A stretch of 49,200 nt of DNA from Peptococcaceae bacterium (lineage in GTDB: Bacteria; Bacillota; Desulfotomaculia; Desulfotomaculales; JACDOK01). Positions 1-49,200 of this stretch are shown here, in pieces. The translations under genes and the position numbers were made by a program. Under the pieces are notes generated by a model. It did not search any database. It was not told where the DNA came from and saw nothing but the letters and a program-made list of their open reading frames with translations. Positions within the stretch are counted from its first letter, which is position 1; each line of letters starts with the position of its first letter. The stretch covers positions 1-49,200 of the forward strand of contig JACDOK010000005.1 in the NCBI GenBank assembly GCA_017656185.1, given 5' to 3'.

Positions 1-126
1 AAGGCTTTGAGAACTACATGGCACTAAATTTTACGCGAAACTGTCAAACTCAAGTCATAATCATACATGGGAGTATAAAACGAACTGCGGATAGACAAAA
101 CGGTTATTTGAGCTTCTCACAGTTCA

Positions 127-186
127 CTGAGTGCTGGGTAGCCACGGAACGTGAGCGCGAGGGAACCCCCGTGGACGCTTGAAGAG
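127..186 (+). repeat. Composite intergenic repeat, copy 1
   Basis: The block starts with TGAGTGCTGGGTAG and continues through CGGAACGTGAGCGC and GGGAACCCCCGT. Its reverse complement is found at about 42629-42681 with only a handful of differences over some 50 bases. A weaker relative lies at 42864-42905. It joins the palindrome family described elsewhere in the window, so the two repeats may move or be copied together. Confidence 0.75.
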
Positions 187-239
187 TGTATTGAGTGTAT
201 TGTTCGACTAGAAAGTTGCCTAAATTGGTATTTTCGAGG

Positions 240-260
240 GGGAGGGTTTATAACCCTCCC
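240..260. repeat. GGGAGGGT-type hairpin repeat with AAAGGAATA tail
   Basis: A 9-base inverted repeat (GGGAGGGTT / AACCCTCCC) around a 3-base loop, followed at 264-278 by ACCCTAAAGGAATAT. Relatives with the same hairpin core and tail lie at 12627, 20462, 31822 and 47391. There is no T-run, so it is not an obvious terminator. Confidence 0.7.
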
Positions 261-343
261 GCTGACCCTAAAGGAATATCCCAGAAATAATTGTATATTC
301 CACCGTATGTTTCACTGGATATTCTACCGTATCCTCTATTTCA

Positions 344-1729
344 CTATTTCCGGAATATTGAGGCAATGCTTTGGCCCGCCATCGACAAAAAGCTCTTGTT
401 CTTACTAAAAATATCATCAAGGGCTTCGAGGACATAGTCAATTTGTTCCTTGGTTACGAGCAGAGGCGGTTCCAGGCGGATCACATTGGGATTATTAAGC
501 GTAAATATGGTAACAATATGATATTTGTTAACCAGGTTGATGGCCACCAGCGTCCCCAGATACTCCTGTGACAACTTATCCAACTGTCCCAAAGACAGCC
601 TGTTTAATAATTTACTGGTGGTACCAATATCGGTGAGTTCGAGTCCAATCAGTAATCCCCGCCCCCGGGTATCCCGTACCATTGGGTGTTTGTTTTGTAA
701 ATGGGCGAGTTCTTTAAGAAAGTAAGCGCCTAGTTCACGGGCATTAGTAATCAGGTCCTCTTCAAAAATAATTTGCAGCGTTTCTATAGCCACGGCGCAC
801 GCCACGGCATTGCCCCAGTAACCTCCGAAAGTGGAGGTATGCAGCAGGGCTTTGTCCAGGGAACCGTAGGCTTTCTGCCAAATATCGTCGGTGGTAATGT
901 AAGCGCCTGCCGGTACAGTTCCACCGCCCAGAGCTTTGGCTATGCAGAGTATGTCCGGGACAATGCCGTCGTGCTCGCAGGCAAACATATAACCGGTACG
1001 CCCGAAGCCAGTCTGGACCTCATCGGCAATTAGAAGGGTACCGTATTTGTGGCATAACTCCAATGCTTCTTTAAGATACCCGTCCGGAGGCACGATACTG
1101 CCGGCTTCGCCCTGGACGGGTTCCACGATAAAGGCTGCCGCATTGGTTGTTTTCAGGGCTGCTTCCAGCGCTTCCAAATCGCCGAAAGGAACGGCAGTGG
1201 TATCGGCTAACAGCGGTTTAAAGGGGTTTTGATATTTGGAACGACCGGTCACGGAGAGGGCTCCGAATGTTTTGCCATGAAAGGAGTTGTGGCAATAAAT
1301 AAAGTGGGTGCGCCCGGTAGCGATGCGCGCCAATTTTAAAGCGCCTTCCACCGCCTCGGCGCCGCTGTTGCAAAAGAAAGTGCGCTGCAGGTTGCCCGGC
1401 GTAACGCGTGCCAGGTTCTCAGCCAGAGCAGCCGGGAGCTGCTGCAGTGCCGTTTGGATTATTTTAGGCGTCTCTTCTATTTTACGAATGGCATTGATGA
1501 TGCGGGGGTGGTTATGCCCGATGTTAACCGACCCGTATCCCCCAACAAAATCCAGGTATTCTTTACCGTCCTTATCCCAGAGCTTGACACCGCGGGCACG
1601 TACAAACTGCCGGTCGAAATGTAGATAATTGTAAGTAGATGCCAGCGGAGCGCTTAAGTATTTTTTTGACTTGTTAATCACATCGATACGGCCCAAGCTC
1701 ATCGCGTCATCTAAAGATAACAGTTTCAA
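344..1729 (-). CDS. Class III aminotransferase (putrescine/ornithine-type)
   Basis: A PLP-dependent fold-type I aminotransferase of 461 residues, the usual length. It has the NSGAEA phosphate-cup motif near residues 121-126, DEVQTGFGRTG at about 236-246 with the ring-nitrogen Asp, and the Schiff-base lysine near residue 265 in AKALGGG. These features are typical of enzymes that move an amino group from a polyamine or omega-amino acid (putrescine, ornithine, 4-aminobutyrate) to 2-oxoglutarate. The exact substrate cannot be read from the sequence; the putrescine aminotransferase group is my best guess. The start is TTG, nine bases after a GGAGG on the minus strand. It is transcribed away from the ffh operon and has no metabolic neighbour in the window. 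Confidence 0.88.
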   Translation of the reverse strand: MKLLSLDDAMSLGRIDVINKSKKYLSAPLASTYNYLHFDRQFVRARGVKLWDKDGKEYLDFVGGYGSVNIGHNHPRIINAIRKIEETPKIIQTALQQLPAALAENLARVTPGNLQRTFFCNSGAEAVEGALKLARIATGRTHFIYCHNSFHGKTFGALSVTGRSKYQNPFKPLLADTTAVPFGDLEALEAALKTTNAAAFIVEPVQGEAGSIVPPDGYLKEALELCHKYGTLLIADEVQTGFGRTGYMFACEHDGIVPDILCIAKALGGGTVPAGAYITTDDIWQKAYGSLDKALLHTSTFGGYWGNAVACAVAIETLQIIFEEDLITNARELGAYFLKELAHLQNKHPMVRDTRGRGLLIGLELTDIGTTSKLLNRLSLGQLDKLSQEYLGTLVAINLVNKYHIVTIFTLNNPNVIRLEPPLLVTKEQIDYVLEALDDIFSKNKSFLSMAGQSIASIFRK

Positions 1730-1830
1730 CTAATGTAACCTCCATTCCTATTATGTTCATGCTAAGGTACATTTTAATGGAAAGTAAGGCAGGGCGCAAA
1801 GCTTCTTTTAATTTAATGTTCCCGGGAGAC

Positions 1831-1860
1831 TTGACACGAGAGCCCGTCTTTGGGTACAAT
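1831..1860 (+). promoter_or_regulatory. Sigma-A-type promoter of the ylxM-ffh operon
   Basis: TTGACA at 1831-1836 and TACAAT at 1855-1860 with an 18-base spacer, about 40 bases upstream of the ylxM start. It is the best vegetative promoter match in the first 6 kb and lies in the only gap before a tightly packed plus-strand run. Confidence 0.75.
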
Positions 1861-1900
1861 CAGCGATGTAGTGTAAAGTAATAATACTTGATAAACGGTT

Positions 1901-2269
1901 ATGGCAGATGAAAAAGTGTTGGATAAGTTTACCTGGATAAACTTGCTTTATGATTTTTACGGTCCGCTTTTGACGGGCCGCCAGCGCGAGTTATTTGAAC
2001 TCTATTACAAACAGGACTTATCGCTGGGTGAAATCGCTGAGCATCACGGGATCAGCAGGCAGGGTGTTTATGATACGATTGGGCGGTCCGTTGCGTCTCT
2101 GGAATCGTATGAAAAAAAACTGGGACTTGCCCAAAGGTTCATACGCGAGTGTGGCGATCTGGAGGAAGCACTTATAATCCTGTCTATGCCCCAGTATTGC
2201 AAAGACGAAAATTTGGTCCGTGTTAGGGATATTTTACAGCGCATGCTTGAACCCGGACCTAAGCAATGA
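1901..2269 (+). CDS. ylxM: YlxM family HTH protein, SRP-associated
   Basis: A 122-residue protein with a sigma-70 region 4-like helix-turn-helix (LSLGEIAEHHGISRQGVYD near residues 43-61). YlxM proteins almost always precede ffh. In streptococci the homologue has been shown to bind SRP components and modulate their GTPase activity; a role in regulation of the targeting pathway is the family inference. The stop codon overlaps the first possible ffh start by three bases, which supports translational coupling. The ribosome site before the ATG is weak. It is the first gene after the promoter at 1831. Confidence 0.9.
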   Translation: MADEKVLDKFTWINLLYDFYGPLLTGRQRELFELYYKQDLSLGEIAEHHGISRQGVYDTIGRSVASLESYEKKLGLAQRFIRECGDLEEALIILSMPQYCKDENLVRVRDILQRMLEPGPKQ

Positions 2270-2280
2270 GGTGTTGCGGC

Positions 2281-3633
2281 TTGGTATTTGGAAATTTGGC
2301 CGATAGGCTGCAGGAAACTTTTAAAAAACTGAAAGGTAAGGGCAAATTAACCGAGGAAGACGTCAATAATGCCCTGCGTGAGGTGCGGCTTGCCTTGCTG
2401 GAGGCTGACGTCAATTTTAAGGTTGTGAAGGATTTTATACGCAGGGTGCGTGAACGCGCCGTAGGGGATGATGTACTTGAGAGCCTGACCCCTGCCCAAC
2501 AAGTTATCAAGATCGTTCGTGATGAGTTGGCCAACATAATGGGCGGGCAAAACGCCAAGCTGAATTTTGCGGCTAAACCTCCGACGATCGTGATGTTGGT
2601 TGGTTTACAGGGTTCCGGTAAGACTACTACGGCAGCTAAATTAAGCAATTTAATGAAAAAGCAGGGGCGGCGCAGCTTGCTTGTGGCCTGTGATATTTAC
2701 CGCCCTGCCGCCATTAAGCAGCTCCAGGTATTGGGTGAGCAGTTGGACGTACCTGTGTTTACCATGGGCAGCAATGACGCCGCTGCCATTGCCAAGGCGG
2801 CCGTAGAACACGCGAAGAGAAGCGGTTACGACATGGTCATTGTTGATACGGCGGGGCGCCTGCACATTAATGAGGAATTAATGGAAGAACTGGAAAACAT
2901 AAAAAGGAATATTAAACCGCACGAAATTCTCCTGGTGGTCGATGCCATGACAGGTCAGGATGCGGTTACCGTAGCCGATTCATTCCATAAAAGGTTAGGA
3001 TTGGACGGTGTAGTACTTACCAAGCTTGACGGCGATACACGCGGTGGTGCCGCTCTTTCAGTACGGTCCGTGACGGGCTGCCCGATCAAATTTGCCGGTG
3101 TCGGAGAAAAACTTGATGCCTTGGAACCGTTTCATCCCGACCGGATGGCCGAACGTATCTTGGGTATGGGTGACGTGCTCACCCTCATTGAAAAGGCGCA
3201 GGCCAACTTTGATGCTGAAAAAGTTAAAAAGATGCAGCAGAGAATCAAAAACGCGGAATTTAACCTGGAGGATTTTTTGGATCAACTGCACCAGTTTAAA
3301 AAGATGGGTCCCATTGATCAGATACTTGGTATGATCCCAGGGTTTAATAAGCTGACCAAAAAGCTGAAGAATATACAGTTTGATGAGAAGGAACTGGTTT
3401 ATGCCGAGGCCATTATCAACTCCATGACACCATTTGAAAGGCAGCATCCTGAGAGGATTGACGGCAGCCGGCGTAAACGTATTGCGCGTGGCAGCGGTAC
3501 ATCGGTACAACAAGTGAACCAGCTTCTTAAACAGTTTGCACAAACTAAAAAAATGATTAAGCAGTTCAGCGATATGGAGAAGGCCGGCAAGAAGGGTGGT
3601 AAAAAGCGGATACCCAGACTGCCGTTTATGTAA
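2281..3633 (+). CDS. ffh: Signal recognition particle protein Ffh (SRP54)
   Basis: The GTPase subunit of the signal recognition particle. It binds the 4.5S/6S SRP RNA and hydrophobic signal sequences and hands ribosomes to FtsY at the membrane. The order is N domain, G domain and Met-rich M domain: P-loop GLQGSGKTT near residues 108-116, DTAGRL near 189, TKLDGD near 247, and the RNA-binding RRKRIARGSG segment followed by a methionine-rich helix. An ATG at 2266 is in frame, but I choose TTG 2281: the protein then begins MVFGNLADRL as in the family, and GAGGTG lies seven bases upstream. Length is then 450 residues, which is normal. Its usual partner ftsY is not in the window. Confidence 0.96.
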   Translation: MVFGNLADRLQETFKKLKGKGKLTEEDVNNALREVRLALLEADVNFKVVKDFIRRVRERAVGDDVLESLTPAQQVIKIVRDELANIMGGQNAKLNFAAKPPTIVMLVGLQGSGKTTTAAKLSNLMKKQGRRSLLVACDIYRPAAIKQLQVLGEQLDVPVFTMGSNDAAAIAKAAVEHAKRSGYDMVIVDTAGRLHINEELMEELENIKRNIKPHEILLVVDAMTGQDAVTVADSFHKRLGLDGVVLTKLDGDTRGGAALSVRSVTGCPIKFAGVGEKLDALEPFHPDRMAERILGMGDVLTLIEKAQANFDAEKVKKMQQRIKNAEFNLEDFLDQLHQFKKMGPIDQILGMIPGFNKLTKKLKNIQFDEKELVYAEAIINSMTPFERQHPERIDGSRRKRIARGSGTSVQQVNQLLKQFAQTKKMIKQFSDMEKAGKKGGKKRIPRLPFM

Positions 3634-3661
3634 GCAATAGTAGAAAGGAGGTGTCGCGGCG

Positions 3662-3919
3662 GTGGCTGTAAAAATTAGACTGAAGAGAATGGGTGCCAAA
3701 AGAGACGCGTTTTACCGCATTGTTGTTGCCGATGCGCGCTCGCCCCGTGATGGCCGGTTTATTGACCAGGTGGGTTATTACGATCCGTTGAGGGAACCTG
3801 CCGAAATTAAGGTTGACGAGGCTAAACTCCAGGAATGGTTGGGAAGGGGCGCTAGGCTTACTGATACTGTTAAATCGTTGTTTAGAAAGGCCGGTATTAC
3901 TACTAAGGTTTCCGGGTAA
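3662..3919 (+). CDS. rpsP: 30S ribosomal protein S16
   Basis: An 85-residue small-subunit protein that stabilises the 5' domain of 16S rRNA. The N-terminus [13 protein letters not shown], the [14 protein letters not shown] motif near residues 31-44 and the overall length fit bacterial S16. The start is GTG at 3662 behind the strong site AAAGGAGGTG. It sits 28 bases after ffh in the conserved ffh-rpsP-khpA-rimM-trmD-rplS order. Confidence 0.97.
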
Positions 3920-3942
3920 GCGTCCTGGAAAGGGGTTAACCT

Positions 3943-4170
3943 ATGAAGGAGCTTGTTGAGATCCTTGCCAAGGCCCTTGTTGATCGACCCGATGAGGTCG
4001 ACGTGCGTGTAGTGGAGCGCGATAAATCAATGGTGGTTCAATTGCACGTTGCTCCCGATGATATGGGTAAAGTGATTGGTAAGCAAGGGCGTGTTGCCAA
4101 AGCGATTCGAACGCTGGTAAAAGCCGCTGCTACCAGGCAGCGTAAGAAGGTTACGGTGGATATCGTTTAA
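3943..4170 (+). CDS. khpA: KH-domain RNA-binding protein KhpA (YlqC)
   Basis: A 75-residue single KH domain with the nucleic-acid-gripping GKQGRVAKAIR loop near residues 45-56 (KVIGKQGR). KhpA forms a dimer with KhpB/Jag and binds many small RNAs and mRNAs in Gram-positive bacteria, affecting cell elongation and division. It lies in its usual place between rpsP and rimM. A hairpin follows immediately, so transcription may be partly reduced after this gene. Confidence 0.95.
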   Translation: MKELVEILAKALVDRPDEVDVRVVERDKSMVVQLHVAPDDMGKVIGKQGRVAKAIRTLVKAAATRQRKKVTVDIV

Positions 4171-4171
4171 T

Positions 4172-4193
4172 AAGGGGGCCGCAGGGCCCCTTT
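4172..4193 (+). terminator. GC-rich hairpin after khpA
   Basis: AAGGGG/CCCCTT arms plus inner GCC/GGC pairs around a very short loop, ending in only three T residues. The poor T-run suggests a pause, a weak terminator or a processing site, since the downstream genes belong to the same conserved operon. Confidence 0.5.
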
Positions 4194-4215
4194 GGTTTAA
4201 ATGGTGGTATCAGCT

Positions 4216-4617
4216 ATGGAGCGTATTCTTATTACTCGTCCCGTTAGCGTCAAAGTCAAGGTAACCGAGAATTACAAACTGTTTGCAGCCAAGCAGCTGG
4301 AACAGAGCATACGCAGCTTGGATGCCGAGCTGCAGCGCTTAGAGACCGTGCTGAGTGAATTGCCATCCTCCGACAACGCCAGGCAAAAGAAACTGCAGGA
4401 AACTTATAATTATCACAAACAACAAAGGCAAAAGCTGGTTCAGCAAGCTAAAAGTATCAGCGAGCTTCCGCTGGGTTCGGAGCTGGTGCACGGGCGGGTT
4501 GAAAGCCTGGTGGAGGTCGGTATCGGAGATGATTGGGGCCGTATAATGGGTGTCGAAATAGTTGTTGAAGACGGTACGATCGTTGAAATCAGGGAAGGTG
4601 TTTCCGGGGGCGGATAG
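4216..4617 (+). CDS. ylqD: YlqD family protein
   Basis: A protein of 133 residues from the ATG at 4216, or 138 if the in-frame ATG at 4201 is used. I prefer 4216 because GGTGG lies eight bases upstream and the earlier ATG directly follows the hairpin. The central part (about residues 20-85) is a strongly charged, heptad-like helix predicted as coiled coil, followed by a small beta-rich end with VEVGIGDDWG. YlqD is a conserved Firmicute protein of unknown function that sits between khpA and rimM, so a ribosome- or RNA-related job is only contextual inference. Confidence 0.85.
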   Translation: MERILITRPVSVKVKVTENYKLFAAKQLEQSIRSLDAELQRLETVLSELPSSDNARQKKLQETYNYHKQQRQKLVQQAKSISELPLGSELVHGRVESLVEVGIGDDWGRIMGVEIVVEDGTIVEIREGVSGGG

Positions 4618-4622
4618 GCTTA

Positions 4623-5138
4623 ATGACAGCACAATTTATCACCATCGGAAAAATTGTGAATACCCAAGGCCACCGCGGGAATGTAAGGGTTATTCCTTTA
4701 ACAGAATTCCCCGAGCGCTTTATGAAGCTTAAAGAGGTCTGGGTAGAGCGTAAAGGTAGTCAGGTAAAGATGCATGTCGAGCAGGCCTTTGCTCATAAAA
4801 AGTTTATAATCTTAAAGTTCCGTGAAGTAGAGAATATGAACGAAGCTGAACGGCTGAAAGGTTCACTGGTGAAAATCCCGCGGGAAGACGTGATGGAATT
4901 ACCCCCCGGGCACTATTATGTGTTTGACATTGTAGGGTTGAGGGTTTTTGACGTGAGCGGTGAATATCTGGGCGAGATCAGCGATGTCCTTCAAACGGGG
5001 GCTAACGACGTTTACGTCGTGGAGAAAGAAAAACAGAAACCTTTACTAGTCCCCGCTCTTAAAGATGTGGTCAAAAAAATCAATATTGAGGAGAAGGAAA
5101 TGATCGTGGAACTGCCGGAGGGGTTGCGGGAATTATGA
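4623..5138 (+). CDS. rimM: Ribosome maturation factor RimM
   Basis: A 171-residue 30S assembly factor that binds ribosomal protein S19 and helps fold the 16S rRNA 3' (head) domain. The N-terminal beta-barrel begins [18 protein letters not shown] near residues 6-23 and a PRC-barrel follows with [11 protein letters not shown] near residues 96-106 and LLVPAL near residues 140-145. The stop overlaps the trmD start (ATGA), indicating translational coupling. Confidence 0.96.
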
Positions 5139-5887
5139 TTTTTGACGTCTTAACGATTTTCCCTGAGATGTTTTGCGGCCCCCTGGAGAATAGTATTATT
5201 AAAAAGGCGCGTGAGAAAGGTCTTTTACGTGTTAATCTTATTGATATCCGCGATTACTCACGCGATAAGCACCGTAGTGTCGATGACACTCCTTACGGCG
5301 GCGGTGGTGGAATGGTAATGAACCCTCAACCTATTGTCGAGGCCGTAGAGAAGAGGTTGCAGCTTTATGAGGGTGACGTTCCGGTAATCCTGATGTGCCC
5401 GCAGGGACGCCGCTTCAACCAGGATGTAGCCCGTGAGTTAGCCCAGCATAAACAGATTATCCTGATCTGCGGTCATTATGAAGGCATCGATGAACGGGTA
5501 CGGGAGATCGTTGCTACTGATGAAATCTCTATTGGGGATTACGTGCTAACCGGGGGCGAACTCCCTGCTATGGTTATTATCGATGCCGTAGCCCGTTTTA
5601 TACCCGGGGTGCTGGGTGATCCTGAAGGAGCGGAAAAGGACTCTTATGCACAGGGGCTTTTAGAACATCCTCAATACACCAGACCCCGTAATTACCGGGG
5701 AAAAGAAGTACCGGAGGTGTTATTGAGCGGTCACCACGAAAACATTAGTACTTGGCGGCGCCGCGAGGCCCTGCTGCGGACCCTTGTACGACGGGATGAA
5801 ATGCTGAGCGATGCCGATCTTACCACCGAGGACCGGCGGTTTTTGAAGTGTTTAAAGGATAGACTTTCCGAACTCGGAGTGGATTAG
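5135..5887 (+). CDS. trmD: tRNA (guanine-N1-)-methyltransferase TrmD
   Basis: Methylates G37 at N1 in tRNAs with G36, using SAM, which prevents +1 frameshifting. It is a 250-residue SPOUT enzyme with [12 protein letters not shown] near residues 51-62, the knotted SAM site with [11 protein letters not shown] near residues 111-121, and [12 protein letters not shown] near residues 132-143. It overlaps rimM by four bases. A promoter follows this gene, so rplS can be expressed independently. Confidence 0.97.
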
Positions 5888-5904
5888 TCTTCTTAATGAA
5901 TCTC

Positions 5905-5934
5905 TTGCAAAAAAACGGAAGTTTGTGGTATCAT
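5905..5934 (+). promoter_or_regulatory. Promoter upstream of rplS
   Basis: TTGCAA at 5905-5910 and TATCAT at 5929-5934, spaced by 18 bases, in the 98-base gap between trmD and rplS. It would give rplS its own transcript with a leader of about 45 bases. Confidence 0.55.
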
Positions 5935-5985
5935 ATGTTTTGTTATTTATCTTAAAACAGTTTGCAAACGGGGAGGCACAAGATT

Positions 5986-6330
5986 ATGAATAATATAATG
6001 CGATCTGTTGCCGAAGAGCAGATGAGAAAGGATATTCCAGAATTTAGACCCGGAGACACGGTACGGGTGCATGTGCAGGTAGTAGAAGGCGGGCGGAAAA
6101 GAACCCAGGCCTTTACCGGTACCGTGATTAGGAGACGTGGTGGTGGTCTTAACGAAACTTTTACGGTACGTCGTGTATCCTACGGCGTAGGAGTCGAGCG
6201 TACCTTTTTACTGCATTCGCCGCGCTTGGAAAAGATTGAAGTGGTGCGTCGCGGTCGGGTCCGCCGCTCCAGATTGTACTACCTGCGAGGCCTCCGTGGC
6301 AAGGCGACACGGATCGCAGAACGTAAATAA
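5986..6330 (+). CDS. rplS: 50S ribosomal protein L19
   Basis: A 114-residue large-subunit protein at the 30S-50S interface. [20 protein letters not shown] near residues 19-38 and the basic C-terminus [16 protein letters not shown] fit the family. The frame is open from 5962, but the start at 5986 has GGGGAGG nine bases upstream and yields the standard N-terminus and length. A strong terminator follows. Confidence 0.97.
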
Positions 6331-6338
6331 CATTGTCT

Positions 6339-6365
6339 AAAGGGACTGCATAGCAGTCCCTTTTT
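6339..6365 (+). terminator. Rho-independent terminator after rplS
   Basis: AAAGGGACTGC pairs with GCAGTCCCTTT across a three-base loop (ATA) and runs into five or more T residues. It closes the ffh-to-rplS transcript. Confidence 0.9.
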
Positions 6366-6395
6366 GGATAATTATCAAGCTGCGGAGGTATCGTA

Positions 6396-6926
6396 GTGCA
6401 GATCTGGAGACAGAATCGTGGGTCGGTATTGGGTGAACTGGCGGAATCATTAATTATTGCTATAATCCTGGCGGTTTTAATCCGTTGGTTAATTTTTCAG
6501 CCTTTTTTCATCCCCTCCGGTTCTATGGAGCCAACTCTGATGACCGGTGATCGTATTATTGTGTCCAAGTTTAGCTACTGGCTAAACGAGCCGCAACGAG
6601 GAGATGTCATTGTCTTCAAGTACCCGCGTGATCCGAGCCGGGCCTTTGTAAAACGGGTCGTAGCTACCGAGGGTGAGACCATTGCCCTCGAGGAAAATCA
6701 ACTAATTATCAACGGGCAGCCCGTGCCAGAAAACTACCTGCCTGCCGATCTTACCTTTCCGGACTTCGGACCCGTCACTATTCCCGACGATCATCTATTT
6801 GTTTTGGGGGATAATCGTAATAACAGTGATGATAGCCGTGTTTGGGGATTCCTGGACGAAGACCTCATTATTGGTAAAGCAGTAGCGGTTTATTGGCCGG
6901 TATCAAGAATTAGGCTTATAGATTAG
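6396..6926 (+). CDS. lepB: Signal peptidase I (Ser-Lys type)
   Basis: Housekeeping membrane endopeptidase that removes signal peptides from exported proteins. It has one N-terminal membrane segment (about residues 15-37), the nucleophile Ser43 in SGSMEP, the general-base Lys86 in FVKRVVA and the GDNRNNSDDSRVWG box near residues 138-151. Length (176) is typical of Gram-positive enzymes. The start is GTG 6396 behind GCGGAGGT. The Ser-Lys dyad contrasts with the second, SipW-like Ser-His peptidase at 41424. It lies beside ylqF and rnhB, as in many Firmicutes. Confidence 0.96.
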   Translation: MQIWRQNRGSVLGELAESLIIAIILAVLIRWLIFQPFFIPSGSMEPTLMTGDRIIVSKFSYWLNEPQRGDVIVFKYPRDPSRAFVKRVVATEGETIALEENQLIINGQPVPENYLPADLTFPDFGPVTIPDDHLFVLGDNRNNSDDSRVWGFLDEDLIIGKAVAVYWPVSRIRLID

Positions 6927-6940
6927 CGGGCGGTGAAGGA

Positions 6941-7789
6941 ATGTCGTCCCCGTGGTACCCCAGCCATATGGCTAAAACCAAAAAGATCATCAAGGAACAG
7001 CTCAAATTATGTGATGCCGTACTTGAATTACGTGACGCTCGTGTTCCCCGCAGCAGCAGTAATCCCATTCTTTCCCGGTTGATTGGTAATAAGAGCAGAA
7101 TTGTTATCCTTAACAAAGCAGACCTTGCTGACCCTGTCGCTACACGTACCTGGCATAAGCTTTTGTCGGAGGCCGGTTATCTTGTCGCCGTTGTAGATGC
7201 CGTTAAGGGACAGGGCGTTTCACAGGTAACTAAACTTCTACGCCGCCTTTCTTTCCAACGTTCCCGTCTTTTTCCCGGTGCGCCGGTACGTGCCATGGTT
7301 ATTGGTATTCCTAATGTTGGCAAGTCATCTTTTATAAACAGGATGGTGGGAAAGCGCGTTGCGATGACCGGTAGAAGTCCCGGTATCACGCGTGGTAAAC
7401 AGTGGATTAGAATTGGCCGGGGTTGTGAATTACTGGATACCCCGGGTGTGTTATGGCCCAATATGGAAGATCCCGAAGTGGTGTTCAAACTGGGTGCCGT
7501 CGGGGCTACTAAGGTAGACGAGCCAGGCTTGGTAGCTGCGGGCTCCTGGTTGGTGGAATGGTTGGCTCATAACAGCCCGGAGAGTTTAATGCAGCGCTTT
7601 GGTTTACCGCATTTGCCCGAAGACAAAGAGAGAGTTCTGGAAATGATCGGGGAAAAAAGGGGACTGCTGCTCGGGGGCGGTAGGGTGGACATTGCCAAGG
7701 CCGCTGCGGTCTTTCTGCGTGAGTTCCAAAGCGGGCGCCTGGGCCGCTTTACCCTTGATGAGCCTATGGCGGATAGCGACAATTGGTAG
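6941..7789 (+). CDS. rbgA: Ribosome biogenesis GTPase YlqF/RbgA
   Basis: Circularly permuted GTPase needed for late 50S assembly. The G motifs appear in the permuted order: NKADL (G4) near residues 57-61, GIPNVGKSS (G1) near residues 122-130, DTPGVLWP (G3) near residues 167-174. A C-terminal RNA-binding helical domain completes the 282 residues. The start at 6941 follows GGTGAAGGA, 14 bases after lepB. The adjacent lepB and rnhB genes match the B. subtilis arrangement. Confidence 0.95.
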   Translation: MSSPWYPSHMAKTKKIIKEQLKLCDAVLELRDARVPRSSSNPILSRLIGNKSRIVILNKADLADPVATRTWHKLLSEAGYLVAVVDAVKGQGVSQVTKLLRRLSFQRSRLFPGAPVRAMVIGIPNVGKSSFINRMVGKRVAMTGRSPGITRGKQWIRIGRGCELLDTPGVLWPNMEDPEVVFKLGAVGATKVDEPGLVAAGSWLVEWLAHNSPESLMQRFGLPHLPEDKERVLEMIGEKRGLLLGGGRVDIAKAAAVFLREFQSGRLGRFTLDEPMADSDNW

Positions 7790-7832
7790 CGGGACTGGCA
7801 GATGATCAATGTTCATTAATTGGTGAAAATCT

Positions 7833-8615
7833 ATGCACCATCCACGTCAGCTTACCGTCCGGGAGATAAAGATCATATTGGAGGGGCCTAAAACTCCTGA
7901 CCCGAATTTTTTACGTCTTTTGGCGCAAGACGGACGTAAAGGAGTGCAGGCCCTGTATAATCGCTATATGGCTAAGATGCTCGCACAACAGAAAGAGAAG
8001 GAGAGGTTAGCAGCTTTATTTAAGCCGGAGGTTGAGCTGTATTGCCGGGGTGTACGTCTGGTGGCCGGTGTTGATGAAGCGGGTAGGGGCCCGTTGGCCG
8101 GACCCGTAGTGGCCGCAGCGGTAATCTTTGCCGAACCTGTCTTCATTCCCGGTTTGAACGACTCTAAAAGGCTGTCTGGTACGGAACGCTTGCTGGTAGC
8201 GAAAGAAATCGCAAGCAAGGCTTTGGACTGGGGAATAGGAATCGTGACTGCCGAAGAAATCGGTTGTTTAAACATTCATCAAGCCAGTTTAGAGGCGATG
8301 CGCCGGGCGGTGGGTATTCTTAGAAATTGCCCGCAATGGGTATTGGTGGACGGCCGCTTTATGATCCCGGGATTGGATATTAAGCAGACCAGTATAGTTA
8401 AGGGGGATGCCCGGAGTGCTTCTATTGCCGGGGCGTCTATCCTGGCAAAGGTATTTCGTGACCGTGTGATGGAATGGAATCACCTTCAATTTCCGACTTA
8501 TGGTTTTGACCGGCATAAGGGTTATCCCACGCCGGAACATTTCGCGGTGCTGCAAAAACATGGACCGTGCCCCCTGCACCGGAAAGGTTTTAATCTTAGG
8601 ATAGCCCGGGGATAA
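7833..8615 (+). CDS. rnhB: Ribonuclease HII
   Basis: Cleaves RNA in RNA-DNA hybrids and single ribonucleotides in DNA. Catalytic Asp81 and Glu82 lie in VAGVDEAGRGPLAGPVV; further acidic residues are in LNDSKRL and LVDGRF. The 260 residues include a helical N-terminal extension of about 70 residues, as in B. subtilis RnhB. The C-terminal part carries SIAGASILAKVFRD and the YGFDRHKGYPT box. Confidence 0.96.
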   Translation: MHHPRQLTVREIKIILEGPKTPDPNFLRLLAQDGRKGVQALYNRYMAKMLAQQKEKERLAALFKPEVELYCRGVRLVAGVDEAGRGPLAGPVVAAAVIFAEPVFIPGLNDSKRLSGTERLLVAKEIASKALDWGIGIVTAEEIGCLNIHQASLEAMRRAVGILRNCPQWVLVDGRFMIPGLDIKQTSIVKGDARSASIAGASILAKVFRDRVMEWNHLQFPTYGFDRHKGYPTPEHFAVLQKHGPCPLHRKGFNLRIARG

Positions 8616-8634
8616 TCCGGCGTTAAAGGGTGAG

Positions 8635-8997
8635 ATGGTGGCACTGCGCAAGCGTCAAGGAAAAAGTGCAGAGGATTTGGCCGTTCAATTCTTGCGTAAA
8701 CGTGGTTTGACTATCCTGCAGCGTAATTACCGTTGCCGGATCGGGGAAATAGACATTATCGCCCTTGATGGTGATACCCTGGTGTTTGTCGAAGTCCGCT
8801 CCCGGTCCTCTTCCCGGTTCGGTTTTCCACAGGATACCGTAAATTTCCGCAAGCAGCAAAAATGTAAGCGGGTAGCTGAATGCTACCTGGTTTCGCGACA
8901 AAAAACCGCTTCGTTTTGCCGATTTGACGTGATAGGGGTATTATTTGACGATAACGGAAGACTCCAAAAGATAGAGCATATCATGGACGCCTTTTAG
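8635..8997 (+). CDS. yraN: YraN/UPF0102 family nuclease-fold protein
   Basis: A 120-residue protein of the YraN family, distantly related to Holliday-junction resolvases and restriction-endonuclease folds. RIGEIDIIALDGDTLVFVEV near residues 36-55 contains the conserved acidic D and E-x-K-like positions (here EVR). The true substrate is unknown. It sits downstream of rnhB and, but for the splB remnant, would adjoin yifB, which is the usual yraN-yifB order. Confidence 0.93.
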   Translation: MVALRKRQGKSAEDLAVQFLRKRGLTILQRNYRCRIGEIDIIALDGDTLVFVEVRSRSSSRFGFPQDTVNFRKQQKCKRVAECYLVSRQKTASFCRFDVIGVLFDDNGRLQKIEHIMDAF

Positions 8998-9010
8998 CCT
9001 ATCGGGATGG

Positions 9011-9274
9011 TCAGGATTGAGTGCTGGGTTCTTTTACCTCCAGGCGATTTATAAAGGCCGCCAATTCGTTAGGCTTTAAAACCTTAGTGTCCTGGTTGTG
9101 GTTTGACAGACGGCAAAGTAAGTCAAACATTGCCTCCGATTTATCATCGCTAATGTCCTCAACATAATCAGTCTGGTGGCATTTGTTAGCAGCCCACATG
9201 GCAAGTTCATCATAAGTAACGTATCCGTTAAGATGTAATTTAACCATACCTGCTACCACGTCGTGGGTGATCAT
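9011..9274 (-). CDS. Small unknown protein
   Basis: I do not recognise this 87-residue protein. I place the start at the ATG at 9274, where GGAGGTGAT lies six bases upstream on the minus strand; the open frame extends further but without a ribosome site. The product is acidic, probably helical and has a YVTYDELAMWAANK segment near residues 19-32. No membrane segment or signal peptide is visible. Its last codons coincide with a half copy of the TGAGTGCTGGGT repeat at 9018-9029, so the C-terminus EPSTQS may have been donated by the repeat. It lies downstream of the splB remnant on the same strand. Confidence 0.65.
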   Translation of the reverse strand: MITHDVVAGMVKLHLNGYVTYDELAMWAANKCHQTDYVEDISDDKSEAMFDLLCRLSNHNQDTKVLKPNELAAFINRLEVKEPSTQS

Positions 9275-9410
9275 TGCGGTATCACCTCCGCTTTCTGTAT
9301 TTGTTTGACTGTTTTTAGTATGCGGAGTGTACCGCGTTTCCACCCTGGTTGATGTTTGATCCGGCGGTTGCGACAGGTAACATGCGCAGTATTTTACCTG
9401 CGTACACGTT

Positions 9411-10428
9411 TTAAACAAAATAATCTATATGGGCTTTGGGAAACAGACGCGCAATGTTTTGATAGAGATAATCCCTGGCTATATTCAAGATTTCCTTGGG
9501 GTACACATATTTTACCATAACCAAATTGTCCTGTTTTATAAACTCTGTTTTCTGCTTCCATCGGGAGAGAAGTTTTTGGAAATATAACCCTGATGGTATC
9601 ACGTGCCCTGTCGGTAAAACGGTGGGTTATAAGTTCAAAAGTAAAATCCGCGTCTATCAAATCCCCACAAATTTGCCTTACTTTTTCCAATACCAGACGA
9701 TAATCCTGCTGCCACCCTTTCCGTAAGATTAATGGTGCTATAATAAAACCCGAAGGATAACCGGTTTTAATAACCTTTTTGACGGCCTTCAAGCGTTCTT
9801 CCAGACTAGGGGTTCCGTGTTCAAAGTTAGTGATGGTATTTTTAGCATTAATGCTGAACCTAAAACGGGTATGTCCCTGGTGATTAAGGCTTAGCAAAGG
9901 GTCAACCTCGGTATATTTAGTGACGAACCGGAAACGCCCGCCTTCTTATTGAGCAAAATAAATAATGCTGTTAGTAAGGGCCCGAGTATACGCCTCTGTG
10001 GGCGGATCAGAAGTACACGAACCTTCGAAAGTGACTATTTGGTCAGGGTGCTGCTTGATATACTCACCGGCCCGGGCGAGAATCTCTTCCTGATTGGCAA
10101 ACACCGTGATATAAGGTCTTTTCCCAAGGGTCGTATTTAGGTAACAGTACTCATAAAAACCTGCACAGCCTGAAAGAAGCGGCAGCTGGTAATCGGCAGA
10201 TGGTTTGGATGAAAGGAATTTACTGGTGTTTACGGTCGATACAACCAGAGTTCTCTTAGCGGCGATATAGCCTTTTCTGTTATCTTTGGGAATACCGGTA
10301 ACGCGCTGCCTGTGTTTCAAAATATAAACCGGAACACCCATTTTCTGAAACTTTATTTTTAACTTTTTCCCTAAAGGATAATCCAGGGCGCGCTGGCGAA
10401 TAAAGACCCGATCAGGTACAAATGGCAT
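9411..10428 (-). pseudogene. splB: Decayed spore photoproduct lyase (SplB)
   Basis: The conceptual product aligns along its whole length with SplB, the radical-SAM enzyme that repairs the thymine spore photoproduct at germination: start [20 protein letters not shown], middle FEGSCTSD, TRFRFSINA, end FPKAHIDYFV. Three lesions are visible. The radical-SAM cluster motif reads CAGFYEYC, where the middle cysteine of CxxxCxxC is tyrosine (TAT for TGT). An in-frame TAA at 9948-9946 replaces a codon after IIYFAQ, with homology continuing in the same frame. One extra base in the run at 9510-9513 shifts the last 33 codons. The family cannot bind its 4Fe-4S cluster without all three cysteines, so the gene should be dead. 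The 5' end overlaps the open upstream part of yifB by seven bases on the other strand. Confidence 0.92.
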
Positions 10429-10556
10429 CTAAATCCCCCGATTTCAAAAGGTTCATAAGTTTTAACAATGGTTATTATTTACTGGTGTTAAAGCTTAAAA
10501 TGCAGGAATCAAGTGGCGATACACGAATATTTAAACAAAAAACCGCTGGAGGCAAC

Positions 10557-12092
10557 ATGCTGGCTATCGTAAATTCTGCCGCTTTAGAGGGTCTTAAAGG
10601 ATATCCTGTTGAAGTTGAAGTTGACGTTGCCGGAGGACTGCCGGCGTGGGAAATTGTAGGTTTGCCGGACACCGCCGTACGCGAAGCGAAGGATCGGGTT
10701 CGCGCGGCCATTCGCAACGCCGGCTATGATTTTCCATCTCGCCGTATCACTGTTAATCTGGCCCCTGCTGATGTTAAAAAAGAAGGTCCGGGTTTTGACC
10801 TGCCAATTGCCGTTGGCGTGCTGGCGGCCAGTGAACAGATAAATGATCAAAAATGGCGTGATTGTGTGTGTATCGGGGAGTTGTCCCTGGATGGTAGTTT
10901 GCGGCCCGTCAACGGTATCCTTCCAATCGTTGCCTCTCTTGTGCGTCAAGGACAATGCCGGTTTTTAGTTCCGCTGGATAACGCCGCCGAAGCAGCTATG
11001 GTGGCGGGTGCAGAGATTTACGGTGTGAGAGATCTGGCCCAGGTGGTACGTTTCTTGCAGGGCCAAGAGCTCCTCGACACATACTCCATTGATAAAGAGC
11101 AAATACTATCCAAGAAGAAACCTGTTTACGAGGATTTGAGTGATGTCAAGGGACATCAAGCGGCCAAAAGAGCTTTGGAGGTAGCGGCGGCTGGCGGGCA
11201 TAATCTGGTAATGCTGGGCAGCCCGGGATCCGGGAAGACCATGCTGGCCAAAAGATTACCCGGGATTTTGCCTGATCTCAGTTTTGAAGAAGCTTTGGAA
11301 ATCACAATGCTCTACAGTTTGGCTGGTTTACTGCCGCCTGGCGAGCCTCTAGTTACGCAAAGACCGTTTCGATCACCGCACCATACATCCTCCACTGTTG
11401 CTCTTACCGGTGGCGGTCGCATACCTAAGCCTGGTGAGATCAGCCTGGCTCATAATGGTGTTCTCTTTTTGGATGAACTACCGGAGTTTCACCGCGATAC
11501 CCTGGAAGCCCTGCGGCAGCCGCTGGAGGAAGGCAATATCAGTATTTCCCGTGTTACCGCCGCTATCACGTATCCGGCCCGCGTTATGTTAGTGGCCAGT
11601 ATGAACCCTTGCCCGTGTGGTTTTTACGGGGATCCCCTCAAAGAATGTTCGTGTACACCTTATCAAATACAAAGGTATTTGGGACGTATATCCGGTCCGC
11701 TGCTGGACCGCATTGATATCCAGATTGAAGTACCCCGGTTAAGTTTTCAAGAGTTGGCTTGTGAGACGCCGGGTGAGTCATCGGCTGCTGTAAAGAAGCG
11801 GGTTGAAGAAGCACGTGCCATCCAGCGGGAACGCTTACAAAAGGACGGGCTTGTAAATAATGCTCAGATGGGTGTCAAACACCTCAAAAAATACTGTACT
11901 TTGACCGGAGAAGCCCGGGGACTCTTAAAGCAGGCTTTTGAACAGCTTGATCTGAGTGCCCGTGCCCACGACCGTATTTTGAAAGTAGCCAGAACCATTG
12001 CCGACCTTGAAAAGTCCGACAAGTTGGAGGTACACCATATTGCCGAGGCTATTCAATATCGTACTCTTGACCGTAAATTTTGGGGACAATAG
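10557..12092 (+). CDS. yifB: YifB/ComM family Mg-chelatase-like AAA+ ATPase
   Basis: A 511-residue protein with an N-terminal Lon-type domain (about 1-170), an AAA+ core with Walker [17 protein letters not shown] near residue 220 and a C-terminal Mg-chelatase domain. ComM in Proteobacteria is a hexameric helicase that promotes branch migration during natural transformation; the Firmicute role is less clear. The frame is open from 10422, but ATG 10557 has GGAGG five bases upstream and gives the standard [10 protein letters not shown] start. [10 protein letters not shown] is present. Confidence 0.94.
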
Positions 12093-12116
12093 GTTGAAAC
12101 AAGGGGAGTGATGATA

Positions 12117-12521
12117 GTGGGACAATGGCAGCCACTGCAGGTTAAGACTCATAAGCGTGTTGAGTTGGTGGATATTACGGCCCTCATCCAGGAGATGGTC
12201 AAAAGCAGCGGCATAGGTGACGGGGTTTGTTTTCTTTATGTTCCGCATACCACCGCGGGAATCACGATCAACGAGAGTGCCGACCCGTCAGTTGTCCGGG
12301 ACATCATCGCCCAGTTGAATAAACTCGTACCGTACGAAGACAACTACAGTCACGCTGAAGGAAATTCGGACGCTCATATTAAGGCTTCCCTGGTCGGATC
12401 ATCAACTTTTGTTCCCATAGCAGGCGGCATGCTGCTCCTCGGCACCTGGCAGGGGATCTTCTTTTGCGAATTCGACGGCCCACGAACCCGCAAGGTATTG
12501 GTAAAAATTAAGGCTGATTAG
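12117..12521 (+). CDS. yjbQ: YjbQ/UPF0047 family protein
   Basis: A 134-residue single-domain protein of the YjbQ family with the metal-binding-like [10 protein letters not shown] (near residues 43-52) and [14 protein letters not shown] segments. Some family members have thiamin-phosphate synthase activity when overexpressed, which explains the usual name, but the natural role is unsettled. Four in-frame starts are close together; GTG 12117 is best spaced (eight bases) from AAGGGGAG. It begins 24 bases after yifB and is probably cotranscribed. Confidence 0.9.
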
Positions 12522-12544
12522 TTTATATTCTTCGAAAGCCCACA

Positions 12545-12592
12545 CCCAGTACCCAGATAAGCCCAAGATATAAAGCCCTACTGAGTACTGGG
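12545..12592. repeat. Short palindromic element (about 48 bp)
   Basis: Ends in CCCAGTACCCAG and CTGAGTACTGGG, with an inner AAGCCCAAGATATAAAGCCC segment. It resembles the elements at 34185-34230 and 42670-42716 and shares its termini with the 100-base forms at 31655 and 47255. Confidence 0.75.
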
Positions 12593-12626
12593 CCCTATAG
12601 CCCTACTGAGTTATCTTTTCCGGAAT

Positions 12627-12646
12627 GGGAGGGTCTTGACCATCCC
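12627..12646. repeat. GGGAGGGTC hairpin repeat
   Basis: GGGAGGGTC and GACCATCCC flank TT; one pair is mismatched. The tail GATCCGAAAGGAATGC matches the AAAGGAAT tail of the other copies. Confidence 0.65.
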
Positions 12647-12700
12647 GAGGATCCGAAAGGAATGCTAAACGTAGATTTCGGGCATTCCTCACCATTTATT

Positions 12701-12822
12701 CAGCGGCTCTCGGGCCGCGTATCACAGGCACGAAGTGCCGTATCACAGCCCAGCTTATGCTGGGCGTATCAAGTGAACGCAGTGAGCGTATCACAGAAGT
12801 GAGCGAAGCGAGCGAATATCAA
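12701..12822. repeat. Run of small hairpins separated by GTATCAC
   Basis: Five consecutive units, each a short inverted repeat or near-repeat followed by GTATCA(C)A or a variant: GCGGC/GCCGC, GGCAC-GAA-GTGCC, GCCCAGC-TTAT-GCTGGGC, a GTGAACGCAGTGAGC unit and a GAGCGAAGCGAGC unit. The arms differ from unit to unit while the separator is kept. The last unit reaches the stop codon of the minus-strand gene at 12819. No second array was found in the window. Confidence 0.7.
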
Positions 12823-14522
12823 TACGGCCACGCCAGCAGTCCACCTTCGATAAACCTTACTTTTTCAAACCCCTTTTCCTGCAGTATGCGCTGGGCTTCC
12901 CAGGCTCGTTGGCTTACCTGGCAGTAAATTAGCAGTTCTTTGTCTTTAGGTAGCTGGTCGCTCATGGCCCGTAATTTGCCCAGCGGAATAAAAGCAACAT
13001 TATTGAACGGGGGTGGATTTTTCTCAAACTCCCGAGATGTTCTCACGTCGACCAGGATGATGTCATCTTGTTTCTGAAGCATTGAGCTGGCTTCTTGAGG
13101 ACCAATGCTCCGGGCCCAACCATCCAGTTTATTGCGCAGGGTGTTGGCAGCGTGATGGAGTACATCCATAGCGGCATTGTAAGGCGGGGCATAAGCCAGG
13201 TCAAAATTGGCGATCTGATCGACCGTGGCCGCAGTGGAGAGAGCAACCGCAATGGTGTCCAAACGTTTGTCTACATTCCCGGTACCTACAAGTTGTGCGC
13301 CTAGAAGACGCCTGGTAGCACGGTCGGCGATGAGCTTGATTACCAGGGGCCTGGCATCCGGGTAGAAATGAGCGTGGTCTGAGCCGCCCACGATGCTTGT
13401 TATTACCTCAAAGCCTTCTTCGCGGGCCTGGCGTTCCGTCAGGCCCGTGCGTCCTACCGTATGGTCGAAGATTTTGAAAACGGTTGTGCCCAGAACGCCC
13501 GGGAAAATGTCTTTCCCCCCGGCCAGGTTGGTGCCGATTACACGCCCGTGCCGGTTGGCCACAGCCCCGTTTTGATAATAGGCCGGCTTCCCGGTAATCA
13601 GGTTGATATTTTCCACGCAGTCGCCACCGGCGTAAATGTCAGGATCGCTGGTTTGAAGATATTCATTGACCGCGATTGCCCCTGTGATACCGATTTTAAG
13701 ACCGGCGTCCTCGGCCAGGGCCACATTAGGTGTCGCCCCGACAGTCACCAGCACAAGGTCGGCGGGGTAATTTCCCTGGTCGGTAATTACCTGCCGCACT
13801 TTACCATTCTCGTCTCCTTCCAACTCTCTGACAATGGTATTGGTATGAATTGATATATGATGTTCCTTAAGCCTTTTCCTGACCAGATCGGAGATTTCAG
13901 GGTCCAGTATGGCAGGGGCAATATGGGGAAGTGCCTCCAATACGGTTACTTCCGGCGGCTTGTTGGGGATATTGCGGGCCTGCCGTATGGCTTCGGCGGT
14001 TTCCAGGCCGATCAGGCCCGCGCCAATAATGACAACTTTTTTAACATTCCCGTTGATTAACTGCTCCCGTATTTTTCTTGCGTCGTCCAGGGTCCATACC
14101 GTAGATACATTTTTAAGTTTCATTCCCTCGAACGGTAGACGGCGAGGCCGGGAACCCGTAGCAATGACTAGTTTGTCATAGGGTAATGCGGTTTCCTCGC
14201 CGCTGTCTACGCGCACGGTATACACTTTCTTCTGTTCCCGGTCAATTTTTACGGCTTTGGTATTCAGTAAAACTTTAATACCTTTTACCGCGTCGAAATA
14301 GGCAGGATTGCGGGTGATGCCGACAGGAGTATTCACCAGGTCTTCGAAGTTAGGAATTTGGCCACCAATATAATACGGAATACCGCAGCTGGAGTAAGAA
14401 ACGAAGTCGCCCTGCTCAATAATTGTAATTTCGGCATCCGGATTTAACCTGCGCGCCCGTGCCGCCGCCTTTGGTCCCGTAGCCAGGCCGCCGATGATAA
14501 GGATGCGTATCCCTGATACCAT
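12819..14522 (-). CDS. CoA-disulfide reductase-like flavoprotein with rhodanese domain
   Basis: A 567-residue pyridine nucleotide-disulfide oxidoreductase of the single-cysteine NADH oxidase/CoA-disulfide reductase group. An FAD-binding GGLATGPKAAARARR lies near residues 11-25, the redox Cys46 is in SYSSCGIPYY, an NAD(P)H-binding GAGLIGLETAEAI follows mid-protein, and there is a dimerisation domain. A C-terminal rhodanese domain (about 470-567) has a candidate active Cys534 in IYCQVSQRAW. Such fusions reduce CoA disulfides or persulfides and polysulfides. The frame extends upstream to 14774, but ATG 14522 has GGAGG behind it. It faces the YgaP-like gene at 14685. Confidence 0.93.
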   Translation of the reverse strand: MVSGIRILIIGGLATGPKAAARARRLNPDAEITIIEQGDFVSYSSCGIPYYIGGQIPNFEDLVNTPVGITRNPAYFDAVKGIKVLLNTKAVKIDREQKKVYTVRVDSGEETALPYDKLVIATGSRPRRLPFEGMKLKNVSTVWTLDDARKIREQLINGNVKKVVIIGAGLIGLETAEAIRQARNIPNKPPEVTVLEALPHIAPAILDPEISDLVRKRLKEHHISIHTNTIVRELEGDENGKVRQVITDQGNYPADLVLVTVGATPNVALAEDAGLKIGITGAIAVNEYLQTSDPDIYAGGDCVENINLITGKPAYYQNGAVANRHGRVIGTNLAGGKDIFPGVLGTTVFKIFDHTVGRTGLTERQAREEGFEVITSIVGGSDHAHFYPDARPLVIKLIADRATRRLLGAQLVGTGNVDKRLDTIAVALSTAATVDQIANFDLAYAPPYNAAMDVLHHAANTLRNKLDGWARSIGPQEASSMLQKQDDIILVDVRTSREFEKNPPPFNNVAFIPLGKLRAMSDQLPKDKELLIYCQVSQRAWEAQRILQEKGFEKVRFIEGGLLAWPY

Positions 14523-14684
14523 GTTTTGAACCTCCGGTTTAAAATTAGTAAAGACGGAAGTTTTTCTTAGAATTCCCGTCACATACATCATAAATACCAT
14601 TGGCGGGTATGGCAATGGGTTCACAGTGGAATGATACTGGCAGCGAGTGATAAGAACACGTATGCGAGCAGGGAGAGTTTGTTT

Positions 14685-14927
14685 ATGAGGTTGGGATTCA
14701 AGCGTAATGTAGGTTTGAGGGACCAGGCGGTAAGGATTCCCTTCGGTATTGTGTTGATGGCATCGGCAGTTCACGTAAGTTCTTACCCTGTATTCGCAGC
14801 CTTCCTGGCAGTACTGGCTTTTTTTCAGCTGTCATCTGCCGTCACGCAGTACTGCATCATATTTGATCTTGCAGGTTGGTCTACCTACCGCAAGACTAAT
14901 GTCCTTGGTGAGTGGGAAAGAAAATAA
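14685..14927 (+). CDS. YgaP-like (DUF2892) membrane protein
   Basis: An 80-residue protein with two hydrophobic segments (about 18-35 and 38-58) and the N-terminal KRNVGLRDQAVRIPFG pattern typical of the YgaP transmembrane domain. In E. coli this domain is fused to a rhodanese and exports thiocyanate-like sulfur products. Here the rhodanese is in the divergent gene, which supports a common sulfur-related role by inference. ATG 14685 is preceded by GGGAGAG. The earlier in-frame ATG at 14631 lacks a site. Confidence 0.82.
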   Translation: MRLGFKRNVGLRDQAVRIPFGIVLMASAVHVSSYPVFAAFLAVLAFFQLSSAVTQYCIIFDLAGWSTYRKTNVLGEWERK

Positions 14928-14973
14928 ATATGCAGGGTCGCCGTTAGTGCGCCCGCCGCGGCAAAACGGGTTA

Positions 14974-15234
14974 TTATTGTTGTGGTTGTGGTTGTTGTTC
15001 GTTGGCCATTCTTACGATCAGGTTGGCCATCGTGCGTTTTTCTTGGTCGTTGCTAACCTGCCACATTTTTTTCATTAATGCTTCTTCGGGAGAATCGGGC
15101 TTAACGAACTTTGACATTACGTCACCCAGATGAACAATGCCCTCGGCGATCTGCTGATCGGTTAATCCCGCTCTTTTACCTTCTTGAATTTTTTCGGCGA
15201 TATCCTTAGGAAAGTTTTCAAGATTTTGTGCCAT
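14974..15234 (-). CDS. DUF3243-like small protein
   Basis: An 86-residue, highly charged, helical protein with a glutamine/proline tail (EQQPQPQQ). The pattern of a helical N-terminus, GLTDQQIAEGIVHLGDVMSKFV, then MKKMWQVSNDQEKRTMANLIVRM resembles DUF3243 (B. subtilis YmfJ). That gene lies in the ymf block near tepA and rodZ, whose homologues are also here. Function unknown. Start ATG 15234 follows GGAAGGTGAG. Confidence 0.7.
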   Translation of the reverse strand: MAQNLENFPKDIAEKIQEGKRAGLTDQQIAEGIVHLGDVMSKFVKPDSPEEALMKKMWQVSNDQEKRTMANLIVRMANEQQPQPQQ

Positions 15235-15519
15235 CACGGCTCACCTTCCTTCCACGTTTTTTAATATCCTGTCACGTATTACTAATTCTCATTCAGAAAT
15301 ATTATTCCAGGTAGCCCGAGTGTATTATGTACCAAGGTGCCAGGATGCAGTGGAGGTAGTTTAGCTGTGAGTTAACCAGGTTGTACGTGTTCAGGAAGGA
15401 TTTTTGATAAATAGTTACGAATTTTGTTTATAAATTTCAAACTGAGTAACGAAATGTTTTTGCAGTCCCGGGGCCTAGCTGTGCATACGGCCCTAGTTTT
15501 ATGAATTTAAGGGTGGGGA

Positions 15520-16614
15520 GTGACTGCTATTAAGACGAGATTAATCAGCGAGCATGAAAGAGAGCGTTTTAATAACTTTATACAACGGCACCCCAAAGGC
15601 CATGTCCTTCAATCCTACGAGTGGGGTGAAGTGAAATCCGCTACCGGTTGGAAGCCGTACCGGATGGTATTGGAGTCTAAGAATAATATCGTAGCGGCGG
15701 TTAGCGTGCTGGAAAGGCGGCTGCCCTTTATTAACAAGCCTATCTTTTATTCACCCAGAGGTCCGGTAGTCGATTTTAGTAAACCGGAACACATGAAGGG
15801 GATACTGGAAGGAATCAAGAGTCTGGCCCGGGAACGTGGCGCTATTTTATGGAAAATTGACCCTGACGTAACGCGGGATTCGGGTGTAGACGTGCAATTG
15901 CTCAGGCTCGGTTTCCGTGCCTTGTCACGCGGCCTCAATTTTGAGGGGGTGCAGCCGCGATTTGTTTTTAGACTGCCTTTGGACAAGAGCCTGGATGAAA
16001 TATTTGCCTCGCTTGCGTCCAAAACGCGCTACAACATCCGGTTGGCCGCGAGAAGGGGCGTTAAAGTACGGGATGACTGCGGCAAGGACGATCTCAGGGT
16101 CTTTTATGATATTCTTCAGGAGACGGCACAACGTGACCGTTTCTTGATTCGCAGCTTTGAGTATTATGAGGTCATCTGGCGGTGCCTGGTTGAGAAGGGT
16201 ATGGCCAAACTGTTTATGGCCGAGTATGCGGGTGAGGCTATTGCCGGCACGCTGGCCTTTGCCTTCGGAGACAAGGTATGGTATGTTTACGGGGCGTCCA
16301 GTAACCGGCATCGCCGGGTAATGCCTAATTATGCCCTTCAGTGGGCTATGATCCGCTGGGCCAAGTCCCTCGGTTGTCGTATTTACGACTTTCGGGGTGT
16401 CTCAGGAGATTTAAACCCCGATAACCCGTTATACGGGTTATACCGCTTTAAGAAGGGTTTTGCCGGGGATTTTACTGAGTTTATAGGTGAGTTTGATTAT
16501 CCGCTGGCGCCATTATGGTATCAACTGTGGGTTAAAGGGGAACCTGCCTATCGAGAATGGCGAGGTAAAGTAGCCAGCCTGAAAGATCGTTTAAAGAGTT
16601 TGGGAAGGGGATAG
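15520..16614 (+). CDS. FemAB-family peptidyltransferase (peptidoglycan bridge type)
   Basis: A 364-residue protein with the tandem GNAT-like fold of FemX/FemA/FemB, enzymes that use aminoacyl-tRNA to add amino acids to the lysine or diaminopimelate side chain of lipid II. Recognisable parts are HVLQSYEWGEVKSATGW near residues 27-43, SKTRYNIRLAARRGV near residues 168-182, and a C-terminal LGCRIYDFRGV...YGLYRFKKGF stretch that matches FemX-type proteins. The start is GTG. It ends three bases before alr, so the pair is probably one operon dedicated to cell-wall peptides. The amino acid added cannot be predicted from sequence. Confidence 0.88.
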   Translation: MTAIKTRLISEHERERFNNFIQRHPKGHVLQSYEWGEVKSATGWKPYRMVLESKNNIVAAVSVLERRLPFINKPIFYSPRGPVVDFSKPEHMKGILEGIKSLARERGAILWKIDPDVTRDSGVDVQLLRLGFRALSRGLNFEGVQPRFVFRLPLDKSLDEIFASLASKTRYNIRLAARRGVKVRDDCGKDDLRVFYDILQETAQRDRFLIRSFEYYEVIWRCLVEKGMAKLFMAEYAGEAIAGTLAFAFGDKVWYVYGASSNRHRRVMPNYALQWAMIRWAKSLGCRIYDFRGVSGDLNPDNPLYGLYRFKKGFAGDFTEFIGEFDYPLAPLWYQLWVKGEPAYREWRGKVASLKDRLKSLGRG

Positions 16615-16617
16615 GTT

Positions 16618-17799
16618 GTGGTGGCAAATATCGGCCCTACATGGGTCGAAGTGGATTTGGATGCGGTTGCGCATAACCTGAAAATTGTCAGGCAGATTAT
16701 CAGGCCCGGGGTTAAAGTAATGGCTGTTGTTAAGGCAGATGCTTACGGACATGGTGCTCTATCGGTAGCTGAATTGTTAGTTAACGAGGGTATCGAATAC
16801 CTGGGTGTTTTTACTCTGCAGGAAGCTGTCGAGCTGCGTGCCGGTGGTATCAAAAAGCCCATTGTTTTACTTGGCGCAATTGCCCCGGATCAGGCGGCTC
16901 AAGTGGTCAGTCTGGATATTGAGGCTAGTGTCAGCAGTGTTGATGTTGCGGAAGCTCTCGGTAAAGCTGCTATTGAGCGGGGAAAAAGGGTACGTGTACA
17001 CGTAGAGGTTGACACGGGTATGAATCGCTTTGGGATTCGACCCTGTGATGCAGAGAGCTTTATGGATGCGCTTGGAGCCATTGCGGGTATTGAGATCTAC
17101 GGCTTATATACTCATTTTGCCCATCACAAAAAGGAGCAAAACCGACGGCAGTTACGGCAATTCCAGGCGGTAATCAGCCGTTTGGATGAAAAAGGCCTCC
17201 GGCCCAAATTGCTGCACGCTGCTAACAGCACCGCAATGCTTACCCTACCGGAAAGTCATTTTGACATGGTTCGTGTGGGTAATATCCTGTACGGTATTGC
17301 GCCGGGAGTCCCTTCAGTCGCGAAAAAACTCCAACCGACCTGGCGGTTGAAGAGCAAGGTGGTCCAGCTGCGCCAAGTTGCCAAAGGGCAGGGCGTGGGA
17401 TATGGCAGTGATTTTATTGCCCCGCGCGACATGAAGGTGGCGGTGTTGGCAGTGGGTTTGGCCGACGGGTTTATGCTCGACGTAGAACGCCCGGTCTGCA
17501 AATGGTCGGATCTAGTAAGGTACCTGTTGCGAGCCGGGATACGTGGGTGGCGGATGTTAAGGAATGGTAACGGAATCACGGTACGTAATGTACAGGCCCG
17601 GCTTGTCGGGAGAGTCGGTATGCAGCATTGTGTTATTGATGTGAGTAATATTAAGGAGATAAGGATTGGAGATATGGTGAGCCTGCCGTGCCGGTGGACT
17701 GCGGTGCCGCCGCATGTTCCCAGAGTATATATCCGGGAAGGTCAACCTAATCGTATTGCATTACCCGTAGAAAGACAGTTTTTAACCTTGGAAAGTTAA
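16618..17799 (+). CDS. alr: Alanine racemase
   Basis: Interconverts L- and D-alanine for peptidoglycan. The PLP lysine is Lys39 in VVKADAYGHG; the phosphate and substrate site includes RVGNILYGIAPG; the catalytic tyrosine region appears as GVGYGSDF. 393 residues is normal. The start may be GTG 16618 or GTG 16621. Some usually conserved spots differ (VGRVGMQHCVIDVS for the more common VGRVSMDQ), and an insertion-like SDLVRYLLRAGIRGWRM segment near residue 300 is atypical, but the active site looks whole. A strong terminator follows. Confidence 0.95.
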   Translation: MVANIGPTWVEVDLDAVAHNLKIVRQIIRPGVKVMAVVKADAYGHGALSVAELLVNEGIEYLGVFTLQEAVELRAGGIKKPIVLLGAIAPDQAAQVVSLDIEASVSSVDVAEALGKAAIERGKRVRVHVEVDTGMNRFGIRPCDAESFMDALGAIAGIEIYGLYTHFAHHKKEQNRRQLRQFQAVISRLDEKGLRPKLLHAANSTAMLTLPESHFDMVRVGNILYGIAPGVPSVAKKLQPTWRLKSKVVQLRQVAKGQGVGYGSDFIAPRDMKVAVLAVGLADGFMLDVERPVCKWSDLVRYLLRAGIRGWRMLRNGNGITVRNVQARLVGRVGMQHCVIDVSNIKEIRIGDMVSLPCRWTAVPPHVPRVYIREGQPNRIALPVERQFLTLES

Positions 17800-17819
17800 A
17801 AAGCCGTGTGTTACCGGTT

Positions 17820-17846
17820 AAAGCCCGCTCGGGGGAGCGGGCTTTT
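17820..17846 (+). terminator. Terminator after alr
   Basis: An 11-base stem AAAGCCCGCTC / GAGCGGGCTTT with a GGGG loop and a short T-run. The symmetric A- and T-flanks mean it could also serve the convergent gene at 17867. Confidence 0.9.
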
Positions 17847-17866
17847 GTGATGGAAGAGGAATGTAA

Positions 17867-18112
17867 TTAGTCGTTTGCTTCCTTCAAATTGGCCTCCGTT
17901 TTTCTGGTGCTTTCCCGTGCAACCACCTCTTCCGCAGCCTTTACCAGTTCCTCAGTATCTTCGGGGTCGGGCGCGTCGGCGTTTTCCGGGAAGGTGAGTC
18001 CTTTGATGTTTTTATGACCCGCCGTTAAGCCGACTTCCTTAGCCGTTTCCCACTGCAGGCGATCGAGAGCCCTTGCGGTGCGCAGAGTGTTAAAATTCTT
18101 TTTATGCCCCAT
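17867..18112 (-). CDS. Small spore-type protein, possibly SASP-derived
   Basis: An 81-residue acidic protein. The segment LDRLQWETAKEVGL near residues 15-28 resembles the first helix of alpha/beta small acid-soluble spore proteins (LKxEIAxEFGV), the DNA-binding proteins of dormant spores. The second half (PENADAPDPEDTEELVK) does not match, so this may be a diverged SASP relative or an unrelated protein. ATG 18112 follows GAGGTGAT by four bases. Confidence 0.55.
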   Translation of the reverse strand: MGHKKNFNTLRTARALDRLQWETAKEVGLTAGHKNIKGLTFPENADAPDPEDTEELVKAAEEVVARESTRKTEANLKEAND

Positions 18113-18177
18113 GCTTATCACCTCGCTAGTAGCATGGGTTAAAGACCATCAAGCTATTCTTTACTTTATTAAGTCAA

Positions 18178-18765
18178 TTACCTTGGCATTACATACCTTA
18201 ATACGAAAGGAGTAATATAAACTTCCGCCAGTGCCGCCAGGGTAAGTAAGGGGATAATTACACGCCAGAGCACCTGTAACTTGGTAGTAACAGTAATGCC
18301 ATAGCCTAATTGCCATTTCACGAGAACGGAGGCCAGCGCCACTGCGGAGGCCAGGAATATGGCGGGAAGTTCCAGAATTCCGTGCGGGGCCAAACCAAAA
18401 ATAAAGTTGTACAGTGCTACTCCCTTGTTGTAAAGGATACGTGCCACAACCCCCAGTAAGGCGCCGTTTAACCCAATAACGAAAAGTGCCGGGAGTCCCC
18501 AAAGCAGATGACCTAGGAAAACCAGCAGTACTGCGACGGAAAGGTTCTTAAGTAGGATGATGAGTGCCAGCACCAGGTTCTGTATTTTGTCATTAAAACC
18601 TTCAGAAAAATTGGCAATTTCTTTCAGGCTTTCGAGAGACGGAGCCAACAGTGGTTCGGAAACCTGAAAAAAGATCCAACCGGCACAAGAAAAAAGGATA
18701 AATAGCGTTAGTGAGATCCAAAAACCGCTGCGCAGATAAGCGTGAAAAAGATACTTGTTTCTCAT
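18178..18765 (-). CDS. SpoIIM-family (DUF95) membrane protein
   Basis: A 195-residue protein with about five hydrophobic segments and the family signature LAPHGILELPAIFLAS near residues 128-143. SpoIIM is part of the DMP machine that drives forespore engulfment; relatives of unknown role are also common in Clostridia. Absence of spoIID or spoIIP beside it leaves open whether this is the canonical SpoIIM. ATG 18765 has GGGAG seven bases upstream, preferable to the longer frame. Confidence 0.83.
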   Translation of the reverse strand: MRNKYLFHAYLRSGFWISLTLFILFSCAGWIFFQVSEPLLAPSLESLKEIANFSEGFNDKIQNLVLALIILLKNLSVAVLLVFLGHLLWGLPALFVIGLNGALLGVVARILYNKGVALYNFIFGLAPHGILELPAIFLASAVALASVLVKWQLGYGITVTTKLQVLWRVIIPLLTLAALAEVYITPFVLRYVMPR

Positions 18766-18899
18766 CAAGTCACTCCCTATCAACGCCTCCATTTTACTCT
18801 TGGCAGGCAGCCTTTGACAAGCGTACCGTTTACAAGACGGGGGTTAAAATTTCTTGCCGGGAAACATACTAAGAAAAAACATCTCAGGAGGAATTACCT

Positions 18900-19703
18900 G
18901 TGACGCAGTGGAATGGCTACTTTCCCCCTTATACCGATCCTAAGGGTTTAATGCCTCCGGGATCGCAAAAAAACTCTCCTAAGAATAACGATAACGACGA
19001 TAATGACCAGGAACAAGAAGAGAATGAAAGCCGCCGTGCCAAGACGGTTAAGGAGTTCGGCACCATGTCTCTGCCCAGTGTCAAAAGCAATATTCATTCC
19101 CTGGTTATAGTCGGCCAAGTGGAAGGCCACGTCGTTTTACCGAACCAAAACAAAGCAACAAAATATGAACATATTCTTCCCCAGCTGGTGGCGATTGAAC
19201 AGCATCCGAAAATTGAGGGTGTTCTCGTTATTCTCAATACTGTAGGCGGTGATGTTGAAGCAGGACTGGCCATCGCAGAGATGATTGCGTCGTTATCTAA
19301 ACCAACTGTTTCACTGGTACTTGGTGGAGGTCATTCCATCGGTGTTCCCATTGCCGTAGCGGCCAGTTATTCCTTTATCGCCGAAACGGCCAGCATGACC
19401 ATTCATCCCATAAGAATTACGGGACAAATTCTTACTGTGCCGCAAACGTTTGAATATTTGGAAAAAATGCAGGAACGTGTGGTACGTTTCGTAGCCCAAC
19501 ATTCCAAAATCCAGGATACCCGCTTCCGGGAACTGATGTTCCGTACCGGAGAACTGGCACGTGATATCGGAACGGTTCTGATCGGTAAAGAAGCGGTAAA
19601 GGAAGGCATTATCGATGAAGTCGGTGGTATCGGTTCGGCCATAACTAAATTGAGGGCTATGATTCAGGAATACCGCCAGCGGAAAGGAGACGAATTACAG
19701 TGA
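18900..19703 (+). CDS. tepA: ClpP-fold translocation-enhancing protein TepA
   Basis: A 267-residue member of the ClpP/crotonase fold. B. subtilis TepA supports protein export and acts on signal-peptide-like substrates, and is a forespore-linked protein. Catalytic Ser is probably S146 in GGGHSIGVP and His H169 in MTIHP. The N-terminus is a long, disordered stretch (about residues 20-45) rich in Asn, Asp and Glu. The start is GTG, nine bases after AGGAGG. Its stop overlaps the ylzJ start. Confidence 0.93.
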
Positions 19704-19966
19704 TCCTCTACACACCTGTACAGCTGGAACTTATCTTCCGCCGGGAAGACGAGGAAAAGAAGTACCCGGAAACGGTAGAGGCTTATGTGAACGGCGTGCT
19801 GGCGGTTATCAAGCGCACCGGACTGCGGGAGGGTTATATCGAGAGGGTACTAAGCACCGATCCGTATGACTTTTTACAGCCGGACCTCAGTCCCGGGACA
19901 AACGTTGTTTTTAAGGCCGTGGCATGTCAAAACACACCAGCTGCAGATTTCCGGGATCGGCTATAG
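19700..19966 (+). CDS. ylzJ: YlzJ-like protein
   Basis: An 88-residue protein beginning [13 protein letters not shown], the hallmark of the YlzJ-like family, which is nearly always encoded beside tepA. Its GTG start overlaps the tepA stop (GTGA). Function unknown; the tight coupling suggests a partner of TepA. No membrane segment or signal peptide is apparent. Confidence 0.88.
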
Positions 19967-20087
19967 GGGGTAATACTCCCTTTTTTCATACTGCAGCTAA
20001 TCAGCTAGCTGCCATTTCAGGTTACGGTTGGGAAATTTCTAAGCAGGAATTAGGGAACAAGTGATTAAGTAGTCAACAGGTGATATT

Positions 20088-20315
20088 ATGAGGGACCGGT
20101 GGGTGGCGCTTTGCAGGGTTAATAGTGATATTGAGGCTGACCTGGTGTGCTCTATTTTGGAAGGTGAGAATATTGCCACGATAAAAAAGTATCGGGGGTT
20201 CAATATCAAAGAAATATTGGGAGATGCGGTACAAGTTGAGGTATGGGTACCCTTGTCCCAAAAAGAAGAAGCGGAAGATATCCTGAGGGCTTACAGGGAC
20301 GAGGAGCGCTGGTAG
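20088..20315 (+). CDS. DUF2007-type small protein
   Basis: A 75-residue protein with a ferredoxin-like beta-alpha pattern (RWVALCRVNSDIEADLVCSILEGENI...VEVWVPLSQKEEAEDIL) typical of the DUF2007 or putative signal-transducing family. Function unknown. ATG 20088 follows AGGTGAT. The stop is directly followed by a heptanucleotide repeat array. Confidence 0.8.
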   Translation: MRDRWVALCRVNSDIEADLVCSILEGENIATIKKYRGFNIKEILGDAVQVEVWVPLSQKEEAEDILRAYRDEERW

Positions 20316-20319
20316 TCTA

Positions 20320-20375
20320 GTGAGGCGTAAGGAGTGAGCAGTGAGCAGGAAGCAGTAAGGAGTGAGGGGTAATAA
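20320..20375 (+). repeat. Heptanucleotide array, eight units
   Basis: Eight in-phase 7-mers: GTGAGGC, GTAAGGA, GTGAGCA, GTGAGCA, GGAAGCA, GTAAGGA, GTGAGGG, GTAATAA. The array begins five bases after the stop codon of the DUF2007 gene. Confidence 0.85.
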
Positions 20376-20461
20376 AGGAACTTGTTGTGTTCTTAGCTGC
20401 TTTCTGTTTGGACCGGTAGGTTTGTCCTGTAATGTATAGTTAGCTCAGGTATAGAACGCAG

Positions 20462-20481
20462 GGGAGGGTCTTGACCCTCCC
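20462..20481. repeat. GGGAGGGTC hairpin repeat
   Basis: A perfect GGGAGGGTC-TT-GACCCTCCC palindrome followed by GTGACCCCAAAAAGG. It lies in the 291-base spacer 20316-20606, which otherwise holds the heptad array and a partial GAGCC inverted repeat at 20521-20545. I see no gene there. Confidence 0.75.
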
Positions 20482-20606
20482 GTGACCCCAAAAAGGTGTG
20501 CGGCGTATAGAGAGTCTACGGGAGCCCACGGAGAGGCTCTCCTACGATCCTTCTAAGTACCTTTTACATATTATGGGGACAGATCAATATAAACCGGAGG
20601 CACAAA

Positions 20607-21548
20607 GTGAAGACGGTATTCGTAAGCGATATTAAGGAAGGACATCAGGTTCAGAGTTCCTTTCAAATCGCGCGCAAGGAATTGCAAAGCTTCAAAAGCA
20701 AACCGGGAATGTATGTGAGCCTGGTATTGAGAGACTGTACGGGGGAAATTGATGCGCGCGTGTGGGATGACGGTGAAAATGTTTTTAACCGTTTTCAGGT
20801 GGGAGATGTGGTCGTCATTACGGGTGAGGCCGTAAGTTATAAAGGACAGCTGCAGATAAACATAAACACCATCGTTCCGGAGGAAGGCGAAATCCTGCCT
20901 GAACATTACCTCCCGGTGACAGTGGAGGACCGCGCGCAACTGTTACAAGAGATTCACGATGCGATTGATCTTATAACCGATCCTTACTTGAAAGAGTTGT
21001 TACAAAGTTTTTTCTCGGATGCCGAGTTCGTGGCGGCGTTTCGTGCTGCTCCAGCGGCTAAGCAAAATCACCAGGCGTATTTGGGAGGGCTCCTAGAACA
21101 CACCGTTAACGTGTTACGCTTGGCCCGTGCTGTTTCATCGGTTTATACCATTTTAAACAGTGACCTTATGATCGCGGGAGCGATTCTGCACGACATCGGA
21201 AAGATTAAGGAATACCAGTACGACACCTTGATTGATTTTACAGACGAGGGACGCTTATTGGGCCATATTATCCTTGGTGTGGAAATGATTTCGCGGCGTA
21301 TGGATCAAATGGCGTCATTCCCGGCGGAACTCAGACTTAAATTACTGCATATCGTTGCCAGCCATCACGGGCAGTATGAGTGGCAGTCTCCCAAAAGACC
21401 GAAGGTTATAGAAGCGTGTGCCCTCCATTACTGTGATCTGCTGGACAGTCAAATGTACCAGTTTACTCGCGCCATTACATCCAGCGAGAATGGAGCTACC
21501 TGGAGCGAGTGGCTGCGCAGCCTGGACCGTATGGTTTATCTTAAGTGA
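20607..21548 (+). CDS. yhaM: YhaM-type 3'-5' exoribonuclease (OB-fold plus HD domain)
   Basis: A 313-residue protein with an N-terminal OB-fold nucleic-acid-binding domain (about 1-95) and an HD metal-dependent domain: H in LLEHTVNVLRLA near residues 165-176, HDIGK near residues 196-200, and a further histidine in ASHHGQYEW near residues 251-259. YhaM shortens single-stranded RNA 3' ends by a few bases in Gram-positive bacteria. Start GTG 20607 follows GGAGG. Length and domain order fit the family. Confidence 0.92.
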   Translation: MKTVFVSDIKEGHQVQSSFQIARKELQSFKSKPGMYVSLVLRDCTGEIDARVWDDGENVFNRFQVGDVVVITGEAVSYKGQLQININTIVPEEGEILPEHYLPVTVEDRAQLLQEIHDAIDLITDPYLKELLQSFFSDAEFVAAFRAAPAAKQNHQAYLGGLLEHTVNVLRLARAVSSVYTILNSDLMIAGAILHDIGKIKEYQYDTLIDFTDEGRLLGHIILGVEMISRRMDQMASFPAELRLKLLHIVASHHGQYEWQSPKRPKVIEACALHYCDLLDSQMYQFTRAITSSENGATWSEWLRSLDRMVYLK

Positions 21549-21623
21549 CAGGTCCGTACAAGAATATTTAGCCCTTAACCGGAAAACATGCATGGATAAA
21601 GTAGCCTTAGTAGGAGGATGGTT

Positions 21624-21908
21624 ATGGGCAAAAAGATTGCGGTCCAGGAAAACTTAGTTGATATTAAGGAACGTCTTAAAACCGAAGGGTATGAAATTAT
21701 TGATCCCGATAACCCGGAAGGCGCCGAAGCCTTCGTGATAACCACCGGCATTGAAGAAGATGACAAGGGAGACCTTGCCGGTACGCGCACTTACCTGCCT
21801 ACGGGGCAGGAATACTTCGAGTTTCAAGGCTATGCGCCTGTTGTTGATGCCACCGGGAAATCCCCGGAGCAGGTTGTAGATGAGATCAGAAGACTGGCCA
21901 AGGATTAG
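21624..21908 (+). CDS. ykuS: YkuS-like (UPF0180) small protein
   Basis: A 94-residue protein starting MGKKIAVQENLVDIKERLKTEGYEI, which follows the UPF0180/YkuS pattern. The middle EDDKGDLAGTRTYLPTG carries an insertion compared with B. subtilis YkuS as I remember it. Function unknown. ATG 21624 is six bases after AGGAGG; the ATG at 21618 is too close to the site. Confidence 0.75.
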   Translation: MGKKIAVQENLVDIKERLKTEGYEIIDPDNPEGAEAFVITTGIEEDDKGDLAGTRTYLPTGQEYFEFQGYAPVVDATGKSPEQVVDEIRRLAKD

Positions 21909-21928
21909 TCTCGTTTAGCTGTCGAAAG

Positions 21929-21960
21929 AAAGGCCGCCGAGAAAGGCGGCCTTTACATTT
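21929..21960 (+). terminator. Terminator after ykuS
   Basis: A perfect 10-base stem AAAGGCCGCC / GGCGGCCTTT around a six-base loop, with a mixed T-rich tail. Confidence 0.85.
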
Positions 21961-21988
21961 TATATGTTTTCTCCGGAACCTAAGGGCG

Positions 21989-21997
21989 TGCTATAAT
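21989..21997 (+). promoter_or_regulatory. Extended -10 promoter element before uppP
   Basis: TGCTATAAT, an extended -10 (TGnTATAAT), lies 30 bases upstream of the uppP start and just after the previous terminator. A -35 match is poor, as is common with extended -10 promoters. Confidence 0.6.
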
Positions 21998-22026
21998 AAA
22001 CACAATTTGTGGGGTAAGGAGGATAT

Positions 22027-22815
22027 GTGTTGGACCTGTTTCAGGCCGTTGTACTGGGTGTAGTACAGGGATTAGGGGAGTTTTTGCCTATCTCAAGTTC
22101 GGCGCACTTGGTGTTAACACCGTGGCTTTTCGGCTGGCATGATCCGGGGCTTGCCTTTGATGTTGCCCTGCACTTTGGGACGCTGATCGCCGTAGTGGGA
22201 TATTTTTGGCGTGACTGGATAGTGTTATTACGGGAAGGTGTGCGTGGTCCGAAAACCAAAGACGGGCGTATGTTTTGGTTCCTGGTCCTGGCTACCGTTC
22301 CGGGAGCTGCAGCCGGGTATTTGCTGGAAGATTACGCGGCTACGATTTTCCGGCACCCCATTCTGGTCGGCACCATGCTGATTGCAATGGGTATTATTCT
22401 ATACCTGGCCGATAAACTGGCCGGTAGGGCGAAGGGCCTTTATGATATTGGATTAAGTACCAGTTTATTCATCGGTATATCCCAGGCGTTTGCGATTATT
22501 CCTGGCGTTTCGCGCTCCGGTGCGACCATTGCGGCGGCACGTATGGCTGGTGTTGAACGTGAAGCAGCCGCCCGCTTTTCGTTTTTGCTTTCCACACCCA
22601 TTATTTTCGGAGCGGCGGTAATGCAAATGAGTGATATCAGTCCCGGTGATTTAACACTGCCGTTTATGGCAGGCGTCCTTACTTCGGCGGTGGTAGGTTG
22701 GTTGGCTATTAAGTTTCTGCTGGTTTATGTAACACGCCGCAGTTTCAATATTTTCGTGTGGTATCGTATGGCTTTAGGACTTTTTGTTATCTTGCTGGCT
22801 TTAATCAGAGGATAA
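22027..22815 (+). CDS. uppP: Undecaprenyl-diphosphatase (BacA/UppP)
   Basis: Integral membrane phosphatase that recycles undecaprenyl diphosphate to the monophosphate carrier for cell-wall synthesis and confers bacitracin resistance. The two catalytic motifs are present: GEFLPISSSAHL near residues 17-28 and PGVSRSGATI near residues 159-168. The 262 residues have about eight hydrophobic segments. Start GTG 22027 follows AAGGAGG. Confidence 0.96.
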   Translation: MLDLFQAVVLGVVQGLGEFLPISSSAHLVLTPWLFGWHDPGLAFDVALHFGTLIAVVGYFWRDWIVLLREGVRGPKTKDGRMFWFLVLATVPGAAAGYLLEDYAATIFRHPILVGTMLIAMGIILYLADKLAGRAKGLYDIGLSTSLFIGISQAFAIIPGVSRSGATIAAARMAGVEREAAARFSFLLSTPIIFGAAVMQMSDISPGDLTLPFMAGVLTSAVVGWLAIKFLLVYVTRRSFNIFVWYRMALGLFVILLALIRG

Positions 22816-22843
22816 AAAGAGCGCCTGCTGGGGCGCTCTTTTT
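22814..22843. terminator. Bidirectional terminator between uppP and the BFN gene
   Basis: A stem with arms AAAAAGAGCGCC and GGCGCTCTTTTT. A-run and T-run on opposite sides let it serve both convergent genes. Confidence 0.88.
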
Positions 22844-22844
22844 G

Positions 22845-23324
22845 TCAATGGACGGTTTTTTTACTCGTGTCCTTGGCCTGGTTTTCTGCAAAGGGACAAG
22901 TCCTTTCGTTGGCAGCGTTGTTATAGACCTCGGCAGCCGATAAGGTATAGCGGGCAACTTTGTCAGTAATAAAGATTGGTGCCATACTTCTTAAAGCGAT
23001 AGCAACCGCATCGCTGGGGCGAGCATCGATTACCGTGCTGGTATCCTCTCTGGTGATATGCATTTGGGCATAATAAGTGCCTTCGTGTACATCGGTAATA
23101 ACCACGTGGGTTAAAGTGGCCTTGAGTTGCTCAAACAAAGTTTTGATAAGGTCATGGGTGAGCGGGCGTGGTGGTGTTCCACTTTCCAAAGCAATTGCAA
23201 TTGACTGGGCTTCAAGCGGGCCGACCCATATCGGTAAAATACTTGTTTCTGCTTCGTCAATAAGCAGGAGAACAGGGTTCATAGCCAAGTCAAAAGCAAT
23301 CTCTTTAACCCTGACGGGAATCAC
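22845..23324 (-). CDS. Bifunctional nuclease family (DUF151) protein
   Basis: A 159-residue protein with the BFN domain (about 1-135): VLLLIDEAETSILPIWVGPLEAQSIA near the start, and IDARPSDAVAIALRSMAPIFI near residues 99-119. Plant and Thermotoga relatives have nuclease activity or this fold; the bacterial function is not settled. The C-terminal 35 residues are polar and diverged. Start GTG 23324 lies six bases from AGGAGGTG; the longer frame begins inside that site. Confidence 0.85.
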   Translation of the reverse strand: MIPVRVKEIAFDLAMNPVLLLIDEAETSILPIWVGPLEAQSIAIALESGTPPRPLTHDLIKTLFEQLKATLTHVVITDVHEGTYYAQMHITREDTSTVIDARPSDAVAIALRSMAPIFITDKVARYTLSAAEVYNNAANERTCPFAENQAKDTSKKTVH

Positions 23325-23501
23325 GGGTAACACCTCCTAAGGCTCCCGGCTGCTTCTATGGTGTATATTTAGTTGGATAACGGATAAAAAAGACCTGGAT
23401 TTATTTATCTTTATCGAAATAAGCTTTGGAACCTAAGAGCCTGGTTTATTATCAATATTATACCAGTAGTCCCAGGCATAAGCAACGGCAAAGGATTTTT
23501 T

Positions 23502-25730
23502 ATGTGTAGTGGCGAAACAAAAACCCGGGACGGTGAACTCTTCATGGGTTACTACGGACAAATAAAGCGAGAAGTACGTTATGAAATTTTCGGTTTGCTT
23601 TTAACTGCAATGGCGGTACTGGCTTTTTTGAGTTTACTGAGCGCGGAAGTAGGCACCGTCGGGAACGTGGTAGCCAAGTTGTGCCGCGCCGCAGCGGGTG
23701 AGGGGGCTTTCCTGTTACCTGTAGCGGTAGGTTATTGGGGTTTGAAACTTATTAAAGAGCGCGATCCGGCTAAATTTCCCGGCAAAATCTACGGTGGATT
23801 GATTTGCCTGGTGGTAATACTTACGGTACTGCACCTTTATTGTCTCGAGCTTGGCGGCCTGACTATTAATGACCTGACTTTTAGCAAAACGGTAGCCTAT
23901 GGTTTGAGTGGCGACGGCGGCGGTGTCGTGGGGGCCTTTTTAAGCTGGGTCATTTTTAAAGCTTTTGGTTACGCCGGTGGATTAATTATTTTAACTTCAG
24001 CAGGTTTAGTAGGTTTGGTATTGTTTACCGAACTTTCGGTGGTAAATCTGGTTCAAGGTGTCATCGGTAGGATCAGGCGTGCGGTAAGTGCAACCATTGG
24101 TTTTTTAGGTAACTTTCTGTTTGTCGAGGTAGAAACGCGCGAAAAGCCGTCCAAACCGGTGATAATTGACTATGAGAATGATAAGGACCGGGAAAAAGAC
24201 GAAGTTCCGGCTGAGGAATCGCCGGCACTGCAGCCGGTAGCAGCGGAGATAAAGAATGATAAGGCACCTTCGCGCCAGATGTCGCTTAATGACGTTTCGT
24301 CTTACGTGTTTCCACCGTTAAACTTGCTTACCCGACCTAAAATAAAGGGACAGCGGCCGTCAAAGAATATAAACGACAAGGTTCGTATTCTGGAAGACAC
24401 CTTGGAAAGCTTCGGAATTAAAGCTAAGGTGTTACAGGTTTCACGAGGTCCCGCTATCACGCGTTATGAAGTGCAGCCCGCCGCCGGTGTGAAAGTGAGC
24501 CGCATAGTAAGCTTGGCCGATGATATCGCCCTAACTATGGCGGCGCCGGGGGTTCGCATTGAGGCTCCTATTCCGGGTAAAGCGGCTGTAGGCATCGAAG
24601 TTCCGAATAGTGAAGTCACCATGGTACCTTTGCGGGATCTGATAGAAAGCAAAGAATTTACTCAATCGCCCTCTCGTCTGACTGTGGCCTTGGGAAAAGA
24701 CATCGCCGGTAAGCCTGTGATAGGCGATTTAGCTATGATGCCCCACCTCCTTATTGCCGGGGCGACGGGTGCCGGCAAGAGCGTGTGTCTTAATACTTTA
24801 ATTACCAGTATTCTTTTTAAGAGCAGCCCGGAAGAAGTGAAATTTCTCCTAATTGACCCTAAAATGGTGGAACTAACCACTTATAACGGTATTCCCCATT
24901 TGATTTCCCCGGTGGTTACAGATGCCAAAAAGGCTGCCGTTTCGCTCAAATGGCTGGTTCGGGAAATGGAACGGAGGTACGAGCTATTTGCTGCCTCCGG
25001 GGTGCGCGATATTACACGTTATAACAGTATTTTTAAAGTGCACGATAAGACTAACGAGCAGATGCGCCTGCCGCTGATTGTGGTAGTCATCGATGAATTA
25101 GCGGATCTAATGATAGTCGCGCCGCACGATGTCGAAGATGCCATCTGCCGGCTGGCTCAGATGGCCAGAGCAGCGGGAATCCACCTGGTGGTCGCTACTC
25201 AACGGCCGTCTGTAGATGTTATTACCGGTTTAATTAAAGCCAATATTCCTTCACGGATATCTTTTGCCGTATCGTCGCAGACAGATTCACGGACCATTCT
25301 TGATATCGGAGGCGCCGAAAAACTACTTGGTAAAGGTGATATGCTGTTCCTTCCCGTTGGCGCGGCAAAGCCCATTAGAGTACAAGGTGCCTATGTGTCT
25401 GATAAAGATGTTGAAAACGTGGTCGGCTTTCTGAAAAAGCAGGCCGCGCCGGAATATCAGGACGAAGAAATCTTTGATGACCTTGGTGAGGATGACGACA
25501 GCGGAGATTTTCAAGACGAACTGCTGCCCAAAGCCGTGGAAACGGTAGTGTTAGCCGGCCACGCATCAATATCGCTTTTACAGCGCCGGCTGCACATCGG
25601 ATATGCCCGGGCGGCGCGGCTTATTGATATTATGGAGAAAATGGGCTATGTGGGTGGTTACGAAGGCAGTAAACCACGCCAGGTTTTGATTAGCAAGGAA
25701 CAATTCCAGCAAATATTTAAGCAAAAGTAG
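23502..25730 (+). CDS. ftsK: DNA translocase FtsK/SpoIIIE
   Basis: A 742-residue membrane-anchored motor that pumps chromosomal DNA across the division or sporulation septum. About four hydrophobic segments occupy residues 25-185, then a charged linker, then the RecA-like motor with Walker A GATGAGKS near residues 420-427 and Walker B VVVIDELADL near 530, and finally the DNA-reading gamma winged helix (LQRRLHIGYARAARLIDIME). ATG 23502 has a weak AAAGGA; ATG 23544 is the alternative. The position between tepA and rodZ fits spoIIIE of Bacillus, but whether it acts in division, sporulation or both cannot be told. Confidence 0.95.
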   Translation: MCSGETKTRDGELFMGYYGQIKREVRYEIFGLLLTAMAVLAFLSLLSAEVGTVGNVVAKLCRAAAGEGAFLLPVAVGYWGLKLIKERDPAKFPGKIYGGLICLVVILTVLHLYCLELGGLTINDLTFSKTVAYGLSGDGGGVVGAFLSWVIFKAFGYAGGLIILTSAGLVGLVLFTELSVVNLVQGVIGRIRRAVSATIGFLGNFLFVEVETREKPSKPVIIDYENDKDREKDEVPAEESPALQPVAAEIKNDKAPSRQMSLNDVSSYVFPPLNLLTRPKIKGQRPSKNINDKVRILEDTLESFGIKAKVLQVSRGPAITRYEVQPAAGVKVSRIVSLADDIALTMAAPGVRIEAPIPGKAAVGIEVPNSEVTMVPLRDLIESKEFTQSPSRLTVALGKDIAGKPVIGDLAMMPHLLIAGATGAGKSVCLNTLITSILFKSSPEEVKFLLIDPKMVELTTYNGIPHLISPVVTDAKKAAVSLKWLVREMERRYELFAASGVRDITRYNSIFKVHDKTNEQMRLPLIVVVIDELADLMIVAPHDVEDAICRLAQMARAAGIHLVVATQRPSVDVITGLIKANIPSRISFAVSSQTDSRTILDIGGAEKLLGKGDMLFLPVGAAKPIRVQGAYVSDKDVENVVGFLKKQAAPEYQDEEIFDDLGEDDDSGDFQDELLPKAVETVVLAGHASISLLQRRLHIGYARAARLIDIMEKMGYVGGYEGSKPRQVLISKEQFQQIFKQK

Positions 25731-25733
25731 CAA

Positions 25734-25764
25734 TTTGACCGCGCAAGCCAGAACGTGCTATAGT
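25734..25764 (+). promoter_or_regulatory. Promoter of the rodZ-rimO transcript
   Basis: TTGACC at 25734-25739 and an extended -10, TGCTATAGT, with TATAGT at 25759-25764 (19-base spacer). A start near 25771 makes the long upstream part of the rodZ frame noncoding. Confidence 0.6.
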
Positions 25765-25851
25765 GACCTTGTGGGATTTATTTTAAGTGTAAGGCTCTGT
25801 GTTCGGGAATTAAGGAAAATTTCGGGGCAGGATAATAGAGGGGGTGAGGGA

Positions 25852-26586
25852 TTGTCAATTGGTGAAGAGTTGAAAGACGCGCGGGAAAGAAAAGGACTGT
25901 CGCTCGACGCTGTGGAAGAGGCCACTAACATCCGTAAAAAGTACATCCGGGCTATGGAAGATGACAAGTTTGACGTTCTACCGGGGCGCGTATACGCCAA
26001 GGCGTTTTTACGAACCTATGCTAAATTTCTCGACCTGGATGTTGAATCCCTCCTGGCCGAGTTCAATAAGAAGCATCCTGTTGAGAAGAGGGATATTGCA
26101 AGTGATGCCGGAATAACCAGCCCTATCGAGCCTAAACGCCCCCGCTATTTAAGTTACCTGTTAGTAATTATCATTGTCGCGGCTTTAATGGCTTTTAACG
26201 CCCTCTACAACCCCGGCCCGTGGAGCGGTACCCCGGATGATTCGGGGACCCAGGTTGTTGAACAAAAGGAGCCGGGACAAAATACACAACCGGGGCCGCC
26301 GGACCGCAAGCAGGTTAAGCAGGCGGTGGGAGTAGACGTCACGCTGGAGGTTGTTAAGGAACGCTGCTGGATGCGTGTATGGGTTGACGGTGAGATGAAG
26401 TACGAAGGTATTCTTTCCAGCGGTGAAAGCCTGAACTTCAAGGGCGATACTTCTGTTAAGCTGAGATTAGGCAACCCCAGGGCGGTACGGGTTACCGCGA
26501 ACGGTAAAGAACTTGGTTTTCTATCAGAACAAAAACATCCTATTACACATACGATAACGGCTGATGAAGGGCAAGAAAGAAGTTAA
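25852..26586 (+). CDS. rodZ: RodZ-like cytoskeletal HTH membrane protein
   Basis: A 244-residue protein with a Cro/CI-type HTH at the N-terminus (GEELKDARERKGLSLDAVEE near residues 4-23), one membrane segment (YLSYLLVIIIVAALMAFNAL, about 101-120) and an external DUF4115 beta domain after a Pro/Gly-rich linker. RodZ links MreB to the membrane for elongation. Start TTG 25852 follows GGGGGTGAGGG. It overlaps rimO by 23 bases, so the two are coupled. Confidence 0.92.
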   Translation: MSIGEELKDARERKGLSLDAVEEATNIRKKYIRAMEDDKFDVLPGRVYAKAFLRTYAKFLDLDVESLLAEFNKKHPVEKRDIASDAGITSPIEPKRPRYLSYLLVIIIVAALMAFNALYNPGPWSGTPDDSGTQVVEQKEPGQNTQPGPPDRKQVKQAVGVDVTLEVVKERCWMRVWVDGEMKYEGILSSGESLNFKGDTSVKLRLGNPRAVRVTANGKELGFLSEQKHPITHTITADEGQERS

Positions 26587-27910
26587 GATAGCGGCTATAA
26601 GCCTTGGCTGTGATAAGAATACCGTTGATACCGAGGTGATGCTCGGGTACCTGGCCCGTGCCGGTTACCGCGTTACAGCACGGGCAGAAGACGCGGATGT
26701 AGTCCTTATTAATACGTGTGCTTTTATCAACGACGCCAAGGAAGAGTCTATCGAAACTATTCTTTCCATAGCTGAAGAAAAACAAGGACGAAAGCTGATT
26801 GTTACCGGGTGCCTGGCGCAGCGGTATCACCGTGAGTTGTTACAAGAAATACCGGAAATAGACGGTTTGTTGGGTACGGGAAACATCCAGCAGATCGCCG
26901 ATACCGTGGGGCGTGTTGTCGACGGGGAGACGGTAGTCGATGTTGGTGCGCCGGGGTTTTTATGGCAGGGAACTCCTCCCGACCGCGTACGCACGACGGC
27001 TCCATATATGGCTTACGTTAAAATTGCGGAGGGCTGCAATAACTGCTGCACTTATTGTATTATTCCGCGGCTGCGCGGCAAATACCGCAGCAGGATGCCG
27101 TCTGATATTCTGTCTGAAGTTGACGCATTAGTAAGGAAGAATGCTAAAGAAATTATCCTCGTGGCACAAGATACCACCAGATACGGCCTCGATTTATCCC
27201 CCCCATCATCGCTGAGTTCCCTAATGCGCAAGCTGGTCACATTGCAGGGGTTAAAGTGGTTGCGGGTGTTGTACTGTTATCCTACCGGGATTACGGACGA
27301 GTTTATCCGGACCATTGCTGAGGAACCCAAAATTTGCCGTTACCTGGATATTCCTCTGCAGCACGCCAGTGACAATGTGCTGCGCCGCATGGGGCGTCCC
27401 GCCGGTGCAGTAAAAAACCTGTATCTTATCCGGCGCTTGCGGGCTGAAGTACCGGGCATCATGCTTAGGTCTACATTTATAGTTGGTTTTCCCGGAGAAA
27501 CCGAGGAAGACTTTCAAGAGTTACTGCACTTTTTGGAAGCAGCGCAATTTGACCATGCCGGATTTTTCCCCTATTCGTGTGAAGAAGGAACCAGGGCTGC
27601 TGCCATGACCGGTCAAGTGGACGAGGAGACCAAGCGGCGGCGTTGGCACGAAGCCACGCAGCTGCAGGAACGCATTTCATTTGAGCGTAACCTGACACGT
27701 ATCGGTACAACAATGGAAGTACTGGTGGAAGGAAAGGAAAGCGGCTTTTATGTTGGCCGTTCCGAAGGAGATGCTCCCGATGTGGACGGCCGGGTGATAT
27801 TTACGAGTAAACGCCCTTTGGAAGCCGGGTGTTTTGCCAGTGTGCGGATTACCGGCGCCTTCCCCAATGAGCTGGAGGGAATTGTTAACGGGGAAGACGG
27901 CGTGGTATAA
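26564..27910 (+). CDS. rimO: Ribosomal protein S12 methylthiotransferase RimO
   Basis: Radical-SAM enzyme that adds a methylthio group to Asp89 (E. coli count) of ribosomal protein S12. It has the N-terminal MTTase domain with SLGCDKNTVDTEV near residues 13-25, radical-SAM cysteines in CNNCCTYCIIPR (CxxxCxxC) near residues 156-167, and a C-terminal TRAM domain. 448 residues is typical. It lies next to rodZ as in many Firmicutes, but the usual following pgsA is missing here and is replaced by the pair at 28002 and 28552. Confidence 0.95.
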   Translation: MKGKKEVKIAAISLGCDKNTVDTEVMLGYLARAGYRVTARAEDADVVLINTCAFINDAKEESIETILSIAEEKQGRKLIVTGCLAQRYHRELLQEIPEIDGLLGTGNIQQIADTVGRVVDGETVVDVGAPGFLWQGTPPDRVRTTAPYMAYVKIAEGCNNCCTYCIIPRLRGKYRSRMPSDILSEVDALVRKNAKEIILVAQDTTRYGLDLSPPSSLSSLMRKLVTLQGLKWLRVLYCYPTGITDEFIRTIAEEPKICRYLDIPLQHASDNVLRRMGRPAGAVKNLYLIRRLRAEVPGIMLRSTFIVGFPGETEEDFQELLHFLEAAQFDHAGFFPYSCEEGTRAAAMTGQVDEETKRRRWHEATQLQERISFERNLTRIGTTMEVLVEGKESGFYVGRSEGDAPDVDGRVIFTSKRPLEAGCFASVRITGAFPNELEGIVNGEDGVV

Positions 27911-27953
27911 GGTAATCTCCCAACGTTTTCATAAGGAAATGCAGGTAAGTCTG

Positions 27954-27962
27954 TGTTATAAT
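27954..27962 (+). promoter_or_regulatory. Extended -10 promoter element before the 28002 gene
   Basis: TGTTATAAT lies 40 bases before ATG 28002 in the 91-base gap after rimO; no convincing -35 is visible. It suggests separate expression of the membrane protein and protease pair. Confidence 0.5.
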
Positions 27963-28001
27963 CCATGAATGCATAGCTCTCTAAGATAGAGGAGCGATAG
28001 C

Positions 28002-28568
28002 ATGGAATGGAATGGTATTCGCATAAAAACAGTAATTTTGGTATTTGTCGTTTCCTTGGCGGTGTTGCTGGGATGCCATTGGGTTTATGCCAATTATGGT
28101 TATAACCAGCCTTTGAAACAGGTTCTGAATGACAACCCGGTGGTAAAAAGTTTTACCATTAATGATGAAGGTCAGACGGTTTATGTAACCGTGCGGTTGA
28201 ACCGCGTGGACAACCTTATGGTAACCTACCGGGATTTGAATCAGAAGGTCAGTGAATCTCTCGGCGATCGTCCTTACCAGCTAGTTATCGAGGATGATCG
28301 TGACGGGAGTTTGGAGCAGGTATATTACCGCAGTCACTATGCTATTCATGAGGCTATAATGAAAGGGAATTTCAGTGAAATGGTATCTGTAATTGAAAGA
28401 CAGGCCTCTGCGGTTGATGCTGATGCTGATGTATACGTTGATTCTGACAACGTTTATGTTCAAATGGACAATGGTAAACACTTTCTGTACGCTGTAGTGC
28501 CTCGAACGGCAAAAGCCCTTGAAGGGCCGCAGGCCGGTGGAGGTGGTATCTATGTACAAGGAAATTAG
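28002..28568 (+). CDS. Membrane-anchored protein of unknown function, protease partner
   Basis: I do not recognise this 188-residue protein. It has a short cytoplasmic start, one membrane segment or uncleaved signal (about residues 10-30, VILVFVVSLAVLLGCHW) and an external domain with alternating beta strands and one helix (HYAIHEAIMKGNFSEMVSVIERQ), ending in a Gly-rich tail. A Cys in LLGCHW could suggest a lipobox, but the spacing and following residues are poor. The stop overlaps the start of the FtsH-like protease gene by 17 bases, which implies coupling and a functional link. Confidence 0.75.
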   Translation: MEWNGIRIKTVILVFVVSLAVLLGCHWVYANYGYNQPLKQVLNDNPVVKSFTINDEGQTVYVTVRLNRVDNLMVTYRDLNQKVSESLGDRPYQLVIEDDRDGSLEQVYYRSHYAIHEAIMKGNFSEMVSVIERQASAVDADADVYVDSDNVYVQMDNGKHFLYAVVPRTAKALEGPQAGGGGIYVQGN

Positions 28569-30030
28569 CATTGGGTTCAGCCTGGCGCTGGTCGTTTTTT
28601 TGGCGATTCTGGGATATAATATTGGCCCGCTGTTGTTTATAGCGGCATTGGCCGGTGGTCTTTATTATGTGGCACGCAGTAAGGGCTTGGTAAAGACGTC
28701 CAATAAAGTTATTACGGACCCGAAGACACACGTGTCCTTTTCTGATATTGGCGGCCAGGCCACGGCAATCGGCGAACTCCGTGAGGCTCTTGATTTTATC
28801 CGCAATCAAAAGGACATCAAGCGGCTGGGCATCCGCCCGATAAAGGGTATTCTGCTGACGGGGCCTCCCGGAACGGGTAAGACTTTAATGGCTAAGGCGG
28901 CTGCCAACTATACCGATGCCGTTTTTATTGCTGCGACCGGCTCAAGTTTTATTGAAATGTATGCCGGTGTGGGGGCACAAAGAGTCCGGCAGCTCTTTAA
29001 AAATGCGCGGGATACCGCTATTCGTCAAAATAAGAAGCACGCATTGATTTTCATTGATGAAATCGACGTCCTGGGTAGCAGGCGCGGGCAGGTAACCAGT
29101 CACATGGAATATGATCAAACCCTAAACGAACTCTTGTGCCATATGGACGGGCTCAGTACGGACGATGATGTGCAGATACTTGTTGTAGCGGCAACAAACC
29201 GCGCTGATATGCTGGACCCGGCTTTGCTGCGACCGGGCCGGTTCGACCGGCAGGTCCGCGTCGATCTCCCGGATAAAGCAGGTCGCCTGGAAATTATCCG
29301 GCTCCATACTAGGAATAAGCCGTTGGCCAAGGATGTAGACCTGGAACGCCTTGCTAAAGACACTTTCGGCTTTTCAGGGGCCCACTTGGAGAGCTTAGTC
29401 AACGAAGCAGCTATTCTGGCTATGCGGCAAAAATCAAAGGTGATTGAACAAGCTCATTTTAACGAAGCGATCGAGAAAGTTATGATGGGTGGTAAGCTGG
29501 ACCGCAAACCGGCGATTGAAGAAATGAAGAGGGTTGCCGTACACGAAACCGGACACGCACTTTTGAGCGAGAAGGTACGTCCCGGTTCGGTTTCGTCTCT
29601 CACGGTGACACCCCGTGGTAATGCTCTTGGTTATATGCGGCAGACATCGGAAGATGATCGTTACCTTTACACCCAGGACTACCTGGAAAATCAAATTGCC
29701 GTTTTGGTGGCTGGTGCGGTGGCCGAGGAGATTATTTTGGGGTGCCGCAGTACGGGAGCAGGTAACGATTTTGAACAGGCTTTCAACGCTGCCGAAATGT
29801 TGATTAAGGGCGGCATGTCACCCTTGGGCATTGTTTCCATGAACAGCCTGCCGCAGCAGGTGAAATATGATACCATCAAGGAGATTATTAAAAAGCAAGA
29901 GGAACTTGTGAAGAAATACCTCCTCGAGGTTAAGCCGGTCTTCGAAATTATTGTGGGGCGTTTGCTCGAGCAGGAAAGGTTAACGGGTGACGAGCTGCGC
30001 AATTTGATTGCCCAGCGTGATGTTGCTTAA
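28552..30030 (+). CDS. FtsH-like AAA+ metalloprotease lacking the ectodomain
   Basis: A 492-residue protein with two closely spaced N-terminal membrane segments (about 7-21 and 24-40), an AAA+ domain (Walker A GPPGTGKT at 104-111, Walker B FIDEID at 157-162, SRH near 215-230) and an M41 peptidase domain with zinc site HETGH at 341-345 and the third-ligand region STGAGNDFEQA. FtsH proteins are normally 600-650 residues with a folded domain between the two membrane segments; here that loop is almost absent. ATG 28552 follows GGAGGTGG by five bases. It probably degrades membrane or cytosolic proteins under control of its neighbour at 28002 (inference). Confidence 0.9.
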   Translation: MYKEISIGFSLALVVFLAILGYNIGPLLFIAALAGGLYYVARSKGLVKTSNKVITDPKTHVSFSDIGGQATAIGELREALDFIRNQKDIKRLGIRPIKGILLTGPPGTGKTLMAKAAANYTDAVFIAATGSSFIEMYAGVGAQRVRQLFKNARDTAIRQNKKHALIFIDEIDVLGSRRGQVTSHMEYDQTLNELLCHMDGLSTDDDVQILVVAATNRADMLDPALLRPGRFDRQVRVDLPDKAGRLEIIRLHTRNKPLAKDVDLERLAKDTFGFSGAHLESLVNEAAILAMRQKSKVIEQAHFNEAIEKVMMGGKLDRKPAIEEMKRVAVHETGHALLSEKVRPGSVSSLTVTPRGNALGYMRQTSEDDRYLYTQDYLENQIAVLVAGAVAEEIILGCRSTGAGNDFEQAFNAAEMLIKGGMSPLGIVSMNSLPQQVKYDTIKEIIKKQEELVKKYLLEVKPVFEIIVGRLLEQERLTGDELRNLIAQRDVA

Positions 30031-30061
30031 AAGATTTGGTTGTTAGTAAGTTATGATAATT

Positions 30062-30098
30062 AAGGATTATGTGCACCATATGGACATAATCCTTTTTT
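30062..30098 (+). terminator. Terminator after the FtsH-like gene
   Basis: AAGGATTATGT pairs with ACATAATCCTT over an eleven-base loop and is followed by a T-run. Confidence 0.88.
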
Positions 30099-30233
30099 AT
30101 TTTTGCCGGGGTTCCAATAAAATTACTTGATCATTAGTTTTACTTGAAGTATTGTTACAGGGAGGGTTTTACGTCCAAGATAGCGAATAAGGGTCAACAA
30201 GTGAAAATACGAACAAACTAGGTGATCTGGATT

Positions 30234-31466
30234 ATGCAAGCGGAACTAATTTTTACCGGAAATGAACTGCTCCACGGTTTCGTTCTTAACACGCATGCCC
30301 AGTTTTTGGGTATGGAACTGGCTCGTCTCGGTATTAAAGTAACACTGCACACGGCGGTCGGGGACGATTGGGATACAATGAAAGCCGTGGTCTCCGAAGC
30401 CCACAAGCGTTCAGAATTAATCATAATTACCGGGGGTCTTGGTCCTACCACCGATGACATAACGAAAGAGGTCGTGGCGGAAGTATTAGGCGTTCCGATG
30501 GTCATTGACGAGGCTTCTCTGGCACAAATGCGTGCTTTCTTTGCCCAAAAGGGACAGGAACTTCCCGCGTTGTTCACGCGGCAGGCCTGCTTCCCGGCCG
30601 GGTCCAGGGTGTTGCCTAATTATAAAGGTACGGCGCCCGGTGCCCTTATCGAGAGGGATGGTCGAGTCATTGTGATTCTGCCGGGACCGCCGAGAGAATT
30701 AGAGGCGATGTTTAAAACCTCGGTAGAACCTTATCTGGCTAAGATGCCGGGCCGGAAGAAGATCTTACGTACCCGGCATTTGAAATTGACGGGTATTGCC
30801 GAATATGCCGTCCAAGATTTGTTAAAAGGTTTAGGAGGGCAGGGAAACCCTTCTTTAGCTTACGTAGCCAAACCCGGAGAAGTTCATGTACGGGTGTATG
30901 CCCAGCACGATGACGCCGCCACGGCGGAAAAAATGGTCGATGAGCTTTTAACTAAAGTGCGCGATATTGTCGGAGAGTATGTTTTTGCCGTTGATGATGA
31001 AAAACCGGAGGAAATTGCAGGGCAAAAGCTCCTGGCACACCGGATGAATATCGCTGTCGCTGAGTCGTGTACTGCCGGAATGCTGGGTGCCAAGCTGACC
31101 GAAGTGCCGGGAAGTTCAAGGTATTTTCTCGGAGGCACCGTCGTATACAGTAATTTCTTAAAAGAAAAGCTGCTGGGAGTTCCGCCCGAAGTATTAAAAC
31201 GGTACGGTGCTGTCAGTGAGGAAACGGCACTGTCCATGGCAGACGGCGTACGGCGGCTGGCAGGTTCTGATTTGGGGTTGGGGATTACCGGGATTGCCGG
31301 GCCTGAAGGTGGTACTGATCAAAAGCCGGTAGGCCTGGTTTATATCGCTCTCACATCGGGCTCAAAAAGAATATGCAGGCGTTATGTGTTCCCGGGTACC
31401 CGCCACGCGGTTCGCAAAGGCGCGGTAAACGCCTCTTTGCAAATGATCAATAATTTTCTGACTTAG
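30234..31466 (+). CDS. cinA: CinA: competence/damage-inducible protein
   Basis: A 410-residue two-domain protein: an N-terminal MoaB/MogA-like domain (GGLGPTTDDITKEV near residues 67-80) that in relatives is an ADP-ribose pyrophosphatase, and a C-terminal nicotinamide-mononucleotide deamidase domain (AESCTAGMLG near residues 276-285, LGITGIAGPEGG near 348-359). ATG 30234 is seven bases after AGGTGAT; the ATG-like start at 30222 has no site. It precedes recA as in streptococci and bacilli, though here a repeat-rich spacer of about 575 bases lies between them. Confidence 0.94.
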   Translation: MQAELIFTGNELLHGFVLNTHAQFLGMELARLGIKVTLHTAVGDDWDTMKAVVSEAHKRSELIIITGGLGPTTDDITKEVVAEVLGVPMVIDEASLAQMRAFFAQKGQELPALFTRQACFPAGSRVLPNYKGTAPGALIERDGRVIVILPGPPRELEAMFKTSVEPYLAKMPGRKKILRTRHLKLTGIAEYAVQDLLKGLGGQGNPSLAYVAKPGEVHVRVYAQHDDAATAEKMVDELLTKVRDIVGEYVFAVDDEKPEEIAGQKLLAHRMNIAVAESCTAGMLGAKLTEVPGSSRYFLGGTVVYSNFLKEKLLGVPPEVLKRYGAVSEETALSMADGVRRLAGSDLGLGITGIAGPEGGTDQKPVGLVYIALTSGSKRICRRYVFPGTRHAVRKGAVNASLQMINNFLT

Positions 31467-31654
31467 GGAGCTGTATTTAGACAAGATCAACAGGATTAGA
31501 TTAATCTCATGGTCTTTATTGATTAAGCATTTCTTTGGGGTCTCTATTTTCGACAGGATTAACAGGATTTACTAGATCAAATAATTTTTTGGGAATTTCT
31601 TTAGAGCTACGGGTAGGTATAAAGATCCGCCCCTCTCTTAGTTAGCAAGTAGGG

Positions 31655-31754
31655 CCCAGCACTCAGTGAACGATTGAAAGTTCAAATGTCTATTCTATCT
31701 ACTTAACGATTACCTTAGCGCTGCTACCCGTGGTTATCACTCCTGAGTGCTGGG
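31655..31754. repeat. 100-bp palindromic-end element, copy A
   Basis: Begins CCCAGCACTCAGTGAA and ends CCTGAGTGCTGGG, an inverted terminal repeat of about 12 bases. The interior (GTTCAAATGTCTATT, then TTACCTTAGCGC) aligns along its length with copy B at 47255 with about three quarters identity by eye. It encodes nothing and looks like a non-autonomous, MITE-like or REP-like element. Confidence 0.82.
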
Positions 31755-31821
31755 TGTGGGCTCCCGGCTATTTCACTCTATCTCCAATTTCCCACTTTCC
31801 ATTTTCGATAGGAAAAATGTA

Positions 31822-31839
31822 GGAGGGTCTTGACCCTCC
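31822..31839. repeat. GGAGGGTC hairpin repeat
   Basis: GGAGGGTC-TT-GACCCTCC followed by CGGACCCTAAAAAAATACC, the same hairpin and tail as the copies at 240 and 20462. Confidence 0.75.
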
Positions 31840-31909
31840 CGGACCCTAAAAAAATACCTGATCTTACCGGGATTTCTTGGATTAGTAACCAGAATTGGTA
31901 ATCCCTAGA

Positions 31910-31942
31910 TAAGACGCCCCTGTGTACGGGTGTCTTATTTTT
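31910..31942 (+). terminator. Terminator-like hairpin upstream of recA
   Basis: TAAGACGCCC pairs imperfectly with GGGTGTCTTA, followed by five T residues. It would stop read-through into recA from the left. Confidence 0.65.
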
Positions 31943-32041
31943 ACGGAAATTGTCATAAAACAGGATATTTGTCTTTCCAAATATGGGAATGTATCTTAAA
32001 ATATAGAGAGTAACGAGTACCATTTAAGGGAGGCTTTGGTT

Positions 32042-33088
32042 GTGAGCGATAAGCAGAGGGCGTTAGATATAGCTTTAACGCAAATCGAAAGGCAGTTCGG
32101 CAAGGGTGCCATAATGAAGCTGGGTGAGGCAACGGCCAAATTTAATGTGGAAACCGTTTCTACAGGCGCGCTGGCACTTGACCTGGCTTTGGGAGTGGGA
32201 GGTATGCCCCGCGGCAGGGTAATTGAGATTTATGGTCCGGAGTCTTCAGGTAAGACTACGGTAGCCCTGCACGTGATTGCCGAGACGCAAAAAGGCGGGG
32301 GTACCGCGGCCTTTGTCGACGCCGAACACGCTTTAGATCCGACCTATGCTCGCAATATAGGAGTGGATATCGATAATTTACTGGTGGCCCAGCCCGATAC
32401 CGGGGAGCAGGCCCTGGAAATTACCGAGGCGTTAGTGCGCAGCGGTGCCATTGATGTGGTGGTGGTGGATAGTGTTGCGGCATTGGTGCCCCGGGCCGAG
32501 CTGGAAGGCGAGATGGGTGATCAACACGTCGGTTTACAAGCGCGGCTTATGTCCCAGGCCTTGCGCAAATTGACCGGTGTTGTGAGCAAATCACGCTGTA
32601 TAGCGATATTCATTAATCAACTAAGGGAAAAAGTAGGCGTAATGTTCGGTAACCCTGAAACCACTCCCGGGGGCAGGGCCTTAAAGTTTTATGCTTCCGT
32701 AAGGCTTGAGGTTCGTAAACTGGAGGTTTTAAAACAGGGTACCGAGATGCTGGGCAACCGCATCAGGGTGAAAGTCGTTAAAAACAAGGTTGCCCCGCCT
32801 TTTAAGCAGGCCGATTTGGACCTGCTTTACGGCGAAGGTATATCAAAGGAAGGAAGCCTGCTTGACGTAGCTACCGACCTGAACATCGTTAAGAAAAGCG
32901 GTGCCTGGTATTCCTACGGTGAGGAGCGGCTCGGACAGGGACGTGACAACGTGCGTGAGTTTTTGAAGAGCCATCCAGAAGTAACGCGGGAGATAGAGCA
33001 AAAAATCAGGGCCGTTTTGACGGGGGGACAAGCCCCGGCTGAGAACAATAAGCCTAAAGAACCCACCAGGAAGGGCAGTAAGCAGTAA
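32042..33088 (+). CDS. recA: Recombinase RecA
   Basis: DNA strand-exchange and SOS coprotease of 348 residues. Walker [10 protein letters not shown] lies near residues 65-73, Walker [11 protein letters not shown] near 140, and loop 2 carries [17 protein letters not shown] choose GTG 32042, eight bases from AAGGGAGG; TTG 32036 is only two bases away from that site. The last codons and the stop lie inside a heptanucleotide array, so the end GSKQ is partly repeat-encoded. recX, a frequent next gene, is absent. Confidence 0.98.
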
Positions 33089-33126
33089 GCAGTAAGCAGG
33101 AAGCAGGAAGCAGTGAGGAATGAGGA
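33078..33126 (+). repeat. Heptanucleotide array at the recA 3' end, seven units
   Basis: In-phase units GTAAGCA (three times), GGAAGCA (twice), GTGAGGA, ATGAGGA. The TAA of the second unit region is the recA stop codon, so the array starts inside the coding sequence. Confidence 0.88.
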
Positions 33127-33269
33127 GCTGTCGGTCGGGCGCAGAGACTCGACCCTACATCCCTCTATAGTAGACTTAGAATGGTCGTAGGGGAGCCTGT
33201 CCCCTTTTTCCTAAGAGGTACTTTTACGGGGTATACTGACGGTAGAAGGACGAAGGCAGGTCATTATTC

Positions 33270-34148
33270 GTGCAGAACTACCTGGTACGCGCGGTGGGAA
33301 AAAATGACCCGGTCAGAATAGTGGCCGTTACATCTACGGGAATCGTCGAGGAAGCCCGCCGGAGGCACGGTACCTCTCCGGTGGCCTCGGCCGCCCTGGG
33401 TCGTACCTTAACGGCCGGGTTGATGCTGGCTACCGAAATGAAGGGAGAGGATCTTCTTACGATCCGCATCCTGGGGGACGGCCCCTTGGGAGCGATTGTT
33501 GTAACGGCTGACGGTAAGGGTAGGGTACGTGGTTACGTGCAAAATCCCTCGGTGTACCTGCCCTCTGAGAAAAAAGGCAAGCTTCCCGTGGGTACGGCGG
33601 TTGGAAAAGGCATGCTTTACGTATCAAAAGACTTAGGGTTAAAAACACCTTTCGTAGGCAGTTGTGAACTGGTATCAGGTGAGATTGCGGAAGATGTAGC
33701 TTACTATTTGTATCATTCCGAGCAGATTCCATCGGCATTAGCCCTTGGTGTTCTTGTGGAAACAGACGAACATATTCGCTCGGCAGGCGGCATAATGGTT
33801 CAGGTTTTAGGTGACGCCGATGAGGAAACGAAGGAAAAATTATCCCAGCGATTTACCAGTTTGCAAGCGATCAGCGGCATGGTTGACCAGGGATATAAGC
33901 CGGAAGACATTATCAAAGAACTAAAGATTGATTTTGAGATTTTAGACATCTATCCGGTAGCGTTTGAATGCCGGTGTACGAAACAAAAGGTTGAAGAGAC
34001 CTTAGTAAGTCTCGGCGTTAAGGAACTCGAAGATATCCTGGCCAAGGAAGGGCAGGCGGAGGTGCGCTGCCACTTCTGCGGGGAAAATTACATTTTCACC
34101 CGTGAAGAACTGGCAAACTTATTGAAAGAACTGAAAAAGACCGAGTAA
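33270..34148 (+). CDS. hslO: Redox-regulated chaperone Hsp33
   Basis: A 292-residue chaperone that is activated by oxidation and loss of zinc. The C-terminal redox switch has CRC (near residues 233-235) and CHFC (near 266-269), four cysteines in the CxC...CxxC pattern. The N-terminal domain starts NYLVRAVGKNDPVRIVAV and contains GPLGAIVVTADGKGRVRGY. Start GTG 33270 has a weak ribosome site. Confidence 0.95.
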   Translation: MQNYLVRAVGKNDPVRIVAVTSTGIVEEARRRHGTSPVASAALGRTLTAGLMLATEMKGEDLLTIRILGDGPLGAIVVTADGKGRVRGYVQNPSVYLPSEKKGKLPVGTAVGKGMLYVSKDLGLKTPFVGSCELVSGEIAEDVAYYLYHSEQIPSALALGVLVETDEHIRSAGGIMVQVLGDADEETKEKLSQRFTSLQAISGMVDQGYKPEDIIKELKIDFEILDIYPVAFECRCTKQKVEETLVSLGVKELEDILAKEGQAEVRCHFCGENYIFTREELANLLKELKKTE

Positions 34149-34184
34149 AAAAAGGATTCAGGTAACTTAGTAGGCCTGTAGGGA

Positions 34185-34230
34185 CCAGCACTCAGGTAAG
34201 CCTAAATGCAAGCAAAATTGAATGCTGGGT
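34185..34230. repeat. Short palindromic element (46 bp)
   Basis: Begins CCAGCACTCAGGTAAGCC and ends TTGAATGCTGGGT. It aligns with the element at 42670-42716, including the GGTAAGC just inside the left end. Confidence 0.75.
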
Positions 34231-34398
34231 GCCCGCCCGAAGGACCTCAAGGGAATGCGATATAATAGGGTATTCCTTAAGGAATACCCAAGCGCCTGAA
34301 AGACCCTTAGAATACCGATAAGGTTAAATCAACATTATGTTTCCTGAAAATCCTGTTAATCCTGTCTAAAATTAAAAAGTTGTCTTTCCCCTTTTTTT

Positions 34399-34430
34399 AA
34401 CGGCGTTCAATGTTTTGAACGCCGTTTTAT
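34399..34430. terminator. Strong bidirectional terminator after hslO
   Basis: A perfect 12-base stem, AACGGCGTTCAA / TTGAACGCCGTT, with loop TGTT; T-rich on the right and A-rich when read from the left. Confidence 0.9.
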
Positions 34431-34529
34431 TTTATCTGGAAAAAATGTACATTATTGGCCCCACAATAAAAAAATACTTGTTTGCGCATGGCGGGCGCAC
34501 GGAACAATAAATATTAAGGAGGGTTAACT

Positions 34530-34715
34530 ATGGCGAAATATATGAGTGACGCTCTGAAGCACGAGTTTGCACGTGAGATGGGTGTCGAACATTTAATCGA
34601 AGGTAACGACTACGGCAACCTGACATCGCGGCAGTGCGGCAGCTTCGTTAAGTTTGCCATCATGAGAGCGGAACAGGCCATGCGTAACTCTCCGGAACCG
34701 GTAGGTACCTCATAA
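34530..34715 (+). CDS. Alpha/beta-type small acid-soluble spore protein
   Basis: A 61-residue diverged SASP that would coat spore DNA and protect it from UV and heat. LKHEFAREMGVEHL near residues 9-22 matches the first conserved helix and contains the E-F/I-A germination protease site; SRQCGSFVKFAIMRAEQAM near residues 33-51 matches the second helix, with a Cys in place of the usual Asn of RQNGS. ATG follows AAGGAGGG. A hairpin overlaps its stop codon. Confidence 0.85.
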   Translation: MAKYMSDALKHEFAREMGVEHLIEGNDYGNLTSRQCGSFVKFAIMRAEQAMRNSPEPVGTS

Positions 34716-34735
34716 GAGGTACCTACTTATTTGTT
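34701..34735 (+). terminator. Terminator overlapping the SASP stop
   Basis: GTAGGTACCTC / GAGGTACCTAC with loop ATAA, which contains the TAA stop codon, followed by a T-rich tail. Confidence 0.85.
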
Positions 34736-34762
34736 TATCCATTAAAATTATAAAACTTTAAA

Positions 34763-34771
34763 TGGTATAAT
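34763..34771 (+). promoter_or_regulatory. Extended -10 element placed for a leaderless transcript
   Basis: TGGTATAAT with TATAAT at 34766-34771 lies only seven bases before the ATG at 34778. Transcription would begin at or near the start codon itself. There is no ribosome site between. Confidence 0.55.
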
Positions 34772-34777
34772 ATTTTA

Positions 34778-35434
34778 ATGCTTAGTTTTGCCTGGTTTTA
34801 CGAAAAAATATACCCCCGTATTGAGCCCCGGCGCATCAGGGAACAGCGCCGGGCCATTGCCGGTAAGGCCCGGCGCGCTGTTTTGGAGATAGGCGTCGGT
34901 AACGGGCTTAATCTTCCCTATTACCGCCGCAGCACTGATATTACCGGTATTGATCCCGACAGGCGGTTGTTAACATATGCCTACCGGCGATCAACCGACA
35001 ATACCAGGCTTATTCCCGGGCATGCTGAAGAGCTGCCTTTTAAAGATGAGTCTTTTGATACCGTGGTCAGTACCTTTACTTTTTGCAGTGTCAGGAATCC
35101 CTGCCGGGTGGCGACGGAAATCAGAAGAGTGCTAAAAACAGAGGGCTGTTTTTTGTTTATGGAGCACGTGGTCTCCGGAAACCAGGTATGGCACTCCCTG
35201 CAGCGGTGGTTACAACCCTGCTGGGGAAGGTTGTTTGGCGGCTGCTGCTTGACAAGAAAAACGCTCGACATTTTTAAACAAGCGGGTTTAGAGATAATAG
35301 AGCTACAACGGTTGAGTGGGGGATTACTTCCTATAGTTTCCGGAACGGCCCTAAAAACACCTTTCAATAACTATGACAATCCCGGCGGCGACAAAAATGG
35401 CCGGCAAAAGGTTGCCTACACGAATTTTGGCTAA
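34778..35434 (+). CDS. Class I SAM-dependent methyltransferase
   Basis: A 218-residue methyltransferase with motif I VLEIGVGNGLNLPYY near residues 36-50, the acidic ribose-binding D in GIDPD, and a UbiE-type middle (AEELPFKDESFDTVVSTFTFCSV near residues 87-109). The family includes phospholipid N-methylases and quinone methylases; the substrate is unknown. The usual end of such proteins is near GTALK; the last 25 or so residues run past that and overlap the end of the convergent DUF554 gene by 84 bases, so the natural stop may have been lost. There is no ribosome site upstream. Confidence 0.85.
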   Translation: MLSFAWFYEKIYPRIEPRRIREQRRAIAGKARRAVLEIGVGNGLNLPYYRRSTDITGIDPDRRLLTYAYRRSTDNTRLIPGHAEELPFKDESFDTVVSTFTFCSVRNPCRVATEIRRVLKTEGCFLFMEHVVSGNQVWHSLQRWLQPCWGRLFGGCCLTRKTLDIFKQAGLEIIELQRLSGGLLPIVSGTALKTPFNNYDNPGGDKNGRQKVAYTNFG

Positions 35435-36052
35435 TTCCAGAATATTTAACCCTATGCCTATGATCAAAAGTCCGCCGGTGGCTGTCAGTTCGGCAATGAC
35501 CCAATCGCTGAGATAGGTGGAAGCGGCAGAGGCCGCCAGGGTGATAGCGCCCTGGTACAACAGCACGGGAACAGTCGAAAAGATAACGCCGATCCCCATT
35601 GTCGATGCAAAGATAACGGAGGCAATGCCGTCCAGCATTGATTTGGCAAAAAGGATTTTAGGCTGTCCCGTCAGGCCGTCTTCAATAGCTCCCATTACGG
35701 CCATTGCTCCCACGCAGTAAATCAGGCTGGCAATCACAAATGCCCCGGCCACCTTATTTTCCCCGCTGCCGTTTGATGTTTTTTGTTGTATCCATTGTCC
35801 TAAATTATCTAAACGCTCCTCGATACGGGTTAATTCGCCTATGACGCCTCCAATGGCCAGACTGGCAATAACGATAAGAGCGTTTTGGGTTTTAAAAGCC
35901 ATCTGCAGTCCCAACAGTATTACCGCCAGGCCCAAGCCCTGGGTAAGAGTTCCTTTGACATTAGCAGGAATGCCTTTTCTAAGAAATACTCCTACCAAAC
36001 TCCCGGCGGCGATCGCTGCCACGTTAACCAGTGTTCCCGTTCCTATCACCAA
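35351..36052 (-). CDS. DUF554 family membrane protein
   Basis: A 233-residue protein with about six hydrophobic segments, starting IGTGTLVNVAAIAAGSLVGVFL. The family is YdfK-like and of unknown function, possibly a transporter. Start TTG 36052 or GTG 36049, both behind AAGGAGCGGG. Its 3' end overlaps the methyltransferase gene on the other strand. Confidence 0.88.
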   Translation of the reverse strand: MVIGTGTLVNVAAIAAGSLVGVFLRKGIPANVKGTLTQGLGLAVILLGLQMAFKTQNALIVIASLAIGGVIGELTRIEERLDNLGQWIQQKTSNGSGENKVAGAFVIASLIYCVGAMAVMGAIEDGLTGQPKILFAKSMLDGIASVIFASTMGIGVIFSTVPVLLYQGAITLAASAASTYLSDWVIAELTATGGLLIIGIGLNILELAKIRVGNLLPAIFVAAGIVIVIERCF

Positions 36053-36141
36053 ACCCGCTCCTTGTCGTTTCTATGAGTCATGCAGTGAATATTACCGAAA
36101 AATTGGATAAACATTTGCAAAGTCCTTCCTTTTATTTTTTG

Positions 36142-36363
36142 TTATGGTGAGATTAATGCCTTTACAGCATGCATCACAATGTAAAGGCCTACGATGATGA
36201 CAACCCCGCTGACCAAGAGGTTAAAACAGCCAAAACGCTCGGGGCGAAAAGAGTCCAAGCGCCGTCTTGAGCCCATCCCCCGCTCGCGGACAAATCGCGC
36301 CGGGTAAAAAAGCTGCAGTCCACCTATGGTAATGCAAAAGAGGCCGAACAACAGTTCCAGCAT
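36142..36363 (-). CDS. Small two-segment membrane protein
   Basis: A 73-residue protein with hydrophobic segments near residues 2-16 and 49-66 and a basic loop (RFVRERGMGSRRRLDSFRPERFG) between. Function unknown; similar short proteins occur widely. ATG 36363 follows GGAGGGG. The longer frame from 36381 begins before that site. Confidence 0.7.
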   Translation of the reverse strand: MLELLFGLFCITIGGLQLFYPARFVRERGMGSRRRLDSFRPERFGCFNLLVSGVVIIVGLYIVMHAVKALISP

Positions 36364-36393
36364 TATGTCCCCTCCGAACATTTCCCATTATAC

Positions 36394-36428
36394 CACCTCA
36401 CACCTCACGTCTCACATTCTCCGCTATC
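36394..36428 (-). repeat. Heptanucleotide array, five units, minus orientation
   Basis: Units CACCTCA, CACCTCA, CGTCTCA, CATTCTC, CGCTATC; the reverse complements fit the GTRAGSA-like heptads elsewhere. It lies upstream of the minus-strand gene at 36363, unlike the plus-strand arrays that follow genes. Confidence 0.65.
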
Positions 36429-36434
36429 CATAGC

Positions 36435-36476
36435 ATGACATGCCAATTATGTCATATTACATGACTAATGTCATGT
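36435..36476. promoter_or_regulatory. Two tandem palindromes, operator-like
   Basis: ATGACAT-N7-ATGTCAT at 36435-36455 and ACATGAC-TAAT-GTCATGT at 36459-36476. Both use the same half-site (ATGAC/GTCAT), with centres about 23 bases apart, near two DNA turns. They lie between the divergent small membrane protein and the surface locus. This pattern suits a dimeric regulator binding twice, possibly the NarL-type regulator at 40738; that link is inference. Confidence 0.6.
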
Positions 36477-36547
36477 TTTGTAAGAATACATGCCCCGCTG
36501 TGTGATATATTGGCAGGTACTCTAAAAATAGGAACGTGGGTGGTTAG

Positions 36548-36765
36548 CCGTAAATAAAGTTTTTTGCAACCATATAAAAATGGAAATGAAGTCGAAGAGA
36601 GTCGGTAAATTTTGGTACCCATCGACACTGTTTACGGGACAAGCGAATAATCTCTCTAGTATACTTGGATATCGGAAAGAAGCAACGAAGCGCGGCTGAG
36701 CTTTGGGCACCGGAGGTCGCGTGGAGTGAGTGGTGCAACCGGCCTTCTAAGAAGGCCGGTTTTTT
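36548..36765 (+). ncRNA. Candidate structured leader RNA with terminator
   Basis: CCGTAAA at 36548-36554 can pair with TTTACGG at 36631-36637, enclosing two hairpins: CCAT/ATGG at 36570-36583 and GTCGA/TCGAC at 36591-36626. A further 100 bases with many GC-rich complementary stretches end in a strong terminator at 36738-36765. This is the layout of a regulatory leader, but I could not match it to the core of any riboswitch or T-box I know. It precedes the truncated signal peptidase and the surface operon. Confidence 0.4.
36738..36765 (+). terminator. Terminator or attenuator before the surface locus
   Basis: A perfect ten-base stem ACCGGCCTTC / GAAGGCCGGT with loop TAA and six T residues. 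No gene lies between it and the preceding spacer start, so it probably acts on a leader transcript. Confidence 0.85.
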
Positions 36766-36802
36766 CACTTTCAGAGCTATGGTTTGCAGGAAGGGGTGCA
36801 TA

Positions 36803-37039
36803 GTGCCGCTGCTGCGCAAGGTCATTTCGGCGTTTTTGATTGGGATCTCTGTGCTGATGTTTATGGTGGCCTCGTATCTAGTTGTGGTTCGCCTGGCGGG
36901 TGAAACCCAGCCGGCTGTTTTTGGCTGGCGTATGTTTGTGGTTGCTACCTCTCTAACATGCGGAGTTTTTCAAAAAAATTCAGAGGGGGTTAGTGGATGT
37001 TTAAGGACAGGGAAAAAGGATGACTGCGGATTGCGTTAG
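36803..37039 (+). pseudogene. Truncated SipW-like signal peptidase remnant
   Basis: From GTG 36803 (site AGGAAGGGG) the product starts PLLRKVISAFLIGISVLMF with one membrane segment and continues AGETQPAVFGWRMFVVAT, which matches the start of SipW-type peptidases up to just before the catalytic SGSMEP motif. It then breaks off into unrelated residues (SLTCGVFQKNSEG) and stops at 37039. The catalytic Ser and His regions are missing, so a deletion seems to have removed most of the gene and joined it to the leader of the next one. An intact relative is at 41424. Confidence 0.7.
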
Positions 37040-37107
37040 CTTTCGCGATCCTGGCAGTCATCGCCGTCGGGACTCTGTTTGGGGTATGGAGCTATACGTC
37101 TGCTCAA
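36997..37107 (+). other. Leader of the 37108 gene interrupted by TGA
   Basis: ATG 36997, with AGGGGG upstream, opens FKDREKG and hits TGA at 37021-37023. In the same frame the reading continues LRIALAFAILAVIAVGTLFG and SYTSAQVENEA, a convincing signal peptide that runs into the coding region at 37108. One base change (for example CGA or TGG to TGA) explains it. A sequencing error is possible. Confidence 0.7.
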
Positions 37108-37833
37108 GTGGAGAACGAGGCTGAGCTCAAAATAGTTCCGTCTGAGGATGTCCTGATTGCGGTAGATTTACGTGATGACCTGCCTATTGAAATAGAACAG
37201 GGTTCTTCGGCTCAGGTTGGCACGATTACCAACAATATGTCTGAAACTATTAATGTGACAGTCAGCGGGGGGTTTGATTATGAAGGTATCCTATCATCGG
37301 GAGAGTCAACCGATCTTTTTAAAGAAATTTCCCTTTCTGAACCAACCGGCTCAAGATCCTATACAGGGCTAGTAATGGCCACTTGGGATGGCGGCAGTGC
37401 CGAAATCAACTTTGACGTTACAATTAATGTCACACCTGCACCAAAAACTACAGATATCAATGTTAATGCACTTGCAGTCCCAAGTAGCAGCACGCCTGGC
37501 AAGAACACTACCGATAAGGACGCTACAGGCGCAAACACGACCGGCGAGGGAGCTTCTGCCGGCAGCAATGCCAACACTGGTACTACCTCAGGTTCGGATA
37601 CCAGCAGCGACACCGGTACTGGTATCGGTACCGGCACTGACACCGGTACTGACAGTACCGGTAATGACACTAACACCGGTGCTACAGGCGGCAGTTCAAC
37701 CGGCGGAGGCGATAGCGCTGGGACAGCCAGTGGCAGTGGTGGTAATATGACCAGCAGCAACGACGGCGGTACCTCTTCGGCGGGAAATGATTCTGGAGCG
37801 ACGTCTTCCGGAGCGGAAACAAATAACCAATAG
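37108..37833 (+). CDS. Ser/Thr/Gly-rich surface protein (leader interrupted)
   Basis: The intact reading frame gives 241 residues: an N-terminal beta-sandwich-like domain (about 1-110, with repeated hydrophobic strands such as SAEINFDVTINVTP) and a low-complexity tail of some 115 residues rich in Gly, Ser, Thr, Asn and Asp. Such tails act as flexible cell-wall spanning stalks, but no LPXTG or SLH anchor is seen. The signal peptide is encoded upstream from 36997 behind an in-frame TGA; the GTG at 37108 has no ribosome site, so as it stands the protein may not be made or exported. Twelve bases separate it from the next gene. Confidence 0.65.
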   Translation: MENEAELKIVPSEDVLIAVDLRDDLPIEIEQGSSAQVGTITNNMSETINVTVSGGFDYEGILSSGESTDLFKEISLSEPTGSRSYTGLVMATWDGGSAEINFDVTINVTPAPKTTDINVNALAVPSSSTPGKNTTDKDATGANTTGEGASAGSNANTGTTSGSDTSSDTGTGIGTGTDTGTDSTGNDTNTGATGGSSTGGGDSAGTASGSGGNMTSSNDGGTSSAGNDSGATSSGAETNNQ

Positions 37834-37845
37834 GAGGCGCTGGTA

Positions 37846-39069
37846 ATGAGTAAAGCACCAGGTAAACATAAATCGAACATCTTGAGCAAGCCTTATCTTC
37901 CTATCGCCGTTACCATCCTGGCTTTATTGTTCATTGTCCTTACGTGGCATGCTTTTGCCACCCCGGTAGAGGTAAAAGAAGAAGTAACCACCCATACCCT
38001 TAAGCAGAACGTAACCTTTAATTATATGGTCACACCGAAACGGTCAACCCTTTACCCCGATCCGGTACCGTTCAATGACCAGAAGACCTACTTTACCCAG
38101 GTTACCGAGGGGTTAGAGGTGTCGGTGAAGGCCGACATTGCTTCCCAACCTCCCGTGCCGGTCGAAGGCACCTCCGAGGTACTTTTAAAGCTGCAGGCCG
38201 GGGAACTCTGGGAGCGGGAATACGTGTTGAGTCCGCAGCGGGAGTTTGAAGGCAACGGTACGCTTACCGTTGTGGACGATACCTTCGACGTGCCCCTGCA
38301 GAAAATTCTGGCGTTTACCAAGCAGGTGGAGGAAGAAACCAAAGTCTACCCCAGGGACGGTTACACCTTAAACATTACCCCGGTTGTCAAAGCCAAAGCT
38401 CTGGGGACCAGTGAGCCCTTGACCAATGAATTTACCCCGTCATTTTCCTTCAACCTTACCCAGCGCGAGCTGATCCCGCCGGAGGAATTGAAACAGGAGC
38501 AGAGTGCCGCCTTAACAGGCGTCAATGTCCTGCCCGGCATTATAAACGTCCTGGGGCTTGAGATGCCGGTTGTAACGGCAAGGTATGCCAGCAGTATACT
38601 GACCGTTTTTTATCTGATCCTCGCCGTCTGGCTCTTCAAATTGTACTTCAACAGCAGGCCCCGGTTATCGGATGTACAGGCCATCAACCGGCGCTACCGC
38701 GGGCGCATTGTCGCGGCCCGGAGCGGGATCATTGACCCGGATATGACGGTGATCCGCATGGCTACTTTCAAAGAACTCTTAAAGCTGGCGGACGAGAGAG
38801 ACAAGAGTATTATCTGCCTTAACGAGCAGGAAAACGGTAAGCCGGTTTGCCGTTACTGCGTTCCTGACGGTGAGACCCTTTACTGTTATATCGCGGCTGA
38901 TGAAACACCGGTGAAAAGGCCTCCGGCCCCTCGTTCCCTTAAGGAACGGGTTATTCCCAAGGAGGGAACCATTTCCTCGTTAGCACTGCTGCCATTGGCT
39001 GCAAAAAAAATATTGGTACCGAAGACATTACGGAGACGGCTCACTTTCCATGGTACCGGGTCCGGGTAG
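37846..39069 (+). CDS. DUF5305-type membrane protein
   Basis: A 407-residue protein with a membrane segment near residues 16-36, a long extracytoplasmic beta-rich domain (about 40-235), a second membrane segment (about 246-266, ASSILTVFYLILAVWLF) and a cytoplasmic tail of 140 residues with a Cys cluster (CRYCVPDGETLYCYI). This layout fits DUF5305 proteins, which accompany archaeal-type and SipW-type signal peptidases. It may be an accessory or scaffold for the secreted fibres. ATG follows AGGAGG. The stop overlaps the kinase start. Confidence 0.8.
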   Translation: MSKAPGKHKSNILSKPYLPIAVTILALLFIVLTWHAFATPVEVKEEVTTHTLKQNVTFNYMVTPKRSTLYPDPVPFNDQKTYFTQVTEGLEVSVKADIASQPPVPVEGTSEVLLKLQAGELWEREYVLSPQREFEGNGTLTVVDDTFDVPLQKILAFTKQVEEETKVYPRDGYTLNITPVVKAKALGTSEPLTNEFTPSFSFNLTQRELIPPEELKQEQSAALTGVNVLPGIINVLGLEMPVVTARYASSILTVFYLILAVWLFKLYFNSRPRLSDVQAINRRYRGRIVAARSGIIDPDMTVIRMATFKELLKLADERDKSIICLNEQENGKPVCRYCVPDGETLYCYIAADETPVKRPPAPRSLKERVIPKEGTISSLALLPLAAKKILVPKTLRRRLTFHGTGSG

Positions 39070-40757
39070 TGCCGCAAGATGTCTTGCAGGGCCGCCGGGC
39101 CTTGGTGCTGTACCGGTATATTTCCTGGTTTTTAACATCGACTTTTTACCTTATTGCCGAACCGGATTCCCCGTTACTTTTTAAGGTAGGGGTAGTTGCT
39201 ACCCTGCTTGTGGCGGGCCGGATTGCCGTACACCTTTACGAACACAGCAGCGGAACGGCACTCAACACCCTGGGGCTGATCACTGTTGAAACCGCAGGCA
39301 TTGCCCTATTGCTGGTGCCCACTGGAGGCCTCGACAGCCCTTTCATGTGGTACGCCCTGAACCCCATCTTTATGGCGGCCACCATGTTGCCGGGTCCGTA
39401 CTGCTGGGGCGTCTTGACGGTCTTTTTGGCCGCGGCCTCAGCCGGTAGTGCCTACGTTTACGGGCAGGTGGTAGTAACTGCCTGGCGGGAAAATTCCTGG
39501 CTGCTGCTGGTATTCCTCTTGCTCACCGCGGCGGGTCAGGTTTTTACCCGGCTTGTCAGGCACCTGTCGCAGGCCTATGAGGACCTTGCCGGCGCTCACC
39601 GGTCAACGGAACGTTCGTTGGAACATATTGCGGCGTTATACCAGGCGCTGGAATCATTTTCGAGCAGGGATGACCCGCGCTGCCTGGCCGGATTGCTGGC
39701 ACATTATGCCAGGAAATTGACTGCTTCCCGCGCTGCTGTTTGTTATCTGACCCAGGACGACGGCAGTACCCAGTTAGAAGCGTCGGATCCCGATGGGTTC
39801 TTATCGGACATTGTTCAAAAACAAGATACGCTGGACAAGATATGGAAACAGGTGGAAGAAGGGAAAGAGAACGTATATTGTTTACTGCTTGATCAAAAAG
39901 AATTAACCGGTCAATTAGTTTATGTTCCGGTACAGTCGCCCAGTACGCGTTTTGGGTTTCTGGGGTATTTAACAACCCCATCGGATACTCCTCCCTTGGG
40001 GAATGGAAGGCGGGCATTGGTTTTTCTGGCCGAACTGGGGGCCATCGTGCTGGAGCGCCGCAAGGCCGAAGACCTGGCGGCGCGCCTGCTGGTTGCCGAA
40101 GAGCAGAACCGCATTGCGAACGAGATCCATGACGGGGTAGCGCAGCATCTTTTCAGTATTGTTTTTGCGCTGCACGCCCTGGCTCAGAAGGATGCCGGGC
40201 TGCAGGATGAAGAAGTGCAGCGGCAGCTAACTTTGGTAAAAAAGGCGGCTAACCAGGCTGCTCGTGAGCTGCGGGCCTCCATTTACCGCATCAGCCCGCG
40301 CCGGCGCGGCGAGCAGGTCTTTGTAGCAGGGGTTTCTTCATATCTGAAAGGTCTGGCACAGCTTAACGGCATTAAAGTTGATTTTCAGGTCGAAGGATCG
40401 GAAGAAGCGGTTAGCCCTGCTTTACGGAAGGCACTCTATCGCATCATCCGTGAGGCAACTTCCAATGCCATCCGGCACGGAAAGTGCAGCAGCATTAAGG
40501 TGGTCTTAAAAATGGCGCCGGGAAAAGTAATGTTAGAAGTAGTCGATGACGGGAACGGTTTCGACGTACAGCAAAAAGGAAGCGGCCTGGGACTGAGCAA
40601 CATGCGCAGCCTTATGGCCTCCTTCCGCGGCAGCTTTACCGTCACCAGCAAGCCTGGCAAGGGAGTCCGGGTTACCTGCATGGTACCCGCCGGTGACTGT
40701 CAATCTCCAGTAGACGCGAATACAGGGGGTGCTGAGATTGAAAGTTGTGGTCGTTGA
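39069..40757 (+). CDS. NarL-type sensor histidine kinase
   Basis: A 562-residue kinase with about five to six membrane segments in residues 10-150, a GAF-like middle (about 190-330) and the HisKA_3 phospho-acceptor His364 in NEIHDGVAQHLF, followed by an HATPase domain with N box EATSNAIRHG, DDGNGF and GLGLSNMRS. It lacks a clear extracellular sensor loop, so a membrane-borne or cytosolic GAF signal is likely. GTG 39069 overlaps the stop of the previous gene, and the 3' end overlaps the regulator, so three genes are coupled. Confidence 0.92.
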   Translation: MPQDVLQGRRALVLYRYISWFLTSTFYLIAEPDSPLLFKVGVVATLLVAGRIAVHLYEHSSGTALNTLGLITVETAGIALLLVPTGGLDSPFMWYALNPIFMAATMLPGPYCWGVLTVFLAAASAGSAYVYGQVVVTAWRENSWLLLVFLLLTAAGQVFTRLVRHLSQAYEDLAGAHRSTERSLEHIAALYQALESFSSRDDPRCLAGLLAHYARKLTASRAAVCYLTQDDGSTQLEASDPDGFLSDIVQKQDTLDKIWKQVEEGKENVYCLLLDQKELTGQLVYVPVQSPSTRFGFLGYLTTPSDTPPLGNGRRALVFLAELGAIVLERRKAEDLAARLLVAEEQNRIANEIHDGVAQHLFSIVFALHALAQKDAGLQDEEVQRQLTLVKKAANQAARELRASIYRISPRRRGEQVFVAGVSSYLKGLAQLNGIKVDFQVEGSEEAVSPALRKALYRIIREATSNAIRHGKCSSIKVVLKMAPGKVMLEVVDDGNGFDVQQKGSGLGLSNMRSLMASFRGSFTVTSKPGKGVRVTCMVPAGDCQSPVDANTGGAEIESCGR

Positions 40758-41385
40758 TGACCACCTGCTGGTTTGGGAAGGCATCAAGGCAGTCTTCGAA
40801 CCGGTAGAGGATTTCAAGCTGGCCGGTTGGGCCAGCAACGGGCATGAGGCGGAACAGCTCTTTGCTGCAGCACAGCCGGATATCGCCCTGGTAGATCTTC
40901 GCCTGCCGGGAGAATACGGCATTGAGATTATTAAAAAGGTGCGTTCCTTGGCACCGGGATGCCGGTTCGTGGTTCTGACAACTTATGGTGATGCGGAGGA
41001 TATCAAGCGGGCCTTGGATGCCGGCGTTGACGGCTACCTGCTCAAAGAAGCCCTGCCGGAAGAGATGACCACCGCCCTGCGCCTGGTGGGGCGCGGACGC
41101 CCCTATTTTGACCCTGCCGTAATGCAGTTCGTAATGCATCAACCGAGTGATGACAAAGATGGATTATCCGAATTGACGGAGCGGGAACGCGAAGTCCTCC
41201 GGGCCCTGGCCCGGGGGTTGAGCAACAAAGAGATTGCCGGGCTGCTCTGCGTGACGGAGCACACCGTTAAAAAGCACATCAGCAGCATCTTGGGCAAGCT
41301 TGAACTAAAAGACCGTACCCAGGCGGCTCTATACGCCGTGGCGCACGGGATAGGGCGCTCTGGGACCAGTTTAGCTACGTTCTAA
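40738..41385 (+). CDS. NarL/FixJ-family response regulator
   Basis: A 215-residue regulator with a receiver domain (acidic pair DD near residues 7-8, phospho-acceptor Asp53 in LVDLRLPG, Lys105-like K in LLKEA) and a C-terminal LuxR HTH (LTEREREVLRALARGLSNKEIAGLLCVTEHTVKKHISS). TTG 40738 is seven bases from AGGGGG; GTG 40729 is possible. It overlaps the kinase end and most likely controls this surface locus; the palindromes at 36435 are a candidate target. Confidence 0.92.
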   Translation: MKVVVVDDHLLVWEGIKAVFEPVEDFKLAGWASNGHEAEQLFAAAQPDIALVDLRLPGEYGIEIIKKVRSLAPGCRFVVLTTYGDAEDIKRALDAGVDGYLLKEALPEEMTTALRLVGRGRPYFDPAVMQFVMHQPSDDKDGLSELTEREREVLRALARGLSNKEIAGLLCVTEHTVKKHISSILGKLELKDRTQAALYAVAHGIGRSGTSLATF

Positions 41386-41423
41386 ATGTCCAACTCCAAA
41401 TTTCCAATGAAGGAGACGATACA

Positions 41424-42530
41424 TTGCCCAAAACACTGCGCGTGATCGGTAATGTTTTGCTGTATATCGTGGTCGGCCTGGTATTAGTGTCGGCGGTAGG
41501 CACCGTGATTTTAAAGCACCCCTTCTTACTGGCTCCCATCAGGTCCGACAGCATGTACCCCCTTTTTGAGCGGGGAGACGTGGTTTTCATCCGCTCTGCT
41601 GACGGTACTGATGCCGCCGTTGGAGATATCATTGTCTTTCATCCTGAAGGCGGCAGCTTGGCCGGGCAGGGTTTTGTAATGCACCGTATTGTAGGGGGTA
41701 CCGCCGCCGAGGGGTTTATCACCAAAGGTGACGCAAACGAGCGTACGGATCAGGAGGACGGCACTTCCCTTGTTAAGGCGGGTGCCATTTCCGCCCGGGC
41801 CATTACCATAGCAGGACGTCCACTGCGCATCAGGTTGCTGGGTTACCTATCTCTCTGGATGGAGCAGTTTCAGAAAAGTCCCTACGCCCTACCTGGATGT
41901 ATGGGAGCAGTGGCCCTGGTACTGATTATTACGGAACTTAAAGACCGGGGTAAGCAGAAACGGAAAAACCAATCCACCCCGGCCTATGTTGTCTATCCCG
42001 CCGCCGGGTTGGCCATCTGCCTGATGCTGGGCGCGGCACAAATAGCCGCCAGCTCCTTTCCCACCCTGCAGTACGAGGTGTCAGCCACCGGGCGCGGTGT
42101 GCTGATAGGCAGCGCGGTGGGGGTTTTGCAGCAGGGAGACGTTTTTACGCGTGACATATCTGAGATAGGCGGTAACGGTTTTCTCCCCATGGTTGCCTCG
42201 ATATCTACTCACGACTCTCAGCTAACTTTTAACAAGGACCTGGTGGTAACTAGGCCGGGAACGAAGGAGAAGATCTCCGTTACGGTACATGCCCGGCAGG
42301 TGGGCGAGTACCAAAGTAAAGTGTCCATAGGTATGTTTTTACCGACTTTGCCGCCGGTGCTGATCCACGAGCTGGCGCAAAAGAGCTACTGGCTGGCCCT
42401 GGGCGCGGTTTCCCTTGTCCCCGGCCTACCGCTGATATTGTGGCCTGTTGTTGCCCCCCGGTTGCGGCGTCTAATGGCCCGCGCCACCCGCAAGCGTATC
42501 GCCAAGGTAAGCCAAAGAATTATTCCGTAA
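41424..42530 (+). CDS. SipW-like (ER-type) signal peptidase with C-terminal extension
   Basis: A 368-residue S26B peptidase. Nucleophile Ser43 is in SDSMYP and the base is His87 in VMHRIVG, so this is a Ser-His enzyme, unlike LepB at 6396. SipW enzymes process TasA/CalY-type fibre proteins. The catalytic part ends near residue 150. It is followed by more membrane segments (about 157-173, 190-210 and 335-353) and an external beta-rich domain (about 212-325). That extension is absent from usual SipW proteins of about 190 residues. TTG 41424 follows AAGGAG. The stop lies in a heptad array. Confidence 0.87.
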   Translation: MPKTLRVIGNVLLYIVVGLVLVSAVGTVILKHPFLLAPIRSDSMYPLFERGDVVFIRSADGTDAAVGDIIVFHPEGGSLAGQGFVMHRIVGGTAAEGFITKGDANERTDQEDGTSLVKAGAISARAITIAGRPLRIRLLGYLSLWMEQFQKSPYALPGCMGAVALVLIITELKDRGKQKRKNQSTPAYVVYPAAGLAICLMLGAAQIAASSFPTLQYEVSATGRGVLIGSAVGVLQQGDVFTRDISEIGGNGFLPMVASISTHDSQLTFNKDLVVTRPGTKEKISVTVHARQVGEYQSKVSIGMFLPTLPPVLIHELAQKSYWLALGAVSLVPGLPLILWPVVAPRLRRLMARATRKRIAKVSQRIIP

Positions 42531-42575
42531 GGAGTAAGGCGTGAGACGTGAGGAGTGAGGATTAAATAGTAAACA
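42527..42575 (+). repeat. Heptanucleotide array after the SipW-like gene
   Basis: Units GTAAGGA, GTAAGGC, GTGAGAC, GTGAGGA, GTGAGGA, then weaker TTAAATA and GTAAACA. The TAA in the first unit is the stop codon of the SipW-like gene. Confidence 0.85.
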
Positions 42576-42628
42576 GTTTCCCATGCCGATTTCATCCGGT
42601 ACCACGAAGCATGAAAATAAACGTAAGC

Positions 42629-42681
42629 TCACCTACGGGGGTTCCCTTTGCGCTCACGTTCCGCGACTACCCAGCACTCAG
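42629..42681 (-). repeat. Composite intergenic repeat, copy 2 (inverted)
   Basis: Reverse complement of the block at 127-186, with the same order TGAGTGCTGGGTAG, CGGAACGTGAGCGC, GGGAACCCCCGT and about five differences. Confidence 0.8.
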
Positions 42682-42716
42682 GTAAGCTCAGAATACAAGC
42701 CCAGCTGAGTACTGGG
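42670..42716. repeat. Short palindromic element (about 47 bp)
   Basis: Begins CCCAGCACTCAGGTAAGC and ends CTGAGTACTGGG. Its left end is shared with the composite repeat at 42629. Confidence 0.75.
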
Positions 42717-42723
42717 CTCAAAT

Positions 42724-42821
42724 CCAGCACTCAGTGCTGGGTAATGAATAATTAGGCTACAAAAAACTCATTGGATAAAAGAATAGACTTTAAAAACTTC
42801 TTTTACTGGCTGAGTGCTGGG
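42724..42821. repeat. 98-bp palindromic-end element, copy C
   Basis: Left end CCAGCACTCAGTGCTGGG is itself a palindrome, and the right end GGCTGAGTGCTGGG restores the terminal repeat. Length matches copies A and B, but the AT-rich interior is different, suggesting a separate subfamily. Confidence 0.68.
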
Positions 42822-43455
42822 CTGATCTTCGCCCTTCGTCGTTCTTTTGAATAGGTTCCAAGATCGCGCTCCGGGAAGCCCCCGTGCACGCCTTAAAGTG
42901 TATATCTTTGGGGCATAAGTTTTCAGACACCGGTATTTTCGAGGTAGTAAACAGAGATATGAAAAAGGGACGGGCTACTTTTTTGCCGCAGCGACCAAGT
43001 AATTAAATCTAAATTTAACATCCGGACTTTTTATGATGCGATTAGCGTACGGTATCCCTCAAAAAGTTGCCGGTCCCCTTTTTCTTCGGGGAGACCTTCT
43101 GTGGTTTCCCGTTGGCCCTAAAGGAATACCCTAAATCCAATCTCCACTGTCCAATTTAGAGACCCTAGAGGAATGTTCCGAATTTCCCCCTATCGATACT
43201 ATCCTGTTCATCCCGTCCAATCAAAATGACCTGGTACCAAGGTCTACCCCGGGATGGGAAGTTTGATTACGCACTTTTCACTTCGAGCTACCATACTTAC
43301 TCACTTCACGTACCCCCTAAGACGGTACAATTGCGACCGGTAAAACTACTCTTTGGCGCGATGTATAAAACTACTGCCTTCTGTAAAATGAGCAACGGAT
43401 GCACTGATAAGTGCACTAAGAAAAAAATTTTAAAATTTTAAGGAGGTAGGTGGTT

Positions 43456-44019
43456 TTGCGTAAGGGTCTATTGTTAGTCGTAGCTTTGTTGGCGATGTCG
43501 TGTTTGCTGGCGGCGGCGGCGTATACTTCGGCGACGGTGACGAACTATTCACAGATCGCCGTAGTAAACTCCAGTACTGCCCTGCTGGCTCTCGACGACG
43601 CAAACAATGCGCAAACTGGGTTCGAGGATTGTACTGCATATGATGACAGCGACATGCTAAAGTTCCGCTTCGGGTGGAATAACAATCAGCAGTACGGTTT
43701 GCAGCGGGACAGTGTGTACGAGTGGTACGATGAAAAGACTGCCGGAGACGCAACTGATGATTTAGGATTGTTTACCATTACGAACAACTCTGCTGACGAC
43801 GTCAAGGTAACTATTTCGGAAAACAATGCTACTTCCGGCGTAACGTTTTCTTTCCGCCAGAATGTGGATAATGACGTTACTGGTTGGCAGCAGGATACTA
43901 TTCAGTTCAGCTTAGAGGCTGGAACAACAGCTCAAGTCGGTGTCAAGATTCAAGTAGCCGATGATGCCACGCTTGAGTCGCCTAACTTCGATATCACCGT
44001 TAGTGCAGTTGCTGAGTAG
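43456..44019 (+). CDS. TasA/CalY-like secreted protein, paralogue 1
   Basis: A 187-residue protein with a SipW-type signal peptide (RKGLLLVVALLAMSCLLAAA, then AYTSATVTNYSQIA), whose predicted cleavage lies near residue 20-22. The mature part is beta-rich, acidic and Asn-rich with FRFGWNNNQQYGLQRDSVY, LFTITNNSADDVKV and a final NFDITVSAV strand, as in TasA/camelysin-type subunits of fibres. I choose TTG 43456, nine bases from AGGAGG. It is likely a substrate of the peptidase at 41424. No anchor is seen. Confidence 0.82.
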   Translation: MRKGLLLVVALLAMSCLLAAAAYTSATVTNYSQIAVVNSSTALLALDDANNAQTGFEDCTAYDDSDMLKFRFGWNNNQQYGLQRDSVYEWYDEKTAGDATDDLGLFTITNNSADDVKVTISENNATSGVTFSFRQNVDNDVTGWQQDTIQFSLEAGTTAQVGVKIQVADDATLESPNFDITVSAVAE

Positions 44020-44070
44020 TAAAGTTCAGTGATGAAAAGATAAGTCTGTAGTTTCAGAAAGAAAAACAGA

Positions 44071-44120
44071 AAAACCCCTTGGGAGCAGATGACCTAAATA
44101 ATCAATCCCCAAGGGGTTTT
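44071..44120. terminator. Terminator between the two TasA-like genes
   Basis: AAAACCCCTTGGG and CCCCAAGGGGTTTT pair around a loop of about 23 bases. It would separate or attenuate transcription between the paralogues. Confidence 0.75.
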
Positions 44121-44175
44121 CCTTAAAGCTCCTTGGTATTGCAGCTATACAGAGGATAATAGGGAGGTGAAAGGC

Positions 44176-44769
44176 TTGAAGAGAGCGTTAGTCTTGGTGG
44201 TAGCTCTACTAGCGGTATCGTGCTTGCTCGCTGCGGCGGCATATACTTCGGCAACAGTTACTAACTATTCGCAGATTGCGATAAACAACACTAATGCATC
44301 CATCCTGGAGCTAGATGAGCAGTTGAGCCTTGTGACAGGATTTAAAGATGCAACTGCGTATAATGATCAGGCCATGCTGAAATTCCGGTTCGGATGGAAC
44401 AATGGTACGCAGCATGGTTTGCAGCGGGACAGTGTCTATACGTGGTGGGACAATAGTAATAAGGTAGGCTTGTTTGCCGTGAAAAATAACTCGGCTGATA
44501 AGGTCAGACTTACTTTCACCGAAAACTACAGTGACGATCAAGTAACTTTTGAGTTCTTGCAGTATTTGCCGGCTTGGCCGAATGGTACAGCAGCCCAACG
44601 TAACACGACTTCCGATAGCGGTTGGCAAGATGCAGGTTATAACAGCTATGAGCCGCTGTACCCTGGGGAAACCGCCCGGATAGGTGTGAGAATTACCTCG
44701 TCTGATACTGCGAGTGTATCCGGTCCTTTAGACTTTGACATCAACGTCAGCGCAACTCCAGTACTGTAG
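44176..44769 (+). CDS. TasA/CalY-like secreted protein, paralogue 2
   Basis: A 197-residue paralogue of the preceding gene. The signal peptide is nearly identical (ALVLVVALLAVSCLLAAAA, then YTSATVTNYSQIA), the core FRFGWNNGTQHGLQRDSVYTW and LFAVKNNSADKV segments are shared, and a short insertion (LPAWPNGTAAQRNTTSDSG) extends the second half. Start TTG 44176, eight bases from AGGGAGG. Probably exported and cleaved by the SipW-like enzyme and assembled with its paralogue. Confidence 0.82.
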   Translation: MKRALVLVVALLAVSCLLAAAAYTSATVTNYSQIAINNTNASILELDEQLSLVTGFKDATAYNDQAMLKFRFGWNNGTQHGLQRDSVYTWWDNSNKVGLFAVKNNSADKVRLTFTENYSDDQVTFEFLQYLPAWPNGTAAQRNTTSDSGWQDAGYNSYEPLYPGETARIGVRITSSDTASVSGPLDFDINVSATPVL

Positions 44770-44927
44770 GTACAAAGGGGTCAGGTCTTAATATATGACA
44801 CAATTGTGTTAGCAGATTTGGCCAACCCAATTTTAACACTTGCTTTAAGAGTGTCTCTTGAGGTTTGCAGTAGTTGTCTTTCCTCGAGCGGTATCAGGTA
44901 CCTAACTTTACTAAACTTACTGAACTT

Positions 44928-44967
44928 AAAAGCCCTTAAGTACCATCGCCATACTCAGGGGCTTTTT
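44928..44967 (+). terminator. Terminator after TasA-like paralogue 2
   Basis: AAAAGCCCTTAAGTA pairs with TACTCAGGGGCTTTTT with small internal mismatches. A sister copy lies at 45386. Confidence 0.85.
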
Positions 44968-44999
44968 CTCTACACCTAACGCCTTACCTCACAGTGAAT

Positions 45000-45055
45000 T
45001 GCTCACTCCTTAATCCTCCCTGCTCCCTGCTTCCTGTTTACTGTTCACTCCTTTA
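45000..45055 (-). repeat. Heptanucleotide array, eight units, minus orientation
   Basis: In-phase TGCTCAC, TCCTTAA, TCCTCCC, TGCTCCC, TGCTTCC, TGTTTAC, TGTTCAC, TCCTTTA. Reverse complements match the plus-strand family. Confidence 0.8.
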
Positions 45056-45089
45056 TCTGGTACTAAAGTCTACCCCCCAATATTCCAAT

Positions 45090-45312
45090 GTGGTTGTAGT
45101 CTTATTGGCAGTATCCTGCTTATTGGCCGCGGCGGCATATACATAGTTGGGATTGGGGTACCCAAGGTACGAACTATACTCCTCCGCAGAACACTTTAGC
45201 TCCCGGTTGTTCCATGGAAATCGGTGTCAAGGTTTCAGTTGGTGACGAAACCGATCTCTCCTTGCCCAATGACTACAGTGGTACCATCGTCGTAAATGCT
45301 GAGGCACAATAA
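45090..45312 (+). pseudogene. Relic of a third TasA-like paralogue
   Basis: GTG 45090 opens VVVLLAVSCLLAAAAYT, the same signal peptide as in the two intact genes, and stops at TAG 45144. The middle of the gene is missing. From about 45171 another frame reads NYTPPQNTLAPG, then MEIGVKVSVGDE and the ending GTIVVNAEAQ, which matches the last strands of the intact paralogues (compare QVGVKIQVAD and FDITVSAVAE). It is followed by the same terminator type. Confidence 0.83.
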
Positions 45313-45660
45313 GCACGCAATTTTCCTCTCACGGGAAAATACGTGCACAAGTACCTAACTTACTAACTTATTAAACCAACCACAGAAAGCCCTTGAGTGC
45401 GAACATTATAATTACCCGTACTCAGGGGCTTTAATGACCTGATAACCGGCCTAACACTTTTTAGCGTTTATACCTCTTTGTCTCGCCTTAGGTTTGTTCT
45501 TTAGACCAACGAGTACGTTAGAAGTGCTCAGTAGTGGTAATCAAAAGTATTCCTTCGTAGTCCTAAAATGTAAACTTATGTAGTCGTGTTTCTGTGCCGG
45601 AAATATCTTACACTTTAGATGTAGCCATATGGGAAAATATAGATGAAAGGAGGTGAATAT
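45313..45660. other. Spacer between the relic and the SLH gene
   Basis: Contains a hairpin at 45313-45348 (GCACG...ATTTTCC and GGGAAAAT...CGTGC), a terminator at 45386 and the SLH upstream region. No gene seen. Confidence 0.65.
45386..45432 (+). terminator. Terminator after the TasA-like relic
   Basis: AAAGCCCTTGAGTGCG pairs with CGTACTCAGGGGCTTT. It is a diverged duplicate of the terminator at 44928. Confidence 0.82.
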
Positions 45661-47229
45661 TTGAAGCGACTTGTTCTACTGGGTTTGGTTCTGTTTTTTG
45701 CGATGGCGTGTCTGATGGGAGTAATGGCCAGCGGTGTATCGCCAACCAGTAATGACGTAGCAGTATATGCAGAACCCGGGTGGCTGGCTCTCGAACCGAC
45801 CAGGAACGGGCCCATCAAATGGGCCGGCGGCACTAAGTATCTCGTTGGGTATGCCGACCACACGGCATGGGTGGGCGAGGACGGAAAACTGCATTTTGAC
45901 TTTAGAAAGGGCGCGGACGGACTGTTATATGGTTTCCAGCCAGGAAGCTATTACGAGTTTGATATGCTTTTTAAGATAATCAACAAAAGAGACGAAAACA
46001 TTTGTGTATCCATTGACGTAGAAAACATGGGTGCTTACAGGGAGTATATATTGATCGGTGCCCAGAAGAGTTGGACTTTAGAAAAAGAGTTCACGCCAGG
46101 AGACCATTCTTCTTTCCCGTGGCCAAACAAAGATAAAGAAAGACAAATAGCAGCGGGCGATCACATGTGGGTTTTGGTGCACTTTGATATTCCGCCGGAC
46201 GCTGAATCATTGGGACCGGTATCCGGAAAGATGGTCATAAGGGCCAGGGCATGTGACGAGGATACCGGCGGCAACGGCGGCAGGAACGGCAAACCACCCA
46301 GTGTCGATGGTGTGCCGGATGGCGTGTTCATAGCCCGCTGGCCCGGTCACATCCCACTAGTTACGAGAGCAGTAAAGCTGGAAGAGCCGAAGCCTGAGTT
46401 TACCGCGGACATAACGGCTGACCCCGAAACGTTGGCAGAAGCAAGAGCCAAGGGACTGGAGCCCAGGGTATATATCTGGAATGAGAACTTCCACAAGTGG
46501 GTCGCCTTAGCGTCTTACCCACAGCCCGACGGGACAGTGAAGGCCATCAATGACGGCAATTACACCGGTTGGACGGCCGTGTTTGCCGTGCGCCAGCCCA
46601 GGTTCATCGACCTGACACCGACGGACTGGTACGAACCGGTGCTCAACCGGGCGAATGGTCTCGCCCTCATAGAAGGCCACCCGGCCGATCCCTGGTGTTC
46701 CGGGAGCCTGGCTCGGCTGGCCAAACCACATGCACAGATGACGCGAGCCGAGTATGTGGTAATGGTTACCCGTGCCCTGGGCTTGGTACACGAAGAAGAA
46801 CAGAAAATGCACGACGTATTGCAGTATGTGCCTTCGGAACAGGTTAACGCGGTGCTTCAAGGACGATTTAGCGATGCCGGTAAGATCCCCGCGTGGTGCC
46901 GCAAAGCAATAGCCACAGCCGTTAATTCCGGCCTCCTGGACGGTGTGGGCGGAATGGAAACGGAATTTGGCCCGTCTGTGCCGGTAACCCGCGTCCAGGC
47001 CGCCGTCATCGCCAGCAGCGCCCTGGCGAAAGTACCCGGATATGGATTTAAGCCTGCCGACCTTTCACTGTTTAAAGACGCCGCAGAAGTCCCGTCCTGG
47101 GCTGTCGGCAAGGTGGCACAAGGTGTTTTGGTGGGGAATTCGGACGGGACCCTGGGTCCGAATAACCCGATCACCAGGGCGGAAACGTACACCGTGTTTC
47201 TGCGGCTCCTGCGCGGCCTAGGATGGTAA
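45661..47229 (+). CDS. SLH-domain surface protein with TasA-like N-terminal domain
   Basis: A 522-residue exported protein. The signal peptide (KRLVLLGLVLFFAMACLMGVM) is followed by a domain (about 30-190) with the order of motifs seen in the TasA-like paralogues: LHFDFRKGADGLLYGFQPGS, then LFKIINKRDENICVSI, then a strand-rich end. A linker follows, and the last 180 residues form SLH repeats (DLTPTDWYEPVLNRANGLALIEGHP; FSDAGKIPAWCRKAIATAV; FKDAAEVPSWAVGKVAQGVL with ITRAETYTVFLRLL) that bind cell-wall polymers. It may anchor the fibre to the wall. TTG 45661 is five bases from AGGAGGTG. The stop is inside a heptad array. Confidence 0.86.
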   Translation: MKRLVLLGLVLFFAMACLMGVMASGVSPTSNDVAVYAEPGWLALEPTRNGPIKWAGGTKYLVGYADHTAWVGEDGKLHFDFRKGADGLLYGFQPGSYYEFDMLFKIINKRDENICVSIDVENMGAYREYILIGAQKSWTLEKEFTPGDHSSFPWPNKDKERQIAAGDHMWVLVHFDIPPDAESLGPVSGKMVIRARACDEDTGGNGGRNGKPPSVDGVPDGVFIARWPGHIPLVTRAVKLEEPKPEFTADITADPETLAEARAKGLEPRVYIWNENFHKWVALASYPQPDGTVKAINDGNYTGWTAVFAVRQPRFIDLTPTDWYEPVLNRANGLALIEGHPADPWCSGSLARLAKPHAQMTRAEYVVMVTRALGLVHEEEQKMHDVLQYVPSEQVNAVLQGRFSDAGKIPAWCRKAIATAVNSGLLDGVGGMETEFGPSVPVTRVQAAVIASSALAKVPGYGFKPADLSLFKDAAEVPSWAVGKVAQGVLVGNSDGTLGPNNPITRAETYTVFLRLLRGLGW

Positions 47230-47253
47230 GCAGGAAGCAGTGAGGAGGAACCA
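47226..47253 (+). repeat. Heptanucleotide array after the SLH gene
   Basis: GTAAGCA, GGAAGCA, GTGAGGA, GGAACCA. The TAA of the first unit is the SLH stop codon, and the array runs into the palindromic element at 47255. Confidence 0.82.
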
Positions 47254-47254
47254 G

Positions 47255-47353
47255 CCCAGTACTCAGTGATCAGATCAAAGTTCAAATGTCCATTTTGTTT
47301 AATAATGGTTACTTTAAGCGCCTCTATTACCTTTATCAGTCCTGAGTGCTGGG
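47255..47353. repeat. 99-bp palindromic-end element, copy B
   Basis: Begins CCCAGTACTCAGTGA and ends TCCTGAGTGCTGGG; GTTCAAATGTCCATT in the interior matches copy A at 31655. A GTTAGCAAGTA stretch found just left of copy A appears to the right of this one (near 47374). Confidence 0.82.
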
Positions 47354-47390
47354 CCCTACGTTCTATATAAGTTAGTTAGCAAGTATGTAG

Positions 47391-47411
47391 GGGAGCCTTT
47401 GTAAGGCTCCC
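47391..47411. repeat. GGGAGCC hairpin repeat
   Basis: GGGAGCCTT-TGT-AAGGCTCCC with GGACCGTCGAGAAATACC after it, a variant of the GGGAGGGTC hairpins in which both arms have changed together. Confidence 0.65.
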
Positions 47412-47625
47412 GGGACCGTCGAGAAATACCCTGAAATCTCCTAATTACCCACTCTAACGTAATTTAGCATTAGAAACAGTAGCAATACAGATAATTAACT
47501 AAAAGAAAACTGGCAGTATCTTAATCACTAATTACCCAAGCTAACTGTACATTAAAGGACGGATTTACCGTTCCAAACATAAAAGACCTTAAGAACGCGA
47601 CAAGTTTCGTTTATTACTCCTAACT

Positions 47626-47667
47626 CTTTACATCTTTGTTTCCTCTTCACTCTTCACTCCTTGCTGG
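47626..47667 (-). repeat. Heptanucleotide array, minus orientation
   Basis: CTTTACA, TCTTTGT, TTCCTCT, TCACTCT, TCACTCC, TTGCTGG; weaker than the other arrays but in phase. Confidence 0.55.
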
Positions 47668-47800
47668 TAATTAGGATCACAACGGCGTTAGCTGCTCTTT
47701 TGCCGGGGTATTTATTTATTGATCAAGGATTAATCTGAAAGGAATTGGGGCCGGTAGAAGAGAAAATGTTGGAGATAAAACAGGCCAAGGAGGAAAACCC

Positions 47801-48532
47801 ATGGACAGCAAGCCGCTGAAAGAACTGGCCTTGGAGTGCGGTGCCCACGTTTGTGGTATTGCCGATCTGGATTTGCTGCAAGAGTTGCCTACGATACCGG
47901 AAAACCTGCTTGATGGGTACACTCGCGCGGTAAGTATCGGTATGGCCGTGCCTTATGGAGCTTTCTTAACCATTGACCGGGCGCCCACACGCCTGTATAT
48001 GCACCATTACCGGACTGTAAATGACATTTTGGATCGTATTGCCTTAAAGATTGCCGCCGCCGTAGAAAGTATGGGGGGAAAGGCCCTGGCCATACCGGCC
48101 TCGGAAATACTTGATCATAAACAGCTGCTGGGCAATATCTCCCACAAGGCCGTTGCCAGGGTGGCCGGCCTGGGGTGGCAGGGGAAAAACCTCCTCCTCA
48201 TTAATCCTCAATATGGTTCCCGGCTGCGCCTGGTTACCGTTTTGACTGACCTCAATCTGGACCCCGACGCCCCGGTAAAGAACCGGTGCGGTAAGTGCAG
48301 CAAGTGTGCCGATGCCTGCCCGGCAGGGGCCATCAAAAATGTTACGTTTGCCGATCATCCCCGGAGCCGGGACGAGGCACTCTATTTTGAACGCTGTGTT
48401 AATAAGCTGACCCGCGACTTTGCAGAGGAACTGGGATTAGGAAAGCCGGTTTGCGGCGTCTGCATTAAGGTTTGCCCGTGGAGCCGCCCCCGCAGGAAAT
48501 CAAGTGGGGGAAATGGGGAATTCGGGAAATAA
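47801..48532 (+). CDS. QueG-like 4Fe-4S protein
   Basis: A 243-residue iron-sulfur protein related to epoxyqueuosine reductases and similar oxidoreductases. It has LGWQGKNLLLINPQYGSRLRL near residues 125-145 and two cluster motifs, CGKCSKCADACP near residues 165-176 and CGVCIKVCPW near 221-230. It is shorter than QueG (about 380) and lacks its full C-terminus, so the substrate is unknown; it is not safe to call it QueG. ATG follows AAGGAGG. Confidence 0.82.
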   Translation: MDSKPLKELALECGAHVCGIADLDLLQELPTIPENLLDGYTRAVSIGMAVPYGAFLTIDRAPTRLYMHHYRTVNDILDRIALKIAAAVESMGGKALAIPASEILDHKQLLGNISHKAVARVAGLGWQGKNLLLINPQYGSRLRLVTVLTDLNLDPDAPVKNRCGKCSKCADACPAGAIKNVTFADHPRSRDEALYFERCVNKLTRDFAEELGLGKPVCGVCIKVCPWSRPRRKSSGGNGEFGK

Positions 48533-48576
48533 GTTTAACACCAATTACAATAATTACAATTGAGGCGGGAAATTAA

Positions 48577-48900
48577 GTGCCGGTACTACGCGTCAACATA
48601 TTACCAGATGATTATAAACATCTTCCTGATGTTGATAAAGTCGTGACCAGATACGGGGGGCGACTGGGAAAACCCCAACCGAGCAGCTTTAAAACGGATA
48701 AGGTGCACGAAGGTTGGGCGGTGGACATATTTTTGCCGGATAGGGTCAATATCCACGAATTTACCAGGGAAATCACCAGTATTTGCTGTGTTTACCTGCC
48801 CCAACAGAGAAGACGGTCGAGGCTGATTTGGTACGTACTAGCCATGGCACTACTGTTGGTTTTGCCGTGTGCTGCCTGGTACTACTTGGGCAAGCAATAG
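48577..48900 (+). CDS. Small C-terminally anchored membrane protein
   Basis: A 107-residue protein with a soluble alpha/beta part (about 1-77) and a C-terminal membrane segment (LIWYVLAMALLLVLPCAAWY, about 83-102). I do not recognise the family. GTG 48577 follows GAGGCGGGA. The stop is followed by heptad repeats, and it may be cotranscribed with the QueG-like gene. Confidence 0.7.
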   Translation: MPVLRVNILPDDYKHLPDVDKVVTRYGGRLGKPQPSSFKTDKVHEGWAVDIFLPDRVNIHEFTREITSICCVYLPQQRRRSRLIWYVLAMALLLVLPCAAWYYLGKQ

Positions 48901-48901
48901 A

Positions 48902-48922
48902 GTGAACAGTGAACGGTAATAA
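48902..48922 (+). repeat. Short heptanucleotide array, three units
   Basis: GTGAACA, GTGAACG, GTAATAA, starting one base after the stop codon at 48898-48900. Confidence 0.65.
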
Positions 48923-48970
48923 GTACGTGTTGGATCAAGCTACGAGCAGATTTAAGAAAGGAATAAGTAG

Positions 48971-49200
48971 ATGAATCATGTAAGACCGCACTATAATCTG
49001 GAAGCTTGGAAGGAAGCAATAACCTTGGTAAAGGCTGTTTATCAACTGACCAAAGATTTTCCGGCTGACGAGCTTTATGGATTAACCTCTCAGATGAGAA
49101 GATGCGCAATATCAATACCCAGTAACATAGCTGAGGGTGCAGCTCGTAGCAGCAGAAAAGAATTTGCTCAATTTTTGAGTGTTGCGAAAGGATCGTTAAG
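48971..49200 (+). CDS. Four-helix-bundle protein (23S rRNA IVS type), partial
   Basis: The first 76 codons of a gene that runs off the window. YNLEAWKEAITLVKAVYQLT near residues 8-27 and the conserved SIPSNIAEGAARSSRKEF near residues 48-65 identify the small family often encoded in intervening sequences of 23S rRNA and also, as here, free-standing. Function unknown. ATG 48971 has AAAGGA upstream. Related genes often lie beside cell-surface or exopolysaccharide loci, which is only suggestive. Confidence 0.9.
   Translation, partial: MNHVRPHYNLEAWKEAITLVKAVYQLTKDFPADELYGLTSQMRRCAISIPSNIAEGAARSSRKEFAQFLSVAKGSL

Follow-up and report, generated by a model that had tools for sequence, protein, structure and literature searches.

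Genes and features of the locus

The locus was analysed within a 49,200-nucleotide stretch of DNA from an anaerobic bacterium, the whole of which we call the window. All the elements listed in the original prediction are present, i.e. a DUF5305-type membrane protein, a NarL-type kinase and regulator, an extended ER-type signal peptidase, two secreted paralogues with a dead third one, and an SLH protein. However, that list had overlooked a c-di-GMP riboswitch and a TapA-like secreted small subunit at about 37024-37833, which belongs to the same gene set. The features are as follows.

36434-36475, no strand: cluster of ATGACAT/ATGTCAT-type repeats, a possible site of regulator binding ahead of the riboswitch
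36669-36753, plus strand: c-di-GMP-II riboswitch aptamer, GAG variant (RF03169)
36737-36761, plus strand: intrinsic terminator, an 11-bp stem followed by a T run, with its 5' arm inside the 3' strand of the aptamer
36779-37039, plus strand: short hydrophobic ORF between the riboswitch and the operon, with no relative found
37024-37833 (start approximate), plus strand: small secreted subunit with a Ser/Thr/Gly-rich tail, from homologues and a profile match to the fibre subunits
37846-39069, plus strand: DUF5305 membrane protein (PF17231)
39069-40757, plus strand: membrane histidine kinase with HisKA_3 and HATPase domains
40729-41385, plus strand: NarL/LuxR-type response regulator, from domain matches
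41424-42530, plus strand: ER/archaeal-type signal peptidase (SipW-like; TIGR02228, Sec11) with a C-terminal extension
43232-43246, plus strand: conserved box TGGTACCAAGGTCTA, which precedes the first fibre gene by about 210 bp
43450-44019, plus strand: fibre-subunit paralogue 1, from paralogue comparison and the N-terminal motif
44167-44769, plus strand: fibre-subunit paralogue 2, from paralogue comparison and a structure model matching donor-strand pilins
45058-45072, plus strand: conserved box, repeated ahead of the dead third paralogue
45090-45312, plus strand: dead third paralogue, a signal peptide and a stop followed by the C-terminus in a different frame
45661-47229, plus strand: anchor candidate with a signal peptide, a fibre-subunit-like domain (to about 46260), a linker and SLH repeats

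The leader region

The leader aptamer matches RF03169 with 45.1 bits, above the gathering score of 40, and RF01786 with 51.1 bits (E 2.7e-10), slightly below the gathering score of 53.5. It is the only c-di-GMP-II aptamer found in the genome, which encodes nine GGDEF domains. An expression platform adjoins it, as the terminator overlaps the 3' strand of the aptamer, and the two together cover 36669-36761. This overlap is a predicted ligand-ON layout, the binding of c-di-GMP being itself a prediction. The same riboswitch with an overlapping terminator is repeated at the related loci L072 and L073 and at the canonical SipW loci L045 and L046. No riboswitch is seen at L013, even when the threshold is relaxed, or at L040, though both share the whole gene order of our locus. 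In a literature search we found no link between c-di-GMP riboswitches and SipW fibres.

Further upstream, six of the 14 ATGACAT/ATGTCAT-type matches in the 49 kb window, some of them overlapping, are packed into about 40 bases; no such cluster was seen ahead of the small-subunit gene in L013 or L040. The short ORF behind the riboswitch was considered as a remnant of a SipW N-terminus, an idea that we dropped since it does not match any SipW or other ORF.

The signal peptidase, DUF5305 and the two-component system

The peptidase had been predicted to be of the ER type with a novel-looking extension, and both parts hold. It matches TIGR02228 with 70.6 bits against a cut-off of 51.85, its Ser43, His87, Asp103 and Asp109 are invariant among nine aligned proteins, and its closest solved relatives are human SEC11C and SEC11A (E 5e-14). 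It is the only archaeal-type signal peptidase above the cut-off in the genome, and by the equivalog model NF046067 (26 bits against a cut-off of 190) it is not an ortholog of the Bacillus SipW. The extension, made up of roughly three additional hydrophobic segments and a domain outside the cell at about residues 212-320, is conserved in the relatives, and the C-terminal ~200 residues have no family match above the cut-off. A relationship between the extension and DUF5305 was rejected (hhalign probability 0.2%).

The DUF5305 assignment is likewise sound, with 52 bits (8.5e-14) against a gathering score of 29 for PF17231. By hydropathy this protein has one hydrophobic segment at residues 20-38 and another at about 250-268, with an extracellular domain between them. 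No paper mentioning DUF5305 was found in our literature search.

The proposed NarL-type kinase and regulator are a HisKA_3/HATPase kinase and an adjacent receiver-GerE regulator, i.e. a pair of the NarL/LiaSR type. In L046 a protein closely related to the kinase (phmmer 3e-189) is encoded next to a canonical SipW/DUF5305 locus. The kinase carries a GGLDSPF motif resembling the GGxxNPF sensor loop of RegB/PrrB. A kinase-peptidase fusion in L073 was considered as a sign of joint function and set aside, as the regulator is deleted and DUF5305 interrupted there; L073 is probably a decayed locus.

The secreted subunits

The two intact paralogues are 55% identical, and the third is dead as predicted, its signal part and C-terminus lying in separate frames. 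They had been described as TasA/CalY-like, a label based on the predicted fold and the context rather than on family models: neither paralogue matches the Pfam or NCBIfam camelysin/TasA models or the TIGR04088 model of SipW-dependent signals at E values up to 1, and at E values up to 10 these models gave no match for the homologues, nor for the paralogues in NCBIfam. The subunits of canonical loci that we tested also miss the cut-offs, which indicates that these models are narrow.

We predicted the structures of a paralogue and of the N-terminal domain of the SLH protein (pLDDT 74 and 69.5, which is moderate), and donor-strand pilins are the first matches for both. The best fold matches of the subunit model are 7ueg, FimA and 7pnb (E 4e-4 and up), all of them donor-strand fibres, with TM-scores of only 0.40-0.49; the TM-scores to pilins are 0.34-0.49 overall, under the usual 0.5. 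TasA is not among the best 50 fold matches listed. A sequence match to the solved pilin 9p0a_C (E 7e-5 with the signal peptide, 0.015 without) was discarded, as it was lost with a broader profile of 10 sequences. The conserved box TGGTACCAAGGTCTA, for which 0.08 matches are expected in the window with one mismatch allowed, occurs at about the same distance from the fibre gene in L013 and L040.

The small subunit has intact homologues in L013 (5871-6308) and L040 (11621-12085). It matches the fibre subunits with a profile E value of 5e-13, partly due to the signal peptide, and has the N-terminal strand of the fibre subunits, with the motif YTSAxVxN common to both. By TapA-like we mean an analogous role through this shared strand and not membership in the TapA family. 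When the frame is read from ATG 36997, codon 9 is an in-frame TGA; the relatives have TAC there. Judging from the reading frame, either the gene starts at CTG 37024, right after the TGA, or it is damaged.

The SLH protein

The SLH protein has two SLH repeats above the cut-off and a degenerate first one (PF00395, 66.8 bits), and the genome encodes CsaB above the cut-off (TIGR03609, 242.8 against 213.1) as well as other SLH proteins, which together are as expected for an SLH wall-anchored protein. Its gene probably starts at TTG 45661, directly after AGGAGG, rather than at ATG 45643. The original prediction held that its N-terminal domain resembles the paralogues and proposed a structure prediction as a check. 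The domain is homologous to them, with an hhalign E value of 1.2e-19 over 168 columns against the fibre-subunit profile, and as noted above its model, too, has donor-strand pilins as its first matches; a protein in L014 bridges the fibre subunits and this domain. It does not have the conserved N-terminal strand Y-x-x-A-x-V. Among relatives of the domain without SLH repeats, the one in L074 has a membrane segment followed by RKRR as its C-terminus, and the one in L070 is encoded by a gene that runs off the contig. In L071 a fragment with SLH lies next to the operon; it has no fibre-like domain and was left out of the evidence.

Conservation of the gene set

The gene order, i.e. small subunit, DUF5305, histidine kinase, NarL regulator, extended SipW, fibre subunit and SLH protein, is identical in three genomes of three genera (the window, L013 and L040). 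Partial or rearranged sets are found in L014 and L070-L077, spread over several more families. A search for co-occurrence in other genomes had also been proposed, and we found it to be near-perfect. Unrelated folds or a lack of co-occurrence had been named as grounds for rejecting the reading, and we observed neither. In the class (113 genomes), only four genomes have the peptidase extension, and the same four are the only ones with a match to the fibre-subunit profile (4/4, hypergeometric 1.6e-7 with shared ancestry ignored). In the phylum (398 genomes), the extension is present in 10 genomes, and these include all six that are fibre-positive (4e-11, again hypergeometric and ignoring shared ancestry). 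Where the two co-occur, their genes are mostly within about 3 kb of each other. Our analysis suggests that this conserved set of genes most likely serves to make protein fibres at the cell surface. Its parts are of known kinds, and their combination appears to be undescribed.

Proposed mechanism and alternative explanations

We consider the locus to be probably a c-di-GMP-gated, sensor-controlled operon that makes a SipW-dependent surface fibre and anchors it on the wall; the fibre formation and the wall anchoring are what we infer. Judging from the layout of the leader, the biofilm signal c-di-GMP, when bound to the aptamer, would block the overlapping terminator and let transcription enter the operon, so the riboswitch would supply a defined on-signal. 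The kinase and the NarL regulator may be a second input; they probably activate the fibre genes and may do so by way of the TGGTACYAARGTNTA box. The dedicated peptidase is expected from the motif to cut the subunits at an A-x-A|Y site, and, together with DUF5305, its additional extracellular domain may retain or fold new subunits, which makes both candidate assembly factors. The fold suggests that the mature subunits are incomplete beta-sandwiches with the conserved strand Y-x-x-A-x-V at their N-termini and could polymerise by donor-strand complementation, in parallel to TasA and archaeal bundling pili. The small subunit combines the same strand with a shorter body and, like TapA, may initiate the fibre. 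The homologous domain of the SLH protein would hold the base of the fibre on the pyruvylated wall polymer.

The field has yet to settle how TasA-type fibres are attached to the Gram-positive wall. Here the domain of a subunit is joined to an SLH anchor, and relatives have another C-terminus, so that base anchoring can be tested directly. An alternative hypothesis, unlikely though worth keeping in mind, could be that the SLH protein is a tip, a cap or an independent S-layer protein derived from the duplication of a fibre gene. It lacks the Y-x-x-A-x-V strand, and it could end the growth at either end, depending on the polarity. However, wherever the gene is readable to its end the domain is joined to a wall- or membrane-binding C-terminus, SLH in three genomes and a membrane segment in L074, and this is more in keeping with a base anchor than with a tip.

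A rather improbable explanation is that the locus encodes secreted surface proteins without fibres, i.e. SipW-processed matrix or S-layer-associated subunits binding the wall or each other, the SLH protein being merely related. Ig-like beta-sandwiches are common, and the low TM-scores to pilins and the lack of a camelysin family match for the subunits are consistent with this. On the other hand, the subunit model has subunits of donor-strand fibres as its top matches and not generic Ig proteins, the N-terminal segment is invariant across the subunits and the small subunit, and in Bacillus and C. perfringens a dedicated ER-type peptidase goes with a fibre system (PMC9674648, PMC7395162). That the locus is decaying and no longer functional is quite improbable: the dead third subunit, the TGA in the small gene and the stray ORF behind the riboswitch point that way, but all the other genes are intact and well conserved, two intact subunit paralogues are left, and CTG 37024, which yields a full signal peptide, could serve as the start.

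Returning to the proposed wall-anchored fibre, we tentatively speculate that it may be an undescribed kind of Gram-positive donor-strand fibre, with a base subunit that is fused with an anchor of interchangeable kind (an SLH region here, a membrane segment elsewhere), a cleave-and-hold peptidase and a c-di-GMP riboswitch that turns it on.

Comparison with known systems

The tapA-sipW-tasA operon of B. subtilis also has a dedicated ER-type peptidase and secreted beta-sandwich subunits, in a biofilm context, and its TapA (AFHDI) is a small accessory subunit sharing the N-terminal strand of TasA (AFNDI) (PMC9674648, PMC10151520). In our locus TapA is replaced by a different small subunit and an SLH-fused subunit, the subunits have no detectable camelysin family match, and the extended peptidase, DUF5305, the adjacent two-component system and the c-di-GMP riboswitch are additional. 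The original prediction took the two-component system as a departure from sipW-tasA; the adjacent pair is indeed present, but such a pair is already known as BsaRS in C. perfringens (PMC7395162). There the sipW-bsaABCRSD operon combines SipW, several secreted proteins and a sensor kinase/response regulator pair, BsaA being the filament former and BsaR binding the sipW promoter. Compared by description, DUF5305, an SLH anchor and a c-di-GMP riboswitch are unmentioned for this operon in the passages of that source that we consulted.

The bundling pili of Pyrobaculum calidifontis (7ueg) and the Sulfolobus thread (7pnb), which are among the best fold matches, are donor-strand complemented fibres formed from exported precursors (PMC9715654). 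They are archaeal, and their sequence identity to our subunits is under 10%. We know of no SLH anchor for either of them.

The canonical SipW-DUF5305-camelysin-like loci of Clostridia in the same class (L041-L050, L052) are similar in that SipW adjoins DUF5305, usually with several secreted subunits and often with a LuxR-type regulator nearby; a c-di-GMP riboswitch is found in L045 and L046 and a marginal c-di-GMP-I one in L047. In contrast to our locus, their peptidase is not extended at the C-terminus but has an unrelated membrane extension at the N-terminus, and their subunits have AAW/KWS-type signal ends. L041 encodes an LPFTG-type protein and a sortase in place of the SLH protein.

Gene content of the locus

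A SipW-type gene set, ending in a candidate wall anchor, occupies 36.4-47.2 kb of the window with all of its genes on the plus strand. Every element listed in the original prediction was found, and its gene calls were correct in substance:

36669-36753 (aptamer), plus strand: c-di-GMP-II riboswitch with terminator, head of the locus
about 37024-37833, plus strand: small secreted protein (small subunit), after the riboswitch
plus strand: DUF5305 membrane protein, after the small secreted protein
plus strand: HisKA_3 kinase, then NarL-type regulator
41424-42530, plus strand: signal peptidase with a long C-terminal extension
43450-44019 and 44167-44769, plus strand: two similar secreted proteins (subunits), plus a dead third copy
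45661-47229, plus strand: secreted protein with SLH repeats at its end, last of the locus

TTG 45661, with AGGAGG ahead of it, is the most likely start of the SLH gene. The small-subunit frame opened at ATG 36997 has an in-frame TGA at codon 9 (37021-37023) with CTG directly after, where the relatives have TAC; this TGA could represent a stop-restart, a non-ATG start or damage. No relative was found for a short hydrophobic ORF (36779-37039) between the riboswitch and the small gene.

Homology between the SLH protein and the subunits

The first about 180 mature residues of the SLH protein are homologous to the subunits by profile comparison (E 1.2e-19 over 168 columns), and the subunit of L014, a locus of a Peptococcaceae MAG, bridges the two (E 2e-14 and 1e-10). 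The direct pairwise comparison of this domain with a subunit was not significant. Relatives of the domain in two other loci have no SLH repeats, so the C-terminus attached to it varies; the L074 relative closes with a membrane segment and RKRR, and the gene of the one in L070 runs off its contig. Such a sequence arrangement would be expected of an anchored base, and the SLH protein may be the anchor. SLH domains bind the pyruvylated polymer made by CsaB, and CsaB is present in the genome, as are SLH proteins on five other contigs. Next to the canonical SipW locus L041 there is an LPFTG-type surface protein with a sortase-like gene (7970-9577), possibly an alternative, sortase-based anchor.

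The subunits share A-x-A-Y-x-x-A-x-V. In the small subunit a shorter body follows the same opening, Y-[TS]-[SN]-A, and its match to the subunit family (E 5e-13) is due in part to the signal peptide. In B. subtilis, TapA and TasA likewise have their first residues in common, AFHDI/AFNDI (PMC10151520), and by this likeness the small subunit may serve as starter. The SLH protein lacks the motif. The invariant Tyr lies at the probable cut site of the subunits, which recalls two statements of PMC10269814: aromatic residues right after the cleavage point hinder the ordinary signal peptidase, and TasA requires SipW.

Predicted fold of the subunits

The predicted structure of a mature paralogue is all beta (pLDDT 74, pTM 0.74). 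Its first nine PDB matches are bundling pili 7ueg, FimA variants and the Sulfolobus thread 7pnb (E 4e-4 to 4e-3, TM 0.40-0.49), all of them donor-strand fibres. The model of the SLH N-domain (pLDDT 69.5) has FimA as top match and 7ueg at rank 8. According to the literature, TasA and bundling pili are constructed in the same mode. The models give a strong hint of a donor-strand fibre fold, kept at that level because the TM scores are below 0.5, and the subunits may polymerise in this way. The low confidence over the first eight residues of the mature paralogue agrees with a free strand, though by itself it is no proof. The curated TasA/camelysin models do not match the subunits, but they also miss the tested subunits of ordinary clostridial SipW loci. 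The locus would work in the manner of the TasA and BsaA systems.

Signal peptidase

The peptidase scores above the cut-off of the archaeal/ER-type model (TIGR02228, 70.6 vs 51.85), and its profile matches human SEC11C (E 5e-14) and SEC11A (6e-12) among the solved structures. Ser43, His87, Asp103 and Asp109 are unchanged across nine aligned proteins. No other peptidase of this type in the genome exceeds the cut-off. The other match (window 6459-6668), within a second signal-peptidase-like gene at 6396-6926, stays under the archaeal-type cut-off (35 bits), and this gene is probably an ordinary signal peptidase. The extension appears to have about three hydrophobic segments, the last two of which enclose an extracellular domain; the extension has no match to curated families above cut-off and no detectable relationship to DUF5305. 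We suggest that the extension and DUF5305 may hold the subunits. The canonical clostridial SipW proteins (L041-L050, L052) have a roughly 290-residue N-terminal membrane extension ahead of the peptidase domain. No mention of DUF5305 was found in the part of the literature covered.

Conservation and co-occurrence

Scanning the collection yielded L013 (Desulfotomaculum MAG), L014 (Peptococcaceae MAG) and L015 (Clostridia MAG), and a whole-genome search added L040. The full order of small subunit, DUF5305, kinase, regulator, peptidase, fibre subunit and SLH protein is also found in L013 and L040. The profiles of the peptidase extension and the subunit family identify the same 4 of 113 genomes of the class. 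Across the phylum (398 genomes) the extension occurs in 10 and the subunits in 6, all within those 10; a simple hypergeometric count, uncorrected for ancestry, gives 1.6e-7 for the class and 4e-11 for the phylum. In five of the six, no more than a few kb separate the subunits from the peptidase; the sixth, G239, is a fragmented assembly with the two on different contigs. In four more distant loci (L072, L075, L076, L077) the extended peptidase is still accompanied by the small subunit, DUF5305, the kinase and the regulator. At L073, kinase and extended peptidase form one ORF (7121-9346) and the regulator is absent, probably by deletion in a decaying locus, since DUF5305 is interrupted there.

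Regulation

The c-di-GMP-II aptamer is the only one found in the genome. A strong terminator (stem -18 kcal/mol) starts within its 3' strand, so that ligand-bound aptamer and terminator are mutually exclusive, a layout that suggests ON polarity. Aptamer and terminator overlap in this way at L072, L073, L045 and L046 too, each time directly ahead of the operon or of its regulator; c-di-GMP aptamers were absent from L013 and L040. No pairing of a c-di-GMP riboswitch with SipW fibres was found in the literature covered, which was partial. Upstream of the riboswitch, a cluster of ATGACAT/ATGTCAT repeats (36434-36475) is probably a regulator-binding region.

A two-component pair within a SipW operon is already described for C. 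perfringens (PMC7395162), a feature common to both systems. In L046 (227-8636), a c-di-GMP-II riboswitch is followed by a kinase and a regulator closely related to those of the window, and these precede a canonical SipW/DUF5305 locus; LuxR-type regulators adjoin many other canonical loci. The box TGGTACYAARGTNTA, a motif defined post hoc from the alignment already seen, lies about 200-220 bp upstream of the fibre gene in all three full loci and also upstream of the dead third copy, with no further site in the window. The membrane part of the kinase contains GGLDSPF, resembling the RegB/PrrB loop consensus GGxxNPF, and we would guess at a redox or quinone input. L074 (8609-8871 and 209-6904) also carries, downstream of its fibre genes, tandem c-di-GMP-I riboswitches before a secreted transglutaminase-like protein and a gene cluster of the Tad-pilus type.
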